Below are positions 1 through 51,419 of a stretch of DNA of 51,419 nt, one piece after another. This DNA is from Pseudomonadota bacterium (GTDB lineage: Bacteria > Pseudomonadota > Gammaproteobacteria > Burkholderiales > Burkholderiaceae_C). Numbering within the stretch: the first letter of the stretch is position 1; the number at the start of each line of letters is the position of its first letter. The notes beneath the pieces are model-generated. The model was not told the origin of the DNA and ran no database searches. It saw nothing but the letters and a program-made list of their open reading frames with translations. The position numbers were made by a program, and so were the translations under genes. The stretch is from contig JAJZVU010000028.1 of assembly GCA_021845505.1 (NCBI GenBank), positions 1-51,419 on the forward strand, in the 5' to 3' direction.

Positions 1-143
1 GCGCGGCCGGGCTGCGCGCAGCCGACAGCCTGGACGACAACGACGGCCACGGCTTCTTCGGCGCGCTGGGCGACTCGGTGGTCACCGGGCCGACGCTGAC
101 CAATGTGAACGACTTCCGCGCGCTGCTGGTGCGCGGGGCCTGA
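1..143 (+). CDS. ttuD: Glycerate 2-kinase / hydroxypyruvate reductase family (MOFRL), C-terminal fragment
   Basis: Only the last 46 residues are inside the window. The frame reads through to TGA at 141-143 and contains DNDGHGFF, LGDSVVTGP and TNVNDFRALLV, which match the C-terminal end of the MOFRL-type glycerate 2-kinase (TtuD/GckA) family. Family knowledge: these soluble enzymes phosphorylate glycerate to 2-phosphoglycerate in tartrate, glycolate and hydroxypyruvate metabolism. A photorespiratory or glycolate-salvage role would fit a RuBisCO-bearing genome, but that is inference. The start and kinase core lie upstream of the window. A strong hairpin follows the stop directly. Confidence 0.75.
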   Translation, partial: AAGLRAADSLDDNDGHGFFGALGDSVVTGPTLTNVNDFRALLVRGA

Positions 144-145
144 GC

Positions 146-168
146 GCGGCCGGCGCAACGCCGGCCGC
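146..168 (+). terminator. Stem-loop after the glycerate kinase gene
   Basis: A perfect 10-bp stem (GCGGCCGGCG / CGCCGGCCGC) with a CAA loop begins two bases after the stop codon. There is no T-run after it, so it is either a non-canonical terminator or an RNA 3'-end stabiliser. Confidence 0.55.
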
Positions 169-239
169 ACGCGGCGTCGGCGGCGGGATCGGCCGCGCGG
201 CTGCACAATGGCGGTCTTCGTCCCGGCCTTGCCCGCGCC

Positions 240-1163
240 ATGGAATCACGCCTTGCGATCGACGCCCGCGCCAGCGGCCTGATGACCCTGCTGTGCCTGA
301 TCTGGGGGCTGCAGCAGGTGGCGCTGAAGGCCTTCGGCGGCGACATCTCGCCGCTGCTGCAGATCGGGTTGCGCTCGGGCATCGCCGCTGCGCTGGTGGC
401 GCTGCTGATGCGCTGGCAACGCGAAGGCTTCGGCTGGCGCCAGTGGCGCCCTGGACTGCTCGCCGCGGCGCTGTTCGCCACCGAGTACCTGCTGGTCGGG
501 CAGGCGCTGCGCTGCACCAGCGCGTCCCACACCGTGGTCTTCCTGTACACCGCGCCGATCTTCGCCGCGCTGGGCCTGCATCTGCGGCTGCCCGCCGAGC
601 GGTTGTCGCGCCTGCAGTGGGCCGGCGTCGCGATGGCCTTCGGCGGCGTCGCGCTGGCCTTCCTCGGCCCTGGCGCTGCGGCCCGCGGCGGCACCGACGC
701 CAGCCTGGCCGGCGACGCGATGGCGCTGGGCGGCGGCGCCTGCTGGGGCGCGACCACGGTGACCATCCGGCTGAGCAGCCTGTCGAGCAGCGCGCCGACC
801 ACCACCTTGCTGTGGCAGTTGCTCGGCGCCTTCGTGCTGCTGGTGCCGGCGTCGTGGCTGCTCGGCGAGTTCTCGATCCGACCGAGCGCCCAGGCCTGGC
901 TGGCGCTGGGATTCCAGGCGCTGGTGGTGTCCTTCGCCAGCTTCCTGGCGTGGTTCTGGCTGCTGCGCAACTACCTGGCGTCGCGGCTGGGGATCTTTTC
1001 CTTCATGACCCCGATCTTCGGCGTGATCTTCGGCGCGCTGCTGCTGCACGAACCGCTGAGCCGGCGCTTCCTCGCCGGGGCCGCGCTGATGTTCGCCGGC
1101 ATCCTGGTGGTCAGCCTGCACCGCATGCTGGGCGGGATCGGCGCGCGGCTGGCGCGCGGCTGA
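240..1163 (+). CDS. DMT-superfamily (EamA) inner-membrane transporter
   Basis: A 307-aa hydrophobic protein with about ten membrane segments arranged as two EamA repeats (roughly residues 12-142 and 158-295). Recognisable stretches are LCLIWGLQQVALK near the N terminus and GVIFGALLLHEPLSRRFLAGAALMF-type sequence (split here only for description) in the last two helices, where EamA proteins usually carry the conserved E-P. The length is normal for RhaT/EamA permeases, which mostly export metabolites or amino acids. The substrate cannot be told. The ATG at 240 has no clear Shine-Dalgarno sequence. It stands alone between two plus-strand genes with a hairpin on either side. Confidence 0.85.
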   Translation: MESRLAIDARASGLMTLLCLIWGLQQVALKAFGGDISPLLQIGLRSGIAAALVALLMRWQREGFGWRQWRPGLLAAALFATEYLLVGQALRCTSASHTVVFLYTAPIFAALGLHLRLPAERLSRLQWAGVAMAFGGVALAFLGPGAAARGGTDASLAGDAMALGGGACWGATTVTIRLSSLSSSAPTTTLLWQLLGAFVLLVPASWLLGEFSIRPSAQAWLALGFQALVVSFASFLAWFWLLRNYLASRLGIFSFMTPIFGVIFGALLLHEPLSRRFLAGAALMFAGILVVSLHRMLGGIGARLARG

Positions 1164-1169
1164 AGCCGC

Positions 1170-1184
1170 CGCGCCGCCGGCGCG
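1170..1184 (+). terminator. Possible rho-independent terminator after the EamA gene
   Basis: A 6-bp perfect stem CGCGCC-GCC-GGCGCG is followed by ATTT, 7 nt after the EamA stop. It is short but well placed. Confidence 0.4.
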
Positions 1185-1248
1185 ATTTGATGCAGATCAA
1201 CACCCGCCGCGCCCGCGCGGCGTCAGATGGGGGCTGGAGGTTCCCGCA

Positions 1249-1458
1249 GTGTCCACGACCCCGCAGCGGCGCTTTCCGCTGCATCCGGCCCACCCCGAGC
1301 GAGTCTGCTGGGGCTGCCACCGCTATTGCCCGGCCGATTCGATGCGTTGCGGCAATGGCTCGGAACGCACCCAGCACCCCTCGGAGACCCTGGGCGAGGA
1401 CTGGATGGATTTCGGGCTTGACGCGGATCAAGCCGCCACCGACGAGCCCCGCGCCTGA
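1249..1458 (+). CDS. DUF3079 small cysteine-rich protein
   Basis: A 69-aa protein starting at GTG with a good ribosome site (GGAGG at 1236-1240, 8 nt upstream). The core FPLHPAHPERVCWGC followed by YCPADSMRCGNGSERTQHP is the signature of DUF3079, a family of unknown function common in Betaproteobacteria. Four cysteines (CWGC, YC, RC) spaced within about 16 residues suggest a small metal-binding knuckle; that is inference. The C-terminal end is acidic. It runs convergent to pilU with an 8-nt gap. Confidence 0.85.
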   Translation: MSTTPQRRFPLHPAHPERVCWGCHRYCPADSMRCGNGSERTQHPSETLGEDWMDFGLDADQAATDEPRA

Positions 1459-1466
1459 GCGCCGGC

Positions 1467-2594
1467 TCACAGCAGCGAAAGGTGGCCGGTCTCGACCTCG
1501 CCGCTCTGGCGCCTGCCGTGCAGCTTGATGGTCAGCCGCAGGTCGTTCATCGAGTCGGCGTTGCGCAGCGCATCCTCGTAGCTGATGCGCCCGTCCTCGA
1601 ACAGGTCGAACAGCGCCTGATCGAAGGTCTGCATGCCGAGTTCGCGGGACTTCTTCATCACGTCCTTGATGTCGCCGACCTCGCCGTTGAGCACCTTCTC
1701 GGCGATCAGCGGGGAGTTGATCATCACCTCCACCGCCGCCACGCGCCCCTTGCCCTGCTCCAGGCGGATCAGCCGCTGCGACACGATGGCCTTGAGGTTG
1801 AGCGACAGGTCCATCAGCAGCTGCGCCCGCCGCTCCTCGGGAAAGAAATTGATGATGCGGTCGATCGCCTGGTTGGCGTTGTTGGCGTGCAGGGTGGCCA
1901 GCGCCAGGTGGCCGGTCTCGGCGAAGGCCACCGCCTGGTCCATGGTCTCGCGGTCGCGGATCTCCCCCATCAGGATGACGTCGGGCGCCTGGCGCAGCGT
2001 GTCCTTCAGCGCGTCGTCCCAGCCGAGGGAGTCGATCCCCACCTCGCGCTGGTTGACAATGCAATTCTTGTGGGGGTGGAGGAATTCGATCGGATCCTCG
2101 ATGGTGATGATGTGGCCCTGCGAATGCTCGTTGCGCCAGTCGACCATCGCCGCCAGCGAGGTGCTCTTGCCGCTGCCGGTGGCGCCGACGAAGATGATCA
2201 GCCCGCGCTTGGTCATCGCCAGCTCCTTGAGCGTGGACGGCAGCTGCAGTCCGTCCAGGGTCGGGATCTCCAGCGGGATCTTGCGCGCGACCAGCGCGAC
2301 GCTGCCGCGCTGGGTGAAGGCGTTGGCCCGGAAGCGCCCGATGCCGGTCGGCGAAATCGCGAAGTTCACCGCCTTGCTGGCCTCGAAATCCCGCCTCTGC
2401 TTGTCGTTCATCACCGCCATCGCCAGCGCCTGGGTGTGCTCGGGGCTCAGCGGGTGGACCGACAGCTTCTCCACGTTGCCGTCGACCTTGATCGCCGGCG
2501 GGAAGCCGGCCGAGATGAACAGGTCGGAACCGCCGCGCTTGACCATCAGCGCCAGGGAGCTGTGTATGAATTCGGTGGCTTGGGTCTTTTCCAT
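1467..2594 (-). CDS. pilU: PilU-type twitching-motility ATPase
   Basis: A 375-aa cytoplasmic hexameric ATPase of the PilT/PilU family that powers type IV pilus retraction. The N-terminal PAS-like domain spans about residues 1-110; Walker A is GATGSGKS at 137-144, followed by the Asp box (TIEDPIEFLH), Walker B region (DVILMGEIRDRETM) and His box (GHLALATLHANNANQAIDRI). HKNCIVNQREVG and FFPEERRAQLLMDLSLNL are typical of PilU rather than PilT. The length fits PilU (about 370-380 aa). No pilT is in the window; in most genomes PilU works only together with PilT. The ATG at 2594 starts at the conserved N terminus. Confidence 0.93.
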   Translation of the reverse strand: MEKTQATEFIHSSLALMVKRGGSDLFISAGFPPAIKVDGNVEKLSVHPLSPEHTQALAMAVMNDKQRRDFEASKAVNFAISPTGIGRFRANAFTQRGSVALVARKIPLEIPTLDGLQLPSTLKELAMTKRGLIIFVGATGSGKSTSLAAMVDWRNEHSQGHIITIEDPIEFLHPHKNCIVNQREVGIDSLGWDDALKDTLRQAPDVILMGEIRDRETMDQAVAFAETGHLALATLHANNANQAIDRIINFFPEERRAQLLMDLSLNLKAIVSQRLIRLEQGKGRVAAVEVMINSPLIAEKVLNGEVGDIKDVMKKSRELGMQTFDQALFDLFEDGRISYEDALRNADSMNDLRLTIKLHGRRQSGEVETGHLSLL

Positions 2595-2701
2595 CGCGGG
2601 GACGGGCGCTCGCGCGCCCGGGCAGCAAGGCCACGGCGTGGCCCTGGGCCAATGCTAAGCCAGACGGGCGCGAGCGGGCGCGGCCGCCCGGCTGCCGCGC
2701 C

Positions 2702-3919
2702 TCAGGCGGCGACCGGGCGCACGCTCTGCGCCACCTGGCGCGCCCGCTCGCGGGCCTGCTCGACGTCGTCGCCGGCGGCCAGCGCGACCCCCATGCGCCG
2801 GCGGCGGTAGCTCTCGGGCTTGCCGAACAGCCGCAGGTCCGAGCGCGGCACCGCCAGCGCCTGCGCGACCCCCTGGAAGCGCAGCGCCGGGGCATCGACC
2901 CCGCCGTAGATCACCGCCGAGGCGCCCGGCTCGCGCAGCCCGGTGTCCACCGGCAGCCCCAGGATGGCTCGCGCGTGGAGTTCGAACTCCGACTGGCGCT
3001 GCGAGCACAGCGTGACCAGGCCGGTGTCGTGGGGCCGCGGGCTGACCTCGGAGAACCAGACCTGCTCGCCGCGCACGAACAGCTCGACACCGAAGATCCC
3101 CCGGCCGCCGAGCGCCGCGGTGACCTTGCCGGAGATCTCCCGCGACCGCTGCAGCGCCAGCGCGGCCATCGGCTGCGGCTGCCACGACTCGACGTAGTCG
3201 CCGTGCACCTGCAGGTGCCCGATGGGCTCGCAGAAGGAGGTCGCGACCTCGCCGCTGCGCGGATCGAGCGAGCGCACGGTCAGCTGGGTGATCTCGTATT
3301 CGAAGTCGATGAAGCCCTCGACGATCACCCGGTTGAAGCGCACCCTGCCTCCGGACATCGCGTAGTCCCATGCCGGCTGCAGGTCGTCGGGTCCGCGCAA
3401 CACCGACTGCCCCTTGCCGGACGAGGACATCACCGGCTTGACCACGCAGGGGTAGCCGATGCCGCCTTCGATGGCCTGCCGCAGTTGCGGAAGCGAGTCG
3501 GCGAAGGCGTAGGGTGAGGTCGGCAGGCCGAGTTCCTCGGCGGCCAGCCGGCGGATGCCCTCGCGGTTCATCGTGAGCTGCGCGGCGCGCGCGGTCGGGA
3601 TGACCTCGGCCAGCCCCTCGGCCTCGATGTCCAGCAGCGCCTCGGTGGCGATGGCCTCGATCTCCGGAACCACCAGATGCGGGCGCTCGGCCAGCACCAC
3701 CTCGCGCAGCGCCCGCGGGTCGGCCATGTCGATCACATGCGCTCGGTGCGCGACCTGCTGCCCCGGCGCGTGGGCATAGCGGTCGACCGCGATCACCTCG
3801 ACGCCCAGGCGCTGCAGCGCGATGATGACCTCCTTGCCGAGTTCGCCGGCGCCGAGCAGCATCACCCGCAGCGCGGCGCCGGACAGCGGGGTTCCGAGGG
3901 GAGGCAGGGCAGCGGACAT
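2702..3919 (-). CDS. purT: Formate-dependent phosphoribosylglycinamide formyltransferase 2
   Basis: A 405-aa ATP-grasp enzyme that converts GAR, formate and ATP to formyl-GAR in purine synthesis, independent of tetrahydrofolate. The N-terminal [13 protein letters not shown] and the nucleotide-binding loop SSSGKGQSV are diagnostic, as are [14 protein letters not shown], the metal/ATP region [11 protein letters not shown] and [11 protein letters not shown]. The length is near the usual 390 aa, with a short N-terminal extension. It is monocistronic-looking, about 100 nt upstream of pilU on the same strand. Confidence 0.95.
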
Positions 3920-3995
3920 GGCGGGGGCATCGGCAGGCGCAAAGCCCCGAGCATAGCCAATGCGGCGGACCGCCGGTCGGTCGAAGCCGAGGGCC

Positions 3996-4982
3996 TCAGC
4001 CCACGCGCAGCACCACGTTGCCCACCGCCGCGCCCGACTCGACCATTTCGTGGGCGAGCGCGATGTCTCGCAAAGGCAGCCTGGCCGCGATGTTGTGCCG
4101 CAGCACGCCGCGCCGCAGCATGCGTGTCAGCGCGGCCTGGGCGCGCTCGCGATCGGCCGCGGCGAGGTGGTAGACGATGAAGCAGCGCAGCTGCAGGTTC
4201 TTCGCCAGCAGCGGGAAGAAGGGCAGCTGCAGCTGCGGCTGGCTGCTTCCGTAGACCACGCATTGCCCGCCCTCGCTCAGCAACTGCAGGTCGGCGGCGC
4301 CGTTGGCCGCGATGTCCAGCTCGATCACCCGGTCGACGCCTCGCCCGCCGGTGAGTTCGAGCACCCGCTCGGCCAGCGGCTCGTCGCGGTAGCGCACCAC
4401 CTCGTCGGCGCCCGCCTGCCGCGCCAGCTCGGCCTTGTGCTCGGTGCTGGCCGAGGCGATGACCCGTGCCGCGCCGAGTTGCGAGGCCATCTGCACCGCG
4501 TAGTGGCCGACCGCGCCGGCCCCGCCGGCGACCAGCACGCTCCTGCCGGCCACTCCGCCGCCCAGCAGCACCGCGTGCAGCGCGGTCAACGCGGGAATTC
4601 CCAGGCAGGCCCCGGCCTCGCCCTCGACGTTGTCCGGCAGCGCGACCGCCTGCGCCTGCGGCAGGCACACCCACTCGGCGGCGGTGCCGTCGGCGCGGCC
4701 CCAGGCGGCGTTCCAGGTCCACACCCGCTGGCCGACGCGCGCGGCGTCCACCCCCTCCCCGACCGCGTCGATCACCCCCATTCCGTCGCTGTGGGGGATG
4801 ACCCGGGGGAAAGGCATGTCCGGGTTGCGCAGCCCCAGCCGCGACTTGACGTCCGAGGGGTTGACCCCCGACCACTGCAGGCGCACGCGCACCTGGCCGC
4901 CGGCCGGGCGCGGGGTCGGGATGTCGCCGAGTTGCAGGACCTCGCGCGCGGCGCCGAGTCGGGTGTAGTAGGCGGCTTGCAT
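3996..4982 (-). CDS. NADPH:quinone reductase-like MDR oxidoreductase (zinc-free)
   Basis: A 328-aa medium-chain dehydrogenase/reductase. The N-terminal GroES-like domain starts [10 protein letters not shown] and holds [13 protein letters not shown], the quinone-reductase hallmark. The Rossmann domain carries [15 protein letters not shown]. Structural zinc cysteines are not evident. Such enzymes reduce quinones or enones with NADPH; the true substrate is unknown. It lies 15 nt downstream of the RES toxin gene on the same strand but looks like ordinary chromosomal sequence, so co-transcription may be accidental. Confidence 0.85.
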
Positions 4983-4997
4983 GATGCCGCAGTGTAG

Positions 4998-5609
4998 TCA
5001 GGGAAACGCGTAGTCGATGTGCAGCTTGCTGCGCAACCGCGTGAGCCTGTCCCACCCGCCGAGCCTTTCGTAGCTGGCGGCTCCCAGCTTGCCGGCTGCG
5101 CGCTCGAACACCACCACGGCCTTGCGGTCGTTGAGATGCCGGGAGACATAGCAAATGCCGTCGACGGCAGCCGGATGACCATGCACCGCAGCCGCCCACC
5201 GCTGGGGCAGCGTGTAGGGCAGAACCGTCGAAATCGATCCGTCGCCGACGAGGGTCTTCAATGCGATTCCCGTGAAGTCGGCGAGCTGCAGGTCCTCGCC
5301 GCCGGGGAATCGCACGATCTGGCGCGACTCGAAATCCCCCTTGGCGACCTGGAACCTCCCATTCTGCGGCACCTCGTCGTGCAGCACGGTCTCGGCGATC
5401 GCGGTGAGCAGGTCGAACGCCAGGTAGCAGGTGCCGAAGCTCTTCGCCGGGTCATCGAAGCGATTGGCCGCCTTGGCGCCGAAATAGGGCTCGCCACTGG
5501 CATGCCGGGAAATGCGGACCAGGCGACTCGTGTCCACCGTTCGAGTCGGCAGCGAGACGGTGGCAAACCTGGACGAGGTCGGCGGTCGACGCAGCCGATG
5601 CGAGCTCAT
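4998..5609 (-). CDS. RES-domain toxin (NAD+-degrading family)
   Basis: A 203-aa protein with the RES fold: RLVRISRH (the Arg of RES), GTCYLAFDLLTAIAETVLHDE (the Glu) and a later ICYVSRHLN (Ser). Family knowledge: RES toxins such as MbcT, ParT and Res deplete NAD+ by phosphorolysis or modification and are held in check by an Xre/MbcA/ParS-type antitoxin encoded directly upstream. Here the upstream gene ends 5 nt before this ATG, the normal antitoxin-toxin order. GC content is below that of the flanking genes, consistent with acquisition. Confidence 0.82.
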   Translation of the reverse strand: MSSHRLRRPPTSSRFATVSLPTRTVDTSRLVRISRHASGEPYFGAKAANRFDDPAKSFGTCYLAFDLLTAIAETVLHDEVPQNGRFQVAKGDFESRQIVRFPGGEDLQLADFTGIALKTLVGDGSISTVLPYTLPQRWAAAVHGHPAAVDGICYVSRHLNDRKAVVVFERAAGKLGAASYERLGGWDRLTRLRSKLHIDYAFP

Positions 5610-5614
5610 GCCGA

Positions 5615-6316
5615 TCAGCGCTGTGCGAATCCGGCTGCCGCGGTTTTCACCTTGGCGAACTCTCCGGCTCGCAGCGCTTGCAGCGGAGTCCTGGCCTCAC
5701 CGCTTTCCTGCCCCGCCAGGGACCCCTTCGGCGTGGTGAAAAACAGCCACTTGCTCGCGCCCGAGAGATCCCCCAGCAGTTTGCAGACGGCCTCGATCTG
5801 CTTGCGCTGCAAGGCTGGATCGGCATAGAAGGCGGGGTAGCCCCGGCGCGGGCCGACTTCCACATAGAACAGCCGGTTGGCCAGCACGGCCTTGCTCAGC
5901 GCCTGCCGCGTGAATCCAGCGCGCTCCAGAAACGCGGCGCTATCCAGCAGCGCACCCTCGTGCAGCAGGGCGTCGAAGGCGGCCGAGGGTGCCAAGGGTG
6001 GATTGCCCGCCCGGGAAACCGCGGGCCTGCGCACACCGGCCGTGGAACGCCGGGTCGCAGGACCGGCTTGCAGAGCGCGCACCTCGTCGCGCAGCCCCAG
6101 GACGATCTCCCGCACCGTCTGCAGATCGCGAGCTGTCTTGAGCAGCCGGGAGCCGGGACTTGGCGACACCCCGCGCAGCGCGCGCGCGGTGTCTGCCACC
6201 GTGCGCTCGGCCACCGCCAACTGGGCAGCTGCCGAGCGCAGCGCCGTCGCGGCGCTTCTGGAGGCGTCCTTCAACGCCTTGGTGGGGTCGGCGGTGCCGG
6301 GAAGGGTGGCTGGCAT
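5615..6316 (-). CDS. Antitoxin of the RES module, long variant with DUF2384-like C terminus
   Basis: I chose the ATG at 6316 (233 aa, MPATLPG): AGGAG lies 9 nt upstream and a near-consensus promoter sits just beyond, whereas a longer reading would run back through that promoter. The N-terminal third (about 1-110) is Ala/Arg-rich and probably helical. A central LLDSAAFLERAGFTRQAL resembles a helix-turn-helix. The last 50 residues (SKWLFFTTPKGSLAGQ, ARTPLQALRAGEF, V) follow the W/L-P-L-G-TP-L-G-V pattern of the MbcA/ParS/Xre toxin-binding domain. Usual antitoxins of this class are 120-160 aa, so this is a long variant. It probably autoregulates the operon. Confidence 0.65.
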   Translation of the reverse strand: MPATLPGTADPTKALKDASRSAATALRSAAAQLAVAERTVADTARALRGVSPSPGSRLLKTARDLQTVREIVLGLRDEVRALQAGPATRRSTAGVRRPAVSRAGNPPLAPSAAFDALLHEGALLDSAAFLERAGFTRQALSKAVLANRLFYVEVGPRRGYPAFYADPALQRKQIEAVCKLLGDLSGASKWLFFTTPKGSLAGQESGEARTPLQALRAGEFAKVKTAAAGFAQR

Positions 6317-6337
6317 GGGGTGCATCTCCTGTTCGGA

Positions 6338-6366
6338 AGAATAGGCACTCATGTCAACCAAGTCAA
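6338..6366 (-). promoter_or_regulatory. Sigma70-type promoter of the antitoxin-toxin operon
   Basis: On the minus strand, -35 TTGACT (6361-6366), a 17-bp spacer and -10 TATTCT (6338-6343). Transcription would start about 10 nt further on, just ahead of the AGGAG ribosome site. Confidence 0.65.
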
Positions 6367-6391
6367 CCTTCTCCGCGTGCCCTGCGTCAAC
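6353..6391. promoter_or_regulatory. Three direct GTCAAC repeats over the toxin-antitoxin promoter
   Basis: GTCAAC (plus-strand sense) occurs at 6353-6358, 6362-6367 and 6386-6391. Two copies overlap the -35 element and spacer, where an autorepressing antitoxin would bind. No protein is known to bind here. Confidence 0.4.
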
Positions 6392-6560
6392 TATCGTGAG
6401 CGGCGGCGGCGGCGCCGACGCTGTTCGCGGCGTGGCCACCGGTCCCGCGAAGGCCGAGCGGTCGCAGCGGCTGTGCTGGGATAAGAATGCGCAGCCGCAA
6501 AGGGGTCCTGCAGGGCTTGAGCGCAACCGGAGGAACTTTGAACGGCTTCGCGGCTTCGAC

Positions 6561-7037
6561 CTACGGCTGCGCGTTCTCCACGCCACCGTCCTCTCGCACG
6601 GGGTGGGCAGCGCGTCGCAGCGCCAGGCGCCCGCCATCGATCGTTTCGCCATCGGCCGTCACGGTAATCGAGAGGATGTCTTCCTCGTCGACGGGGAAGG
6701 GCGACATCACCAGTTGGACGTTGACGACGTAGAACCGCCAGGACTCACCCAGGACATTTCGCGCTGAGATGGCTTCGTGGATGCTCTCGAGTTGGCCGGC
6801 CGGGATTTCTGTTGTCCCTATGATTCCCCTGGCCCGGGACGAGGCGGCAACCGCGAGCGATCGAAAGGGCTTGTCGATCGGCGCCTTGCATGCGACCAGA
6901 GCGCAGAGTTTCGGCAGGACGGCGGGTATTTGCGGGAGAAGGGCTTCGCCAGCGTACAGCCCCATCAGCGAAACCTTGTTCCCTACCTCCAGGCGGATGT
7001 CGTCGCAGTATTGACAGAAAACTGCCACGTCGCTCAC
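6561..7037 (-). CDS. DUF6941-like protein of unknown function
   Basis: A 158-aa protein. I chose GTG at 7037 because it overlaps the stop of the preceding HTH gene as GTGA, a standard coupling arrangement; an upstream GTG at 7058 is possible. The N-terminal VAVFCQYCDDIRLEVGNKVSLMG (quoted only in part) resembles the C-D-D-(I/V)-R-x-E-x-x-GK-x-S-L-x-G start of DUF6941 proteins, which are mostly small, single-domain and of unknown function. The rest appears beta-rich (SITVTADGETIDGG). There is no signal peptide or membrane segment. It is the last gene of a three-gene cluster. Confidence 0.55.
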   Translation of the reverse strand: MSDVAVFCQYCDDIRLEVGNKVSLMGLYAGEALLPQIPAVLPKLCALVACKAPIDKPFRSLAVAASSRARGIIGTTEIPAGQLESIHEAISARNVLGESWRFYVVNVQLVMSPFPVDEEDILSITVTADGETIDGGRLALRRAAHPVREDGGVENAQP

Positions 7038-7543
7038 GGCTGAACCGCTGCAGAGCACTCGACGCTCTTCGCTTTCGTTGCGTCATGGATTTGGTCTATC
7101 GAAACCTCAAGAATCGAGGCCAGCTTGGCCGCGGTGGACAGCCGCAATTCCACGCGCCCGGCTTCGATCTTGGCGATATGAGGCTGGCTCGTTCCCACCG
7201 CAAGGGCGACCTGGTGCTGCGACAGGCCGCGTTCCAGACGGATCCTTGCGAGCGAGGCTGGAAGCAACTCCCCGAGCTCGCCGGCGAGAGCCCGACGCGC
7301 GCGCGCCTTGGCTTCCCCGTACGCTCGATCCGCCGACTCGCGTTGCGCGCTTTCGGCAAGTCGCGGTTTCCGTCCCGACCGCTTGGAGGGTGCTTCGTCT
7401 CGCCCATCGATCAGGAACTGGACGTTGAGCACATCGGCGCCGGAGCTGGCGACGGCCTCGCCTTCATCGGCGAGGAAGTATCGGAATCCCGAGACGGTCG
7501 TACTCAACCTTGGCGCGGCGGCTCGCAGGGTGCTCTGGCTCAT
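7034..7543 (-). CDS. XRE-type helix-turn-helix protein, possible antitoxin
   Basis: A 169-aa protein starting MSQSTLRA (ATG at 7543). The C-terminal third carries a clear Cro/C1-type HTH: LARIRLERGLSQHQVALAVGTSQ followed by IAKIEAGR and LSTAAKLASILEV. A basic linker around residues 55-90 precedes it, and the N-terminal 45 residues (FRYFLADEGEA, LNVQFLIDG) may bind a partner. The start overlaps the preceding small gene by 80 nt, and the stop overlaps the next gene by 4 nt. The toxin-then-HTH order recalls HigBA systems, though placing the HTH after a long N-terminal region is unusual. Confidence 0.65.
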   Translation of the reverse strand: MSQSTLRAAAPRLSTTVSGFRYFLADEGEAVASSGADVLNVQFLIDGRDEAPSKRSGRKPRLAESAQRESADRAYGEAKARARRALAGELGELLPASLARIRLERGLSQHQVALAVGTSQPHIAKIEAGRVELRLSTAAKLASILEVSIDQIHDATKAKSVECSAAVQP

Positions 7544-7730
7544 AGTTGTACAGGAATCGGTCGGGGAGGGTCGCAATCAGTGGCTCGTGCGCCGTCTTCA
7601 CGGCCACCGCGAGTAGATGAAACTCATCCGCTTGTGGATCAATCCCGTAAAGGATGCGGAAGCGGTCGAGGTTCCGGGATAGCGGACGAATGCGGGAGAT
7701 GTTGTAGCCATGGGCCAGGCAGCTCTCCAC
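7464..7730 (-). CDS. Small hypothetical protein, possible toxin-like partner of the HTH gene
   Basis: The assigned start is GTG at 7730 (88 aa). The same frame stays open for about 20 more codons upstream (with TPWFNVKAVES just before this start), but no ATG, GTG or TTG was found there, so the gene may be 5'-truncated or start at a non-standard codon. RPLSRNLDRFRILYGID followed by EFHLLAVAVK vaguely resembles the L-x-R-I-x-Y-x-(I/V) sheet of RelE/HigB-like proteins; I do not regard this as identification. The C-terminal end is basic. It overlaps the HTH gene by 80 nt, so the two are likely co-expressed. Confidence 0.45.
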   Translation of the reverse strand: MESCLAHGYNISRIRPLSRNLDRFRILYGIDPQADEFHLLAVAVKTAHEPLIATLPDRFLYNYEPEHPASRRAKVEYDRLGIPILPRR

Positions 7731-7927
7731 GGCCTTGACGTTGAACCACGGGGTGACATGGTTCCCAATGCAAGGCCGGCCGTGGAGCGCCGACCGGCAC
7801 AGGGTACCCCAGCGTCAAACGCGCTTCGGGCTGCCGGCCGGGGAGTTCGCGCCCCGTTCCGCGATCTTTGGGCCATCGGGCAGCTGCAGGCCAGCGTCCA
7901 GCCGAAAGTCAGCGGCGCCGCGCGCCG

Positions 7928-8464
7928 TCAGAAGCTCGATCCCGGCTGGCGCAGGAATTCGAGTTCCTCGGAGCTGCTGCTGCGCCCCAGCGCCTGGTTG
8001 CGGTGCGGGTAGCGGCCGAAACGGTCGATGATCGCCTTGTGCAGCAGTTCGTAGCGCAGGTTCTCGGCAGGAGCGTGCAGGCGGTACAGTTCCTCGGTCA
8101 CGACGTGGATGCGTCGCGACTCGCTGTGCATGAACGGCAGCAGCAGGAAACCCCGCTGCACCGGCTGCAGTTCCAGGTGGCAGCCGCGCGCCACCGCCTC
8201 CTGCGCCAGCACCAGCGCCATGCCGTCCTGCGCGAAGGCCTGCGCGGTGCCGCGGTGGACATGGCGCGAGAACTGGTCGAGCACCAGGATCTCGGCCAGC
8301 CGTCCGTGGGCGCTGTCGCGCCAGTCGAAACACTCGCCGCGCGCCGCGGCCGCCAGCAGGCCGGCGTAACGCTGGCGCACCAGCAGGTCGAGTGCGTCGC
8401 TGCGGGCGAACCAGGACGCGGGGTCGATCTGCTCGAACCAGAAGGCGAGGACTTCGGCGTGCAT
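7928..8464 (-). CDS. DUF924 family protein
   Basis: A 178-aa protein starting MHAEVLAFWF. The start (W-F-E-Q pattern), the middle LAEILVLDQFSRHVHRGT and ALVLAQEAV, and GFLLLPFMHSES all match DUF924, a TPR-like helical family that is widespread in proteobacteria with no established function. The length is standard. A weak GGAG lies upstream of the ATG. It is divergent from the Usp gene across 137 nt that should hold both promoters; nothing stronger was seen there. Confidence 0.85.
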   Translation of the reverse strand: MHAEVLAFWFEQIDPASWFARSDALDLLVRQRYAGLLAAAARGECFDWRDSAHGRLAEILVLDQFSRHVHRGTAQAFAQDGMALVLAQEAVARGCHLELQPVQRGFLLLPFMHSESRRIHVVTEELYRLHAPAENLRYELLHKAIIDRFGRYPHRNQALGRSSSSEELEFLRQPGSSF

Positions 8465-8601
8465 CGGGGAGTCTCCGGTTGGCGGCTGGTGGGACCGCTC
8501 AGCGTAGCGCGCGGCTTGCGCTGGCTCAAAGGCGCGAAGTCGCCGGCCACCTAAGCTCGGATACGGCCCGCCGATCGCGCGGCGCATGTCCGGGAGGCCG
8601 C

Positions 8602-9390
8602 ATGAACGATTATCGAAGCATCGGCGTGTACGCGGGAGCGGCCACGCAGATCGGCAAGCTGCTGACACTGGCCGGATCGCTGGCCACCGACCCGGCCGCC
8701 CGCGTGCAGGTGCTGTGCCCGCCCGATGCCGTGACCTGCCAGGCCGCGCAGCGCCTGCTGCAGGCCGGTGGCACGCAGGGCAGCTGCGAGGCGGTGGCCG
8801 AGGGCGCGTCCGTGCCGGCCCAGCGCAGCCGCGGCTGCGACCTGCTGCTCCTCAGCCAGCCGTATTTCGACTCCGCGCAGTCGCCCAACGTCGGCTTCGC
8901 GTCGCAGTTGCTGGTCGACGCGAGTTGTCCGCTGCTGTTCGTGCCGCGGCCGCAGGAGCTGGGCAGGCAGGCAGGCTCGGCCGTGCTGGTGGCATGGGAC
9001 GGCGGGCGCGAAGGGGCGCGGGCGATGCGCGATGCGCTGCCGCTGCTGCAGCGCGCGCGCAGCGTCTGGGTGTACGCCTACGGCGACGCGCGGGGCGCCG
9101 GCGCGCAGTCGCTGGAGGCGGCCTGCGGCTACCTGCGCCACCACGGTGTCGAGCCGCGGCACGCGCTGCAGCGCATGGGTGACGCCGACTACGGCCAGCG
9201 CGCTACCATGGCTTCGACCCTGCTCGACGCCGGTGTGGCCGAATTGCTGCTCAGCGATGCCGCCGACCTCGGCGCCGACCTGCTGGTGATGGGGGCGTAC
9301 GGCCATTCGCGAGCGCAGGAGTGGCTGCTCGGTGGGGTGACCCGCTCGCTGTTGAGCTCGATGACCCTGCCGGTACTGATGTCGCATTGA
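8602..9390 (+). CDS. Universal stress protein, double-domain type
   Basis: A 262-aa protein whose ATG is preceded by GGGAGG (8592-8597). Two Usp-like halves are visible. The second (about 135-262) ends LLVMGAYGHSRAQEWLLGG and VTRSLLSSMTLPVLM, giving the G-2x-G-9x-G-(S/T) ATP-binding motif of the UspA family. The first half (1-130) is diverged and lacks that motif. Such proteins act in the cytoplasm under starvation, oxygen or redox stress. A hairpin lies 6 nt after the stop. Confidence 0.85.
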   Translation: MNDYRSIGVYAGAATQIGKLLTLAGSLATDPAARVQVLCPPDAVTCQAAQRLLQAGGTQGSCEAVAEGASVPAQRSRGCDLLLLSQPYFDSAQSPNVGFASQLLVDASCPLLFVPRPQELGRQAGSAVLVAWDGGREGARAMRDALPLLQRARSVWVYAYGDARGAGAQSLEAACGYLRHHGVEPRHALQRMGDADYGQRATMASTLLDAGVAELLLSDAADLGADLLVMGAYGHSRAQEWLLGGVTRSLLSSMTLPVLMSH

Positions 9391-9396
9391 CCGATG

Positions 9397-9421
9397 GCCG
9401 GGATCGCCCCCGCGATCCGGC
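9397..9421 (+). terminator. Stem-loop after the Usp gene
   Basis: GCCGGGATCGC and GCGATCCGGC pair with one bulged G around a short C-rich loop. There is no T-tract, so termination efficiency is uncertain. Confidence 0.45.
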
Positions 9422-9446
9422 CGCGCCACCCCCGCAGTCCGCCGCC

Positions 9447-10208
9447 ATGCCGCCTGCCGAGTTCAAGGACCATTTTTCCTCGCGCGCCGCCGACTATGCG
9501 CGCTGGCGCCCCGCCGACTACCCGCCGCAGCTGGCGCGCTGGCTCGCCGCGCAGGCCCCGGCGCGCGCGCTGGCGCTGGACTGCGGCTGCGGCAGCGGGC
9601 AGTTCTCGACCCTGCTGGCAGCGCAGTTCGAGCGCGTCGTGGCCACCGATGCCAGCGCGCAGCAGCTGGCGCAGGCGCGGCCGCACCCGCGGGTGAGCTA
9701 CCGCGTCGCGCCGGCCGAGCACAGCGGCCTGGACGACCGCAGCGTCGACCTGGTGAGCGCGGCGCAGGCCGCCCACTGGTTCGACCTGCCGGCCTTCTAC
9801 GCGGAGGCGCGCCGGGTGCTCAGGCCGCGCGGCTGCCTGGCGCTGGTCAGCTACGGCGTGGCCGAGCTCGACGGCGCGCCGGGCCAGGTGCTGCGCGAGC
9901 TCCACGACCGGCTGCTGGGCCCGTACTGGCCGCCCGAGCGTCGGCATGTCGAAACCGGCTACCGGCTGCTCGACTTTCCCTTCGACGAACTGGCCGCGCC
10001 TGCGCTGCGCATGCGCGCGCAGTGGACCCTGCCGCAAATGCTGGGCTACATCCGCACCTGGTCGGCGCTGCGCCGGGCGCAGGACGAACACGGGCCGGAC
10101 GTGGCCGACGAAGTCCTGCACCGCCTCGGGGCAGCCTGGGGCGACGGCGCGCGGCCGCGCTCGATCCGCTGGCCGCTCAGCCTGCGGGTGGGGCTGCTGG
10201 CCGGCTGA
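9447..10208 (+). CDS. Class I SAM-dependent methyltransferase
   Basis: A 253-aa protein. FKDHFSSRAADYARWRP at the start and ALDCGCGSGQFS (motif I, about residues 43-54), VVATDASAQQL (motif II), LVSAAQAAHWFDLP and RVLRPRGCLAL (motifs post-I to III) form a complete class I SAM fold of the Methyltransf_11 type. The C-terminal half (TLPQMLGYIRTWSAL) matches a widespread group of uncharacterised bacterial and yeast methyltransferases. The substrate is unknown. The start ATG at 9447 is the first one that fits the family N terminus. It is convergent with the hydrolase gene. Confidence 0.88.
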   Translation: MPPAEFKDHFSSRAADYARWRPADYPPQLARWLAAQAPARALALDCGCGSGQFSTLLAAQFERVVATDASAQQLAQARPHPRVSYRVAPAEHSGLDDRSVDLVSAAQAAHWFDLPAFYAEARRVLRPRGCLALVSYGVAELDGAPGQVLRELHDRLLGPYWPPERRHVETGYRLLDFPFDELAAPALRMRAQWTLPQMLGYIRTWSALRRAQDEHGPDVADEVLHRLGAAWGDGARPRSIRWPLSLRVGLLAG

Positions 10209-10223
10209 CGCGGCGCAGCGGGC

Positions 10224-11165
10224 TCAGCCGCCGACGGCGGCTCCGGCTGCGCGCACATGGGCGACGATGTGCCGCACCAGTTCGGCCGCGCGCGCGCTGA
10301 CGATCTGGTGCGCCAGCCCGGGCAGGGTCACCAGGCGAGCGCCGGGGATCAGCTCGGCGGTGGCGCGCCCTCCACTGGGGTGCACCATCAGGTCGCGCTC
10401 GCCGTGCAGCACCAGCGTGGGCGCGCGGATGCGCCGCAGCTGCGCGCTGCGGTCGCCGGACTTCTGGATCGCCGCGACCTGGCGCGCCGTGCCCGCCGCG
10501 TCGACCCGGGCCCCCGCGCGCAGCCAGGCACGCCGCGCGTAGTCGGCCCATTCGTCGACGGCCCCGGGTTCGTCTGCGTTGCCGATGTGGCGCATGATCG
10601 CCAGGTACTGCGCGACCGCCTGATCGGCGCTGGCGGGCAGCGGCTGCAACAACCGGGCGATGGTCGACGGCGCCGGCTGCCCGACGCGCCGCGATCCCGT
10701 GGTGGAAAAGATCGAGCACAGGCTGCGCACCCGCTGCGCGTGTCCGGCCGCCAGGCATTGGGCGATCATGCCGCCCATCGACATCCCCACGACATGCGCG
10801 CTGCGCACTTGCAGCCGCTCGAGCAGCCCGGCCATGTCGTCGGCCATGTCCTCCAGCGCATAGGCCGATGCCGGCGGCAGCCACAGCAACTGGCGCAACC
10901 GCCCGGGCGGCGCGCCGGTCGCATGCGACGACAGGCCGCTGTCCCGGTTGTCCACCGCGATCACCCGCAACCCGGCATCGACCAGCCCGCGCACGAACGC
11001 GTCGGGCCAGGCGATCAACTGCAGTCCGAGCCCGGCGATCAGCAGCACCGGCTCGGCGGCCGCATCGCCCCAGCTGCGCCAGCAGATGTCGATGCCGCGC
11101 CCGACCGCGGCGGTGCGCTCGTGCGCCGCGCGCTCCGGCGGCGCGGCAGCCGCTCCGGCGCTCAA
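10224..11165 (-). CDS. Alpha/beta-fold hydrolase
   Basis: A 313-aa hydrolase. The proposed TTG start at 11165 overlaps the stop of the upstream quinone reductase (TTGA); there is no ATG or GTG before the conserved core. PVLLIAGLG gives the oxyanion region, [10 protein letters not shown] the strand 4 turn, [13 protein letters not shown] the nucleophile elbow (G-M-S-M-G), [14 protein letters not shown] the acid region and GLAHQIV the catalytic His. The arrangement resembles aclacinomycin methylesterase- or TAP-like hydrolases; the substrate is unknown. It is coupled to the oxidoreductase upstream. Confidence 0.85.
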
Positions 11166-12142
11166 GGCAGGATCACCACCGAGCCGTGGGTGGCGCGCGC
11201 CTGCGCCGAGCGATGCATCGCCGCGATGTCGTCCAGCCGGTACCTGGCGCTGACCTCGGCGCGCACCCAGCCGCGCTCGACGGCCTCGAACAGCTCGGCG
11301 GCGTGGGCACGCAGCCTGGCCGGATCGGCGTTGTGGGGAAACACCGACGGCCGGGTGAGGAACAGGCAGCCCTTCCTGCTCAGCAGTTCGGGATCGAACG
11401 GCGCCACCGGACCCGACGCCGCGCCGTACAGCACGACCAGCCCGAACGGCGCCGCGCAATCGAGCGAATGCTCGAAGGTGGCGCGCCCGACCGAGTCGTA
11501 GACCACGTCGGCCTTGCGCCCGTCGTTGGCCTGGAGCAGGCGCTCGACCCAGCCGGGCTGGCTGTAGTCGACCGCGACGTCGGCGCCGGCCGCGCGCGCG
11601 AGATCGCAGCGCGCCGGCGAGCCGGCGGTGGCCAGCACCCGCGCGCCCAGCGCCTTGGCCCAGCCGCACAGGATCTGCCCCACCCCGCCGGCGGCCGCGT
11701 GCACCAGCACGACATCGCCGGCCTGCACGCGGTGGGTGATGCGCACCAGGTACTGCGCGGTCAGGCCCTTGAACAGCACCGCCGCGGCCTGCTCGTCGCT
11801 GATCGTCGGGGGAATCGCGACCAATTTGTCGGCCGGCACGTTGCGGGCATCGGCATAGGCCCCGATTCCGGCGTTGATGCAGGCCACGCGTTCGCCGACC
11901 CGCAGGCCCTGCACCCCCGGACCCAGCGCCTCGACCACCCCGGCGGCTTCGTGGCCCAGGCCGCTGGGCAACGGCAGCGGATACAGCCCCTGGCGCTGGT
12001 AGATGTCCAGGTAGTTGAAGCCGATCGCCGTCTGGCGCAAGCGCACCTGCCCGGCTCCCGGCGGCTCGAGTTCGACCTGCTCGACCCGCATGACCTCCGG
12101 CCCGCCGACCTCGTGGATGACAACCCGCCTCGCGATGGACAT
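11162..12142 (-). CDS. qor: NADPH:quinone oxidoreductase
   Basis: A 326-aa MDR protein with a strong ribosome site (AGGAGG before ATG at 12142). [26 protein letters not shown] and [13 protein letters not shown] are typical of the Qor/zeta-crystallin group, and [20 protein letters not shown] is the NADPH-binding loop. It has no zinc ligands. It catalyses one-electron quinone reduction in characterised members. It is the first gene of a two-gene unit with the hydrolase. It is divergent from the ABC exporter gene across about 120 nt. Confidence 0.9.
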
Positions 12143-12265
12143 GTCTGCAATTCCTCCTGGCGTTGTGGCGCCGCCGCGGCCCGGGCGGCGCGAGCATCCG
12201 ATTGTCCTGCAAACCGCCGCGGCCGGCGGCGTCGCGCATCGGCGCCACCTGCTAACCTGCACGCC

Positions 12266-13215
<950 letters not shown>

Positions 13216-13219
<4 letters not shown>

Positions 13220-13977
13220 ACCTGTACGCAGTGCGCTCGATCTACCGCCAGGAAATGGCCCGCACCCGGCGCACGGTCATGCAGAGCGTGATCTCCCCGG
13301 TGATCTCCACCTCGCTGTACTTCGTGGTGTTCGGCGCGGCCATCGGCTCGCGCATGCACGCGGTCGGCGGGGTCAGCTACGGCGCCTTCATCGTCCCCGG
13401 GCTGATCATGCTGTCGCTGCTGACCCAGAGCATTTCCAACGCGTCCTTCGGCATCTACTTTCCCAAGTTCACCGGCACCATCTACGAGCTGCTGTCGGCC
13501 CCGGTCTCCTACCTGGAGATCGTGCTGAGCTACGTCGGCGCCGCGGCGACCAAGTCGGTCGCTCTGGGGCTGATCATCCTCGCCACCGCGAGGCTGTTCG
13601 TGCCCCTGCGGATCGACCACCCGGTGTGGATGGTCGGCTTCCTGCTGCTGACCGCGGTGACCTTCAGCCTGGTGGGATTCATCATCGGCATCTGGGCCGA
13701 CGGCTTCGAGAAGCTCCAGGTGGTGCCGCTGCTGATCATCACCCCGCTGACCTTCCTCGGCGGCAGCTTCTACTCCATCGACATGCTGCCCGCGCCCTGG
13801 CGCACGGTCGCGCTGTTCGACCCGGTGGTCTACCTGATCAGCGGCTTCCGCTGGAGCTTCTACGGCCAGGCCGACGTCGGAGTCGGCCTCAGCGTGGCGA
13901 TGACCGCGGCCTTCCTCGCCGCAGCGCTGGCGGTGGTGGCCTGGATCTTCCGCACCGGCTACCGGCTGCGGCCCTGA
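13216..13977 (+). CDS. ABC-2 type exporter permease (YadH-like)
   Basis: A 253-aa membrane protein with six predicted helices of the ABC-2 fold. [20 protein letters not shown] (first helix), [29 protein letters not shown] and [17 protein letters not shown] match the NodJ/YadH permease family. The start overlaps the ATPase stop by 4 nt. It completes a two-gene exporter and is followed by 254 nt without a gene before the EAL protein. Confidence 0.92.
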
Positions 13978-14150
13978 GCGTCGCGGCGTGGACGCAACAG
14001 CCGCCCACCCGGCGGCTCATCGGCCTTCTATACTGTCGCCGCGAGCAACTCCGGCAAACAGTTGATGCGCCGCACCGACGCCCAGCGTTACCCTGCAGCC
14101 GCCCCCGCGAAAGCCGGCCGACCTGGCGCCGAGGGCCTCGCGGCGCCTAC

Positions 14151-14222
14151 CCTGAGCGCGCTCGCGCGACTTCCCCTGAGCGCGCTCGCGCGACTTCCCC
14201 TGAGCGCGCTCGCGCGACTTCC
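14151..14222 (+). repeat. Three perfect 24-bp tandem repeats ahead of the globin-EAL gene
   Basis: Three identical 24-bp units occupy 14151-14174, 14175-14198 and 14199-14222. Each begins CCTGAGCGCGCTCGCGCG and ends ACTTCC, and each contains the palindrome GAGCGCGCTC. The array ends 9 nt before the ATG of the EAL gene, so it is probably in its untranslated leader. The period is a multiple of three and the frame is open (repeating P-E-R-A-R-A-T-S), but no start codon was found upstream. The remainder of the 13978-14150 gap shows no clear promoter. Confidence 0.9.
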
Positions 14223-14231
14223 GAGGCGGTG

Positions 14232-16265
14232 ATGGACCAGGACTCGCGAGCGGGCGTCGAGGATCGCAACCAGGCTGCGTATGGCGCGCAGGCGAGCGAT
14301 CTGCTGCAACGCGTGGCCGGGCATTTCCAGGGGGTGGGCGACGACTTCGTCGACTCCTTCTACGGCAGCCTGGTGCAGGCCGGGCCGGCAGGCGACATCC
14401 TCCGCGTTCTCGGCGAAGCCGGAATGCGCTCGCTCAAGCACCAGCAGTCCGCGCACCTGCGCTTCCTCGTCGCCCCCGAGACCAGCCGCGAGCAACTGCT
14501 GCAGCGCGCCGAGACGGTCGGCAGGATCCACGCGCTGGTCGGCGCCGGAAACTCGCTGCTGGTGCGTGGGCATTCGCTGTACCGCACGCTGCTGGCCGCG
14601 GTCACCGCGGGCAGCGACCTCGATTCCGAGCAGCGCTATGCCCTGTCGCGCATCGTCGAGCAGCGCCTGCAGGACGACGTGCAGCGCCAGACCGAGGCCG
14701 CCGAGCGGGTGCAGGCCAGCTACTGGAGCATCCTGTCGCGCCCCTACGCGGCCACCGGCGCGCCGTGGCCCGACGCGTCGGCCGAGGAACTCGAGGCGCT
14801 GGGCGCGCTGCCGGGGATCCGCGCCGCGCTGCTGCTGCGGCTGCGCCAGGACGGCGTGCTGACGGTGGAGCGCAGCGCCGGCGGCCACGCGCGCGACATC
14901 GCCGAAGTCATGCAGGGGCCGCACACCAGCGTGCTCATCGACCCCGACTCACCGCGCGGCCAGGGCCTGGTCGCGCTGGCCTGGCGCAGCCTGCTGCCGC
15001 AAAGCACCCCCAGCTACGCCAACGACCCGCGCCTGGCCTTCTGGTCCGAGCACGCCAGGCGGCTGGGCGTGCAGTCGAGCTTCGCGCTGCCGGTGCTCGA
15101 CGCCGAGGGCCACGCGGTGGCCTGCGTCTACCTGTACGGCGCCTACCCCAACCAGTTCGAGGCCGACTGGATGCGCGAGTTCGGCCGCGGACTGCAGCGC
15201 AGGTGGGAACAGACCTGGCAACGCTGCCGCGCCGGCAATGCCTACGCGCTGCCGCAGGAACTGGCGGAAACGTACCGCAGGCGCATGTTCGGCGGCGGGC
15301 TGGAGATGTACCTGCAGCCGGTGATCGACCTGCGCGGCGGCCAGGTGCATTCGCTGGAGGCCCTCGCCCGGCTGCGCATGCCCGACGGCTCGATCATCGG
15401 GCCGTCGCAGTTCCTGCCGCTGCTGGGCAACACCGAACTCGACCAGTTGTTCCGCCTCGGGCTGCGCCAGGTGCTGGCGTGGCTGGCCAGGCAGCCGGCG
15501 CAGCGCTCCGACCTGACGGTGTCGCTGAACCTGGCGCCGTCGACCCTGCTCAACCCGGATTGCGTCGACTGGGTCGCGCAGGCGCTGGACGCCCACGGCC
15601 TGCCGGCGCGGCGGCTGCAGATCGAGTTGCTGGAGACCCAGGAACTGCACTCCGCGGCGCAGCGCCAGAACCTCGACCGGCTGGCCCGCCTGGGCGTGCG
15701 GCTGGCGATGGACGACCTCGGCTCGGGCTACAGCAGCCTGGAGAGGCTGTCGCGCCTGCCCTTCGACGTGATCAAGATCGACCAGGGCCTGCTGGCCAAC
15801 CTGCGCACCCATCCGGTGCGGGTGCTCAGCCTGGTCGGCTCGTTGATCCAGATGGCCCACGACCTGCACCGCGAGGCCGTGGTCGAGGGCCTGGAGGACG
15901 CCGACGCGGTCGAGGCGGTGGGCCTGCTCGGCGCCGCCTACGGCCAGGGCTTCGGGCTGTGCACCCCGCTGCCGCTTCCGGCCATCGACGGCTGGCTGGA
16001 CGGCCACCGGGCCGCCTTGCCGGCCGCCGGAGTGCGCAGCGCGCTCGGGGCGCTGGCGTACCACTGGCGCTACATGCGCGGGCGCGGCGCGCCGACGCTG
16101 CACGACCACTTGGCGACCTGCCCGCTGACCGGTTTCCTGCAGCAGGCGGCCCCGCACGACCCCGAGGCCGCGCGACGCCACGCCCAGTTGCACGCCGGCG
16201 ACGACATCGACACCGCGGCCCACTGGCTGCGCGAGTGGCTGGTGCGCCGCGTCACCCAGGGCTGA
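14232..16265 (+). CDS. Globin-coupled sensor with GAF-like and EAL domains (c-di-GMP phosphodiesterase)
   Basis: A 677-aa protein. Residues 20-155 match a globin-coupled sensor: VGRIHALVGAG with RGHSLYRTLL is the F-helix pattern, with His100 the likely heme ligand. Residues about 180-330 look like a GAF domain. Residues 355-610 are an EAL domain with apparently complete catalytic residues: Glu376 (EAL), Asn433, Glu465, Asp494/Asp495 in DDLGSGYSSLERL, Lys515, Glu552 and Gln572. A roughly 75-residue tail with DHLATCPLTGFLQ follows. It should hydrolyse c-di-GMP under control of oxygen or another heme ligand. There is no GGDEF domain. The start ATG has GAGG 5 nt upstream. Confidence 0.85.
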   Translation: MDQDSRAGVEDRNQAAYGAQASDLLQRVAGHFQGVGDDFVDSFYGSLVQAGPAGDILRVLGEAGMRSLKHQQSAHLRFLVAPETSREQLLQRAETVGRIHALVGAGNSLLVRGHSLYRTLLAAVTAGSDLDSEQRYALSRIVEQRLQDDVQRQTEAAERVQASYWSILSRPYAATGAPWPDASAEELEALGALPGIRAALLLRLRQDGVLTVERSAGGHARDIAEVMQGPHTSVLIDPDSPRGQGLVALAWRSLLPQSTPSYANDPRLAFWSEHARRLGVQSSFALPVLDAEGHAVACVYLYGAYPNQFEADWMREFGRGLQRRWEQTWQRCRAGNAYALPQELAETYRRRMFGGGLEMYLQPVIDLRGGQVHSLEALARLRMPDGSIIGPSQFLPLLGNTELDQLFRLGLRQVLAWLARQPAQRSDLTVSLNLAPSTLLNPDCVDWVAQALDAHGLPARRLQIELLETQELHSAAQRQNLDRLARLGVRLAMDDLGSGYSSLERLSRLPFDVIKIDQGLLANLRTHPVRVLSLVGSLIQMAHDLHREAVVEGLEDADAVEAVGLLGAAYGQGFGLCTPLPLPAIDGWLDGHRAALPAAGVRSALGALAYHWRYMRGRGAPTLHDHLATCPLTGFLQQAAPHDPEAARRHAQLHAGDDIDTAAHWLREWLVRRVTQG

Positions 16266-16293
16266 GCGGGCGCGAAGCTTGCGGCGCCCGCGC

Positions 16294-16722
16294 TCAGGTC
16301 GCGGCGCGCCGCAGCACCTCGATGGTCCTGCGCTGCGGATCGACTCGCACCCAGTCCCCGGTGCGCACGACCTCGGCCGGGTTGCGCGACCAGCCTTCGG
16401 TGATGGCGATGCCGGCGAACACCGCGCCCTGCACCATCACCGGGTTGGTGACCCCGAACACGAAGGCCTTGGGAGCGATGCCCTTGTGCTTGATGTCGTA
16501 GAAGGCCCAGCCTGCGGCGATGCCCCCCTTGGCGGTCGGGAAGAAGCAGATCTTGTCACGGATGTTGGTTCCCTCGAGCTTGTGCCCGGGCTTGGTGATC
16601 TCGCCGCTCCAGCGGTCGAGGTCGTAGCGCGGGGAGAAGCCCTCCTGGGAAACGACGGCCTCGCCCTCGACCACGGGGCCGAAGGCTCGCTCGACGGTGA
16701 TGGTCTGGATCGAATCGCTCAT
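16294..16722 (-). CDS. Aconitase X swivel domain, small subunit (DUF126)
   Basis: A 142-aa protein, downstream of the large subunit with 23 nt between. EGEAVVSQEGFSPRYDLDRW, IRDKICFFPTAKGGIAAGW and VFAGIAITEG match the DUF126/AcnX small-subunit (swivelling) domain. Family knowledge: heteromeric AcnX enzymes are dehydratases, such as bacterial cis-3-hydroxy-L-proline dehydratase and archaeal mevalonate 5-phosphate dehydratase. It is convergent with the EAL gene across 28 nt. Confidence 0.88.
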   Translation of the reverse strand: MSDSIQTITVERAFGPVVEGEAVVSQEGFSPRYDLDRWSGEITKPGHKLEGTNIRDKICFFPTAKGGIAAGWAFYDIKHKGIAPKAFVFGVTNPVMVQGAVFAGIAITEGWSRNPAEVVRTGDWVRVDPQRRTIEVLRRAAT

Positions 16723-16745
16723 GGTGCGTACCGTGGGTGGAGGTG

Positions 16746-17987
16746 TCAGGCCAGCTGCCCGCTGCAGGCGATGTCCACGCAATCCTGGGTCGTGCGCAGG
16801 ATGGTGTTGAAGCGGTGCGCGCCGATGATGTTGACGATCTTCGCCGAGTTGGAAACCATGTTGGTCCAGCCGTTGCGGCGCCTCATCTCCGACAGGTTCT
16901 CGAGGATGTAGAAGCACACCCCCTCGAGCACCGTGACCCCCGCGTCCTCCAGCGCCTGCAGGTAGCCCAGGTTGGCCGCGCTGGCCTTCACCGAGGTCGC
17001 GGTGGTGACGAACACCTGGGTCCCCGGGTGCACCTTGCGGCCCGCGAAACGCGCGGCCAGGTCCTTCATCTCCAGCAGCGACAGCTGCGGGCCGGAGAAC
17101 ACCACCAGGTTGGCGCTGCCGTCGCCCAGTCCGTAGCCCCGGTAGACGCCGCGCAGGTCCTCGTCGGTGATGGTCCAGGCCGGCGGCGGCGTCTGCGCGC
17201 CGAAGGCGGCCTGCAGCGTGGGCGCCTCCGGGGTCACGCCGACCATGTGGAACATCGCCATCGAGCCGTAGCTGGCCAGCGCGCAGCCCAGGTGCTTGAG
17301 CTCGTCGGCGGTGGGGGCGCGGCGCAGGCCGTCGAACACCGGCACCGCGTAGTAGTTCTGGTTGCGCTCGCCGACGATCTTGCCGATGGCTCCCCAGTCG
17401 GCGAGGTCGTCGAGCCGGCAATCCAGCCGCACGTGCAGGGTGCCGCGGCGGTGGGCGTCGAGGTGGAAGCCGTACTCCGGCGTGCGCCCGGTCACCGCGG
17501 CGGCCAGCGCCGAGGGCCCTCCCTCGAAGTTGCTGCGCGCGCCGAACACCGAATTGGCATAGATCACCGTGCCGGTGTCGCCCCACGCGACATGCTCGCC
17601 CAGGTGGGGCTGGTAGATGGTCTGGTAGTTGATGCACGTGTCGGCGGTGCACACGTTCATCTGCCGCAGCGACGCGATGATCTTGCGTTCCTTGGCCGCC
17701 TCTTCGGCATGCTGGCCCAGGCGCTCGACGTGCGCGAAGTCGATGCAGCGGGCGTTGGTGGTGATCGGAACCGAGCAGCGCGCGTGGTTGGCGCAGGCAT
17801 GCTCCATGTAGCGCAGCCCGGCGTCGCCCATGACCTCGATGTCGCCCATCATGTGGGCGTTGGTGATCGGCACGAAGCGCTCGGCGCCCCAGAACCTTCC
17901 GACTTCGATCTGGTAGGCGATGGCTTCGCGCACCGCCTCACCATGCTCTCCGGCGAGCATACGTTGTTCTTCCGGGGTGAGTTGCAT
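16746..17987 (-). CDS. Aconitase X catalytic domain, large subunit (DUF521)
   Basis: A 413-aa protein, with AGGAG ahead of ATG at 17987. LTPEEQRMLAGEHG and AHMMGDIEVMGDAGL at the start, NVCTADTCINYQT (candidate Fe-S cysteines), GDTGTVIYANSVFGARSNFEGGPSAL-type sequence (given in part) and the terminal Cys in IACSGQL match the AcnX large subunit. In characterised bacteria this pair dehydrates cis-3-hydroxy-L-proline, but no proline-catabolism gene is nearby, so the substrate here is open. A palindromic operator lies 51 nt upstream. Confidence 0.88.
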   Translation of the reverse strand: MQLTPEEQRMLAGEHGEAVREAIAYQIEVGRFWGAERFVPITNAHMMGDIEVMGDAGLRYMEHACANHARCSVPITTNARCIDFAHVERLGQHAEEAAKERKIIASLRQMNVCTADTCINYQTIYQPHLGEHVAWGDTGTVIYANSVFGARSNFEGGPSALAAAVTGRTPEYGFHLDAHRRGTLHVRLDCRLDDLADWGAIGKIVGERNQNYYAVPVFDGLRRAPTADELKHLGCALASYGSMAMFHMVGVTPEAPTLQAAFGAQTPPPAWTITDEDLRGVYRGYGLGDGSANLVVFSGPQLSLLEMKDLAARFAGRKVHPGTQVFVTTATSVKASAANLGYLQALEDAGVTVLEGVCFYILENLSEMRRRNGWTNMVSNSAKIVNIIGAHRFNTILRTTQDCVDIACSGQLA

Positions 17988-18037
17988 CGATGGATCTCCT
18001 CGTTGGCAACCTGCGCGGGTCGGCGCATTGACTCTGT

Positions 18038-18051
18038 TTGTATGCATACAA
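18038..18051. promoter_or_regulatory. Perfect 14-bp palindromic operator before the AcnX operon
   Basis: TTGTATGCATACAA is a perfect inverted repeat in an otherwise GC-rich region, 51-64 nt upstream of the AcnX large-subunit start. The form resembles operators of the FadR branch of GntR regulators. No GntR gene is in the window. Confidence 0.7.
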
Positions 18052-18103
18052 TGGCAGACATCTAGCGGACTGTCAAGCCGCCGCGCGGGCAGAGCGCCGC
18101 GGC

Positions 18104-19048
18104 TTACTGCTCTGCGAAGTGGCCGAAGCTTTGCGCCAGCAGGGTCTCGGCGTGCTCGAGGATGAAGTAGCGGAAGGCCTCGGCGGCCGGCGACAGCAGC
18201 TTGGACGCGCTGTTGACCGCGTACCAGCGCCGCAGCACCGGCATGCCCTGCATGCGCGGCACCACCAGCAGCCCGTCGTGCAGCTCCAGGCCGACGGTGT
18301 GCAGCGACAGGAAGCTGATCCCCATGCCGGCCATCACCGCCTGCTTGATGCTTTCGTTGCTCTGCATTTCGGTGAACAGCGGCAACTCGACGCGGTGGCG
18401 CAGCAGGTATTCCTCGAAGGTCGAGCGCGTCCCCGACCCGGCTTCGCGCATGATGCAAGGGAACTCCGCCAGCCGCTGCGGGGCATGCGGGCCGCCTTGC
18501 TGCAGCGGGTGGCCGGCGGGCGCGACCACCCCCATCGGGTGCACCGCGAAGGGCTCGGCGCGGGTGTCGATCTCCTTCGGCGGCCGCCCCATGATCGCCA
18601 GGTCGAGCTCGCTGTTGTGGAGGTGGTTGACCAGTTGCTCGCGATTGCCCACGAACAGCCGCAGGTCGAGACTGGGATGGCTTTCCTGGAAGCGCGCCAG
18701 CAGGCGCGGCACGAAGTACTGGGCGGTGCTGACCATGCCGATGGTCAACCTGCCCGCCTTGACCCCGCGCAGCCGCGCCATCGCGTCCTCCGCGTCCTTC
18801 AGCGTGGCGAGGATCTTGCGCGCGTAGACCAGGAAGTACTCCCCGCTCAGGGTCAGGCTGACCGACTTGCCCTGGCGCTCGAACAGCGGCAGCCCGAGTT
18901 GCGACTCGAGATCGCGGATCTGGATCGACACCGCCGGCGGGGTCAGGTGCATTTCCTGCGCCGCCTTGCCGAAATGCAGGTGGCGCGCCGCCGAGCTGAA
19001 CACCCGCAGCTGGCGCAGGGTGATGTTCTTCACCTCGCTCCCCTTCAT
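18104..19048 (-). CDS. cbbR: LysR-type regulator of the Calvin-cycle operon
   Basis: A 314-aa LysR regulator. The N-terminal winged HTH (LRQLRVFSSAARHLHFGKAAQ, quoted at 20-21 residues in the family form; then HLTPPAVSIQIRDLE) and the effector domain (IGMVSTAQYFVPRLLARF, LDLAIMGRPP, GMGISFLSLHTVGLEL) are typical of CbbR, which activates RuBisCO genes in response to metabolites such as RuBP, PEP or NADPH. It follows cbbO by about 70 nt on the same strand rather than diverging from cbbL, which is less common. A CbbR-like box lies just upstream of its start. Confidence 0.9.
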   Translation of the reverse strand: MKGSEVKNITLRQLRVFSSAARHLHFGKAAQEMHLTPPAVSIQIRDLESQLGLPLFERQGKSVSLTLSGEYFLVYARKILATLKDAEDAMARLRGVKAGRLTIGMVSTAQYFVPRLLARFQESHPSLDLRLFVGNREQLVNHLHNSELDLAIMGRPPKEIDTRAEPFAVHPMGVVAPAGHPLQQGGPHAPQRLAEFPCIMREAGSGTRSTFEEYLLRHRVELPLFTEMQSNESIKQAVMAGMGISFLSLHTVGLELHDGLLVVPRMQGMPVLRRWYAVNSASKLLSPAAEAFRYFILEHAETLLAQSFGHFAEQ

Positions 19049-19064
19049 TCGAAATGGGGAATGC

Positions 19065-19077
19065 TAAGGTTTTTTTA
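19065..19077. promoter_or_regulatory. cbbR: Candidate CbbR box before cbbR
   Basis: TAAGGTTTTTTTA has the LysR T-N11-A form. On the minus strand it agrees at 11 of 13 positions with one of the two cbbL upstream boxes. It sits about 17-29 nt upstream of the cbbR start and could serve autoregulation. Confidence 0.45.
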
Positions 19078-19118
19078 TCGATCCGGTTCGCCGCATCGCC
19101 ACGCGGCTGCCGGCCGGA

Positions 19119-21470
19119 TCAACGGGTCAGGCTCAGGTACAGCAGCGGCAGCTTTTCCGGCAGGCGCTCGACCCTGTCGATGACGCTGAAGTGGCGCGGA
19201 CCGAAGATCCTCGACACATACCCATCGGCGTGGGGATCCAGCGACAGCGCGTAGGTGGTGACCCCGTCGCGCGCCAACTCCTCCACCGCCTTGCGGGCGT
19301 CGTGGCGCAGGTACTGGGGGTCGCGCACGTCGTTGTCGGCCGGCTCGCCGTCGGTGACCACCAGGCACAGCTTCCTGCGCTGGGGTTGGCGTGCCAGCGT
19401 GCGCCCGGCATGCCGCAGCGCGGCTCCCATGCGGGTCGAGTAGCTGCCGCGCATGCCGGCCAGGCGCGCCTTCGCAAGCGCCCCCCAGGGCTGGGCGAAA
19501 TCCTTCATCCGGTAGTAATGCACGTCGTGGCGGCCGTCGGAGCAGAAGCCGTGGATGGCGAACGGATCGCCCAGCGCCTGCAGCGCCTCGGCCAGCAGCA
19601 CGCTGGCCGAGCGCGCCAGGTCGAGCACGCTGTAGTCGCAACCGCGCACCTTGTCGTTGGACGACTCCGACAGGTCGAGCAGCAGCAGCACCGAGAGGTC
19701 GCGCCGCACCTGGCGCAACTGCACCATGCAGCGCGGGTCGGGCTGCTCGCCGATGCGCAACTGGGTCAGCAGTCGAACCGCGGCATCCAGGTCGATGTCG
19801 TCTCCGTCGAGCTGGTGGCGCCGGCGCTGCAGGCCGCGCGGCACCATGCCCTCGATCAGGCGCTTCAGGCGCGAGCTCACCGGCTTGTGCTCGGCCAGCA
19901 GCGCGTCGATGCTTTGCGCATCGCCCAGCGGCGGCTGCCGCTCGAGCACGGTGACCCAGCCCGGACGGTGCAGCTGGATGCGGTAGTCCCATTCGGCATG
20001 GTGCACCGGCTCGGCCAGCGGCGGGCGGCCCTGCAGGGAGTTGATGCTCACCCCCTCCTGGTCGAGGTAGAACTCGGTGGGCAGGACCCAGATCTCCTGC
20101 GCATCGTCGCCGGCGAACTCGCAGTCGAGCTCGTTGACCATTTCGGTCAGCGCAACCTTGCGTCGCAGCGGCTGCCGGGTGCGCCAGCTGGCCTGCAGCG
20201 CCTGCTGCTCGTCCAGGTCCTCGGCCTGCCAGACGATGCGGTTGTCGTCGCGATACGGCGCTCGCAGTCCGTCGAGGCGCCGCTGGTAGCCCGGAAGCTC
20301 CAACTCGGCCAGCCCGCGTGCGAGCCGCACCGCCAGGTCGCGGGCGAGCCCCGGGCGCTGCAGGTCGGCTTCGCGGGCGAAGCATTCCACCGCGCCGCGA
20401 ACCCAGGGATGGGGATCGTCGCCGCGCGGGTCGAGCAGCGCGCGGGCGAGGCGATGGAGCAGGTCGCCGACGCGCTGCGGACGGTCCTGCGCCAGCCGCG
20501 GATGCAGCGCCAGCCAGGACTCGCGCATGTTGGGGAAGCGCTCGATCGCCAGCGCCTCGACGCGGGCGTCCTCGAGCAGCTCGGCCAGCGCCACCTGCAG
20601 CTGGCTCAAGCCCTGCATGGACAGCGGGCGGCGGGTGTAGACCAGGTGCGCCGCGCAGTGGTTCAGCGCCGCGCGGTACAGCTCGACTCCGCCCACCGCG
20701 CGCGCCGGGTCCGCGTCGGCCGGCTGCCAGTCGTCGCAGGCGTCGGCCAGGTGCACCACGTGGTCCTGGATGTACGCCCGCAGCGACGGCTCGCCCTCGG
20801 CCTCGCCCGAGGTCGGGCGCAAGAGCACGTCGCGTCCCCAGATCGCGCGCAGGTAGATGCTCAGGCGGCGCTGGACGTTGACCAGCAGCGTGCCCTTGCG
20901 CTGCTGCTGCAGCACCGCGAGGGAGTCGGCGCCTTGCAGCGCGAAGTAGCGGACCTGGCCGTCGAAGTCGGCCTTGTAGGCCTGGGCCCCCCACTGCACC
21001 CAGCGCCGCAACCCGCCCAGGCTGAGCTGCGACAGCAACGGCTCGAGGTGCTCGAGCATCGGCCGCAGCGCGCGCGGAACCTGCGCGAGCATCAGCGACA
21101 GCACGTCGAGGTATTCGCGGAACAACTGCTCGTCACCCAGGCGCCGCGCCGCCAGCGGCGTGCTGCCGGCGATCAGCGCGAGCACCGCGCCCGAGGTCTT
21201 GGAGGCCATCGCCAGCAGGCCATGGACCAGATCGGGCAGGATGTCCTCGCCGATCTCCCGCACCAGCGCGGGCGCCGACTCCAGGTAGGCGAGCACCAGC
21301 GGCTCGCCGCGCCCGAGCTGGTGCAGCGCCAGCGCGCCTCGGAGATAGTTGTCCAGCCCGCGTGGCGAAAGGCAGCGCGCCGCCTCGTTCCACGCCGCGC
21401 GCAGGGCCTCCTGCGCCGCGTCCGGCAGCGCCGCGTGCAGCGCCCGGTATTCGTCGAGATCGATGGCCAT
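19119..21470 (-). CDS. cbbO: RuBisCO activase adaptor CbbO (von Willebrand A protein)
   Basis: A 783-aa protein. The long N-terminal region is helical; the C-terminal ~190 residues form a VWA domain with a MIDAS beginning DLSESSND (about residue 599) and a TDGEPADND strand. In characterised form I systems CbbO binds inhibited RuBisCO through the VWA domain and CbbQ supplies the ATPase, together removing sugar-phosphate inhibitors. The length is typical. It lies 33 nt downstream of cbbQ and is the last structural gene of the operon. Confidence 0.93.
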   Translation of the reverse strand: MAIDLDEYRALHAALPDAAQEALRAAWNEAARCLSPRGLDNYLRGALALHQLGRGEPLVLAYLESAPALVREIGEDILPDLVHGLLAMASKTSGAVLALIAGSTPLAARRLGDEQLFREYLDVLSLMLAQVPRALRPMLEHLEPLLSQLSLGGLRRWVQWGAQAYKADFDGQVRYFALQGADSLAVLQQQRKGTLLVNVQRRLSIYLRAIWGRDVLLRPTSGEAEGEPSLRAYIQDHVVHLADACDDWQPADADPARAVGGVELYRAALNHCAAHLVYTRRPLSMQGLSQLQVALAELLEDARVEALAIERFPNMRESWLALHPRLAQDRPQRVGDLLHRLARALLDPRGDDPHPWVRGAVECFAREADLQRPGLARDLAVRLARGLAELELPGYQRRLDGLRAPYRDDNRIVWQAEDLDEQQALQASWRTRQPLRRKVALTEMVNELDCEFAGDDAQEIWVLPTEFYLDQEGVSINSLQGRPPLAEPVHHAEWDYRIQLHRPGWVTVLERQPPLGDAQSIDALLAEHKPVSSRLKRLIEGMVPRGLQRRRHQLDGDDIDLDAAVRLLTQLRIGEQPDPRCMVQLRQVRRDLSVLLLLDLSESSNDKVRGCDYSVLDLARSASVLLAEALQALGDPFAIHGFCSDGRHDVHYYRMKDFAQPWGALAKARLAGMRGSYSTRMGAALRHAGRTLARQPQRRKLCLVVTDGEPADNDVRDPQYLRHDARKAVEELARDGVTTYALSLDPHADGYVSRIFGPRHFSVIDRVERLPEKLPLLYLSLTR

Positions 21471-21503
21471 CGCCCGTGCAGCCGCGCCGCGATCTGCCTC
21501 GTA

Positions 21504-22364
21504 TCAGAAGTACGTGCTCACTGCCGCATCCAGCGCGTCGCGCATGTCGGGGTCGTCGGTGAGCGGGCGCACCAGCGCCATGCGGCAGGCCTCGATCGCA
21601 CCCACCCCGCGGGTGATCAGCGAGCCGGCGTAGATCAGCATGCGGGTGGACAAGCCCTCGTCGAGGCCGTGGCCCTTGAGGTTGCGCGAGCGCGCGCCGA
21701 TCTGCACCAGCCTGGTGGCGATGTCCGGACCCACCCCCGACTCGTGGGCCACGATCTCGGCCTCGATGTCGGCCTGGGGATACTCGAAGTCCAGCCCGGC
21801 GAAGCGCTGCCGGGTCGACTGCTTGAGGTCCTTCATCAGGTTCTGGTAGCCGGGGTTGTAGGAAATCACCAGCTGGAAGTCCTCGTGGGCATGCAGCACC
21901 TCGCCCTTCTTCTCCAGCGGCAGCATGCGCCGCGTATCGGTCAGCGGGTGGATCGCCACCGTCGTGTCCTGGCGCGCCTCGACGACTTCGTCCAGGTAGC
22001 AGATGGCGCCGTGGCGAGCCGCCAGCGCCAGCGGGCCATCCTGCCAGCGCGTGCCCTGGGCGTCGAGCAGGTAGCGCCCGACGAGGTCGCCTGCGCTCAT
22101 GTCCTCGTTGCAGGCCACGGTCACCAGCGGGCGGCCCAGGCGATACGCCATGTATTCGACGAAACGCGTCTTGCCGCAGCCCGTCGGGCCCTTGAGCATC
22201 ACCGGCATGCGCGCCGCGTAGGCGGCCTCGAACAGCGCCACCTCGTCGGCGACGCTGCGGTAGTAGGGCTCGCGCGCGATGCGCCACGCCACCAGCGCTT
22301 CGTGCGAGCCGGCCTGCTGGCGCAGCGCGTGGACGCGGGAGGAGGAGGTGGTGTCTTCGGCCAT
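21504..22364 (-). CDS. cbbQ: RuBisCO activase AAA+ ATPase CbbQ
   Basis: A 286-aa MoxR-branch AAA+ ATPase. Walker A is GPTGCGKT at 59-66, Walker B is [10 protein letters not shown], and [10 protein letters not shown] carries sensor 1. Family knowledge: CbbQ hexamers dock one CbbO and remodel the RuBisCO active site. The start ATG at 22364 matches the family N terminus (280-290 aa expected). It lies 59 nt after cbbS, typical of the form IAq gene order L-S-Q-O. Confidence 0.95.
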
Positions 22365-22423
22365 GGCGTAGAAGGTCCTATGCGGTTCGTGACGGCGCAG
22401 CGCGCTGCGCCGGGCGCGCGGCT

Positions 22424-22753
22424 TCAGCGGTGGACGACGAAGGCCGCGCCCTGGCTCTGGGAGTAGTTGTCGTAGGCGACGAAGCGCACCATGTGGTCCG
22501 GAAACTCGCGGTGGCAGGCCTCGATTTCCTCCAGCACCGCGTCGACCGACTGCTCGCCGAACATCGGCAGCTTCCACATGTACCAGAAGCTGGCCTTGGC
22601 CAGCGTGCCCTTTTCGCTGTGCTCCACCGCCGGGTTCCAGCCCTTGGCCAGCGCATGGGCGATCTGGCGCCGCACCTGCTCGGCGCCGAGCTGCGGCAGG
22701 TAGGAGAAAGTCTCGTACTTCTTGGACGATTGGTAGGCCTGGACATCTGCCAT
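22424..22753 (-). CDS. cbbS: Ribulose bisphosphate carboxylase small subunit
   Basis: A 109-aa protein with the small-subunit sequence [21 protein letters not shown]-like start, [19 protein letters not shown] and [14 protein letters not shown]. It forms the L8S8 form I enzyme with CbbL. It lies 56 nt downstream of cbbL. The short N terminus agrees with bacterial form IA enzymes. The gene is on the same transcript as cbbL, Q and O. Confidence 0.96.
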
Positions 22754-22809
22754 GATGGGTGGCTCCTGGTGTGCGTGGGGGACGGGTGGCCGCCGCGGCG
22801 GCGCCGGAT

Positions 22810-24231
22810 TCAGCGGTTGGCGACGTCGAGCTTGTCGACGGTGTCGAACTCGAACTTGATTTCCTTCCAGGTCTCCATGGCGATCTTCAGCTCCGGCGAG
22901 TCCTGCGCAGCGACGGCCAGGATGTCCTTGCCTTCCTTTTCCAGCTGGCGCCCCTCGTTGCGCGCCTGCACGCAGGCCTCCAGCGCGACGCGGTTGGCCG
23001 CCGCGCCGGCGGCGTTGCCCCAGGGGTGGCCCAGGGTGCCGCCGCCGAACTGCAGCACCGAGTCGTCACCGAAGATGCTCACCAGCGCCGGCATGTGCCA
23101 GACGTGGATTCCCCCCGATGCGACCGGGAAGATGCCGGGCATCGACCCCCAGTCCTGGTCGAAGAAGATGCCCCGCGAGCGATCCTCGGCGATGAAGCGC
23201 TGGCGCATGATGTCGATCCAGCCGAGCGTCGCCGCGCGGTCGCCCTCGAGCTTGCCGACCACCGTTCCCGAGTGCAGGTGGTCGCCGCCCGACAGCCTCA
23301 GCGCCTTGGCCAGCACCCGGAAGTGGATGCCGTGGTGGGGGTTGCGGTCGAGCACGGCGTGCATCGCGCGGTGGATATGCAGCAGCACCCCGTTGTCGCG
23401 GCACCACTGCGCCAGCCCGGTGTTGGCGCAAAAGCCCCCGGTCAGGTAGTCGTGCATGATGATCGGCGCGCCGATCGACTTGGCGTACTCGGCGCGCTTG
23501 AACATTTCATCGGGGGTCGGCGCGGTGACGTTGAGGTAATGCCCCTTGCGCTCGCCGGTCTCGTGCTCGGCCTTGTCGATGGCCTCCATGACGAAATCGA
23601 AACGCTGCTTCCAGCGCATGAAGGGCTGGGAGTTGATGTTCTCGTCGTCCTTGGTGAAGTCCAGCCCGCCGCGCAGGCATTCGTAGACCGCGCGGCCGTA
23701 GTTCTTCGCCGACAGCCCGAGCTTGGGCTTGATGGTGCAGCCCAGCAGCGGGCGCCCGTACTTGTTCATCACGTCGCGCTCGACCTGGATGCCGTGCGGC
23801 GGCCCGTTGCAGGTCTTCACGTAGGCCAACGGGAAGCGCACGTCCTCCAGGCGCAACGCACGGATGGCCTTGAAGCCGAACACATTGCCCACCAGCGAGG
23901 TGAACACGTTGACCACCGAGCCTTCCTCGAACAGGTCGATCGGGTAGGCGATGAAGGCGTAGAAGCAGGTGTCGTCGCCGGGGACATCCTCGATGCGGTA
24001 AGCGCGACCCTTGTAGTAGTCCAGGTCGGTCAGCAGGTCGGTCCACACCGTGGTCCAGGTCCCGGTGGACGATTCCGCGGCCACCGCGGCCGCCGCCTCC
24101 TCGCGGTCGACCCCGGGCTGCGGGGTGATCTTGAAGCACGCCAGGATGTCGGAGTCCACCGGGGTGTACTCGGGCATCCAGTAGGTCTGCCGGTATTCCT
24201 TGACTCCGGCCTGGTAGGTTTTCGCTGCCAT
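22810..24231 (-). CDS. cbbL: Ribulose bisphosphate carboxylase large subunit, form I
   Basis: A 473-aa large subunit that fixes CO2 onto RuBP. The active-site loop TIKPKLGLS (Lys168), the carbamylated Lys194 in [10 protein letters not shown] with Asp196 and Glu197, the HIHRAMHAV motif, loop 6 [10 protein letters not shown] and [12 protein letters not shown] are all intact. The start has AAGGAG 9 nt upstream. With cbbS, cbbQ and cbbO behind it, this is the IAq arrangement. An AT-rich upstream region holds two CbbR-type boxes. This gene argues for autotrophic growth. Confidence 0.97.
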
Positions 24232-24261
24232 GTCGACGACTCCTTGGGTACGTGGGCCGAA

Positions 24262-24289
24262 CCATAAGTGTCGGGTGAAATAAAGGCAA
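24262..24289 (-). promoter_or_regulatory. cbbL: Candidate cbbL promoter
   Basis: On the minus strand, -35 TTGCCT (24284-24289), 16-bp spacer, -10 TTATGG (24262-24267). The -35 lies inside the downstream CbbR-type box, as expected for LysR-activated promoters. An alternative -10, TATAAA, is at 24290-24295. Confidence 0.4.
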
Positions 24290-24293
24290 TTTA
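24281..24293. promoter_or_regulatory. cbbL: CbbR-type box, promoter-proximal
   Basis: TAAAGGCAATTTA: inverted repeat TAAA-N5-TTTA, which is also T-N11-A. It overlaps the proposed -35. Confidence 0.6.
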
Positions 24294-24311
24294 TATCTTT
24301 GACATCATGCG

Positions 24312-24324
24312 TAAATTTTTTTTA
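24312..24324. promoter_or_regulatory. cbbL: CbbR-type box, promoter-distal
   Basis: TAAATTTTTTTTA has the same TAAA-N5-TTTA form. Its centre is 31 bp (three helical turns) from that of the proximal box. Confidence 0.6.
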
Positions 24325-24451
24325 GCCATTGACCGGCCCTGCTGAAAACCCCGAGCGGCGCCGGCGCATCGGGGACATCGCGGCCCCGCAGCGCAGGCCG
24401 GGCGGGAGCTGCGCACAATTTCCGCCTGAGCAACCCCCCGCCGCGACCCCC

Positions 24452-25177
24452 TTGCCCCTCGATTCCTGCGACTTTCACCAGGCCGCGTTGTTCTTCGACT
24501 TCGACGGCACGCTGGCCGACATCGCGCCGACCCCCGGCCAGGCGCGCGCCAGACCGCGCACCCTCGCCTGCCTGCGCGAACTCGCGCGGCGCGGCGCCGC
24601 GCTGGCCATCGTCTCCGGGCGCAGCGTCGAGTCCATCGATGCGCTGCTCAAGCCGCTGCGCCTGGCGGTCGCCGGGGTGCACGGCGCGCAGCGCCGCGAC
24701 GGCAGCGGGCGGCTGCACCGGCACCGCGGGCCGGACCTGGGCGCCGCGACGGCGCAGGTTCTGGCGTTCTGCCGCGACCGCCCCGGGCTGTGCTGCGAGA
24801 TCAAGCCCGGGGCGCTGACCCTGCACTACCGGCAGGCGCCCGCGCAGGCGGCTGCCTGCCGGCGGCTGCTGCGGGAACTCGCCGCTTGCGACCCGGGGCT
24901 GGCCTGCATGCCCGCGCGCATGGCGGTGGAACTGCTGCCCCGCGGCGTCGACAAGGCCCGGGCCGTCTCGGCCTTCCTCGACGAGCCGGGCTTTCGCGGC
25001 CGTCTGCCGCTGTACTTCGGCGACGACCTGGCCGACGAGCCGGCGTTCGCCTGCGTGCAGTCGCGCGGCGGTATGGGAGTGAAGGTCGGCGCCGGTGCCA
25101 GCGTCGCGCTCGCCCGCCTGGCCAGCCCCGCCGCATTGCGGGCGGGCCTGGTCGCCTGGCTGCGCCAGCGGCCATGA
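24452..25177 (+). CDS. otsB: Trehalose-6-phosphate phosphatase
   Basis: A HAD-superfamily phosphatase of about 241 aa that dephosphorylates trehalose 6-phosphate. FFDFDGTLADI (motif I), AIVSGRSVESID (motif II), the Lys in GVDKARAV and YFGDDLADEPAF (motif IV) are present. The start is uncertain: the frame has no ATG or GTG, and TTG at 24452 places the N terminus correctly, while another TTG at 24329 lies in the cbbL control region. It is divergent from cbbL and overlaps otsA by 4 nt. Confidence 0.88.
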   Translation: MPLDSCDFHQAALFFDFDGTLADIAPTPGQARARPRTLACLRELARRGAALAIVSGRSVESIDALLKPLRLAVAGVHGAQRRDGSGRLHRHRGPDLGAATAQVLAFCRDRPGLCCEIKPGALTLHYRQAPAQAAACRRLLRELAACDPGLACMPARMAVELLPRGVDKARAVSAFLDEPGFRGRLPLYFGDDLADEPAFACVQSRGGMGVKVGAGASVALARLASPAALRAGLVAWLRQRP

Positions 25178-26565
25178 CTTCCCGGCTGGTCGTGGTGTCC
25201 AACCGCGTGCCCGACGGTCACGCCAGCGCGGCCGGCGGGCTGGCGGTGGCGCTGCTCGACGCGCTGCGCGACCACGGCGGCGTCTGGCTGGGGTGGAGCG
25301 GCCATGTGGTCGACTCCGACATCGACGCGCCGCGCCTGCGCCACAGCCGGCAGGCCAACATCCGCCGGGTCACCTTCGATCTCGACCGCCGCACCCACGA
25401 CGGCTACTACTGCGGCTACAGCAACGGCGCGCTGTGGCCGGTGCTGCACGGGCGAGTCGACCTGGCGCGCTTCGACCCCGGACAGTGGGAAGATTACCGC
25501 CGAGCCAACCGCTGGTTCGCCCACGCCCTGATGCAGATGCTGGGCGAGCAAGACCTGGTGTGGATCCACGACTATCACCTGCTGCTGGTCGCGCAGGAAC
25601 TGCGCGGCCTGCTGAGCAGGCACCGCATCGGCCTGTTCCTGCATACCCCGCTGCCCGCGCCCGATGCGCTGGCCGCGCTGCCCGGCCACCAGCGGCTGCT
25701 GGAGGCGCTGTTCGACTTCGACCTCGTCGGCCTGCAGACCCGCGGCGACCTGGCGCATCTGGCCGACTACCTGCAGGCCGAACTCGGCGCGCGGCGCGAC
25801 GGCGACGACGCCTTCGTCCACCGCGGCCGGCGCCTGCGGGTGCAGGCCTTTCCGATCGGCATCGACGCCGAGGCCTTTCGCGACCTGCTGCGCGAACGCG
25901 AGGCGCAGGACATCCAGGGCCTGCTGCGCCGGCAGTACGCCCGTCGCGAATTGCTGGTCGCGGTCGACCGCATGGACTATTCCAAGGGGATACCGCAGCG
26001 CCTGCAGGCGCTGCGCGAACTCTATTCCCGCCACCCCGAGGACCGCGGACGCGCGACGCTGATCCAGATCGCCGTTCCCGGGCGCGAGGGGGTGCAGGCC
26101 TACCGCGAACTGTCCGCCGAGGTCGAGCGCCTCAGCGGCGCGCTCAACGGCGACTTCGGCGAGCTCGAATGGATCCCGCTGCGGCTGCTGCGCCGCGCGG
26201 TGTCGCGGCGCAGGCTGGCCGGGCTGTTCCATGCCAGCAAGGCGGCGCTGGTGACCCCGCTGCGCGACGGGATGAACCTGGTGGCCAAGGAGTACCTGGC
26301 CGCGCAGGACCGGCAGGACCCGGGCGTGCTGATCCTGTCGCGCTTCGCCGGCGCCGCCGAGCAGCTGGGGGGCGCGGTGCTGGTCAACCCCTACGACGTC
26401 GAAGGCGTGGCCGAGGCCATCCACCAGGCGCTGCACATGTCGCGCGAACAGCGCTGCGAGCGCCATCGCGAGCTCATCGCCTGCGTCGAGCAGCACGACG
26501 CACGCTGGTGGAGCCGCAGCTTCGTCGCCGCGCTGCAAGGGTGCAAGCCGGGGTTGCAGGAGTAA
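25174..26565 (+). CDS. otsA: Trehalose-6-phosphate synthase
   Basis: A 463-aa GT20 glycosyltransferase that makes trehalose 6-phosphate from UDP-glucose and glucose 6-phosphate. RLVVVSNRVP at the start, GGLAVALLDAL, WIHDYHLLLVAQELR, DRMDYSKGIPQRLQAL and TPLRDGMNLVAKEYLA are hallmark motifs. The usual HIPFPAP loop reads HTPLPAP here, a modest change at a substrate-contact region. It starts in the otsB stop codon (ATGA). The pair points to osmotic or desiccation tolerance. Confidence 0.95.
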   Translation: MTSRLVVVSNRVPDGHASAAGGLAVALLDALRDHGGVWLGWSGHVVDSDIDAPRLRHSRQANIRRVTFDLDRRTHDGYYCGYSNGALWPVLHGRVDLARFDPGQWEDYRRANRWFAHALMQMLGEQDLVWIHDYHLLLVAQELRGLLSRHRIGLFLHTPLPAPDALAALPGHQRLLEALFDFDLVGLQTRGDLAHLADYLQAELGARRDGDDAFVHRGRRLRVQAFPIGIDAEAFRDLLREREAQDIQGLLRRQYARRELLVAVDRMDYSKGIPQRLQALRELYSRHPEDRGRATLIQIAVPGREGVQAYRELSAEVERLSGALNGDFGELEWIPLRLLRRAVSRRRLAGLFHASKAALVTPLRDGMNLVAKEYLAAQDRQDPGVLILSRFAGAAEQLGGAVLVNPYDVEGVAEAIHQALHMSREQRCERHRELIACVEQHDARWWSRSFVAALQGCKPGLQE

Positions 26566-26576
26566 GGCGATGTGAC

Positions 26577-26594
26577 CCGGCATTGACCTGCCGG
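26577..26594 (+). terminator. Stem-loop after otsBA
   Basis: CCGGCA and TGCCGG pair around TTGACC, 11 nt after the otsA stop. No T-run follows. Confidence 0.35.
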
Positions 26595-26654
26595 CTCGGG
26601 CTGCCCTACGGTGGCGGCCTGAGCCACAGCGCCGGTGCGCGCAGGAGCGTGTCC

Positions 26655-27182
26655 ATGCCCCATCCCCAACGTCCAGCCCTGGCCCTCGCGGGCTGTCTGG
26701 CAGCACTCGCGCTGGGCAGCGCCTGCGCCTGGGGCAAGCCGGCCGCGCTGCCGCCGGTGTACGTGCACATGAACGGTGCCAACGAGTTCCTCGAGAACGT
26801 CGTCGCGGTGCGCCCCGGCCAGCCGGTGGTGTTCGTCGACGAGGACACCGGGCCGCACACCATCGTCGGCTACGACCCCGCGACCGGCAAGACCAGCAGC
26901 CGCTTCGACGGCGCGGTGCAAGGCACGCCCGGCCCCGGCCACCCGGTGCACACCTACACCATCCGCTTCACCCATCCCGGGCTGAAGTACTACTACTGCT
27001 CGATCCACGCCGAGCTGGCCAAGGAGTCCGGAGGCGTCGTGCAGCCGAAGAAGCGGCCGACCGTGCACGGCTTCGGCGACCCGATGGACGGCTTGATCAT
27101 CGTCACCACCGACCCGCACCTGCTGGCCGACAACCCGGCGACTTCCCGCCAGCGCATCCTGCCGCACTATTTCGGCGGCTGA
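26655..27182 (+). CDS. Periplasmic cupredoxin-like protein
   Basis: A 175-aa protein with AGGAG 7 nt before its ATG. Residues 1-26 are a signal peptide (hydrophobic ALALAGCLAALALG). The mature part is one cupredoxin domain: GPHTIVG supplies His68 and YYYCSIHAEL supplies Cys115 and His118 of a type 1 copper site. The usual axial Met a few residues after the last His is missing (AELAKE instead); Met144 in GDPMDG is a possible substitute. It may bind copper for electron transfer or copper handling. It is not linked to oxidase genes here. Confidence 0.75.
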   Translation: MPHPQRPALALAGCLAALALGSACAWGKPAALPPVYVHMNGANEFLENVVAVRPGQPVVFVDEDTGPHTIVGYDPATGKTSSRFDGAVQGTPGPGHPVHTYTIRFTHPGLKYYYCSIHAELAKESGGVVQPKKRPTVHGFGDPMDGLIIVTTDPHLLADNPATSRQRILPHYFGG

Positions 27183-27243
27183 GCCCCCGCGACGACGCGT
27201 GCTGCTGCGATAATGCTGTCGCACCCAGCACCGCGCCGCAGCG

Positions 27244-28053
27244 ATGGCATCCTCCGACCAAGCCCGCTCCACGGCCCTCCGAGCGTTCGCCGTGCTCGAG
27301 CACGTGGTGCGCGCGGGGGCGCCGGTTTCGCTCGACGAGGCCACCCAGGCCTGCGGGCTGCCCAAGCCGACGGTGTTCCGCATCCTCGGCATGTTGCACG
27401 AAGCCGACTTGTTGCAGCGCGATCCGCTGAGCAAGCGCTACCTGGTCGGGCCGCGCATGTCCCGGCTGGCGATCGACGCGATGCAGCACTCGGTGTTGCG
27501 GGCGCAGATCCGCAACGTGCTGCAGCAGCTGGTCGACGAGGTTTCCGAGAGCTGCAACTTCACCATGTTCGACGGCAACGAGGTGCTGTATGTCGAGCGG
27601 GTCGAAACGACGCTGCCGCTGCGGCTGCACCTCGACCCGGGCACGCGCGTTCCGCTGCACTGCACCGCCAGCGGCAAGCTGTTCCTCTGCCACATGTCGC
27701 GCGAACAGGTCCGGCGGCTGCTGGGCAGCGGACCGCTCAAGCGCTACACCGCCAACACCATCACGGACATCGACACCCTGCTGCGCCACCTGCAGCAGGT
27801 GCGGCGCAGCGGCATCGGAACCCACGACAGCGAGCTGTTCGACGCGTCGGTCGCGGTCGGCGTGCCGGTGGCCGATCCGTCCGGCCGGGTCTACGCGGCG
27901 GTGGCGATGCACGCCCCGGCGGCGCGGATGAACATCGAGCAGGCGCTGCGGCACGTACCCGCGCTGCGCCGGGCGGCCACGACCATCGCGTCGATCCTGC
28001 TGCCGGCGCAGCCGGCCCCGGCAAGCCGGGCCGGCCGCCGCGTTCCCGCCTGA
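27244..28053 (+). CDS. IclR-family transcriptional regulator
   Basis: A 269-aa regulator. The N-terminal winged HTH (about 8-70) contains LDEATQACGLPKPTVFRIL; the effector domain (about 80-255) holds ALHCTASGKLFL-type sequence and the C-terminal SVAVGVPVADPSGRVYAAVAM, which is characteristic of IclR proteins that sense small organic acids. It is tail-to-tail with the amidase (3-nt gap) and is the only regulator near the putative amide and keto-acid cluster, so it is the likely controller. Confidence 0.9.
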   Translation: MASSDQARSTALRAFAVLEHVVRAGAPVSLDEATQACGLPKPTVFRILGMLHEADLLQRDPLSKRYLVGPRMSRLAIDAMQHSVLRAQIRNVLQQLVDEVSESCNFTMFDGNEVLYVERVETTLPLRLHLDPGTRVPLHCTASGKLFLCHMSREQVRRLLGSGPLKRYTANTITDIDTLLRHLQQVRRSGIGTHDSELFDASVAVGVPVADPSGRVYAAVAMHAPAARMNIEQALRHVPALRRAATTIASILLPAQPAPASRAGRRVPA

Positions 28054-28056
28054 GGC

Positions 28057-29244
28057 TCAGCCGCCGCCGGGCAGCCCGAGCGCCTGGCACAATCGCTCGG
28101 CCAGGTCGAGCAGGCCGAGGTCGCGGCCGCCGGCGGCCACCAGCGAAAGCCCCACCGGAAGGCCGTCGACCCGCGCCAGCGGCAGGCTGATCTCGGGCAG
28201 GCCGGCCAGCCCGGCGATGGCTGTCACGCGCTGGGTCAGCGCGCGCACGCGGCCCAGTTCTGCGGCATCCGCGGTGAGCAGCGGAGCCACGCAGGGACTG
28301 GTGGGGAACACCAGCACGCCGCCCGCCGCCAGCAGGCCGTGCATGCGGGCGCGGAAGTCCTGGCGCGCGACCCGTGCCGAGCGCACCGCGTCGACGCCGA
28401 CCTGCGACGCGATGCGAAAGCGCTCGGCGGTGGTCTCGGCCATCGCCGGCGCGAACTCCTCGATCCACGGTCCCAGCGACTGCCAGGCCTCGCGGCCGTG
28501 GATGGTGGCGAACATCTCACGCAGCGACTCCAGCCCCTGCGGCGCCAGCCGCGCCTCCTGCAGCGTCCAGCCGGCGCGAGCCAGCTGCCGGCAGGTCGCG
28601 TCCAGCGCCGCAGCGACCTCCGGCCGGGCATTGTCCCAGGCCTCGCGCAGCAGCAGCAGCGGACCGTCGACCGGCGGCCCCCACGGCAGCAGCGCCTGGC
28701 CGACGCGCCGCAGCGTGCCGACATCGCGGCACAGCCAGCCCGGGGTGTCCAGGCTCGGGACGTAGGGCACCCCGCCCTGCAGGCTGATCGAACCCCAGCT
28801 GGGGCGGATGCCGAACAGCCCGCAGTAGCTCGCCGGGATGCGTACCGAGCCGCCGGTGTCCGAGCCCAGCCCGAGCGCGGCCAGGCCGGCTCCGACGGCG
28901 CTGGCCGAACCGCAGGAGGATCCGCCCGGCAGGCGATCGGCAGCGGCCGGGTTCAGCGGGGTGCCGTACCAGTGGTTGCTGCCCTCCAGGCCGTAGGTGA
29001 ACTCCACCGTCTTGGCCTTGCCGACGACCCGCGCCCCGGCCTCGCGCAGCCGCGCGACCACCGCGGCATCGCTGCTGGCCGCCGGGTGCAGGCGCGCCCA
29101 GTCCGGGTTGCCGTAGCCGGTCACCGTGCCGGCGATGTCGAACACGTCCTTGACCACCACGTCCAGCCCGGACAGCGGGCCGCCGGCATGCCCCTCGATC
29201 TGCAGCGGGGCCAGCAGCCCCTGGTCGAGTTGACTCGGTTGCAT
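28057..29244 (-). CDS. Amidase-signature hydrolase
   Basis: A 395-aa amidase. The Ser-cisSer-Lys triad is visible: Lys32 in VVVKDVFD, cis-Ser in LPGGSSCGSASA (109/110) and the nucleophile Ser133 in GSDTGGSVRIPAS. These enzymes hydrolyse amide bonds of small or aryl/alkyl amides. It is short compared with 450-500 aa family members but starts and ends cleanly. It sits 11 nt downstream of an MFS gene, so the carrier may import its amide substrate. Which amide is used is unknown. Confidence 0.88.
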   Translation of the reverse strand: MQPSQLDQGLLAPLQIEGHAGGPLSGLDVVVKDVFDIAGTVTGYGNPDWARLHPAASSDAAVVARLREAGARVVGKAKTVEFTYGLEGSNHWYGTPLNPAAADRLPGGSSCGSASAVGAGLAALGLGSDTGGSVRIPASYCGLFGIRPSWGSISLQGGVPYVPSLDTPGWLCRDVGTLRRVGQALLPWGPPVDGPLLLLREAWDNARPEVAAALDATCRQLARAGWTLQEARLAPQGLESLREMFATIHGREAWQSLGPWIEEFAPAMAETTAERFRIASQVGVDAVRSARVARQDFRARMHGLLAAGGVLVFPTSPCVAPLLTADAAELGRVRALTQRVTAIAGLAGLPEISLPLARVDGLPVGLSLVAAGGRDLGLLDLAERLCQALGLPGGG

Positions 29245-29255
29245 CGTGTCCCCCT

Positions 29256-30695
29256 TCAGGCTTCGCCGCCGGCCGGGCCCGCGGCGCGCGCGCCGCCGTA
29301 TTGCGACAGGTCGGTGCCGGTCTCCTCGATGCTGCGCCCCGAGGTCTGCGTGCCATAACGCCAGATCGGCAGGATGCACAGCACGCTGAGCACCGCCAGC
29401 ACGGTGAACAGCGTCGCGCTGCCCAGTCGCGCCGACAGGATGGGGAAGAAGTAGATGAGCACCACCCCGGTGAGGAAGCGGGTCACGCATTCGCCGAGCA
29501 TCACTCCCGATGCCCGCAAGCGGGTCGGGAATTGTTCGGCCATGTACAGCTTGGACAGCGGGAAGGTCGCGTAGACCAAGCCCCAGGTCACCGCCGCGGC
29601 GAGCACCACGCCGGCCTCCGGCAGGTGCTGGCCCAGCGCGATGGCGCCCAGCGCGGTGCCGAGCATCAGCGCGACGATGCCCCGCCGACGGCTGAACTTG
29701 TCGCCCACGCTGCCGGCGATCGCGGTGGTCAGCACGGTGAGGAACAGCAGGCCCGAGGTGTAGTACAGCGCGCTGGACTTGCTCGCACCCATGCGGTGCA
29801 GGATGCTCGGGCCGTAGATGGTGATGACGTAGAACAGGATGAACGGCGACAGCAGCGCCAGGTACGACACCACCATGCGAGCCAGGTACGGCGGCTTGAA
29901 CAGGTCGGCCAGCGACGCCCCGCCGCTGCGGCCGATCTGCAGCACCTGCAACGCGGTCGGGTCGATCAGCTTGTCGTCATGCGCGACACCGCTGCGGTCT
30001 TCGAGCATCTCGACCAGCTCGCGCACCTTGTGGATCTTCCCCACGCGCAGCAGGAAGCGCGGCGACTCCGGCAGATAGATCAGGATCACCGGAACCAGCA
30101 CGATGGCCGCGCCGCCGATCATCAGCAGCACCCGCCAGGCCTGCGCGTCGGGGATCTTGCCGACGATCAGGGCCGCGGCCAGGGTGTTGAGCCCGTAGGC
30201 GAAGCCCAGCAGCGAGTTCGACAACCCGACCGCGGTGCCGCGCCAATGCTTGTTGACGAACTCCGACAACAGCAGGTAGGGAACCGGGAACACCGCGCCC
30301 TGGCCGAGCCCGGCGATGAAACGCAGCAAGGCCAGGTCGGTCACGTTGCGCGAGAAGGCAGCGAGGAAGGTGAACACGCTGAACACCACGATCCCGCCGA
30401 GCAGCGTGGTCTTGCGGCCGTAGCGGTCGGCCAGCCGACCGGCCGGAAGCAGCCCGATCACGATGCCCAGGGTGCCGCTGCTGCCGATCAGGCCGATGTC
30501 ATGCGGCTCGAGATGCCAGACTCCCTTGAGCAGCAGGATCACCGGCGCGATGATGCCGATGTCGAAGGCCTCCAGGATCCATACCAGCCCGAGCAGGGCG
30601 ACGATGAGCAGGATGATGCGGTTGACCGGCAATCGGTCCAGCCGCGCCAGCAGGTTCTCCTGCTCGTACAACTCTTGCGAAGGCGTAGTCGCCAT
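29256..30695 (-). CDS. MFS transporter (aromatic acid / sugar-type)
   Basis: A 479-aa carrier with twelve membrane segments and a strong GGAGGAG ribosome site. LPAGRLADRYGRKTTLLGG is the MFS loop 2-3 motif and LPESPRFLLRVGK the sugar/aromatic-acid-type loop after helix 6. SVGDKFSRRRG repeats the motif in the second half. It belongs to the metabolite:H+ symporter branch, which includes organic acid carriers. It is placed just before the amidase and downstream of the dehydrogenase on the same strand. Confidence 0.9.
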   Translation of the reverse strand: MATTPSQELYEQENLLARLDRLPVNRIILLIVALLGLVWILEAFDIGIIAPVILLLKGVWHLEPHDIGLIGSSGTLGIVIGLLPAGRLADRYGRKTTLLGGIVVFSVFTFLAAFSRNVTDLALLRFIAGLGQGAVFPVPYLLLSEFVNKHWRGTAVGLSNSLLGFAYGLNTLAAALIVGKIPDAQAWRVLLMIGGAAIVLVPVILIYLPESPRFLLRVGKIHKVRELVEMLEDRSGVAHDDKLIDPTALQVLQIGRSGGASLADLFKPPYLARMVVSYLALLSPFILFYVITIYGPSILHRMGASKSSALYYTSGLLFLTVLTTAIAGSVGDKFSRRRGIVALMLGTALGAIALGQHLPEAGVVLAAAVTWGLVYATFPLSKLYMAEQFPTRLRASGVMLGECVTRFLTGVVLIYFFPILSARLGSATLFTVLAVLSVLCILPIWRYGTQTSGRSIEETGTDLSQYGGARAAGPAGGEA

Positions 30696-30750
30696 GGGTG
30701 TCTCCTCCCAGTGAATAGGCGTGCTGCACGACGGGTCGGTATCGTCCCGC

Positions 30751-30784
30751 CCCGGCAGCCGTGCGGGTCGCGACGGCTGCCGGG
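30751..30784. repeat. 12-bp perfect inverted repeat between the SDR and MFS genes
   Basis: Arms CCCGGCAGCCGT (30751-30762) and ACGGCTGCCGGG (30773-30784) flank a 10-nt loop. Lying between two same-strand genes, it may terminate or attenuate transcription or stabilise an mRNA end. No T-run was seen on the minus strand after it. The remaining part of this 225-nt gap shows no clear promoter. Confidence 0.75.
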
Positions 30785-30920
30785 ATCGGGCTCCCCTGCG
30801 ATGCCCCGTCGCAAGGCTCTCGCGGGAATTCTTGCAAGCGCTCGGGATGCGCTGCGCCGGCGCATCCGCTGGTGTATCGTGGACAGATCCCTCCAGGTTT
30901 CGAAGCCGGCGCGGCGCCAG

Positions 30921-31703
30921 TCAGACCATGTGCCAGCCGTGGCTGACCACGATCGACTGCCCGGTCAATGCGTTGCTCGGGAACGCGGCGAGGAACAAGG
31001 CTACCTCGGCGACATCCTGCACGGTCGTGAACTCGCCGTCCACCGTCGTGGCCAGCATGACCTCCTGCACCACCTGGCGCTCGCTGATTCCGCGTTCCTG
31101 CGCGAGCTGGGGAATCTGGCGTTCCACGAGTGGCGTGCGCACGAAACCCGGACAGATCAGGTTCGCTCGCACCCCGTACGCCGCGCCCTCCTTGGCCACC
31201 ACCCGGCACAGCCCCGCCAGCCCGTGCTTGGCGACCACGTAGGGCCCCTTGAGCACCGAAGCCTCGTGCGAGTGCACCGAACCCATCAGCAGCACGCTGC
31301 CGCCGCGCCCCTGCGCGCGCATGTGGCGCAGGCAGGCGCGAGTGACCAGGAAGCCACCGTCCAGATGCACCGACACGATGCGCCGCCAATCGGCATAGGA
31401 CACGTCGGCGATCGCCTCCAGGTGCTGCACTCCGGCATTGCTGACCAGCACGTCGATTCCGCCCAGCGCCGCCGCGGCCTGGTCGACCGCCTGGGTCACC
31501 TGCTCCTCGGAGGCCACATCCATCGCCAGCGCGATCGCGCGGTCCGACTGCAGTTGCAGCTCCTCGAGCACGCGCTGCGCGGCGTCGCGGTCCAGGTCGG
31601 CCAGGCAGAGCCTGGCGCCGGCCTGGGCGAAGCGGCGCGCGATCGCCGAGCCGATTCCGCCCGCGGCGCCGGTGATCAGCGCTGTCTTTCCTGCCAGTTG
31701 CAT
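30921..31703 (-). CDS. SDR related to 3-hydroxybutyrate dehydrogenase
   Basis: A 260-aa short-chain dehydrogenase. TGAAGGIG (11-18) binds NAD; Ser142, Tyr155 and Lys159 (GPYVVAKHG) form the catalytic set. HSHEASVLKGPYV, CPGFVRTPLVERQIPQLA, TVDGEFTTVQDVAEVALFLA and the C-terminal ALTGQSIVVSHGW closely follow bacterial D-3-hydroxybutyrate dehydrogenase. It would interconvert 3-hydroxybutyrate and acetoacetate, the product expected from the beta-keto acid cleavage enzyme nearby, though a related hydroxyacid is equally possible. It is the second of two or three linked minus-strand genes. Confidence 0.85.
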   Translation of the reverse strand: MQLAGKTALITGAAGGIGSAIARRFAQAGARLCLADLDRDAAQRVLEELQLQSDRAIALAMDVASEEQVTQAVDQAAAALGGIDVLVSNAGVQHLEAIADVSYADWRRIVSVHLDGGFLVTRACLRHMRAQGRGGSVLLMGSVHSHEASVLKGPYVVAKHGLAGLCRVVAKEGAAYGVRANLICPGFVRTPLVERQIPQLAQERGISERQVVQEVMLATTVDGEFTTVQDVAEVALFLAAFPSNALTGQSIVVSHGWHMV

Positions 31704-31755
31704 TCCCGCTCCCTTCGTTGGCCACTGCCGCCGCGCGCGGCGCCGCGCATCGGGC

Positions 31756-33171
31756 CTATTCCAGCACGCCGGCCATCGCCGCGGCCTGGCCTTCGGCGTC
31801 GGCGTCCTGGTCCATGCTCGCGCCGATCGGCTCCCATTTGATCAGCAAGGCCGACGCCAGCCCCACCGCGGGCACCAGCAGCAGCAGGCCGATCATGTTG
31901 TAGAAGCCGACCCGGGCCTTGAGCAGCGGAAAGAAATAGAAGCCGAGGACGCTGCCCACCCGCACCATGCCTTGCCCCCACCCGGTTCCGACACCCCGGA
32001 TGCGCGTCGGATACGACAGCGCCGCCATCGTCATGCCCTGCGAGCCCGGTCCGAAGGAGTGGCCGAGGATCATCAGGCCGACCAGCAGGCCGCGCATTTC
32101 AGGGGACAGCCCGGCATGCAGGCGATACAGGGCCAGCAGCGCGGCGAACACGACCGCATAGCCCAGGATGGCCATTCTGCGGGTACCCATCCGGCGCGTG
32201 ACCGACACGTTGAGAACCGCGCCGACAATCCCGAACAGATTGAAGGCGATCGCGCCCAGGATGGCATTGATGAACGCCGCTCCGAAGAGCGTCTGCGAGA
32301 TCGAAGGCAGGTTGAACCCGATCGCAAAATATTCCATGCTCTGGGTCATGCAGATCGCCGAGATCAGCAAGGTGCGCTTGGCGTACAGCGGCTGGAAGAT
32401 CTCGGAGAATGCCGGGCGCTGCACCGGCTTGGAGGGCGCCCGCCCGCCTTGCGCGGCCACGTGGACCTTGACCTTGTAGGTGCTCTCGAGGATGCGCGCC
32501 GCTTCCTCCAGGCCGACGTTCTGGGCCGCCCAGGGTGCGCTCTCCTTCACGTAGATGAACCGAAGGATCAGGATGAGCAGTGCCGGAACCGCGCCGAACC
32601 CCACCGCCACGCGCCAGAGTTCGTCGCCAAAGCCGGCGTAATAGAACGGAAGGATCACCAGCCCGGTGCACGAGGCGGCCAGGAACCACATCAGCTGCCA
32701 CAGGTTGATGCCTCCGCCGCGCTTGTTCCGGTTGACGAATTCGGCGATGAAACTCAAGGCCACGGGGAAGTCCAGGCCGACCCCCAGGCCCATCAGGAAG
32801 CGAAACACCAGCAGCATCGCCAGGTTGACCGACAAGGCCGCGCCCACCGCGGACACGACCAGCAGCACCAGGTCGACCAGGAACATCTTGTAGCGCCCGA
32901 CCAGGTCGGTGGCCTTGCCGCCCCAGATCGCACCGACCAGCGCTCCGATGGCCATCATCGCCGTCACGCTGCCGATCTCGAAGGGCGACAGTCCGAAGCT
33001 CTGCTTGAGTGCCGGCACGCCGATTCCCAGACTGGTGAAGTCGTAGGCGTCGACGAACACCCCGCCGAGGGCGATCATCACGATGAGCGCGCTCGAGCGG
33101 GCTCCCGGATGTTCATCGACGAACTTCGAAACGTCGCTTGCGCTGCGGATGGTCAATTCCTGGGTCATCAT
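31756..33171 (-). CDS. MFS transporter, second copy in the catabolic cluster
   Basis: A 471-aa twelve-helix carrier. Two adjacent ATGs (33171 and 33168) follow GGAAG. VFVDAYDFTSLGIGVPAL, WGGKATDLVGRYKMFLVD, FLMGLGVGLDFPVALSFIAE and FIYVKESAPWAAQN mark the aromatic-acid/metabolite:H+ symporter type. A cytoplasmic loop of about 45 residues separates the halves. It is about 50 nt upstream of the SDR on the same strand. Together with the first MFS gene this gives two different carriers for one cluster. Confidence 0.9.
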   Translation of the reverse strand: MMTQELTIRSASDVSKFVDEHPGARSSALIVMIALGGVFVDAYDFTSLGIGVPALKQSFGLSPFEIGSVTAMMAIGALVGAIWGGKATDLVGRYKMFLVDLVLLVVSAVGAALSVNLAMLLVFRFLMGLGVGLDFPVALSFIAEFVNRNKRGGGINLWQLMWFLAASCTGLVILPFYYAGFGDELWRVAVGFGAVPALLILILRFIYVKESAPWAAQNVGLEEAARILESTYKVKVHVAAQGGRAPSKPVQRPAFSEIFQPLYAKRTLLISAICMTQSMEYFAIGFNLPSISQTLFGAAFINAILGAIAFNLFGIVGAVLNVSVTRRMGTRRMAILGYAVVFAALLALYRLHAGLSPEMRGLLVGLMILGHSFGPGSQGMTMAALSYPTRIRGVGTGWGQGMVRVGSVLGFYFFPLLKARVGFYNMIGLLLLVPAVGLASALLIKWEPIGASMDQDADAEGQAAAMAGVLE

Positions 33172-33342
33172 GTCTTCCTTCCGGTGGTACCGCTGCCTGC
33201 GCAACGGTGTGCCTGGTGCGCACGATACGGCGCGCCCGAACGCTCGGCCGCGCGCTGCACCCTGGCGACGCGTGCGCGGTCGATCGCCCTGTGCCCGACT
33301 CCCTGTGGTGTATACCTCCTGCAAAGATCGGTGAAAACCGGC

Positions 33343-33358
33343 GCCGGCGCGCGCCGGC
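33343..33358. repeat. 16-bp perfect palindrome in the MFS-carboxyltransferase gap
   Basis: GCCGGCGCGCGCCGGC is its own reverse complement and lies between two minus-strand genes (gap 33172-33433). It could be a stem at the 3' end of the carboxyltransferase mRNA. Near 33307 the gap also holds GGTGTATACC, a weak candidate operator. Confidence 0.5.
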
Positions 33359-33433
33359 GGCCCGGCCAGCCGCGTGCGGGGACCAGGCCGCGACACGCGG
33401 CGACCGGCGGGCTGGGCAGGCGACCGGACACCG

Positions 33434-34918
33434 TCAACTGCCGATGGCCAGATCCACGCCGGCGAAGCGGATGCGGGCGCGCTGGATGTCCCTGCGCGAC
33501 CCGAGGTAGCGGATCAATTCGTGCAGCGGCGAAGTCCTCTCGGGGTAGCGCCGACCCCTGGGCTGCAACTGCTCGATCAGCGACTTGTCGTAGAAGGCGC
33601 GCAGCAGCAGGTCCTCGTCGCTGGCCTGGCCGCCGAGCTCGGCGCGCAGCCGCGGCAGCCAGCCCTGCAGGCGGGCAGCCGGCGGCTCGTCGCTGATCTC
33701 GCTGTCGCGGATGCGCGCGCGCTCGAGGAATTCGTCGCTGGGGCGCGCCGCCAGCCTGCCGTAATGCCCCAGCGCGTACTTGCGCACCTCGTCGGGCACG
33801 GTCCTGTAGCGCTCGCCCTGCACCACGTTGAGCACCGCCTGGGTGATGATGTACTGCGCGAAGGGACTGACCAGGATCGGGTAGCCGAGGTCCTGGCGCA
33901 CCTGCGCCGCCTCGACCAGGATTTCCGGCAGCCGCGACTGCATCCCCATGGTCTGCAGCTGGCTCTTGAGGTTGGAGATCATCCCCCCCGGAACCTGGTG
34001 CTCGTACAGCGCGGGGTCGTAGGTGGCGATCTCGCCGCGCGGCTTGCCCTCGCGCTCGGCCAGCCAGCCGAAGTACTCGGAGCTCTCGCGCAGCGCCGCG
34101 TGGTCCAGGCCGGTGCGGATTCCCAGCAGGCTGGCGCGGCGGTCGATCTCCTCGGCCGCCGGCAGCGAGGCGCCGTTGGCCAGCGGCTCCACCGCGGTGT
34201 CGCCCAGCGCGAAGCCGCTTTGCATCGCGATCTGGTAGACCTCGGGCGACAGCGCCGACTGGCAATGCGAATGCAGGCGCATGGGCACCGACCCCGCCGC
34301 GGCGACGACCGCCGGGAACAGCGTGCGCGCGCGCTGCGGGGTCAGCAGTCCGGTCGGATCCTTGACCGAAATGAAGTCGGCCTTCAGCGCGACCAGCTCG
34401 CGTGCCCGCTGCACGTAGTAGTCATCGGTGTGCACCGGGCTCAGGGTGTAGGTCATCATCGCGTTGACCAGCATCCCGGCGTCGTGCGCCGAGCGCACCG
34501 AGGACTCGATGTTGCGGTTGTCGTTGAGGGCGTCGTAGGCGGTCAGCACCTTCAGGCCGCGCCTGGCCAGAGCCTGCGAGTTGAGCTCGACGATGTCGTC
34601 GGGAAAGAGCTCGAAGGTGTAGAGGCTCTGCCCGCGGGTCAGGCCGTCGCAGGGCGTGGCGAAGCGCTGGCACAGCAGGCCGATGCGCTCGAAGGGGTCC
34701 TCGCGCAGGTAGCGCACGCAGACATCGAACACCGCGCCGCCGAGGATGTTGATGTATGCGTAGCCCACGCGATCGATGACCCCGACGATCGGGGCCATCA
34801 TCTCGGTGGTCATGCGGGTGGACCAGAGGCACTGGTGGGCATCGCGCAGCGTGACGTCGACCAGGCGGAATTCCTGCTGCCGGGCGGAGTGACCTGCTTG
34901 CGGGGACGGATCGGACAT
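33434..34918 (-). CDS. Free-standing biotin-dependent carboxyltransferase (5S / PycB / OadA-like)
   Basis: A 494-aa HMGL-like TIM barrel plus C-terminal domain. Metal ligands match the transcarboxylase 5S subunit: Asp26 in TLRDAHQ, the carbamyl-Lys candidate Lys186 in SVKDPTGLL, and His216/His218 in LHSHCQS. PGGMISNLKSQLQTMG and QYIITQAVLNVVQGERY follow the family. Such domains move a carboxyl group between biotin and pyruvate/oxaloacetate. Unlike OadA or PycB it has no C-terminal biotin domain; a separate carrier gene lies 74 nt upstream. The acceptor is not known, and pyruvate is only the default guess. Confidence 0.85.
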   Translation of the reverse strand: MSDPSPQAGHSARQQEFRLVDVTLRDAHQCLWSTRMTTEMMAPIVGVIDRVGYAYINILGGAVFDVCVRYLREDPFERIGLLCQRFATPCDGLTRGQSLYTFELFPDDIVELNSQALARRGLKVLTAYDALNDNRNIESSVRSAHDAGMLVNAMMTYTLSPVHTDDYYVQRARELVALKADFISVKDPTGLLTPQRARTLFPAVVAAAGSVPMRLHSHCQSALSPEVYQIAMQSGFALGDTAVEPLANGASLPAAEEIDRRASLLGIRTGLDHAALRESSEYFGWLAEREGKPRGEIATYDPALYEHQVPGGMISNLKSQLQTMGMQSRLPEILVEAAQVRQDLGYPILVSPFAQYIITQAVLNVVQGERYRTVPDEVRKYALGHYGRLAARPSDEFLERARIRDSEISDEPPAARLQGWLPRLRAELGGQASDEDLLLRAFYDKSLIEQLQPRGRRYPERTSPLHELIRYLGSRRDIQRARIRFAGVDLAIGS

Positions 34919-34992
34919 GTTCGGGTCGCGGTGGTCTTGCGGGAACCTGGCCGGGCATCGGCGCAGGACTGGGGGGCGCGGGGCTGCGCGGC

Positions 34993-35607
34993 TCAGCTCG
35001 GAGCCACGACCATCAGCACCTGGCCGAATTCGACGGCGTCGCCGTCGCCGACCAGGATGTGGGTGACCGTGCCGGCGCCGCCGGCCGGGATGGAGTTCAT
35101 CAGTTTCATCACTTCGATGATGCACACCGTGGTTTGCGCGTCCACCGCCTGCCCGACCTCGACAAAGGGCCTGGCTCCGGGCTCGGGTGCGCGATAGAAG
35201 GTGCCGACCATCGGCGACTTGATCAACAACGATCCGGCCGGGAACGACGCCGCGCCGGGCGCTGCCGAAGGCTGGGCGCCGGGGGCATCGAGCAGCAGTT
35301 CGCCTGCGCCCACGTGGCCGTGGCGCTGCTGCGTCGCGGCCTGCTGGGTCATCACCTGTTGCGCCGCCGCCTGCTGCGGCGCCGCGGGCTGGCGCACCGG
35401 GGCTTGCTGCGCCGGCGCGGTGTCGACAGGCAGCGCGAGGGCTGCTGGCGCCGCGACCGCGTCGACCCGCCTGAGGTCGACCTCGAGGTCGCCGAGCTTG
35501 AGATGGAACTCGCCGAACTCCGAGCACGACTTGATCAACTCGACGAGTTCCAGCAAATCCTTATAGGACATTTGGTGGTCGTTAGCGTTCACCAGTGCAA
35601 TCTCCAT
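34993..35607 (-). CDS. Biotin carboxyl carrier protein
   Basis: A 204-aa protein. The N-terminal 50 residues (KDLLELVELIKSCS, LGDLEVDLRRV) resemble AccB. A Gln/Ala/Pro-rich flexible linker (about 50-125) follows, then the biotinyl domain with EVMKLMN (biotin on Lys168) and the thumb-like SPMVGTFYRAPEPGARPF. The start may be ATG 35607, or GTG 35592 behind GGAG, or ATG 35571. It is transcribed ahead of the carboxyltransferase and divergent from the BKACE gene. It may be an extra carrier besides the housekeeping AccB; that cannot be tested here. Confidence 0.9.
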   Translation of the reverse strand: MEIALVNANDHQMSYKDLLELVELIKSCSEFGEFHLKLGDLEVDLRRVDAVAAPAALALPVDTAPAQQAPVRQPAAPQQAAAQQVMTQQAATQQRHGHVGAGELLLDAPGAQPSAAPGAASFPAGSLLIKSPMVGTFYRAPEPGARPFVEVGQAVDAQTTVCIIEVMKLMNSIPAGGAGTVTHILVGDGDAVEFGQVLMVVAPS

Positions 35608-35666
35608 GAAAGGCGATCGAGGGTTCAGCCCTTTTTCCCGGTGACGACCCGGGTTTTGGGGTCTAA

Positions 35667-35703
35667 TTTCACTCAGTGGAATTTTCTATTTCTCTGAGTG
35701 CAA
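35667..35703. promoter_or_regulatory. Two inverted copies of a 15-bp site in the BCCP-BKACE control region
   Basis: Site 1 (35667-35681) is TTTCACTCAGTGGAA and site 2 (35689-35703, minus strand) is TTGCACTCAGAGAAA: 12 of 15 positions agree. Site 1 is itself a near palindrome. Centres are 22 bp apart, two helical turns. The region is AT-rich and lies between divergent genes, so it should be the operator for both. An IclR-type protein would fit. Confidence 0.6.
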
Positions 35704-35777
35704 TTCTTGCAGCCGCGGCGAGGCATTGCAATAATCAAATCGATCGCCGCCACTCTTTCCGACTCAGGAGAATCCCT

Positions 35778-36608
35778 ATGCAGCCCGTCATCATCACCGT
35801 CGCCATCACCGGCGCATTGCCTCGCAAGAAGGACAGTCCGGCGGTGCCCGTCACGCCGTCGGAGCAGGTCGAGTCCACCCACGAGGCCTTCGAGGCCGGT
35901 GCCTCGCTGGTGCATATCCACGTGCGCAATCCCGACGAGTCGCCGAGCTCCGACCCCGAGCTCTACGGGCGCGTGCAGGAAGGGGTGCGCAAGCATTGCC
36001 CGGGAATGATCGTGCAGTTCTCCACCGGCGGCCGCGGTCGCGACCAGACCGCGCGCGGCGCCATGCTGTACCTGCGGCCCGACATGGCCTCGCTGGCCAC
36101 CGGTTCGGTGAACTTCCCGACGGGGATCTACGAGAACCCGCCCGACTTCGTCGAGGGCCTGGCGCGCTCGATGCAGGAATACGGGATCAAGCCCGAGATC
36201 GAGGTGTTCGACCTGGCGATGCTGTACAGCGCCGCCAAGCTGGTCAAGGCCGGGCTGCTCGACTCCCATGCCCACGTGCAGTTCGTCATGGGCGTGCCCA
36301 ACGCGATGCCGGCCCGCCGTCCGATCTTCGATTTCCTGCGCTCGGAGTTGCAGCAGGTGCTGCCCGACGCGACGTGGGTGGCGGCGGGAATCGGGCGCAT
36401 GCAATGGGAAGTCAACCAGTGGTGCCTGGCGGAGGGCGGCCATTGCCGCACCGGGCTGGAGGACAACCTGCGCTTCGACGACAAGCGGCTGGCGGCCAGC
36501 AACGCCGAGCTGGTGCGCAAGATCGTCGATGCCTGCGAAAGCCATGGCAGGCGGCCGGCCACCGCGGCCGAGGCGCGGCAGATGCTCGGCCTGCGGGCCG
36601 CGGCCTGA
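35778..36608 (+). CDS. Beta-keto acid cleavage enzyme (BKACE, DUF849)
   Basis: A 276-aa TIM-barrel enzyme with AGGAG 7 nt before [52 protein letters not shown] and [14 protein letters not shown] hold the zinc and catalytic residues of the family (the Lys-to-2-aminohexanoate Kce group). Known members condense a beta-keto acid with acetyl-CoA to give acetoacetate and a new acyl-CoA; substrates include 3-keto-5-aminohexanoate and dehydrocarnitine. The specificity here is unknown. It heads an operon with bioB and an SDR. Confidence 0.9.
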
Positions 36609-36619
36609 GGGAGCGCGCG

Positions 36620-37630
36620 ATGAACGCAGTCGAGGGTGTGCGGCCCGCGCAAGCGGCAGCGGCAGCGGCAGCGGCGGCACCGCAGCGCTGGACGGTCGCC
36701 CAGGCGGTCGAGTTGTTCGAGCTGCCGTTGCCCGAACTCGTGTTTCGTGCCCAGCAGGTGCATCGCCAGTGCTTCGACCCCGGCGAGGTGCAGTTGTCCA
36801 CCCTGCTGTCGATCAAGACCGGCGGCTGCCCGGAGGACTGCGCGTATTGCCCGCAGTCGGCCCACCACGACACCGGCGTCAAGGGCAGCGCGCTGCTCGA
36901 CGTGGACAGCGTGGTCGATGCCGCGCGGCGCGCGCGCGACGCCGGCGCGACGCGCTTTTGCATGGGCGCCGCGTGGCGCTCGCCCAAGCCGCGCCAGCTC
37001 GAGCAGGTGGCCCGCATGGTCGCCGAGGTCAAGGCGCTGGGGCTGCAGACCTGCGTCACGCTGGGCATGCTGCAGCCGGGCCAGGCCGAGCGACTGCGCG
37101 AGGCGGGGCTGGACTACTACAACCACAACCTCGACACCGCTCCCGAGTTCTACGGCCGCATCATCACCACCCGCTGCTACGAGGAGCGCCTCGACACCCT
37201 CGAGCAGGTGCGGTCCGCCGGGCTGAAGGTCTGTTGCGGAGGCATCGTCGGCATGGGCGAGTCGCGCAGCCAGCGCGCCGGGCTGCTGGTGCAACTGGCC
37301 AACCTCGACCCCTACCCCGAGTCGGTGCCGATCAACAACCTGGTGCGGGTCGCCGGCACGCCGCTGGCCGACCAGCCCGAGCTCGATCCGCTGGAGTTCG
37401 TGCGCACGATCGCAGTCGCGCGCATCCTGATGCCCCGTGCCAGGGTGCGGCTGTCGGCCGGGCGCGAGAGCATGGACGACTCGCTGCAGGCGCTGTGCCT
37501 GGTCGCTGGGGCGAACTCGATCTTCTTCGGCGACACCCTGCTGACCACTCCCAATCCGCGGGCCGCGGCCGACCTGGCTCTGCTGCGGCGCATGGGCATG
37601 CGCGCCCAGTCCGCGCCGGAGGACGCCTGA
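36620..37630 (+). CDS. bioB: Biotin synthase
   Basis: A 336-aa radical-SAM enzyme that inserts sulfur into dethiobiotin. The cluster motif CPEDCAYC (Cys70, Cys74, Cys77), [13 protein letters not shown], the second cluster region and GIVGMGES are all present. Residues 12-20 form a nine-Ala tract coded by a short GCGGCA repeat. It lies 11 nt after the BKACE gene and overlaps the next SDR by 1 nt, so it is in a catabolic operon and not beside other bio genes. This suggests biotin is needed with this pathway. Confidence 0.94.
36653..36676 (+). repeat. GCGGCA hexanucleotide repeat in bioB
   Basis: Three GCGGCA units and a fourth GCGGCG encode the poly-Ala tract. Changes in copy number would stay in frame. 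Confidence 0.8.
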
Positions 37631-38379
37631 TGCAACAGGACCTGCAAGGGCGGGTGGCGCTGGTCACCGGCGCGGCGCGCGGCATCGGCCTGCACATCGC
37701 CGAACGCCTGGCGCGCGCCGGCTGCCAGGTCGTGCTCGGCGACATCGATGCCCAGGGCGCGGCGCGCGCCGCCGAGGCCATCGGCCCGGCCGCGCGCGCG
37801 CTGGCGATGGACGTGCGCGACCGCGCGCAGGTGCGCGCTTGCGTCGACGCGGTGCTGGATGCGCAGGGCGGCATCGACATCCTGGTCAACAACGCCGGGG
37901 TGCTCGGCCAGGGGCCGTTCGAGCAGACCGACGGCGCCGCGTGGGACGAACTGGTGGCGGTCAACCTGACGGGAATCTTCAACTGCGTGCAGGCGGTGGC
38001 GCCGTCGATGATCGACAGGGCGCGAGGCAACATCATCAACCTCGCGTCGGTGTCGGCGGCGCGCGGCGGCGGCTCGGTGGGCAACACCTGGTACGGCACC
38101 ACCAAGGCCGGCGTGGTCGCGATGACCCAGGGGCTGGCGCGCGAACTCGGCCCGCGGGGCGTGCGGGTCAATGCGATCTCCCCCGCGGTGGTCGACACCG
38201 ACATGATGCGCCCCTACCTGACCGGGGCGCTGCGCGACGCGATCACCTCGCGCATCCCGCTGCGGCGGCTGACCCTGCGCAGCGACGTCGGCGAAGTCGC
38301 CGCCTGGCTGGCCAGCGATGCCTCGGAGTTCGTCACCGGGCAGACCATCGCGGTCGACGGCGGCCTGCTCTGCACCTGA
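37630..38379 (+). CDS. Short-chain dehydrogenase/reductase of the BKACE operon
   Basis: A 249-aa SDR. TGAARGIG (13-20) binds the nucleotide, NNAG is at 87-90, and the catalytic set is Ser140/142, Tyr155 and Lys159 (WYGTTKAG). The C-terminal FVTGQTIAVDGGLL is standard for the FabG-like classical group. It starts in the bioB stop codon. Its position suggests oxidation of a beta-hydroxy acid to the beta-keto acid that BKACE cleaves; that is inference. Confidence 0.88.
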   Translation: MQQDLQGRVALVTGAARGIGLHIAERLARAGCQVVLGDIDAQGAARAAEAIGPAARALAMDVRDRAQVRACVDAVLDAQGGIDILVNNAGVLGQGPFEQTDGAAWDELVAVNLTGIFNCVQAVAPSMIDRARGNIINLASVSAARGGGSVGNTWYGTTKAGVVAMTQGLARELGPRGVRVNAISPAVVDTDMMRPYLTGALRDAITSRIPLRRLTLRSDVGEVAAWLASDASEFVTGQTIAVDGGLLCT

Positions 38380-38383
38380 GGCG

Positions 38384-38400
38384 GCTCGCGCCGCGCGAGC
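38384..38400. terminator. Stem-loop in the convergent gap
   Basis: GCTCGCG and CGCGAGC pair around CCG, 4 nt after the SDR stop. A second stem, GCGCCGG/CCGGCGC, covers 38403-38417 just before the convergent gene's stop. Together they may act as a bidirectional terminator. Confidence 0.45.
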
Positions 38401-38417
38401 GGGCGCCGGCCCGGCGC

Positions 38418-38735
38418 TCAGCGGCCGGCCGGCGGTGACGGGCGCAGGCTCTCGCCGCCCTCCGGGTACCAGCCGTGCTCGCGCCCCAGCGCATGCGCCT
38501 GCGCGCGCTGCAGCGAGGCCTGCTGCTCGCGCGGCCGCGCGCGCCGCTCCAGGCCGAGGGCGGCGATGACCTGCTGCGGGCGCGGCCTGCGCCGGGTGCT
38601 CAACCGCGCGGCGGCCAGGCGGATCGCGCGCGCCTCGGCGTGCTCGACCAGCCATCGCAGCTGCGCGGCGTCCTGCGAGTTCTCGATGCGCATTCCCCAA
38701 TCGGACGGGGAACCCTCCGAATCGCTTCCAGGCAT
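38418..38735 (-). CDS. Hypothetical protein
   Basis: I do not recognise this 105-aa protein. ATG at 38735 (MPGSDSEG) has no strong ribosome site; ATG at 38657 (MRIENSQD) would give a shorter product. The middle QLRWLVEHAEARAIRLAAARLS is helical and the later RRRPRPQQVIAALGLERRA is basic, so nucleic-acid binding is possible. There is no signal peptide. It lies about 100 nt downstream of the Lrp gene on the same strand. Confidence 0.5.
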   Translation of the reverse strand: MPGSDSEGSPSDWGMRIENSQDAAQLRWLVEHAEARAIRLAAARLSTRRRPRPQQVIAALGLERRARPREQQASLQRAQAHALGREHGWYPEGGESLRPSPPAGR

Positions 38736-38838
38736 CTGCGACCCCCTGTAGTCGGCAACCCGACGACCCACCGGCAACGGCGCGGCAGCCCGCGACAGGC
38801 GTTGCGCCGATGATAAGGGCAGCGCCCGCCGCGGCGGC

Positions 38839-39318
38839 TCAGCGCGCCAGCGGCAAGAGCAGCGATTCCTTGATCTCCTCCATGACGATACTGCTGCGCG
38901 ACTCCGCGGCAACCGGAAGCCGCTTGAGCACACTGCCGAGCAGGCTTCGGTATTCCCTGATGTCGCGCAGTCGGAACTTCAGCAAGTAGTCGAAATCACC
39001 CGATATGAGGTGGCATTCCAGCACCTCGGGCATCTGCAGCAGTTCGTCGCGCACGGCGTCGAACACATCGGCCCCCTTCGCCGCCAGCTTGATTTCCACA
39101 TAAACCAGCAGGGGCTTGTCCACCGCGCTGGCGGACACCCGGGCGTGGTAGCCGGTGATCACACCGCTGCGCTCCAGGCGCCTGACCCGCTCGGCGCAAG
39201 GCGAGGCGCTGAGGCCGACGCGGGTGGCCAGTTCGGTGATGGGCAGCCTGCCTTCGCGCTGCAGGAAGTCCAGTATGCGGCGGTCGATCCGGTCGAGCTG
39301 GTGTTTTTCACCTTGCAT
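38839..39318 (-). CDS. Lrp/AsnC-family regulator, probably of dadA
   Basis: A 159-aa regulator. The N-terminal HTH ([36 protein letters not shown]) and the RAM/ligand domain ([24 protein letters not shown]) are complete. It is divergent from dadA across a 117-nt control region, as BkdR/DadR-type regulators usually are. It likely senses an amino acid such as alanine. The length is typical (about 155-165 aa). Confidence 0.9.
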
Positions 39319-39435
39319 GGCGGTCCATCGGGGGGTGTTTCAGCGAAGTATAGTGTTCATGAGCCCAAAAACGATGACATTCGCTGCCGCATGACCGGTA
39401 GATTTCGGATATCCCTGGACAATCCGGATTCCGCA

Positions 39436-40728
39436 ATGAAAGTCATCGTCCTCGGTGCCGGCGTGATCGGCATCACCACCGCGTATTACCTGGCCAGCGC
39501 CGGGGTCGAGGTCACGGTGCTCGACCGCCAGCCCGGCCCGGCGCTGGAGACCAGCTATGCCAACGCAGGCCAGGTGTCGCCGGGCTATTCGACCCCCTGG
39601 GCGGCGCCGGGGATCCCCTTCAAGGCGCTGAAATGGATGTTCCAGCGCGATGCTCCGCTGGCCATCCGCCCGGACGGCAGCTTGTGGCAGCTGCGCTGGA
39701 TGTACGCCATGCTGCGCAACTGCAACGCGACGCACTACGCCCTGAACAAGCAGCGCATGATGCGGCTGGCCGAGTACAGCCGCGACTGCCTGCGCGAGTT
39801 GCGCCAGCAGCTCGGCCTGCAATACGAACAGCGCAGCGGCGGCACCCTGCAGGTGTTCCGCAGCCGCGCCCAGTTCGAGGCCGCGCAGCGCGACATCGAG
39901 GTGCTGCGCGAATGCGGGGTCGATCACCAACTGCTGGGTGCCGACGAACTCGCCGCGGTGGAGCCGGCGCTGGCGCTGGCGCGCGACCGGCTGGTCGGCG
40001 GCCTGCGCCTGCCCAATGACGAGACCGGAGATTGCCGGCTGTTCACCTCGGAGCTGGAGGCGCGCGCCAGGCAGCTGGGCGTGGCGTTCGGCTACGGCAC
40101 CCCGGTCGACGCGGTGCAGCGCGACGGCCTGCGCGTCACCGGAGTGCTGGCCGGCGGCCGGCTGCTGCGCGCCGATGCCTGCGTGGTGGCCTGCGGGAGC
40201 TATTCGCGCGAGCTGCTGCTGCCGCTGGGCATCGAGCTGCCGCTCTACCCGGTCAAGGGGTACTCGCTGACCGTGCCGGTGGTCGACCCGGCGCTCGCAC
40301 CGCGCTCGACCGTGCTCGACGAGACCTACAAGATCGCCCTCACCGCGTTCGATCGGCGCATCCGCGTCGGCGGCATGGCCGAGCTGGCCGGCTTCGACCT
40401 GCGCCTGGACCCCAGGCGGCGCCGCACCCTGGAGAAGGTCACGCGCCAGCTGTTCCCCGGCGGCGACCTCGGCGCGGCCGAGTTCTGGACCGGGCTGCGC
40501 CCGATGACCCCGGACGGCACGCCGCTGCTGGGGCCCACCAGCCACACCGGACTCTGGCTGAACACCGGCCACGGCACCCTGGGCTGGACCATGGCCTGCG
40601 GCTCGGCGCGGGTGCTCACCGACCGGCTGCTCGGGCGCCGCACCGAGATCGAGTCGCGCGACCTGGCGCTGGCCCGCACCCCCGTCGAGCGGCCGCCGGC
40701 CGCGCGCGGCTGGCCGGTGACGACGTAG
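39436..40728 (+). CDS. dadA: D-amino acid dehydrogenase small subunit
   Basis: A 430-aa FAD flavoprotein. The start [21 protein letters not shown] is the dinucleotide-binding fold (shown in family form), and [22 protein letters not shown] is diagnostic of Dad[12 protein letters not shown] and the C-terminal [11 protein letters not shown] with [16 protein letters not shown] complete the FAD domain. It oxidises D-alanine and other D-amino acids, passing electrons to quinones. No alanine racemase (dadX) follows. The divergent Lrp gene is the likely regulator. Confidence 0.94.
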
Positions 40729-40733
40729 CGGTC

Positions 40734-40759
40734 GATCGGGCCGGACGATCGGGCCGGGC
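40734..40759 (+). repeat. 13-bp tandem duplication after dadA
   Basis: GATCGGGCCGGAC (40734-40746) is followed by GATCGGGCCGGGC, differing at one base. No function is evident. The rest of the 223-nt gap to the kinase gene has no recognised element. Confidence 0.6.
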
Positions 40760-40951
40760 ACCGCGGCGGCTGTTGCCGCTCCCCCACGCGCGACGCATGC
40801 GCAGACAAATGACGCCTTTTCTGGCTTAGTATGTCATTCGTCTTTCGCGATGTGTCGATCGACGCTCGGGGCCGGCCGGGGGGCAGGCGCCCGGTGTCGA
40901 GCAGCCCCGGCGCGCGGCGCTCGCGCGCACTCGATCGTGGAGCCCGATGCG

Positions 40952-43462
40952 ATGCCGACGCCAGCAGCAGCCGAACCACCGCCGCCATCCTCGTCGTGGT
41001 ACGCCCGCGCGATGGAGCGCCTGATCGAGGTCGTGCAACGCCTTTCGCTGGCGCGCGACCTCGAGACGGTGATGCAGATCGTGCGCCGCGCCGCGCGCGA
41101 CCTGACCGGCGCCGACGGCGCGACCTTCGTGCTGCGCGAAGGCGAGCAGTGCTTCTACGCCGACGAGGACGCCATCGCGCCGCTGTGGAAGGGCCGTCGC
41201 TTCGCGTTGAGCGAATGCATCAGCGGCTGGGTGATGATCCACAAGGTCCCGGCAGCGATCCAGGACATCTATGCCGACGCGCGCATTCCCGCGCAGGCCT
41301 ACCGGCCGACCTTCGTGAAGAGCCTGGCCATGGTGCCGATCCGCGCGGCCGAGCCGCTGGGGGCGATCGGCAACTACTGGGCCAGCGAGCACCAGCCCTC
41401 GGCCGACGAACTGCGACTGCTGCAGGCGCTGGCCGACACCACCGCGGTGGCGCTGGAGAACCTGCGCGTGCACACCGAGCTCGAGGCGCGGGTCGGCCAG
41501 CGCACCGCCGCGCTGCAGGCGATCCTCGATCACGTCGAGGCGGGAATCGCCTGGTGCGTCGACGGCGTGGTCGAGCGGGCCAACCCCAAGCTGGCCAGCA
41601 TGCTCGGCGTGGTCGACGCCCGCGCCCTGCGCGGCAGACCGCTGCGCGACCTGCTGCAGGGGGCATTCGACGCCGAAGGCCTGGACCCGGCCTGGCGCGA
41701 TGGCGTCGACTCCACCCCTTCGTTCGACGCCGAGCTCAGGCTGCTGCGCGCCGACGGCATTCCCTTCTGGGCGCGCGTGGCTGCGCGCACCCTTCCGGGC
41801 GGCGCTCCCGTGCGCTCGACCATCTGGCTGGTGCAGGACATCAGCGAAGCCAAGGCACGCGAGCGAGCACTCGACGAACTGCGTCGCACCGCCGAAGCCG
41901 CCGCGCGTTTCAAGAGCGAGTTCCTCGCCAGCATGAGCCACGAACTGCGCACGCCCTTGAATGCCATCATGGGCTTCTCGGAGGTGCTGCGCGACGGCCT
42001 GGCCGGCGAACTGCAGCCTCGCCAGCTCGAGTACATCGGCGACATCTACCACAGCGGCGAGCATCTGCTGGAGCTGATCAACGACGTGCTCGATCTGTCG
42101 AAGATCGAAGCCGGCCGGATGGCCCTGGAACTCGGCCCGGTGGACGTCTCCCAGCTGTTGCACGGCTGCCTGGCCATCGTGCGGGAAAAGGCCATGGCCC
42201 ACCGGGTGGCGCTGCACGCCGAAGTCGCCGACGAACTCGGGATGGCGCTGCTCGACGCCCGCAAGTGCAAGCAGATCGTCTACAACCTGCTTTCCAATGC
42301 GGTGAAGTTCACCCCCGAGGGCGGCGGCGTGCTGCTGCGCTGCCTGGCGGTCACGCGTGCGCAGGCGCTGCGCGCGCTGGCCGGCTGCGACCGCAGCGTG
42401 CAGGAACTGCCCGCGGGCGACGAGCAGGCGATGCTGCAGATCGAAGTGCGCGACACCGGAATCGGCATCTCGGCCCAGGACATGCAGCGGCTGTTCGAAC
42501 CCTTCGTGCAGATCGACGGCTCGCTGTCGCGGCAGTACCAGGGCAGCGGTCTGGGCCTGAGCCTGGTGCGCAGGCTCAGCGCGCTGCAGCGTGGCGCGGT
42601 CGGCCTGCGCAGCACGCTGGGCGTGGGCAGCACCTTCTGCGTGTGGCTGCCGTTGCAGCCCGCCGACGCCGCGGGTCGCGCCGTCGCGTCCGTCGCGGCG
42701 CCGCAGCAGCCGGGGCGGCCGCTCGCGCTGGTCGTCGAGGACGACGCGAGCGCGGCCGGGCTGATGCGCCTGCAACTCGAGCAGGCCGGCTGCCGGGTCG
42801 TGCTGGCCGCCAGCGCCGAGCTGGCCGAGAGCCTGCTGCGCGAGCACACACCCGCGGTGATCGTGCTCGACCTGCTGCTTCCGGGAATCGACGGCTGGGA
42901 GTTCCTGACCCGCCTCAAGAGCGACCCGGCACGGGCGGCGATCCCGGTGATCGTGGCCTCGATCGTCGCCGACTCCGGCCGCGGAATCGCCCTCGGCGCG
43001 GTCGAGGCGCTGCAAAAGCCGGTTCCGGCCAGGATGCTGCGCGAAGTCCTGCAGCGCCTGCGCCTGATCGACGCCGAGGCCAGGTCCTGCCAGAACCTGG
43101 TGCTGGTGGTCGACGACGACCCCCAGGTGCTGGAGATCGTCGGCTCGCTGATCGAGGCCCATGGCTGCATCGCGCTGCGCGCCAGCCACGGCGAGCAGGC
43201 GCTGGAACTGGCGCGCATGCACAAGCCCGACCTGGTGATCCTCGACCTGCTGATGCCGGGAATGAGCGGCTTCGAGGTGATCGCCGCGCTGCGCGCCGAA
43301 CCGGCCAGCGCCGGCATCCCGGTGGTCGTGCTCACCGCCAGGCAGCTCGACGCCGGTGAGCGCGCGCAGCTGCAGGCGCAGACCTGCAACATCCTGCACA
43401 AGAGCCGGTTCAACGAGCAGCATCTGCTGGCCGCGCTGCGCCAGGCGATGGGCCAGGGCTGA
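40952..43462 (+). CDS. Hybrid histidine kinase with GAF, PAS and two receiver domains
   Basis: An 836-aa cytoplasmic kinase with GGAG 9 nt before its ATG. GAF is at about 25-172, a PAS-like segment at 188-305, the HisKA helix has His330 in SMSHELRTPLNAI, and HATPase has Asn449 (NLLSNAVKF), DTGIGIS and GSGLGLSLV. Two receivers follow: Asp640 in the first (VLDLLLPGID) and Asp765 in the second (LDLLMPGMSG). There are no membrane segments. The input signal is unknown. It leads an operon with two response regulators. Confidence 0.9.
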   Translation: MPTPAAAEPPPPSSSWYARAMERLIEVVQRLSLARDLETVMQIVRRAARDLTGADGATFVLREGEQCFYADEDAIAPLWKGRRFALSECISGWVMIHKVPAAIQDIYADARIPAQAYRPTFVKSLAMVPIRAAEPLGAIGNYWASEHQPSADELRLLQALADTTAVALENLRVHTELEARVGQRTAALQAILDHVEAGIAWCVDGVVERANPKLASMLGVVDARALRGRPLRDLLQGAFDAEGLDPAWRDGVDSTPSFDAELRLLRADGIPFWARVAARTLPGGAPVRSTIWLVQDISEAKARERALDELRRTAEAAARFKSEFLASMSHELRTPLNAIMGFSEVLRDGLAGELQPRQLEYIGDIYHSGEHLLELINDVLDLSKIEAGRMALELGPVDVSQLLHGCLAIVREKAMAHRVALHAEVADELGMALLDARKCKQIVYNLLSNAVKFTPEGGGVLLRCLAVTRAQALRALAGCDRSVQELPAGDEQAMLQIEVRDTGIGISAQDMQRLFEPFVQIDGSLSRQYQGSGLGLSLVRRLSALQRGAVGLRSTLGVGSTFCVWLPLQPADAAGRAVASVAAPQQPGRPLALVVEDDASAAGLMRLQLEQAGCRVVLAASAELAESLLREHTPAVIVLDLLLPGIDGWEFLTRLKSDPARAAIPVIVASIVADSGRGIALGAVEALQKPVPARMLREVLQRLRLIDAEARSCQNLVLVVDDDPQVLEIVGSLIEAHGCIALRASHGEQALELARMHKPDLVILDLLMPGMSGFEVIAALRAEPASAGIPVVVLTARQLDAGERAQLQAQTCNILHKSRFNEQHLLAALRQAMGQG

Positions 43463-43472
43463 GGCGAGCGCG

Positions 43473-43844
43473 ATGGCGACCATCCTGCTGGTGGAGGACA
43501 ACCCGCAGAACATGAAGCTCGCCGACCTGGTGCTGCGCAACGCCGGGCACCAGGTGCTGCAGGCGGTCGACGCCTACCAGGCGCTCGAACTGGCCCGTCT
43601 GCACCGTCCGCCGCTGGTGCTGATGGACATCAACCTGCCGGGGATCGACGGCCTCGAGGCGGCGCGGCGCATCCGCGCCGATCCCTTGCATGCCGGTGTC
43701 AAGATCTACGCCCTTACCGCCTACGCGCTGCCGGGAGACGAGGCACGCATGCTCGCCGCAGGCTGCGACGGCTACCTGTGCAAGCCCATCCACCACAAGG
43801 AGCTGCAGCGACTGGTCGAGACCGCGCTGCGATCCCCCACCTGA
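43473..43844 (+). CDS. Single-domain response regulator
   Basis: A 123-aa receiver. LLVEDNPQNMKL supplies the acidic pocket, Asp52 (LMDINLPGIDG) the phosphorylation site, and CKPIHHKEL the conserved Lys. It has no output domain, so it may relay phosphate or act on a partner protein. It is 10 nt after the hybrid kinase and 13 nt before the HD-GYP gene. Confidence 0.92.
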   Translation: MATILLVEDNPQNMKLADLVLRNAGHQVLQAVDAYQALELARLHRPPLVLMDINLPGIDGLEAARRIRADPLHAGVKIYALTAYALPGDEARMLAAGCDGYLCKPIHHKELQRLVETALRSPT

Positions 43845-43857
43845 CCAGGAGCCCTGC

Positions 43858-44922
43858 ATGCCTGAATCGCCCTCGAAGCGGGTGCTGGTCGTCGACGACG
43901 ATCCCCGCAACCGGGAATACCTCAGGCTGCTGCTCGAAACGGAGGGCCACGCGGTCCTGGAGGCCGCCGACGGCACCGACGCCGTCGAGCGTGCGCGCGG
44001 CCAGCGGCCCGACCTGATCCTGCTCGACGCGATGATGCCCGGCAAGGACGGATTCCAGGTGGTGCGCGAACTCAAGTCCGGCGACTCCACGCGATCGATC
44101 CCGGTGATCATGGTCACCGCACTGGACGATCGCGCGGCGCGCATGCGCGCGCTGGACTGCGGAGCCGAGGAGTTCCTCAGCAAGCCGCTGGACCGCGCCG
44201 AACTGTGGATGCGGGTGCGCAACCTGCTGCGACTGAAGCACTACAGCGACCTGCTGGAGCTGCACAACCGCACGCTGGAGCAGCAGGTGCGCGAGCGCAG
44301 CGCGCAGCTCAGCGCGAGCCATCTCGACACCATCTACACGGTGATGCGCGCCGCCGAATTCCGCGACCAGGAGACGGGCGCCCACATCAAGCGCATCAGC
44401 TACTACAGCCGCGAGCTGGCGCGGCGCCTGGGGATGGACTCCGGGTTCGTCGACACCATCTTCCACGCCAGCCCGCTGCACGACGTGGGCAAGATCGGGA
44501 TTCCCGACCACATCCTGCTCAAGCCCGGCCCGCTGGACGGCGGCGAGCGGGCGGTCATGCAGACCCACACCAGCCTGGGAGCACGCATCCTCACCCAGGG
44601 CGACAGCGCGTCGGCGTACCTGCGCATGGGGGCGGACATCGCGTTGAGCCATCACGAACGCTGGGACGGCAGCGGCTACCCGACGGGCCTCGCCGGCGAG
44701 GCGATCCCGCTGAGCGCGCGCATCATGGCCATCTGCGACGTCTACGACGCCTTGCGCAGCCGGCGTCCGTACAAGCAGCCGATGCCCCACGACCAGGCGA
44801 TGCGGATCATCCTGCGGGGCGACGGCCGCACGCTGCCCGGGCACTTCGATCCCTCGGTGCTCGACGCCTTCGCCGGCTCGCAGGCGCTGGTGGAGGCCAT
44901 CTACGCCGAACACGCCGACTGA
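43858..44922 (+). CDS. HD-GYP response regulator (c-di-GMP phosphodiesterase)
   Basis: A 354-aa protein with an N-terminal receiver (Asp57 in LLDAMMPGKDG) joined by a coiled helix (about 125-155) to an HD-GYP domain. The HD pair is His208-Asp209 (LHDVGKIGIPD), with His265-His266 in SHHERWDGSGYP carrying GYP at 273-275. It should hydrolyse c-di-GMP to pGpG or GMP when phosphorylated. It resembles RpfG-like regulators in outline. It is the last gene of the kinase operon and convergent with the ABC exporter. Confidence 0.92.
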   Translation: MPESPSKRVLVVDDDPRNREYLRLLLETEGHAVLEAADGTDAVERARGQRPDLILLDAMMPGKDGFQVVRELKSGDSTRSIPVIMVTALDDRAARMRALDCGAEEFLSKPLDRAELWMRVRNLLRLKHYSDLLELHNRTLEQQVRERSAQLSASHLDTIYTVMRAAEFRDQETGAHIKRISYYSRELARRLGMDSGFVDTIFHASPLHDVGKIGIPDHILLKPGPLDGGERAVMQTHTSLGARILTQGDSASAYLRMGADIALSHHERWDGSGYPTGLAGEAIPLSARIMAICDVYDALRSRRPYKQPMPHDQAMRIILRGDGRTLPGHFDPSVLDAFAGSQALVEAIYAEHAD

Positions 44923-44932
44923 CCCGGCGGCA

Positions 44933-44946
44933 GGCGCGCCCGCGCC
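44933..44946. terminator. Short stem in the convergent gap
   Basis: GGCGCG and CGCGCC pair around CC in the 29-nt space between convergent genes. There is no T-run, so confidence is low. Confidence 0.35.
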
Positions 44947-44951
44947 GGCCT

Positions 44952-46085
44952 TCAGGCCTCGATGGACGCGCGAAAGCGCAGCACGCTGACCAGCAGCATC
45001 GCGGCGGCCAGCCCGGCCAGCGCCAGCAGTTGCGGCCACAGCACCGCGAAGCCGACCCCCTTGAGGAACACGGCGCGGATGACCACCAGGAAGTAGCGCA
45101 GCGGGTTGACGAGGGTGAACCACTGCAGCGCCCGCGGCATCGCGGCGATCGGAAAGGCGAAGCCGGACAGGATGAAAAACGGGTTGACCAGGAAGAAGTT
45201 CAGCGCGAAGGCCTGCTGCTGGGTGCGGGAGAAGGTCGACAGCAGCAAGCCCAGTCCGATCACCGCCAGCAGGAACAGCGCGGCGCCGACCGCCATCACC
45301 GCCAGCGAGCCGACGAAGGGGACGCCGAACCACAGCGCCCCCAGCAGCGTGACCAGGGTGATGCTGGCCGAGCCGATGACAAACGAAGGCAGGGTCTTGC
45401 CGACGATGAACTCCAGCGGGGTGATCGGGCTGACCATGATCTGCTCGAGCGTGCCGACCTCGCGCTCGCGCACGATGGCGAAGGCGGTCAGGGTCACCAC
45501 CTGCAGCAGCGTCAGGCTGCCGATCACCCCGGGGATGAAAAACCAGGTATCGAGCAGCCCGGGGTTGAACCAGGGCCGTGGCTCGAGCTCGATCCCCAGC
45601 CCCGGAGCGCGCGCCGCAGCGTGCGGGCGCTGCAGCGCGGCGGCGGCCTCGGCGGCGTAGGCGCCGACGATCTGCCCGACATAGCCGGCGGCGATCAGCG
45701 CGGTGTTGGAGTTGGTGCCGTCGACGACCACCTGCAGCGGCGCCGGCCCCTGACCCTGCAGCGCGCGCTGGAACCCCACCGGAACCACGATGCCCACCAC
45801 CGCGTCCCCCCGATCGATGTCGCGCTCGAGCTGCCGCTGGTCGGCGGGCGCCGCGACCAGCCTGAAGCGCCCGCTGGCGACAAAGCGCGACACCAGCGCC
45901 CTGCTGGCCTGGCTGCCGTCGAGGTCCAGCACCGCGGTGGCCACGTCGTGCACCGTGAAGCTGGCCGCGTAGCCGAACAGCAGGAGCTGCACGACCAGTG
46001 GCAGCACCAGCCGCATGAGCAGCCAGCGATCGCGGCGGAACTGCCGGAATTCCTTGAACAGCATCGCGTCGACGCGCTCGAGCAT
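44952..46085 (-). CDS. ABC-2 permease of a YbhGFSR-like exporter (second)
   Basis: A 377-aa permease with one N-terminal helix (MRLVLPLVVQLLLFGYAA), a long periplasmic domain (about 45-170) and five C-terminal helices. IMVSPITPLEFIVGKTLPSF and FSRTQQQAFALNFFLVNPFF match the YbhS/YbhR group. It should pair with the other permease to form the channel. It lies 15 nt downstream of the first permease. Confidence 0.9.
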   Translation of the reverse strand: MLERVDAMLFKEFRQFRRDRWLLMRLVLPLVVQLLLFGYAASFTVHDVATAVLDLDGSQASRALVSRFVASGRFRLVAAPADQRQLERDIDRGDAVVGIVVPVGFQRALQGQGPAPLQVVVDGTNSNTALIAAGYVGQIVGAYAAEAAAALQRPHAAARAPGLGIELEPRPWFNPGLLDTWFFIPGVIGSLTLLQVVTLTAFAIVREREVGTLEQIMVSPITPLEFIVGKTLPSFVIGSASITLVTLLGALWFGVPFVGSLAVMAVGAALFLLAVIGLGLLLSTFSRTQQQAFALNFFLVNPFFILSGFAFPIAAMPRALQWFTLVNPLRYFLVVIRAVFLKGVGFAVLWPQLLALAGLAAAMLLVSVLRFRASIEA

Positions 46086-46100
46086 GCGTGTCCCCCGGCG

Positions 46101-47237
46101 TCAATCCAGGCGCTTGCGGAAGGCCCGCGCCGCCAGCCAGCCGACGACCAGCGCGAAGGCGGCGAGCGCGGCCAGCGACGGCCACAATTCCAGCAGCGGG
46201 CTGCCCTTGAGGAAGATGGCGCGCAGCAGGGTCACGTAGTAGCGGGCGTAGACCACGTGGGTCACGGCGCGCACCGCCGCGGGCATCTGGTCGATCGGGA
46301 AGGTGTAGCCCGACAGCATGGTCGTGGGCATCATGGTCACCAGCAGCGCGATCTGGCTGGCGCCGAGCTGGCTGCGCACATGCACCGAGATCAGGTAGCC
46401 GATCCCCAGCACCACCACGCTGAACAGCGCGGTCGCCACGAAAAGCGTCCACAGGCTGCCGCGCATCGGCACGTGGAACCACAGCACGGCCAGCGCGAGG
46501 CAGATCAGCGCATCGACGAAGCCGACCCCGAAGTACGGAACCAGCTTGCCCAGCATCAGCTCGAGGGCCGTCACAGGGGTCGACACCAGCTGCTCCATGG
46601 TGCCGCGCTCCCATTCGCGCGACACGGTCAGCGAGGTCAGCTGCGCGCCCACCAGCGCGAGGATCACCGCGACCACTCCGGGAATGATGAAGTTGCGGCT
46701 GTCCAGGGTTTCGTTGTACCAGGTCGAAGGTTCCAGGTCGATGCTGCCGGCCGCGGGCATGGCCGACCCGGTGGCGGCCGCCTCGCGCGATTGCAGCCTG
46801 GCGCTCTCCTGCGCGACGGCGACCTGCAGGTAGCCCAGCGCGATATTGGCGGTGTTGACATCGGTGGCGTCGAACACCGCCTGCAGTGGCGCGCTGCCGG
46901 TGGCGGCCAGGCTGCGCGAGAAGTCGGGCGGCACGACCACCGCCGCGGCGCACCTGCCACGGTCCAGCGCGGCTCGCAGCCCGGAGTCGTCGCGCGGCGC
47001 CGCGACCAGCCGGAACCACCCGCTGCCGGTCAGCGACGCGACGACCCCGCGGCTGAGCTGGCTGTGCTCCTGGTCGAGAGCGCACAGCGGAACGTGGCGG
47101 ATGTCCAGGCTGACCCCGTAGCCGAGCAGGCCCATCTGCATCAACGGCATGAGCAGCGCGATCGCCAGGCTGCGCGGATCGCGCACGATCTGCAGCGCCT
47201 CCTTGCGCGCCACGGCGAACAGCCGGCGCAGGTTCAT
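46101..47237 (-). CDS. ABC-2 permease of a YbhGFSR-like exporter (first)
   Basis: A 378-aa permease with the same layout as the following gene: N-terminal helix (IALLMPLMQMGLLGYGVSL), periplasmic domain, five helices. QLVSTPVTALELMLGKLVPYF and TMMPTTMLSGYTFPIDQMP are family stretches. It overlaps the ATPase stop by 4 nt (ATGA). The two permeases are paralogues, so the exporter is probably a heterodimer. Confidence 0.9.
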   Translation of the reverse strand: MNLRRLFAVARKEALQIVRDPRSLAIALLMPLMQMGLLGYGVSLDIRHVPLCALDQEHSQLSRGVVASLTGSGWFRLVAAPRDDSGLRAALDRGRCAAAVVVPPDFSRSLAATGSAPLQAVFDATDVNTANIALGYLQVAVAQESARLQSREAAATGSAMPAAGSIDLEPSTWYNETLDSRNFIIPGVVAVILALVGAQLTSLTVSREWERGTMEQLVSTPVTALELMLGKLVPYFGVGFVDALICLALAVLWFHVPMRGSLWTLFVATALFSVVVLGIGYLISVHVRSQLGASQIALLVTMMPTTMLSGYTFPIDQMPAAVRAVTHVVYARYYVTLLRAIFLKGSPLLELWPSLAALAAFALVVGWLAARAFRKRLD

Positions 47238-48220
47238 GGGCCCTCCCCGCGGTGGCCGCGCGCGACCTGGCGCACGAACACGTCCTCCAGGCTCGGGGGC
47301 ACGCGCTGCGCCTCGCCGGCCTGGAGCCCGGCCTCGCGCAGCAGGCGGCCGAGCTGCTGCGGCGGCGGCGCGCCGTCACCCAGCAGCACGTGCACGCGGT
47401 CGCCGAAGATCGACGCGTCGACGACCCCCGGCAGTCCGGCCAGTCGTTGCAGCGCGCGGCCCAGCGGAGCGCAGGCGATCTCCACGAGGTCGGCGCCCAG
47501 CCCGCGCGCGCGCAACTCGCCGGGGCTGCCGCTGGCGACCAGCCGGCCACGGTCGATCATCGCGATGCGGTGGCAGTACTCGGCCTCTTCCATGTAGTGG
47601 GTCGACACCAGGATGGTCACGCCGCCGGCCGCCAGCTCGTGGATGAGGTCCCAGAAGCGCCTGCGTGCCGACGGCTCGACGCCCGAGGTCGGCTCGTCGA
47701 GGAACAGCACCGGCGGACGATGCAGGATCGCGCAGCCCAGCGCCAGCCGCTGCTTCCAGCCTCCGGCCAGGGTCGCCACCAGCGCGTCGGTGCGGCCCTG
47801 CAGGCCCGACATCGCGATCGCGTAGTCGACCCGCTCGCGCTGCAACTGCCGCGGCACGCGGTAGATGCCCGCGAAGAAGCGCAGGTTCTCGGCGACCGTC
47901 AGGTCGCCGTACAGCGAGAATTTCTGCGACATGTAGCCGATGTGCTCGCGCAACTGCTGCGCCTGCGCGCGCACGTCGAATCCGGCCACCTCGGCCTGCC
48001 CGTCGCTGGGACGCAGCAGGCCGCACAGCATGCGGATGGTCGTGGACTTGCCCGCTCCATTGGGGCCGATGAATCCCATGACCTCGCCGCGGGCGATGCG
48101 CAGGTCGAGGTGGTCGACCGCGGTGAAGTCGCCGAAGCGCCGCGTCAGTCCCAGCGCGCGCACCGCGTCGCGGGCGTCGGGCGCCGCGCGGTTCGCGGCC
48201 AGGCCGGCGGAGTCGGTCAT
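47234..48220 (-). CDS. ABC ATPase of the exporter, catalytically complete copy
   Basis: A 328-aa ATPase. Walker A is GPNGAGKS, Walker B is VLFLDEPTSGVEP and the H-loop is VSTHYMEEAE. The signature is LAGGWKQR, deviating from LSGGQ, as seen in YbhF-like proteins. A C-terminal regulatory tail of about 90 residues follows. Its start overlaps the previous ATPase gene by 4 nt and its stop overlaps the permease start, indicating tightly coupled translation. Confidence 0.92.
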   Translation of the reverse strand: MTDSAGLAANRAAPDARDAVRALGLTRRFGDFTAVDHLDLRIARGEVMGFIGPNGAGKSTTIRMLCGLLRPSDGQAEVAGFDVRAQAQQLREHIGYMSQKFSLYGDLTVAENLRFFAGIYRVPRQLQRERVDYAIAMSGLQGRTDALVATLAGGWKQRLALGCAILHRPPVLFLDEPTSGVEPSARRRFWDLIHELAAGGVTILVSTHYMEEAEYCHRIAMIDRGRLVASGSPGELRARGLGADLVEIACAPLGRALQRLAGLPGVVDASIFGDRVHVLLGDGAPPPQQLGRLLREAGLQAGEAQRVPPSLEDVFVRQVARGHRGEGP

Positions 48221-49170
48221 CGCGGCTGGCCGTGCGCGTCTGGCGCGGGCTGTTCGAGCAGGGCGACGAACACGTCCTCGATTCCGGGCTCGACCGGCGA
48301 GACGCTCGATCCCGGCTCCCCGGCCAGCGCGGCGCGGATGTCCTCGATGCGCCGCGCCGCGTCGTCGACCCGTACGTGGACCCGATCGCCCATCAGCAGG
48401 GTGCCGAGCACCCCGGGCAGGCGCGCCAGGCGCTCGCGCAGCTCGCGCGGACGCTCGGCGCCGACCGCCAGCAGCGCGCCCGGCATGCGCGACTTCAAGC
48501 TCGCCGGGGTGTCGCAGTAGCGCACCTCGCCGGCGTGGAACAACGCCAGCCGCGTGCAGCGCTCGGCCTCGTCCATGTACGCGGTGGCCATGACGATCGC
48601 CACCCCCGTTTCGCGCAGGCGATACAGGATGGCCCAGAAGTCTCGGCGCGACACCGGGTCGACGCCGGTGGTCGGCTCGTCGAGCAGCAGCACGCGTGGC
48701 GTGTGGATCAGCGCGCACACCAGCCCGAGCTTTTGCTTCATTCCGCCCGACAGCCGGCCGGCCAGGCGGCTCTCGAAGCCGGCCAGGCCGGCGGCACCGA
48801 TGAGCTCGGCGCCGCGGCTGCGCCGCTCGGCCGCCGCGACGCCGAACAGGTCGGCGTAGAAGCGCAGGTTCTCGGCCACCGTCAGGTCCTCGTAGAGGCC
48901 GAAGCGCTGCGGCATGTAGCTCAGGCGCAGCTTCGCCGACTCGGGGTCGGCGAGCACGTCGACGCCGTCGATCTCGATGCTCCCGGCGTGCGCCCCCAGC
49001 ACTCCGGCCAGCATGCGCATGGTCGTCGTCTTGCCGGCGCCATCGGGGCCGACGAGGCCGAAGATCTCGCCGGCGGCCACCTCGAAGGACACGTCGCGCA
49101 CCGCGCGCAGCTCGCCGAAGCGGCGCTGCAGCCCCCGCGCGCGGATCGCCACGCCGGCCGCGGCGGCCAT
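48217..49170 (-). CDS. ABC ATPase of the exporter, degenerate H-loop copy
   Basis: A 317-aa ATPase. Walker A is GPDGAGKT, signature LSGGMKQK, Walker B VLLLDEPTTGVDP. The H-loop reads MATAYMDEAE: the switch His is replaced by Ala, so this site is probably poor at hydrolysis. In E. coli YbhF the two ATPase halves are fused; here they are separate genes. The start shares one base with the HlyD stop. Confidence 0.9.
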   Translation of the reverse strand: MAAAAGVAIRARGLQRRFGELRAVRDVSFEVAAGEIFGLVGPDGAGKTTTMRMLAGVLGAHAGSIEIDGVDVLADPESAKLRLSYMPQRFGLYEDLTVAENLRFYADLFGVAAAERRSRGAELIGAAGLAGFESRLAGRLSGGMKQKLGLVCALIHTPRVLLLDEPTTGVDPVSRRDFWAILYRLRETGVAIVMATAYMDEAERCTRLALFHAGEVRYCDTPASLKSRMPGALLAVGAERPRELRERLARLPGVLGTLLMGDRVHVRVDDAARRIEDIRAALAGEPGSSVSPVEPGIEDVFVALLEQPAPDAHGQPR

Positions 49171-50159
49171 CACCGCACCGGCAGGCGCGCCAGACTGACC
49201 TCCACCGGCATGCCCGGCAGCAGGTCGTGGCGCGGGTTGTCGACATCGACCCGCAGGCGAAAAACCAGGGTCACGCGCTCGGCGCGGGTTTCCACGGTCT
49301 TCGGGGTGAATTCGGCCTGCGGTGAAACGAAGGACACGCGAGCCCGCCAGACATGGCCGGGCACGCCGTCGGCGCGCACCTGGGCCGCCTCGCCCAGGCG
49401 CACGTGGCCCAGATCGAGTTCGTTCAGGTAGCAGCGCACCCAGACGTGATCGAGATCGTCCAGGGTGTAGATCGCCACTCCGGGACCGGCCAGTTCGCCG
49501 AGCTCGGCCTGGCGTACCGCCAGCACCCCGGCCATCGGTGCGCGCAGCACGGTGTAGCCCAGGACCAGGCGATCGAGCGCGACCTTGCGCCGCGCCGCCT
49601 CCAGGCTCGCCGCGGCCAGCTCCACGTTGCCCCCGGCGACCCGTTGCAACGCGGTGTCGCGGCGCAGCCCGGCCGCCGACTGCGCGGCCGCGGTGGCGGC
49701 CTGCTCGGTGCTTTGCAGCGACGCCGCGCCGCTGGCCAGCTGCCCGCGGGCGATGCGCAGGTCGACGCGCTTTTGCGCGAGGTCGGCGCGGTCGGACAAG
49801 AGCGTCGCCTGCTGCGCCGCCAGGTTGCCGCGCGCCACCTGCAGCTGGCGCAGCGCCACCGCCTGCGCCGCCTGGTCGATGGCGAGCTGGCGCCGGTACA
49901 CCCGGTCGTCGATGCGCGCCAGTACCTGGCCGGCGGCCACGCGACGGCCTTCGTCGTACGACAGCTGGGTGAGCGTCCCCTGGACGTTGGAAAAGCTCAG
50001 CACGCTCTCGTGTGCCTCGACGTTGCCGGTCAGCACGATCGTCGCGGCGGGCCTGCCCGCACCCGACAGCCGCTCGCGCAACGGCCCCCAGGCCGCCCAT
50101 GCCGCGAGCGCCGCAGCCAGCGCCGCGACGAGGAACGCGATGCGCATCCTGGCCTTCAT
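49170..50159 (-). CDS. HlyD/YbhG-type membrane fusion protein
   Basis: A 329-aa periplasmic adaptor. The start ATG at 50159 (MKARMRIAFLV) places the single N-terminal helix (about 6-27) first; ATG at 50210 is an alternative. GNVEAHESVLSFSNVQGTL opens the lipoyl/barrel part, a helical hairpin spans about 80-180, and VLRAPMAGVLAVRQAELGEL closes the lipoyl domain. It joins the ABC pair to an outer-membrane channel (TolC-like, not in the window). It heads the operon and is divergent from the HD-domain gene; the 182-nt gap has no clear promoter. Confidence 0.9.
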   Translation of the reverse strand: MKARMRIAFLVAALAAALAAWAAWGPLRERLSGAGRPAATIVLTGNVEAHESVLSFSNVQGTLTQLSYDEGRRVAAGQVLARIDDRVYRRQLAIDQAAQAVALRQLQVARGNLAAQQATLLSDRADLAQKRVDLRIARGQLASGAASLQSTEQAATAAAQSAAGLRRDTALQRVAGGNVELAAASLEAARRKVALDRLVLGYTVLRAPMAGVLAVRQAELGELAGPGVAIYTLDDLDHVWVRCYLNELDLGHVRLGEAAQVRADGVPGHVWRARVSFVSPQAEFTPKTVETRAERVTLVFRLRVDVDNPRHDLLPGMPVEVSLARLPVR

Positions 50160-50341
50160 GTCCCCGGCAGTGTGGTCCCGGCGATGCCGGAGCGCATTGA
50201 CCTGGGTCATCAGCGTCGGCAGGCCCAGGGTCTGCTGCGCGGCGTGAAGCGGCCAAGGTCGCGAGCTCCGCTTTTTTGCGACAATCGATGCGCGCAGACC
50301 CGGCCCCCGCCGGACTCCCTGCAAGCCAAGCGAAGGTCACG

Positions 50342-51238
50342 ATGGCGATTCAATCCGATTCCCCGCCGAGCACCGGTGTCATCGGCATGGCCAACCGCCT
50401 GGCTCGCGACGTGCGCACGCTGGCCGATGATCGCGAGCAGTTGCAGGCGCAGGTCACCGCCAACCGCGCCGGAGTGGAGACGCTGCTGTGCTCGCTGGTC
50501 GACACCTTCAACCCCCACCTGGGCGGGCACGGCAGGCGGGTGGCCAGGCTGGTGGACCTGCTGGCGCTGCGCCTGAAGGTGTCCTATGCGTCCCACGTGG
50601 CGCTGCGCCAGGCCGCGCTGTTCCACGACATCGGCATGCTCGGGGTGCCGCGCCAGAGCCTGTTCACCCGCTGGGATGAGCTGTCGGAGACCGACCGCAG
50701 CCTGATCCTGTCCCACGCCGACATCGGCGCCTCCCACCTGCGCAGCCTGCCGTGGTACCAGGCCGGCGCGCCGGCGGTCGCCGCGCACCACGAACACTGG
50801 GACGGCAGCGGTTTTCCGCGGCGGCTGGCCGGAGAGGACATCCCGATCGGAGCGCGCATCCTGAGCATCTGCGACACCTACGACGAAATGCTCAACAAGC
50901 CGCCCGATGCGCCGGCGCGGTTCGACGAGGCCGAGGTGATCGAGCACATGCGCGCGCACGGCGGACGCAAGTTCGACCCTCGCATCCTCGAGATGTTCCT
51001 GGGCATCGTCGCCGAGAACTCGCCGCACCGGCAGGAACGCGAACCGGCGCCCGGCGAACTGGCGCTCGGGCTGGCGCAACTGCGCGCCGGCCAGTGCCTG
51101 GCGCGCGACCTGGTCAACGCCTCCGGGCTGGTGCTGCTGACCCGCGGGTCGGTGCTGGCCGAATCCAACGTGCTGCGGCTGCAGGCACTGCGCGGCCTGA
51201 ACGCGGTGGTCGAGCCGGTGTACGTGCAGGCGTCCTGA
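50342..51238 (+). CDS. HD-GYP-like phosphodiesterase with C-terminal extension
   Basis: A 298-aa protein; AAGG lies 6 nt before ATG 50342. A coiled region (about 20-45) precedes the HD domain: His95-Asp96 (FHDIGMLGVP) and His149-His150 in AHHEHWDGSGFP, where GYP is GFP. The HDIGK lysine is Met here. Metal ligands appear kept, so c-di-GMP hydrolysis is likely but substrate choice may be altered. The last 70 residues (AQLRAGQCLARDLVNASGLVL) resemble the tail found in several HD-GYP proteins. Confidence 0.85.
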   Translation: MAIQSDSPPSTGVIGMANRLARDVRTLADDREQLQAQVTANRAGVETLLCSLVDTFNPHLGGHGRRVARLVDLLALRLKVSYASHVALRQAALFHDIGMLGVPRQSLFTRWDELSETDRSLILSHADIGASHLRSLPWYQAGAPAVAAHHEHWDGSGFPRRLAGEDIPIGARILSICDTYDEMLNKPPDAPARFDEAEVIEHMRAHGGRKFDPRILEMFLGIVAENSPHRQEREPAPGELALGLAQLRAGQCLARDLVNASGLVLLTRGSVLAESNVLRLQALRGLNAVVEPVYVQAS

Positions 51239-51246
51239 CGCGCGGT

Positions 51247-51419
51247 TCAGTCCAGCACCACGTCCAGCAGCGCGGGCCCCGGCTGCTCGCGTGCCTGGCG
51301 CAGGGCATCGGGCAGCCGATCCGGGCTGTCGACCCGCTGCGCGGCGACGCCCTGGCCCTGCGCCAGCCGCACGAAGTCCAGGCCCGGCAGCTGCGTGCCC
51401 TGCGGCACGGCCCCGGGCG
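51247..51419 (-). CDS. Thiamine-diphosphate-dependent enzyme, C-terminal fragment
   Basis: Only the last 56 residues or so are present, ending at TGA 51247-51249. TQLPGLDFVRLAQGQGV, AQRVD, LPDALRQA and GPALLDVVLD match the C-terminal end of the ilvB/benzoylformate-decarboxylase superfamily. The exact member is undecidable from this piece; benzoylformate decarboxylase-like proteins share the LPGLDF motif. It is convergent with the HD gene. Confidence 0.7.
   Translation of the reverse strand, partial: PGAVPQGTQLPGLDFVRLAQGQGVAAQRVDSPDRLPDALRQAREQPGPALLDVVLD

Follow-up and report, generated by a model that had tools for sequence, protein, structure and literature searches.

The sulfoacetate pathway of Cupriavidus necator H16, reportedly described by Weinitschke in 2010, runs via sulfoacetyl-CoA, SauS and Xsc. 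Acetone carboxylases and 2-ketopropyl-CoM carboxylase start the catabolism of small methyl ketones by carboxylating them; they are not known to be biotin enzymes or to be related to the proteins considered here. Carboxyltransferases (CTs) of the pyruvate carboxylase type carboxylate a CH3-CO- group, and we know of no biotin-dependent ketone carboxylase in catabolism. The SauS step is described in an excerpt on Bilophila (PMC12890257), and a deoxyribonate pathway with a BKACE is encoded, according to an excerpt of its description, by an SDR, the BKACE and two MFS genes in one putative operon (Price 2019, PMC6365646).

Here we analysed a 51,419-nucleotide stretch of a Pseudomonadota contig (the window), for which an undescribed ten-gene catabolic cluster had been predicted. 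Profile scans and ORFs bore out both the gene set and its place: all ten genes lie inside 27244-38379 in the order first described, namely IclR regulator, amidase, MFS carrier, 3-hydroxybutyrate-dehydrogenase (HBDH)-like SDR, MFS carrier, PYC/OadA-type CT and BCCP, then the divergent BKACE, bioB and a second SDR (SDR2), with intergenic gaps in that order of 3, 11, 225, 52, 262, 74, 170, 11 and -1 bases (Table 1). Family scans were run on the longest ORFs, and start positions were trimmed later. A RuBisCO ORF was judged by eye to be form I.

Table 1. Features of the cluster (positions in the window; scores are given against model cut-offs)
Feature	Position	Strand	Evidence
IclR-family regulator, probable local regulator	27244..28053	+	PF01614, PF09339
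Amidase-signature enzyme	28057..29244	-	PF01425; NF006169 412.4 bits vs 391
MFS transporter 1, possible importer	29256..30695	-	PF00083/PF07690; TIGR00895 194.6 bits, below cut-off 418.6
HBDH-like SDR; proposed 2-hydroxypropane-1-sulfonate dehydrogenase	30921..31703	-	NF009931 346.5 bits vs 340
MFS transporter 2, possible importer	31756..33171	-	PF07690
CT, PYC/OadA type, altered motifs; proposed sulfoacetone carboxyltransferase	33434..34918	-	PF02436; NF006761 409.9 bits vs 402
BCCP, AccB-like, second genome copy	34993..35607	-	TIGR00531 137.9 bits vs 115.2 (whole protein)
Candidate IclR-type operator 1, ATTTCACTCAGTGGAAT	35666..35682	.	28.4 bits (matrix)
Candidate IclR-type operator 2, ATTTCTCTGAGTGCAAT	35688..35704	.	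26.5 bits (matrix)
BKACE; proposed 3-oxo-4-sulfobutanoate:acetyl-CoA cleavage enzyme (giving acetoacetate + sulfoacetyl-CoA)	35778..36608	+	PF05853; NF053568 471 bits vs 350
Second biotin synthase (bioB)	36620..37630	+	TIGR00433 405.4 bits vs 225; radical SAM and BATS domains, PF04055, PF06968
Second SDR oxidoreductase (SDR2)	37630..38379	+	PF13561; NF005559 239.9 bits vs 215

Conservation was assessed in 49 sequences chosen by their CT: 44 loci (L005-L048), four loci from genomes of the window's order (L070-L073, with short flanks) and the window itself. Some are cut by contig ends, L029 and L030 look like duplicates from one organism, and a single assembly supplied both L021 and L042. Of the 44 loci, 33 combine CT, BCCP and BKACE, with representatives in alpha-, beta- and gammaproteobacteria; as these loci were found by scanning for the CT alone, the arrangement is not a chance one. 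The single-pathway idea thus survived the comparison that could have separated its BKACE half from its BCCP-CT half. In two genomes (L021/L042 and L106) no BKACE was found beside CT and BCCP within the 18-21 kb examined. Biotin carboxylase is present in 33 of the 44 loci, in 31 of which BCCP is also in view. IclR (29/49) and SDR2 (22/49) matches recur, some of them weak; bioB is nearby in only seven of the 49 sequences, and, apart from the window, only L007 had a match to MFS transporter 2 (2/49).

Sulfonate genes are found among the neighbours of these loci. They include SauS, an acylating sulfoacetaldehyde dehydrogenase, and TauE, a sulfite exporter, plus ABC or TRAP importers. SauS occurs in 10 of 44 loci, which are beta- and alphaproteobacterial (L008, L012, L020, L022, where it is a piece at a contig edge, L023, L025, L031, L032, L036 and L041). 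TauE, counted with one query that misses the TauE of L041, occurs in 21, and either gene in 24. One further locus, L105 (G211:C19), holds Xsc, SauS, HBDH, SDR2, CT, BCCP and BKACE within about 10 kb. At the genome level, SauS exceeded its cut-off in 40 of 47 CT-relative genomes vs 37 of 399 genomes in the window's order, and Xsc in 36 of 47 vs 48 of 399. The 47 were picked by CT, not by SauS or Xsc; they include G211, G212, G272 and G357, which are also counted in the 399, and do not include G000, nor L042, which was omitted because it shares an assembly with L021. Inside the order, SauS is found in four of five CT genomes vs 33 of 394 others (Fisher p = 3e-4, shared ancestry ignored). Seven of the 47 lacked SauS over cut-off, six without a match at 1e-120 and one with a partial match; one of the six, G416, does show the SauS piece in L022. 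Xsc was not over cut-off in 11 of the 47. Many of the CT genomes without SauS or Xsc over cut-off are draft MAGs.

SauS, Xsc and TauE were not found in the window's own cluster. The window's genome encodes SauS (779 bits vs 600) and Xsc (1045 bits vs 676) 7 kb apart on contig C24, near an SsuA/TauA-like binding protein (144 bits, below the cut-off of 163.5). This pair may serve sulfoacetate or taurine, because it lies on another contig, with no operator in 40 kb and an acyl-CoA ligase-like gene adjoining SauS.

From gene content, conservation, operator-like sites and the co-occurrence with SauS and Xsc, we infer that the cluster serves to break down a sulfonate with a ketone group, most likely sulfoacetone (2-oxopropane-1-sulfonate), and we regard this reading as somewhat better than even. 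Counting against it are the placing of SauS and Xsc on another contig, the CT genomes in which one or the other is not over cut-off, the two genomes without BKACE beside CT and BCCP, and the loci with BCCP but no biotin carboxylase. An MFS carrier would import sulfoacetone or its alcohol form, 2-hydroxypropane-1-sulfonate, which is the sulfonate analogue of 3-hydroxybutyrate and would be oxidized to sulfoacetone by the HBDH-like SDR. BCCP and CT, with a biotin carboxylase encoded at the same locus in most relatives and in trans, probably as AccC, in the window's organism, would then carboxylate the methyl group of sulfoacetone, in the way that pyruvate carboxylase acts on pyruvate, and so form 3-oxo-4-sulfobutanoate. 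BKACE would convert this product and acetyl-CoA into acetoacetate and sulfoacetyl-CoA, SauS would reduce sulfoacetyl-CoA to sulfoacetaldehyde, and Xsc would split the latter into acetyl phosphate and sulfite, with TauE-type exporters removing the sulfite and bioB meeting the biotin demand. The original prediction had placed BKACE at the centre, with a biotin-linked carboxyl transfer in the same route, which the joint occurrence in relatives supports; it overlooked that biotin carboxylase is absent, that the context is one of sulfonates (SauS, Xsc, TauE) and that carboxylation probably comes first, making the beta-keto acid that BKACE then cleaves.

The BKACE matches PF05853 over the full domain (327 bits vs 24.8, profile 1-274 of 274) and carries an HIHVR motif; it would be an acetyl-CoA-dependent zinc enzyme. 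Its STGGRGR motif recurs in 37 of 40 BKACE rows; three solved relatives (3no5, 3chv and 3fa5) are without GRGR, and their Arg at NFP(T/S)R is Gly in the window. The NCBIfam model NF053568 files the protein as 3-oxoadipate:acetyl-CoA acetyltransferase, above cut-off (Table 1). Taken at face value, this label would fit a levulinate route, in which the SDR turns 4-hydroxyvalerate into levulinate, the biotin enzyme carboxylates levulinate to 3-oxoadipate and BKACE yields succinyl-CoA and acetoacetate; the MFS carriers match an aromatic acid symporter model, under its cut-off. We consider this route improbable. The selection of neighbours that was scanned included none named as a 3-oxoadipate gene; the context of the BKACE relatives is instead SauS, TauE and sulfonate-type importers, with Xsc in the genomes. 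This context weakens the levulinate route, which leaves SauS, Xsc and TauE unexplained, and the differences from the three solved relatives at GRGR and the NFP(T/S)R Arg also speak against it. Another observation counts against the sulfoacetone reading: the BKACE of L041, whose locus carries SauS, is without GRGR and shares the solved relatives' Arg.

The HBDH-like SDR passes NF009931 (Table 1) and falls under the TIGR01963 cut-off (299.2 vs 307.05). A tree of 14 rows, 3 of them from outside the clusters, has a branch (support 100/98) that separates the cluster HBDHs from two solved HBDHs and from a further HBDH-like protein of the window's genome. HBDHs act on 3-hydroxybutyrates, and a C4 sulfonate could be the primary substrate: the SDR would oxidize 3-hydroxy-4-sulfobutanoate, or the acid freed from its amide by the amidase, directly to 3-oxo-4-sulfobutanoate for BKACE, and the biotin enzyme would only rescue sulfoacetone formed by spontaneous decarboxylation. 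The sulfonate context, with SauS and Xsc in the CT genomes, fits this too, and 12 of 49 sequences, from several lineages, have an amidase match. We nevertheless hold it unlikely: it makes accessories of the conserved BCCP (43/49), biotin carboxylase (33/49) and bioB (7/49), and HBDH and amidase are found in only 11 and 12 of the 49 sequences, some loci being cut by contig ends. Close amidases (69-97%) are limited to five near relatives (L005, L006, L007, L029 and L030); a further six loci have weaker ones (29-45%). The predicted amide as shared entry substrate was therefore abandoned as a core idea.

In the CT, the RDxHQ, K-D and HxH motifs align with three solved relatives, with RGQSLYTF for RGQNLLGY, KDPTG for KDMA and VSPFAQ for VTPTSQ or VTPSSQ. 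The motif VTP(S/T)S(K/Q), with its catalytic Thr, is thus not present in the window's CT, and VSPFAQY in place of VTPTSQI is seen in 50 of 52 CT rows; the altered CT and BKACE motifs are maintained across the aligned family. Should CT and BCCP simply be a pyruvate carboxylase or oxaloacetate decarboxylase of general metabolism, the BKACE and sulfonate link would be incidental. The CT does pass NF006761, a broad model that NCBIfam names 'pyruvate carboxylase subunit B', and the BCCP is AccB-like. This account is very unlikely in our judgement, given that the CT scores far under the cut-offs of the equivalog models for OadA, 5S and pyruvate carboxylase (oadA 366.9 vs 756.5; PRK12330 264.6 vs 827; PRK14041 342.2 vs 734), that VTP..Q of the solved relatives is so consistently replaced, and that synteny with BKACE extends over three classes, with operator-like sites between. 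A urea amidolyase, combining biotin enzyme and amidase, was rejected because the sole CT among the ten proteins is of the PYC_OADA (pyruvate) type and not of the urea carboxylase type.

A split biotin carboxyl-transfer pair with its own biotin synthase had been predicted. CT and BCCP are present, and the bioB is indeed a second copy (another over cut-off lies at G000:C16:13238-14149); the three-part enzyme is incomplete. With queries from six relatives, tblastn found no biotin carboxylase of their type in the window: the best match (46 bits) was a PurT-like ATP-grasp gene at 2705-3919. A copy hidden nearby was rejected, none being found in the window. Four full-length biotin carboxylase matches lie elsewhere in the genome, and the identity of full-length copies there to the six queries does not exceed 57%. 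BCCP without biotin carboxylase was likewise seen in L007, a near twin of the window, and in L015, L016, L021, L027, L034, L042 and L070-L073 (short flanks), so ATP-driven carboxylation at these loci needs a partner in trans. CT and BCCP could there instead catalyse transcarboxylation or decarboxylation; their OadA and 5S relatives need no biotin carboxylase. We rate this the least probable of the readings: L005, L006, L029 and L030, whose CTs are 83-87% identical to the window's, retain biotin carboxylase, between BCCP and CT, and no Na+-pump subunits were found among the ten genes. The BCCP (biotin-site motif in 43/43 BCCP rows; best piece in the genome scan 114.2 bits with TIGR00531) is AccB-like, so the AccC at C18, the contig of the housekeeping AccB (G000:C18:8826-9260), could serve it, and AccC would probably supply the activity in trans. 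We see about an even chance that a biotin-dependent carboxylase has shifted from pyruvate to sulfoacetone and that BKACE forms sulfoacetyl-CoA from its product, with the window's clade borrowing its biotin carboxylase from fatty acid synthesis.

The two candidate operators sit between the divergent halves; promoters of relatives contain sites like them. The matrix was built from these promoters and the window's own sites, using 20 of 22 promoters (L007 and L030 were dropped as near copies); sites over threshold are found in 14 of the 20, window included, with no shuffled control. The next best score elsewhere in the window is 13.0 bits. The operator pattern, allowing one mismatch, occurs at three other places in the genome; the other well-formed match, C24:98819, is probably a chance one, lying within an ORF that by eye resembles PhoU. 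An IclR regulon extending to SauS and Xsc was rejected, the best site in the 40 kb of C24 holding both reaching 8.8 bits. The ten genes probably form one regulon, in which the IclR protein would govern both halves by binding the paired operators.

Among the open-access matches listed, no description of the gene set or route was found, in line with the prediction that no pathway with this set had been described, and 'sulfoacetone', in that spelling only, had no match; subscription papers were mostly outside the scope of the search. If correct, the proposal would give these conserved genes a substrate class and a full reaction set, open a new way into the SauS-Xsc route, bring a C3 ketone sulfonate into the organic sulfur cycle, provide BKACE with a sulfonate substrate and show a biotin enzyme performing ketone carboxylation. 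The labels under which current models divide the set, 'pyruvate carboxylase subunit B', '3-oxoadipate acetyltransferase', 'acetyl-CoA carboxylase BCCP' and '3-hydroxybutyrate dehydrogenase', are probably misleading here. As in the sulfoacetate pathway of C. necator, SauS would reduce sulfoacetyl-CoA, followed by Xsc in aerobes; there a sulfoacetate-CoA ligase makes sulfoacetyl-CoA, whereas here cleavage of a beta-keto acid by BKACE would. The deoxyribonate pathway shares the SDR, BKACE, two MFS carriers and acetoacetate as co-product, but yields glyceryl-CoA, and the excerpt of its description mentions no biotin enzyme or sulfonate genes (PMC6365646). With pyruvate carboxylase, oxaloacetate decarboxylase and transcarboxylase 5S the cluster has the CT domain and its aligned motifs in common, and differs in the altered motifs and the separate AccB-type BCCP. 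Finally, as with acetone carboxylases and 2-ketopropyl-CoM carboxylase, carboxylation of a methyl ketone would open the proposed catabolism, but here by a biotin enzyme.

The original prediction noted an IclR gene and placed an amidase, two MFS carriers, two SDRs, BKACE and a biotin-linked carboxyl-transfer pair with its own biotin synthase in one catabolic route, and all ten genes are present. A search of genome contigs with the carboxyltransferase (CT) yielded 44 loci from alpha-, beta- and gammaproteobacteria; 33 of them show CT, the biotin carrier (BCCP) and BKACE together, and the single-pathway idea holds. Genes were then counted in 49 sequences (the 44 loci, four from the order search and the window), with weak matches of broad families included and numerous loci truncated by contig edges. 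The 11 sequences without BKACE mostly have short flanks or contig-end cuts; BKACE is absent without such a cut from L021 and L042 (one assembly) and from L073, which has none in the 18 kb of its wider stretch L106. CT is rare in the window's order, Burkholderiales (5 of 399 genomes, E up to 1e-130), and no match came from the 11 further genomes of the window's family that the order search listed.

Features of the window and related sequences, with their occurrence in the 49-sequence set and operator matrix scores
Feature	Position	Strand	Sequences (of 49)	Matrix score
Ten-gene cluster	27244-38379
CT	33434-34918	-
BCCP	34993-35607	-	43
BKACE	35778-36608	+	38
Biotin carboxylase			33
IclR			29
SDR2	37630-38379	+	22
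TauE			21
ABC transporter parts			17-19
Amidase		-	12
HBDH	30921-31703	-	11
SauS			10
GMC oxidoreductase			9
TRAP			9
bioB		+	7
Near-palindrome 1	35666-35682			28.4
Near-palindrome 2	35688-35704			26.5
Weak operator-pattern site	20140
Aconitase X swivel domain protein	16297-17652	-
LysR regulator	18107-19048
RuBisCO-like ORF	22810-24231	-
Related cluster, L021	1-9200
Related cluster, L015	1-7256
Biotin carboxylase 3′ end, G000 contig C28	116183-116377
Biotin carboxylase 3′ end, G000 contig C19	2-196

In the window, BCCP-CT-MFS2-HBDH-MFS1-amidase form a minus-strand series and BKACE-bioB-SDR2 a plus-strand series (HBDH, 3-hydroxybutyrate-dehydrogenase-like SDR), with the IclR gene at the distal end of the cluster. 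The spacing fits two divergent transcription units, and further promoters could lie in the gaps of 262 and 225 bases that interrupt the minus-strand series. Two 17-base near-palindromes lie in the 170-base divergent promoter and may be paired operators bound by the IclR protein; the scoring matrix was trained on the divergent promoters of the window and its relatives, including these two sites, and its runner-up elsewhere in the window reached 13.0. Operator-like sites agreeing with the seed at 13 or more of 17 positions were found in 14 of 20 promoters, the window counted, a figure with no shuffled control behind it; the L012, L020, L022, L025, L027 and L032 promoters have none at this threshold. 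With one mismatch allowed, the pattern occurs in the whole genome at both promoter sites, at one weak site in the window, once on contig C24 and once on C79, and nowhere else. Elsewhere in the window, a protein with an aconitase X swivel domain adjoins a LysR regulator, and an ORF resembling, by eye, the form I type RuBisCO large subunit suggests autotrophic ability.

The cluster's BCCP and bioB are additional copies, since the window's genome (G000) carries another bioB on contig C16 and adjoining AccC and housekeeping AccB genes on C18. Relatives of bioB stand at differing positions in the loci of several lineages (L005, L006, L007, L008, L023, L046 and the window), as if recruited more than once. 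In 33 of the 44 loci, CT has a ~460-residue protein next to it or separating it from BCCP; Pfam and NCBIfam identify one representative as a biotin carboxylase. This subunit is retained in L005, L006, L029 and L030 (CT 83–87% identical) and absent from the clusters of the window and L007 (a separate assembly, CT 98% identical); BCCP without it also occurs in L015, L016, L021, L027, L034, L042 and L070–L073. Elsewhere, G000 has four full-length biotin carboxylase matches, the nearest being the ACC enzyme (47–57% to six cluster-type queries), and in the simplest reading AccC would be a putative substitute in trans. Two near-identical biotin carboxylase 3′ ends, at the ends of C28 and C19, probably reflect a repeat at which the assembly broke.

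Genes flanking the relatives' clusters include, by NCBIfam and Pfam, the acylating sulfoacetaldehyde dehydrogenase SauS (752 bits in L023, cut-off 600), the sulfite exporter TauE, and ABC and TRAP transporters. In Roseovarius lutimaris (L041), whose BKACE shares just 57% identity, biotin carboxylase, CT, SauS, TauE, a transporter for short-chain fatty acids and an amidase are encoded one after another. In L105 (genome G211), Xsc, which takes the next step to acetyl phosphate and sulfite, lies with SauS, HBDH, SDR2, CT, BCCP and BKACE inside ~10 kb. A TauE relative (43–44%) follows the amidase in L005, L006, L029 and L030, the window's near relatives, and is absent there in the window. Across genomes, SauS exceeded its cut-off in 40 of 47 CT genomes, not all from the window's order, versus 37 of 399 order genomes, and Xsc in 36 of 47 versus 48 of 399. 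Inside the order, with kinship ignored, the figures for CT genomes versus all others were 4/5 versus 33/394 for SauS (Fisher p = 3e-4) and 4/5 versus 44/394 for Xsc (p = 9e-4); the fifth CT genome, G357 (83% complete), has neither. In G000 both are on C24, near an SsuA/TauA-like binding protein (below cut-off), a MocR-type regulator and an MFS protein that shares 75% identity with one adjoining the L010 cluster. Because an acyl-CoA ligase-like gene adjoins SauS there, this copy may instead serve sulfoacetate. A sulfonate context for the cluster is, in our judgement, quite probable.

If BKACE feeds SauS, its product would be sulfoacetyl-CoA and its substrate 3-oxo-4-sulfobutanoate, given the BKACE chemistry in PMC6365646. 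Pyruvate-type carboxyltransferases carboxylate the methyl adjoining a carbonyl. Removal of CO2 from 3-oxo-4-sulfobutanoate leaves sulfoacetone, which has such a methyl and, from structure and gene context, is the predicted CT substrate. Its alcohol, 2-hydroxypropane-1-sulfonate, would be the HBDH substrate, since it has the 3-hydroxybutyrate shape with sulfonate replacing carboxylate. We lean towards sulfoacetone carboxylation by the cluster. As the predicted chemistry, carboxylation and cleavage of a sulfonate ketone supersede the amide or hydroxy acid route first suggested; searches of an open-access paper library showed no description of such a gene set.

A related cluster in L021 and L015 has CT in two copies, one of them bearing VSPTAQF; in L021 it includes a thiolase, a ChsH2-like OB protein, a DctP protein and an AMP-binding ligase, and several of its ORF families are common to L015. 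It may be a sister pathway acting on a different ketone. Scanned proteins after BKACE in gammaproteobacterial L039 were GST-like, a CaiB-type CoA transferase, carnitine-dehydrogenase-like and acyl-CoA ligase-like; the same ORF families lie downstream of BKACE in L037, L038 and L048, also gammaproteobacterial.

The cluster HBDHs form a branch of their own (support 100/98, 14-row tree), apart from two solved HBDHs and the other HBDH-like protein of G000. Among 52 CT rows, 50 have VSPFAQY and two, which are second copies (45–46% identical), have VSPTAQF; STGGRGR occurs in 37 of 40 BKACE rows, the exceptions being L041 and two 33% paralogues. These changed CT and BKACE motifs are candidate active-site changes. 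Solved BKACE relatives (3no5, 3chv, 3fa5) have GGRSGAG at the STGGRGR position and an Arg in NFP(T/S)R. Compared with the pyruvate carboxylase beta subunit, OadA and 5S, CT retains RDxHQ, K-D and HxH, whereas their RGQNLLGY, KDMAx and VTPTSQ or VTPSSQ are replaced by RGQSLYTF, KDPTG and VSPFAQ, respectively.
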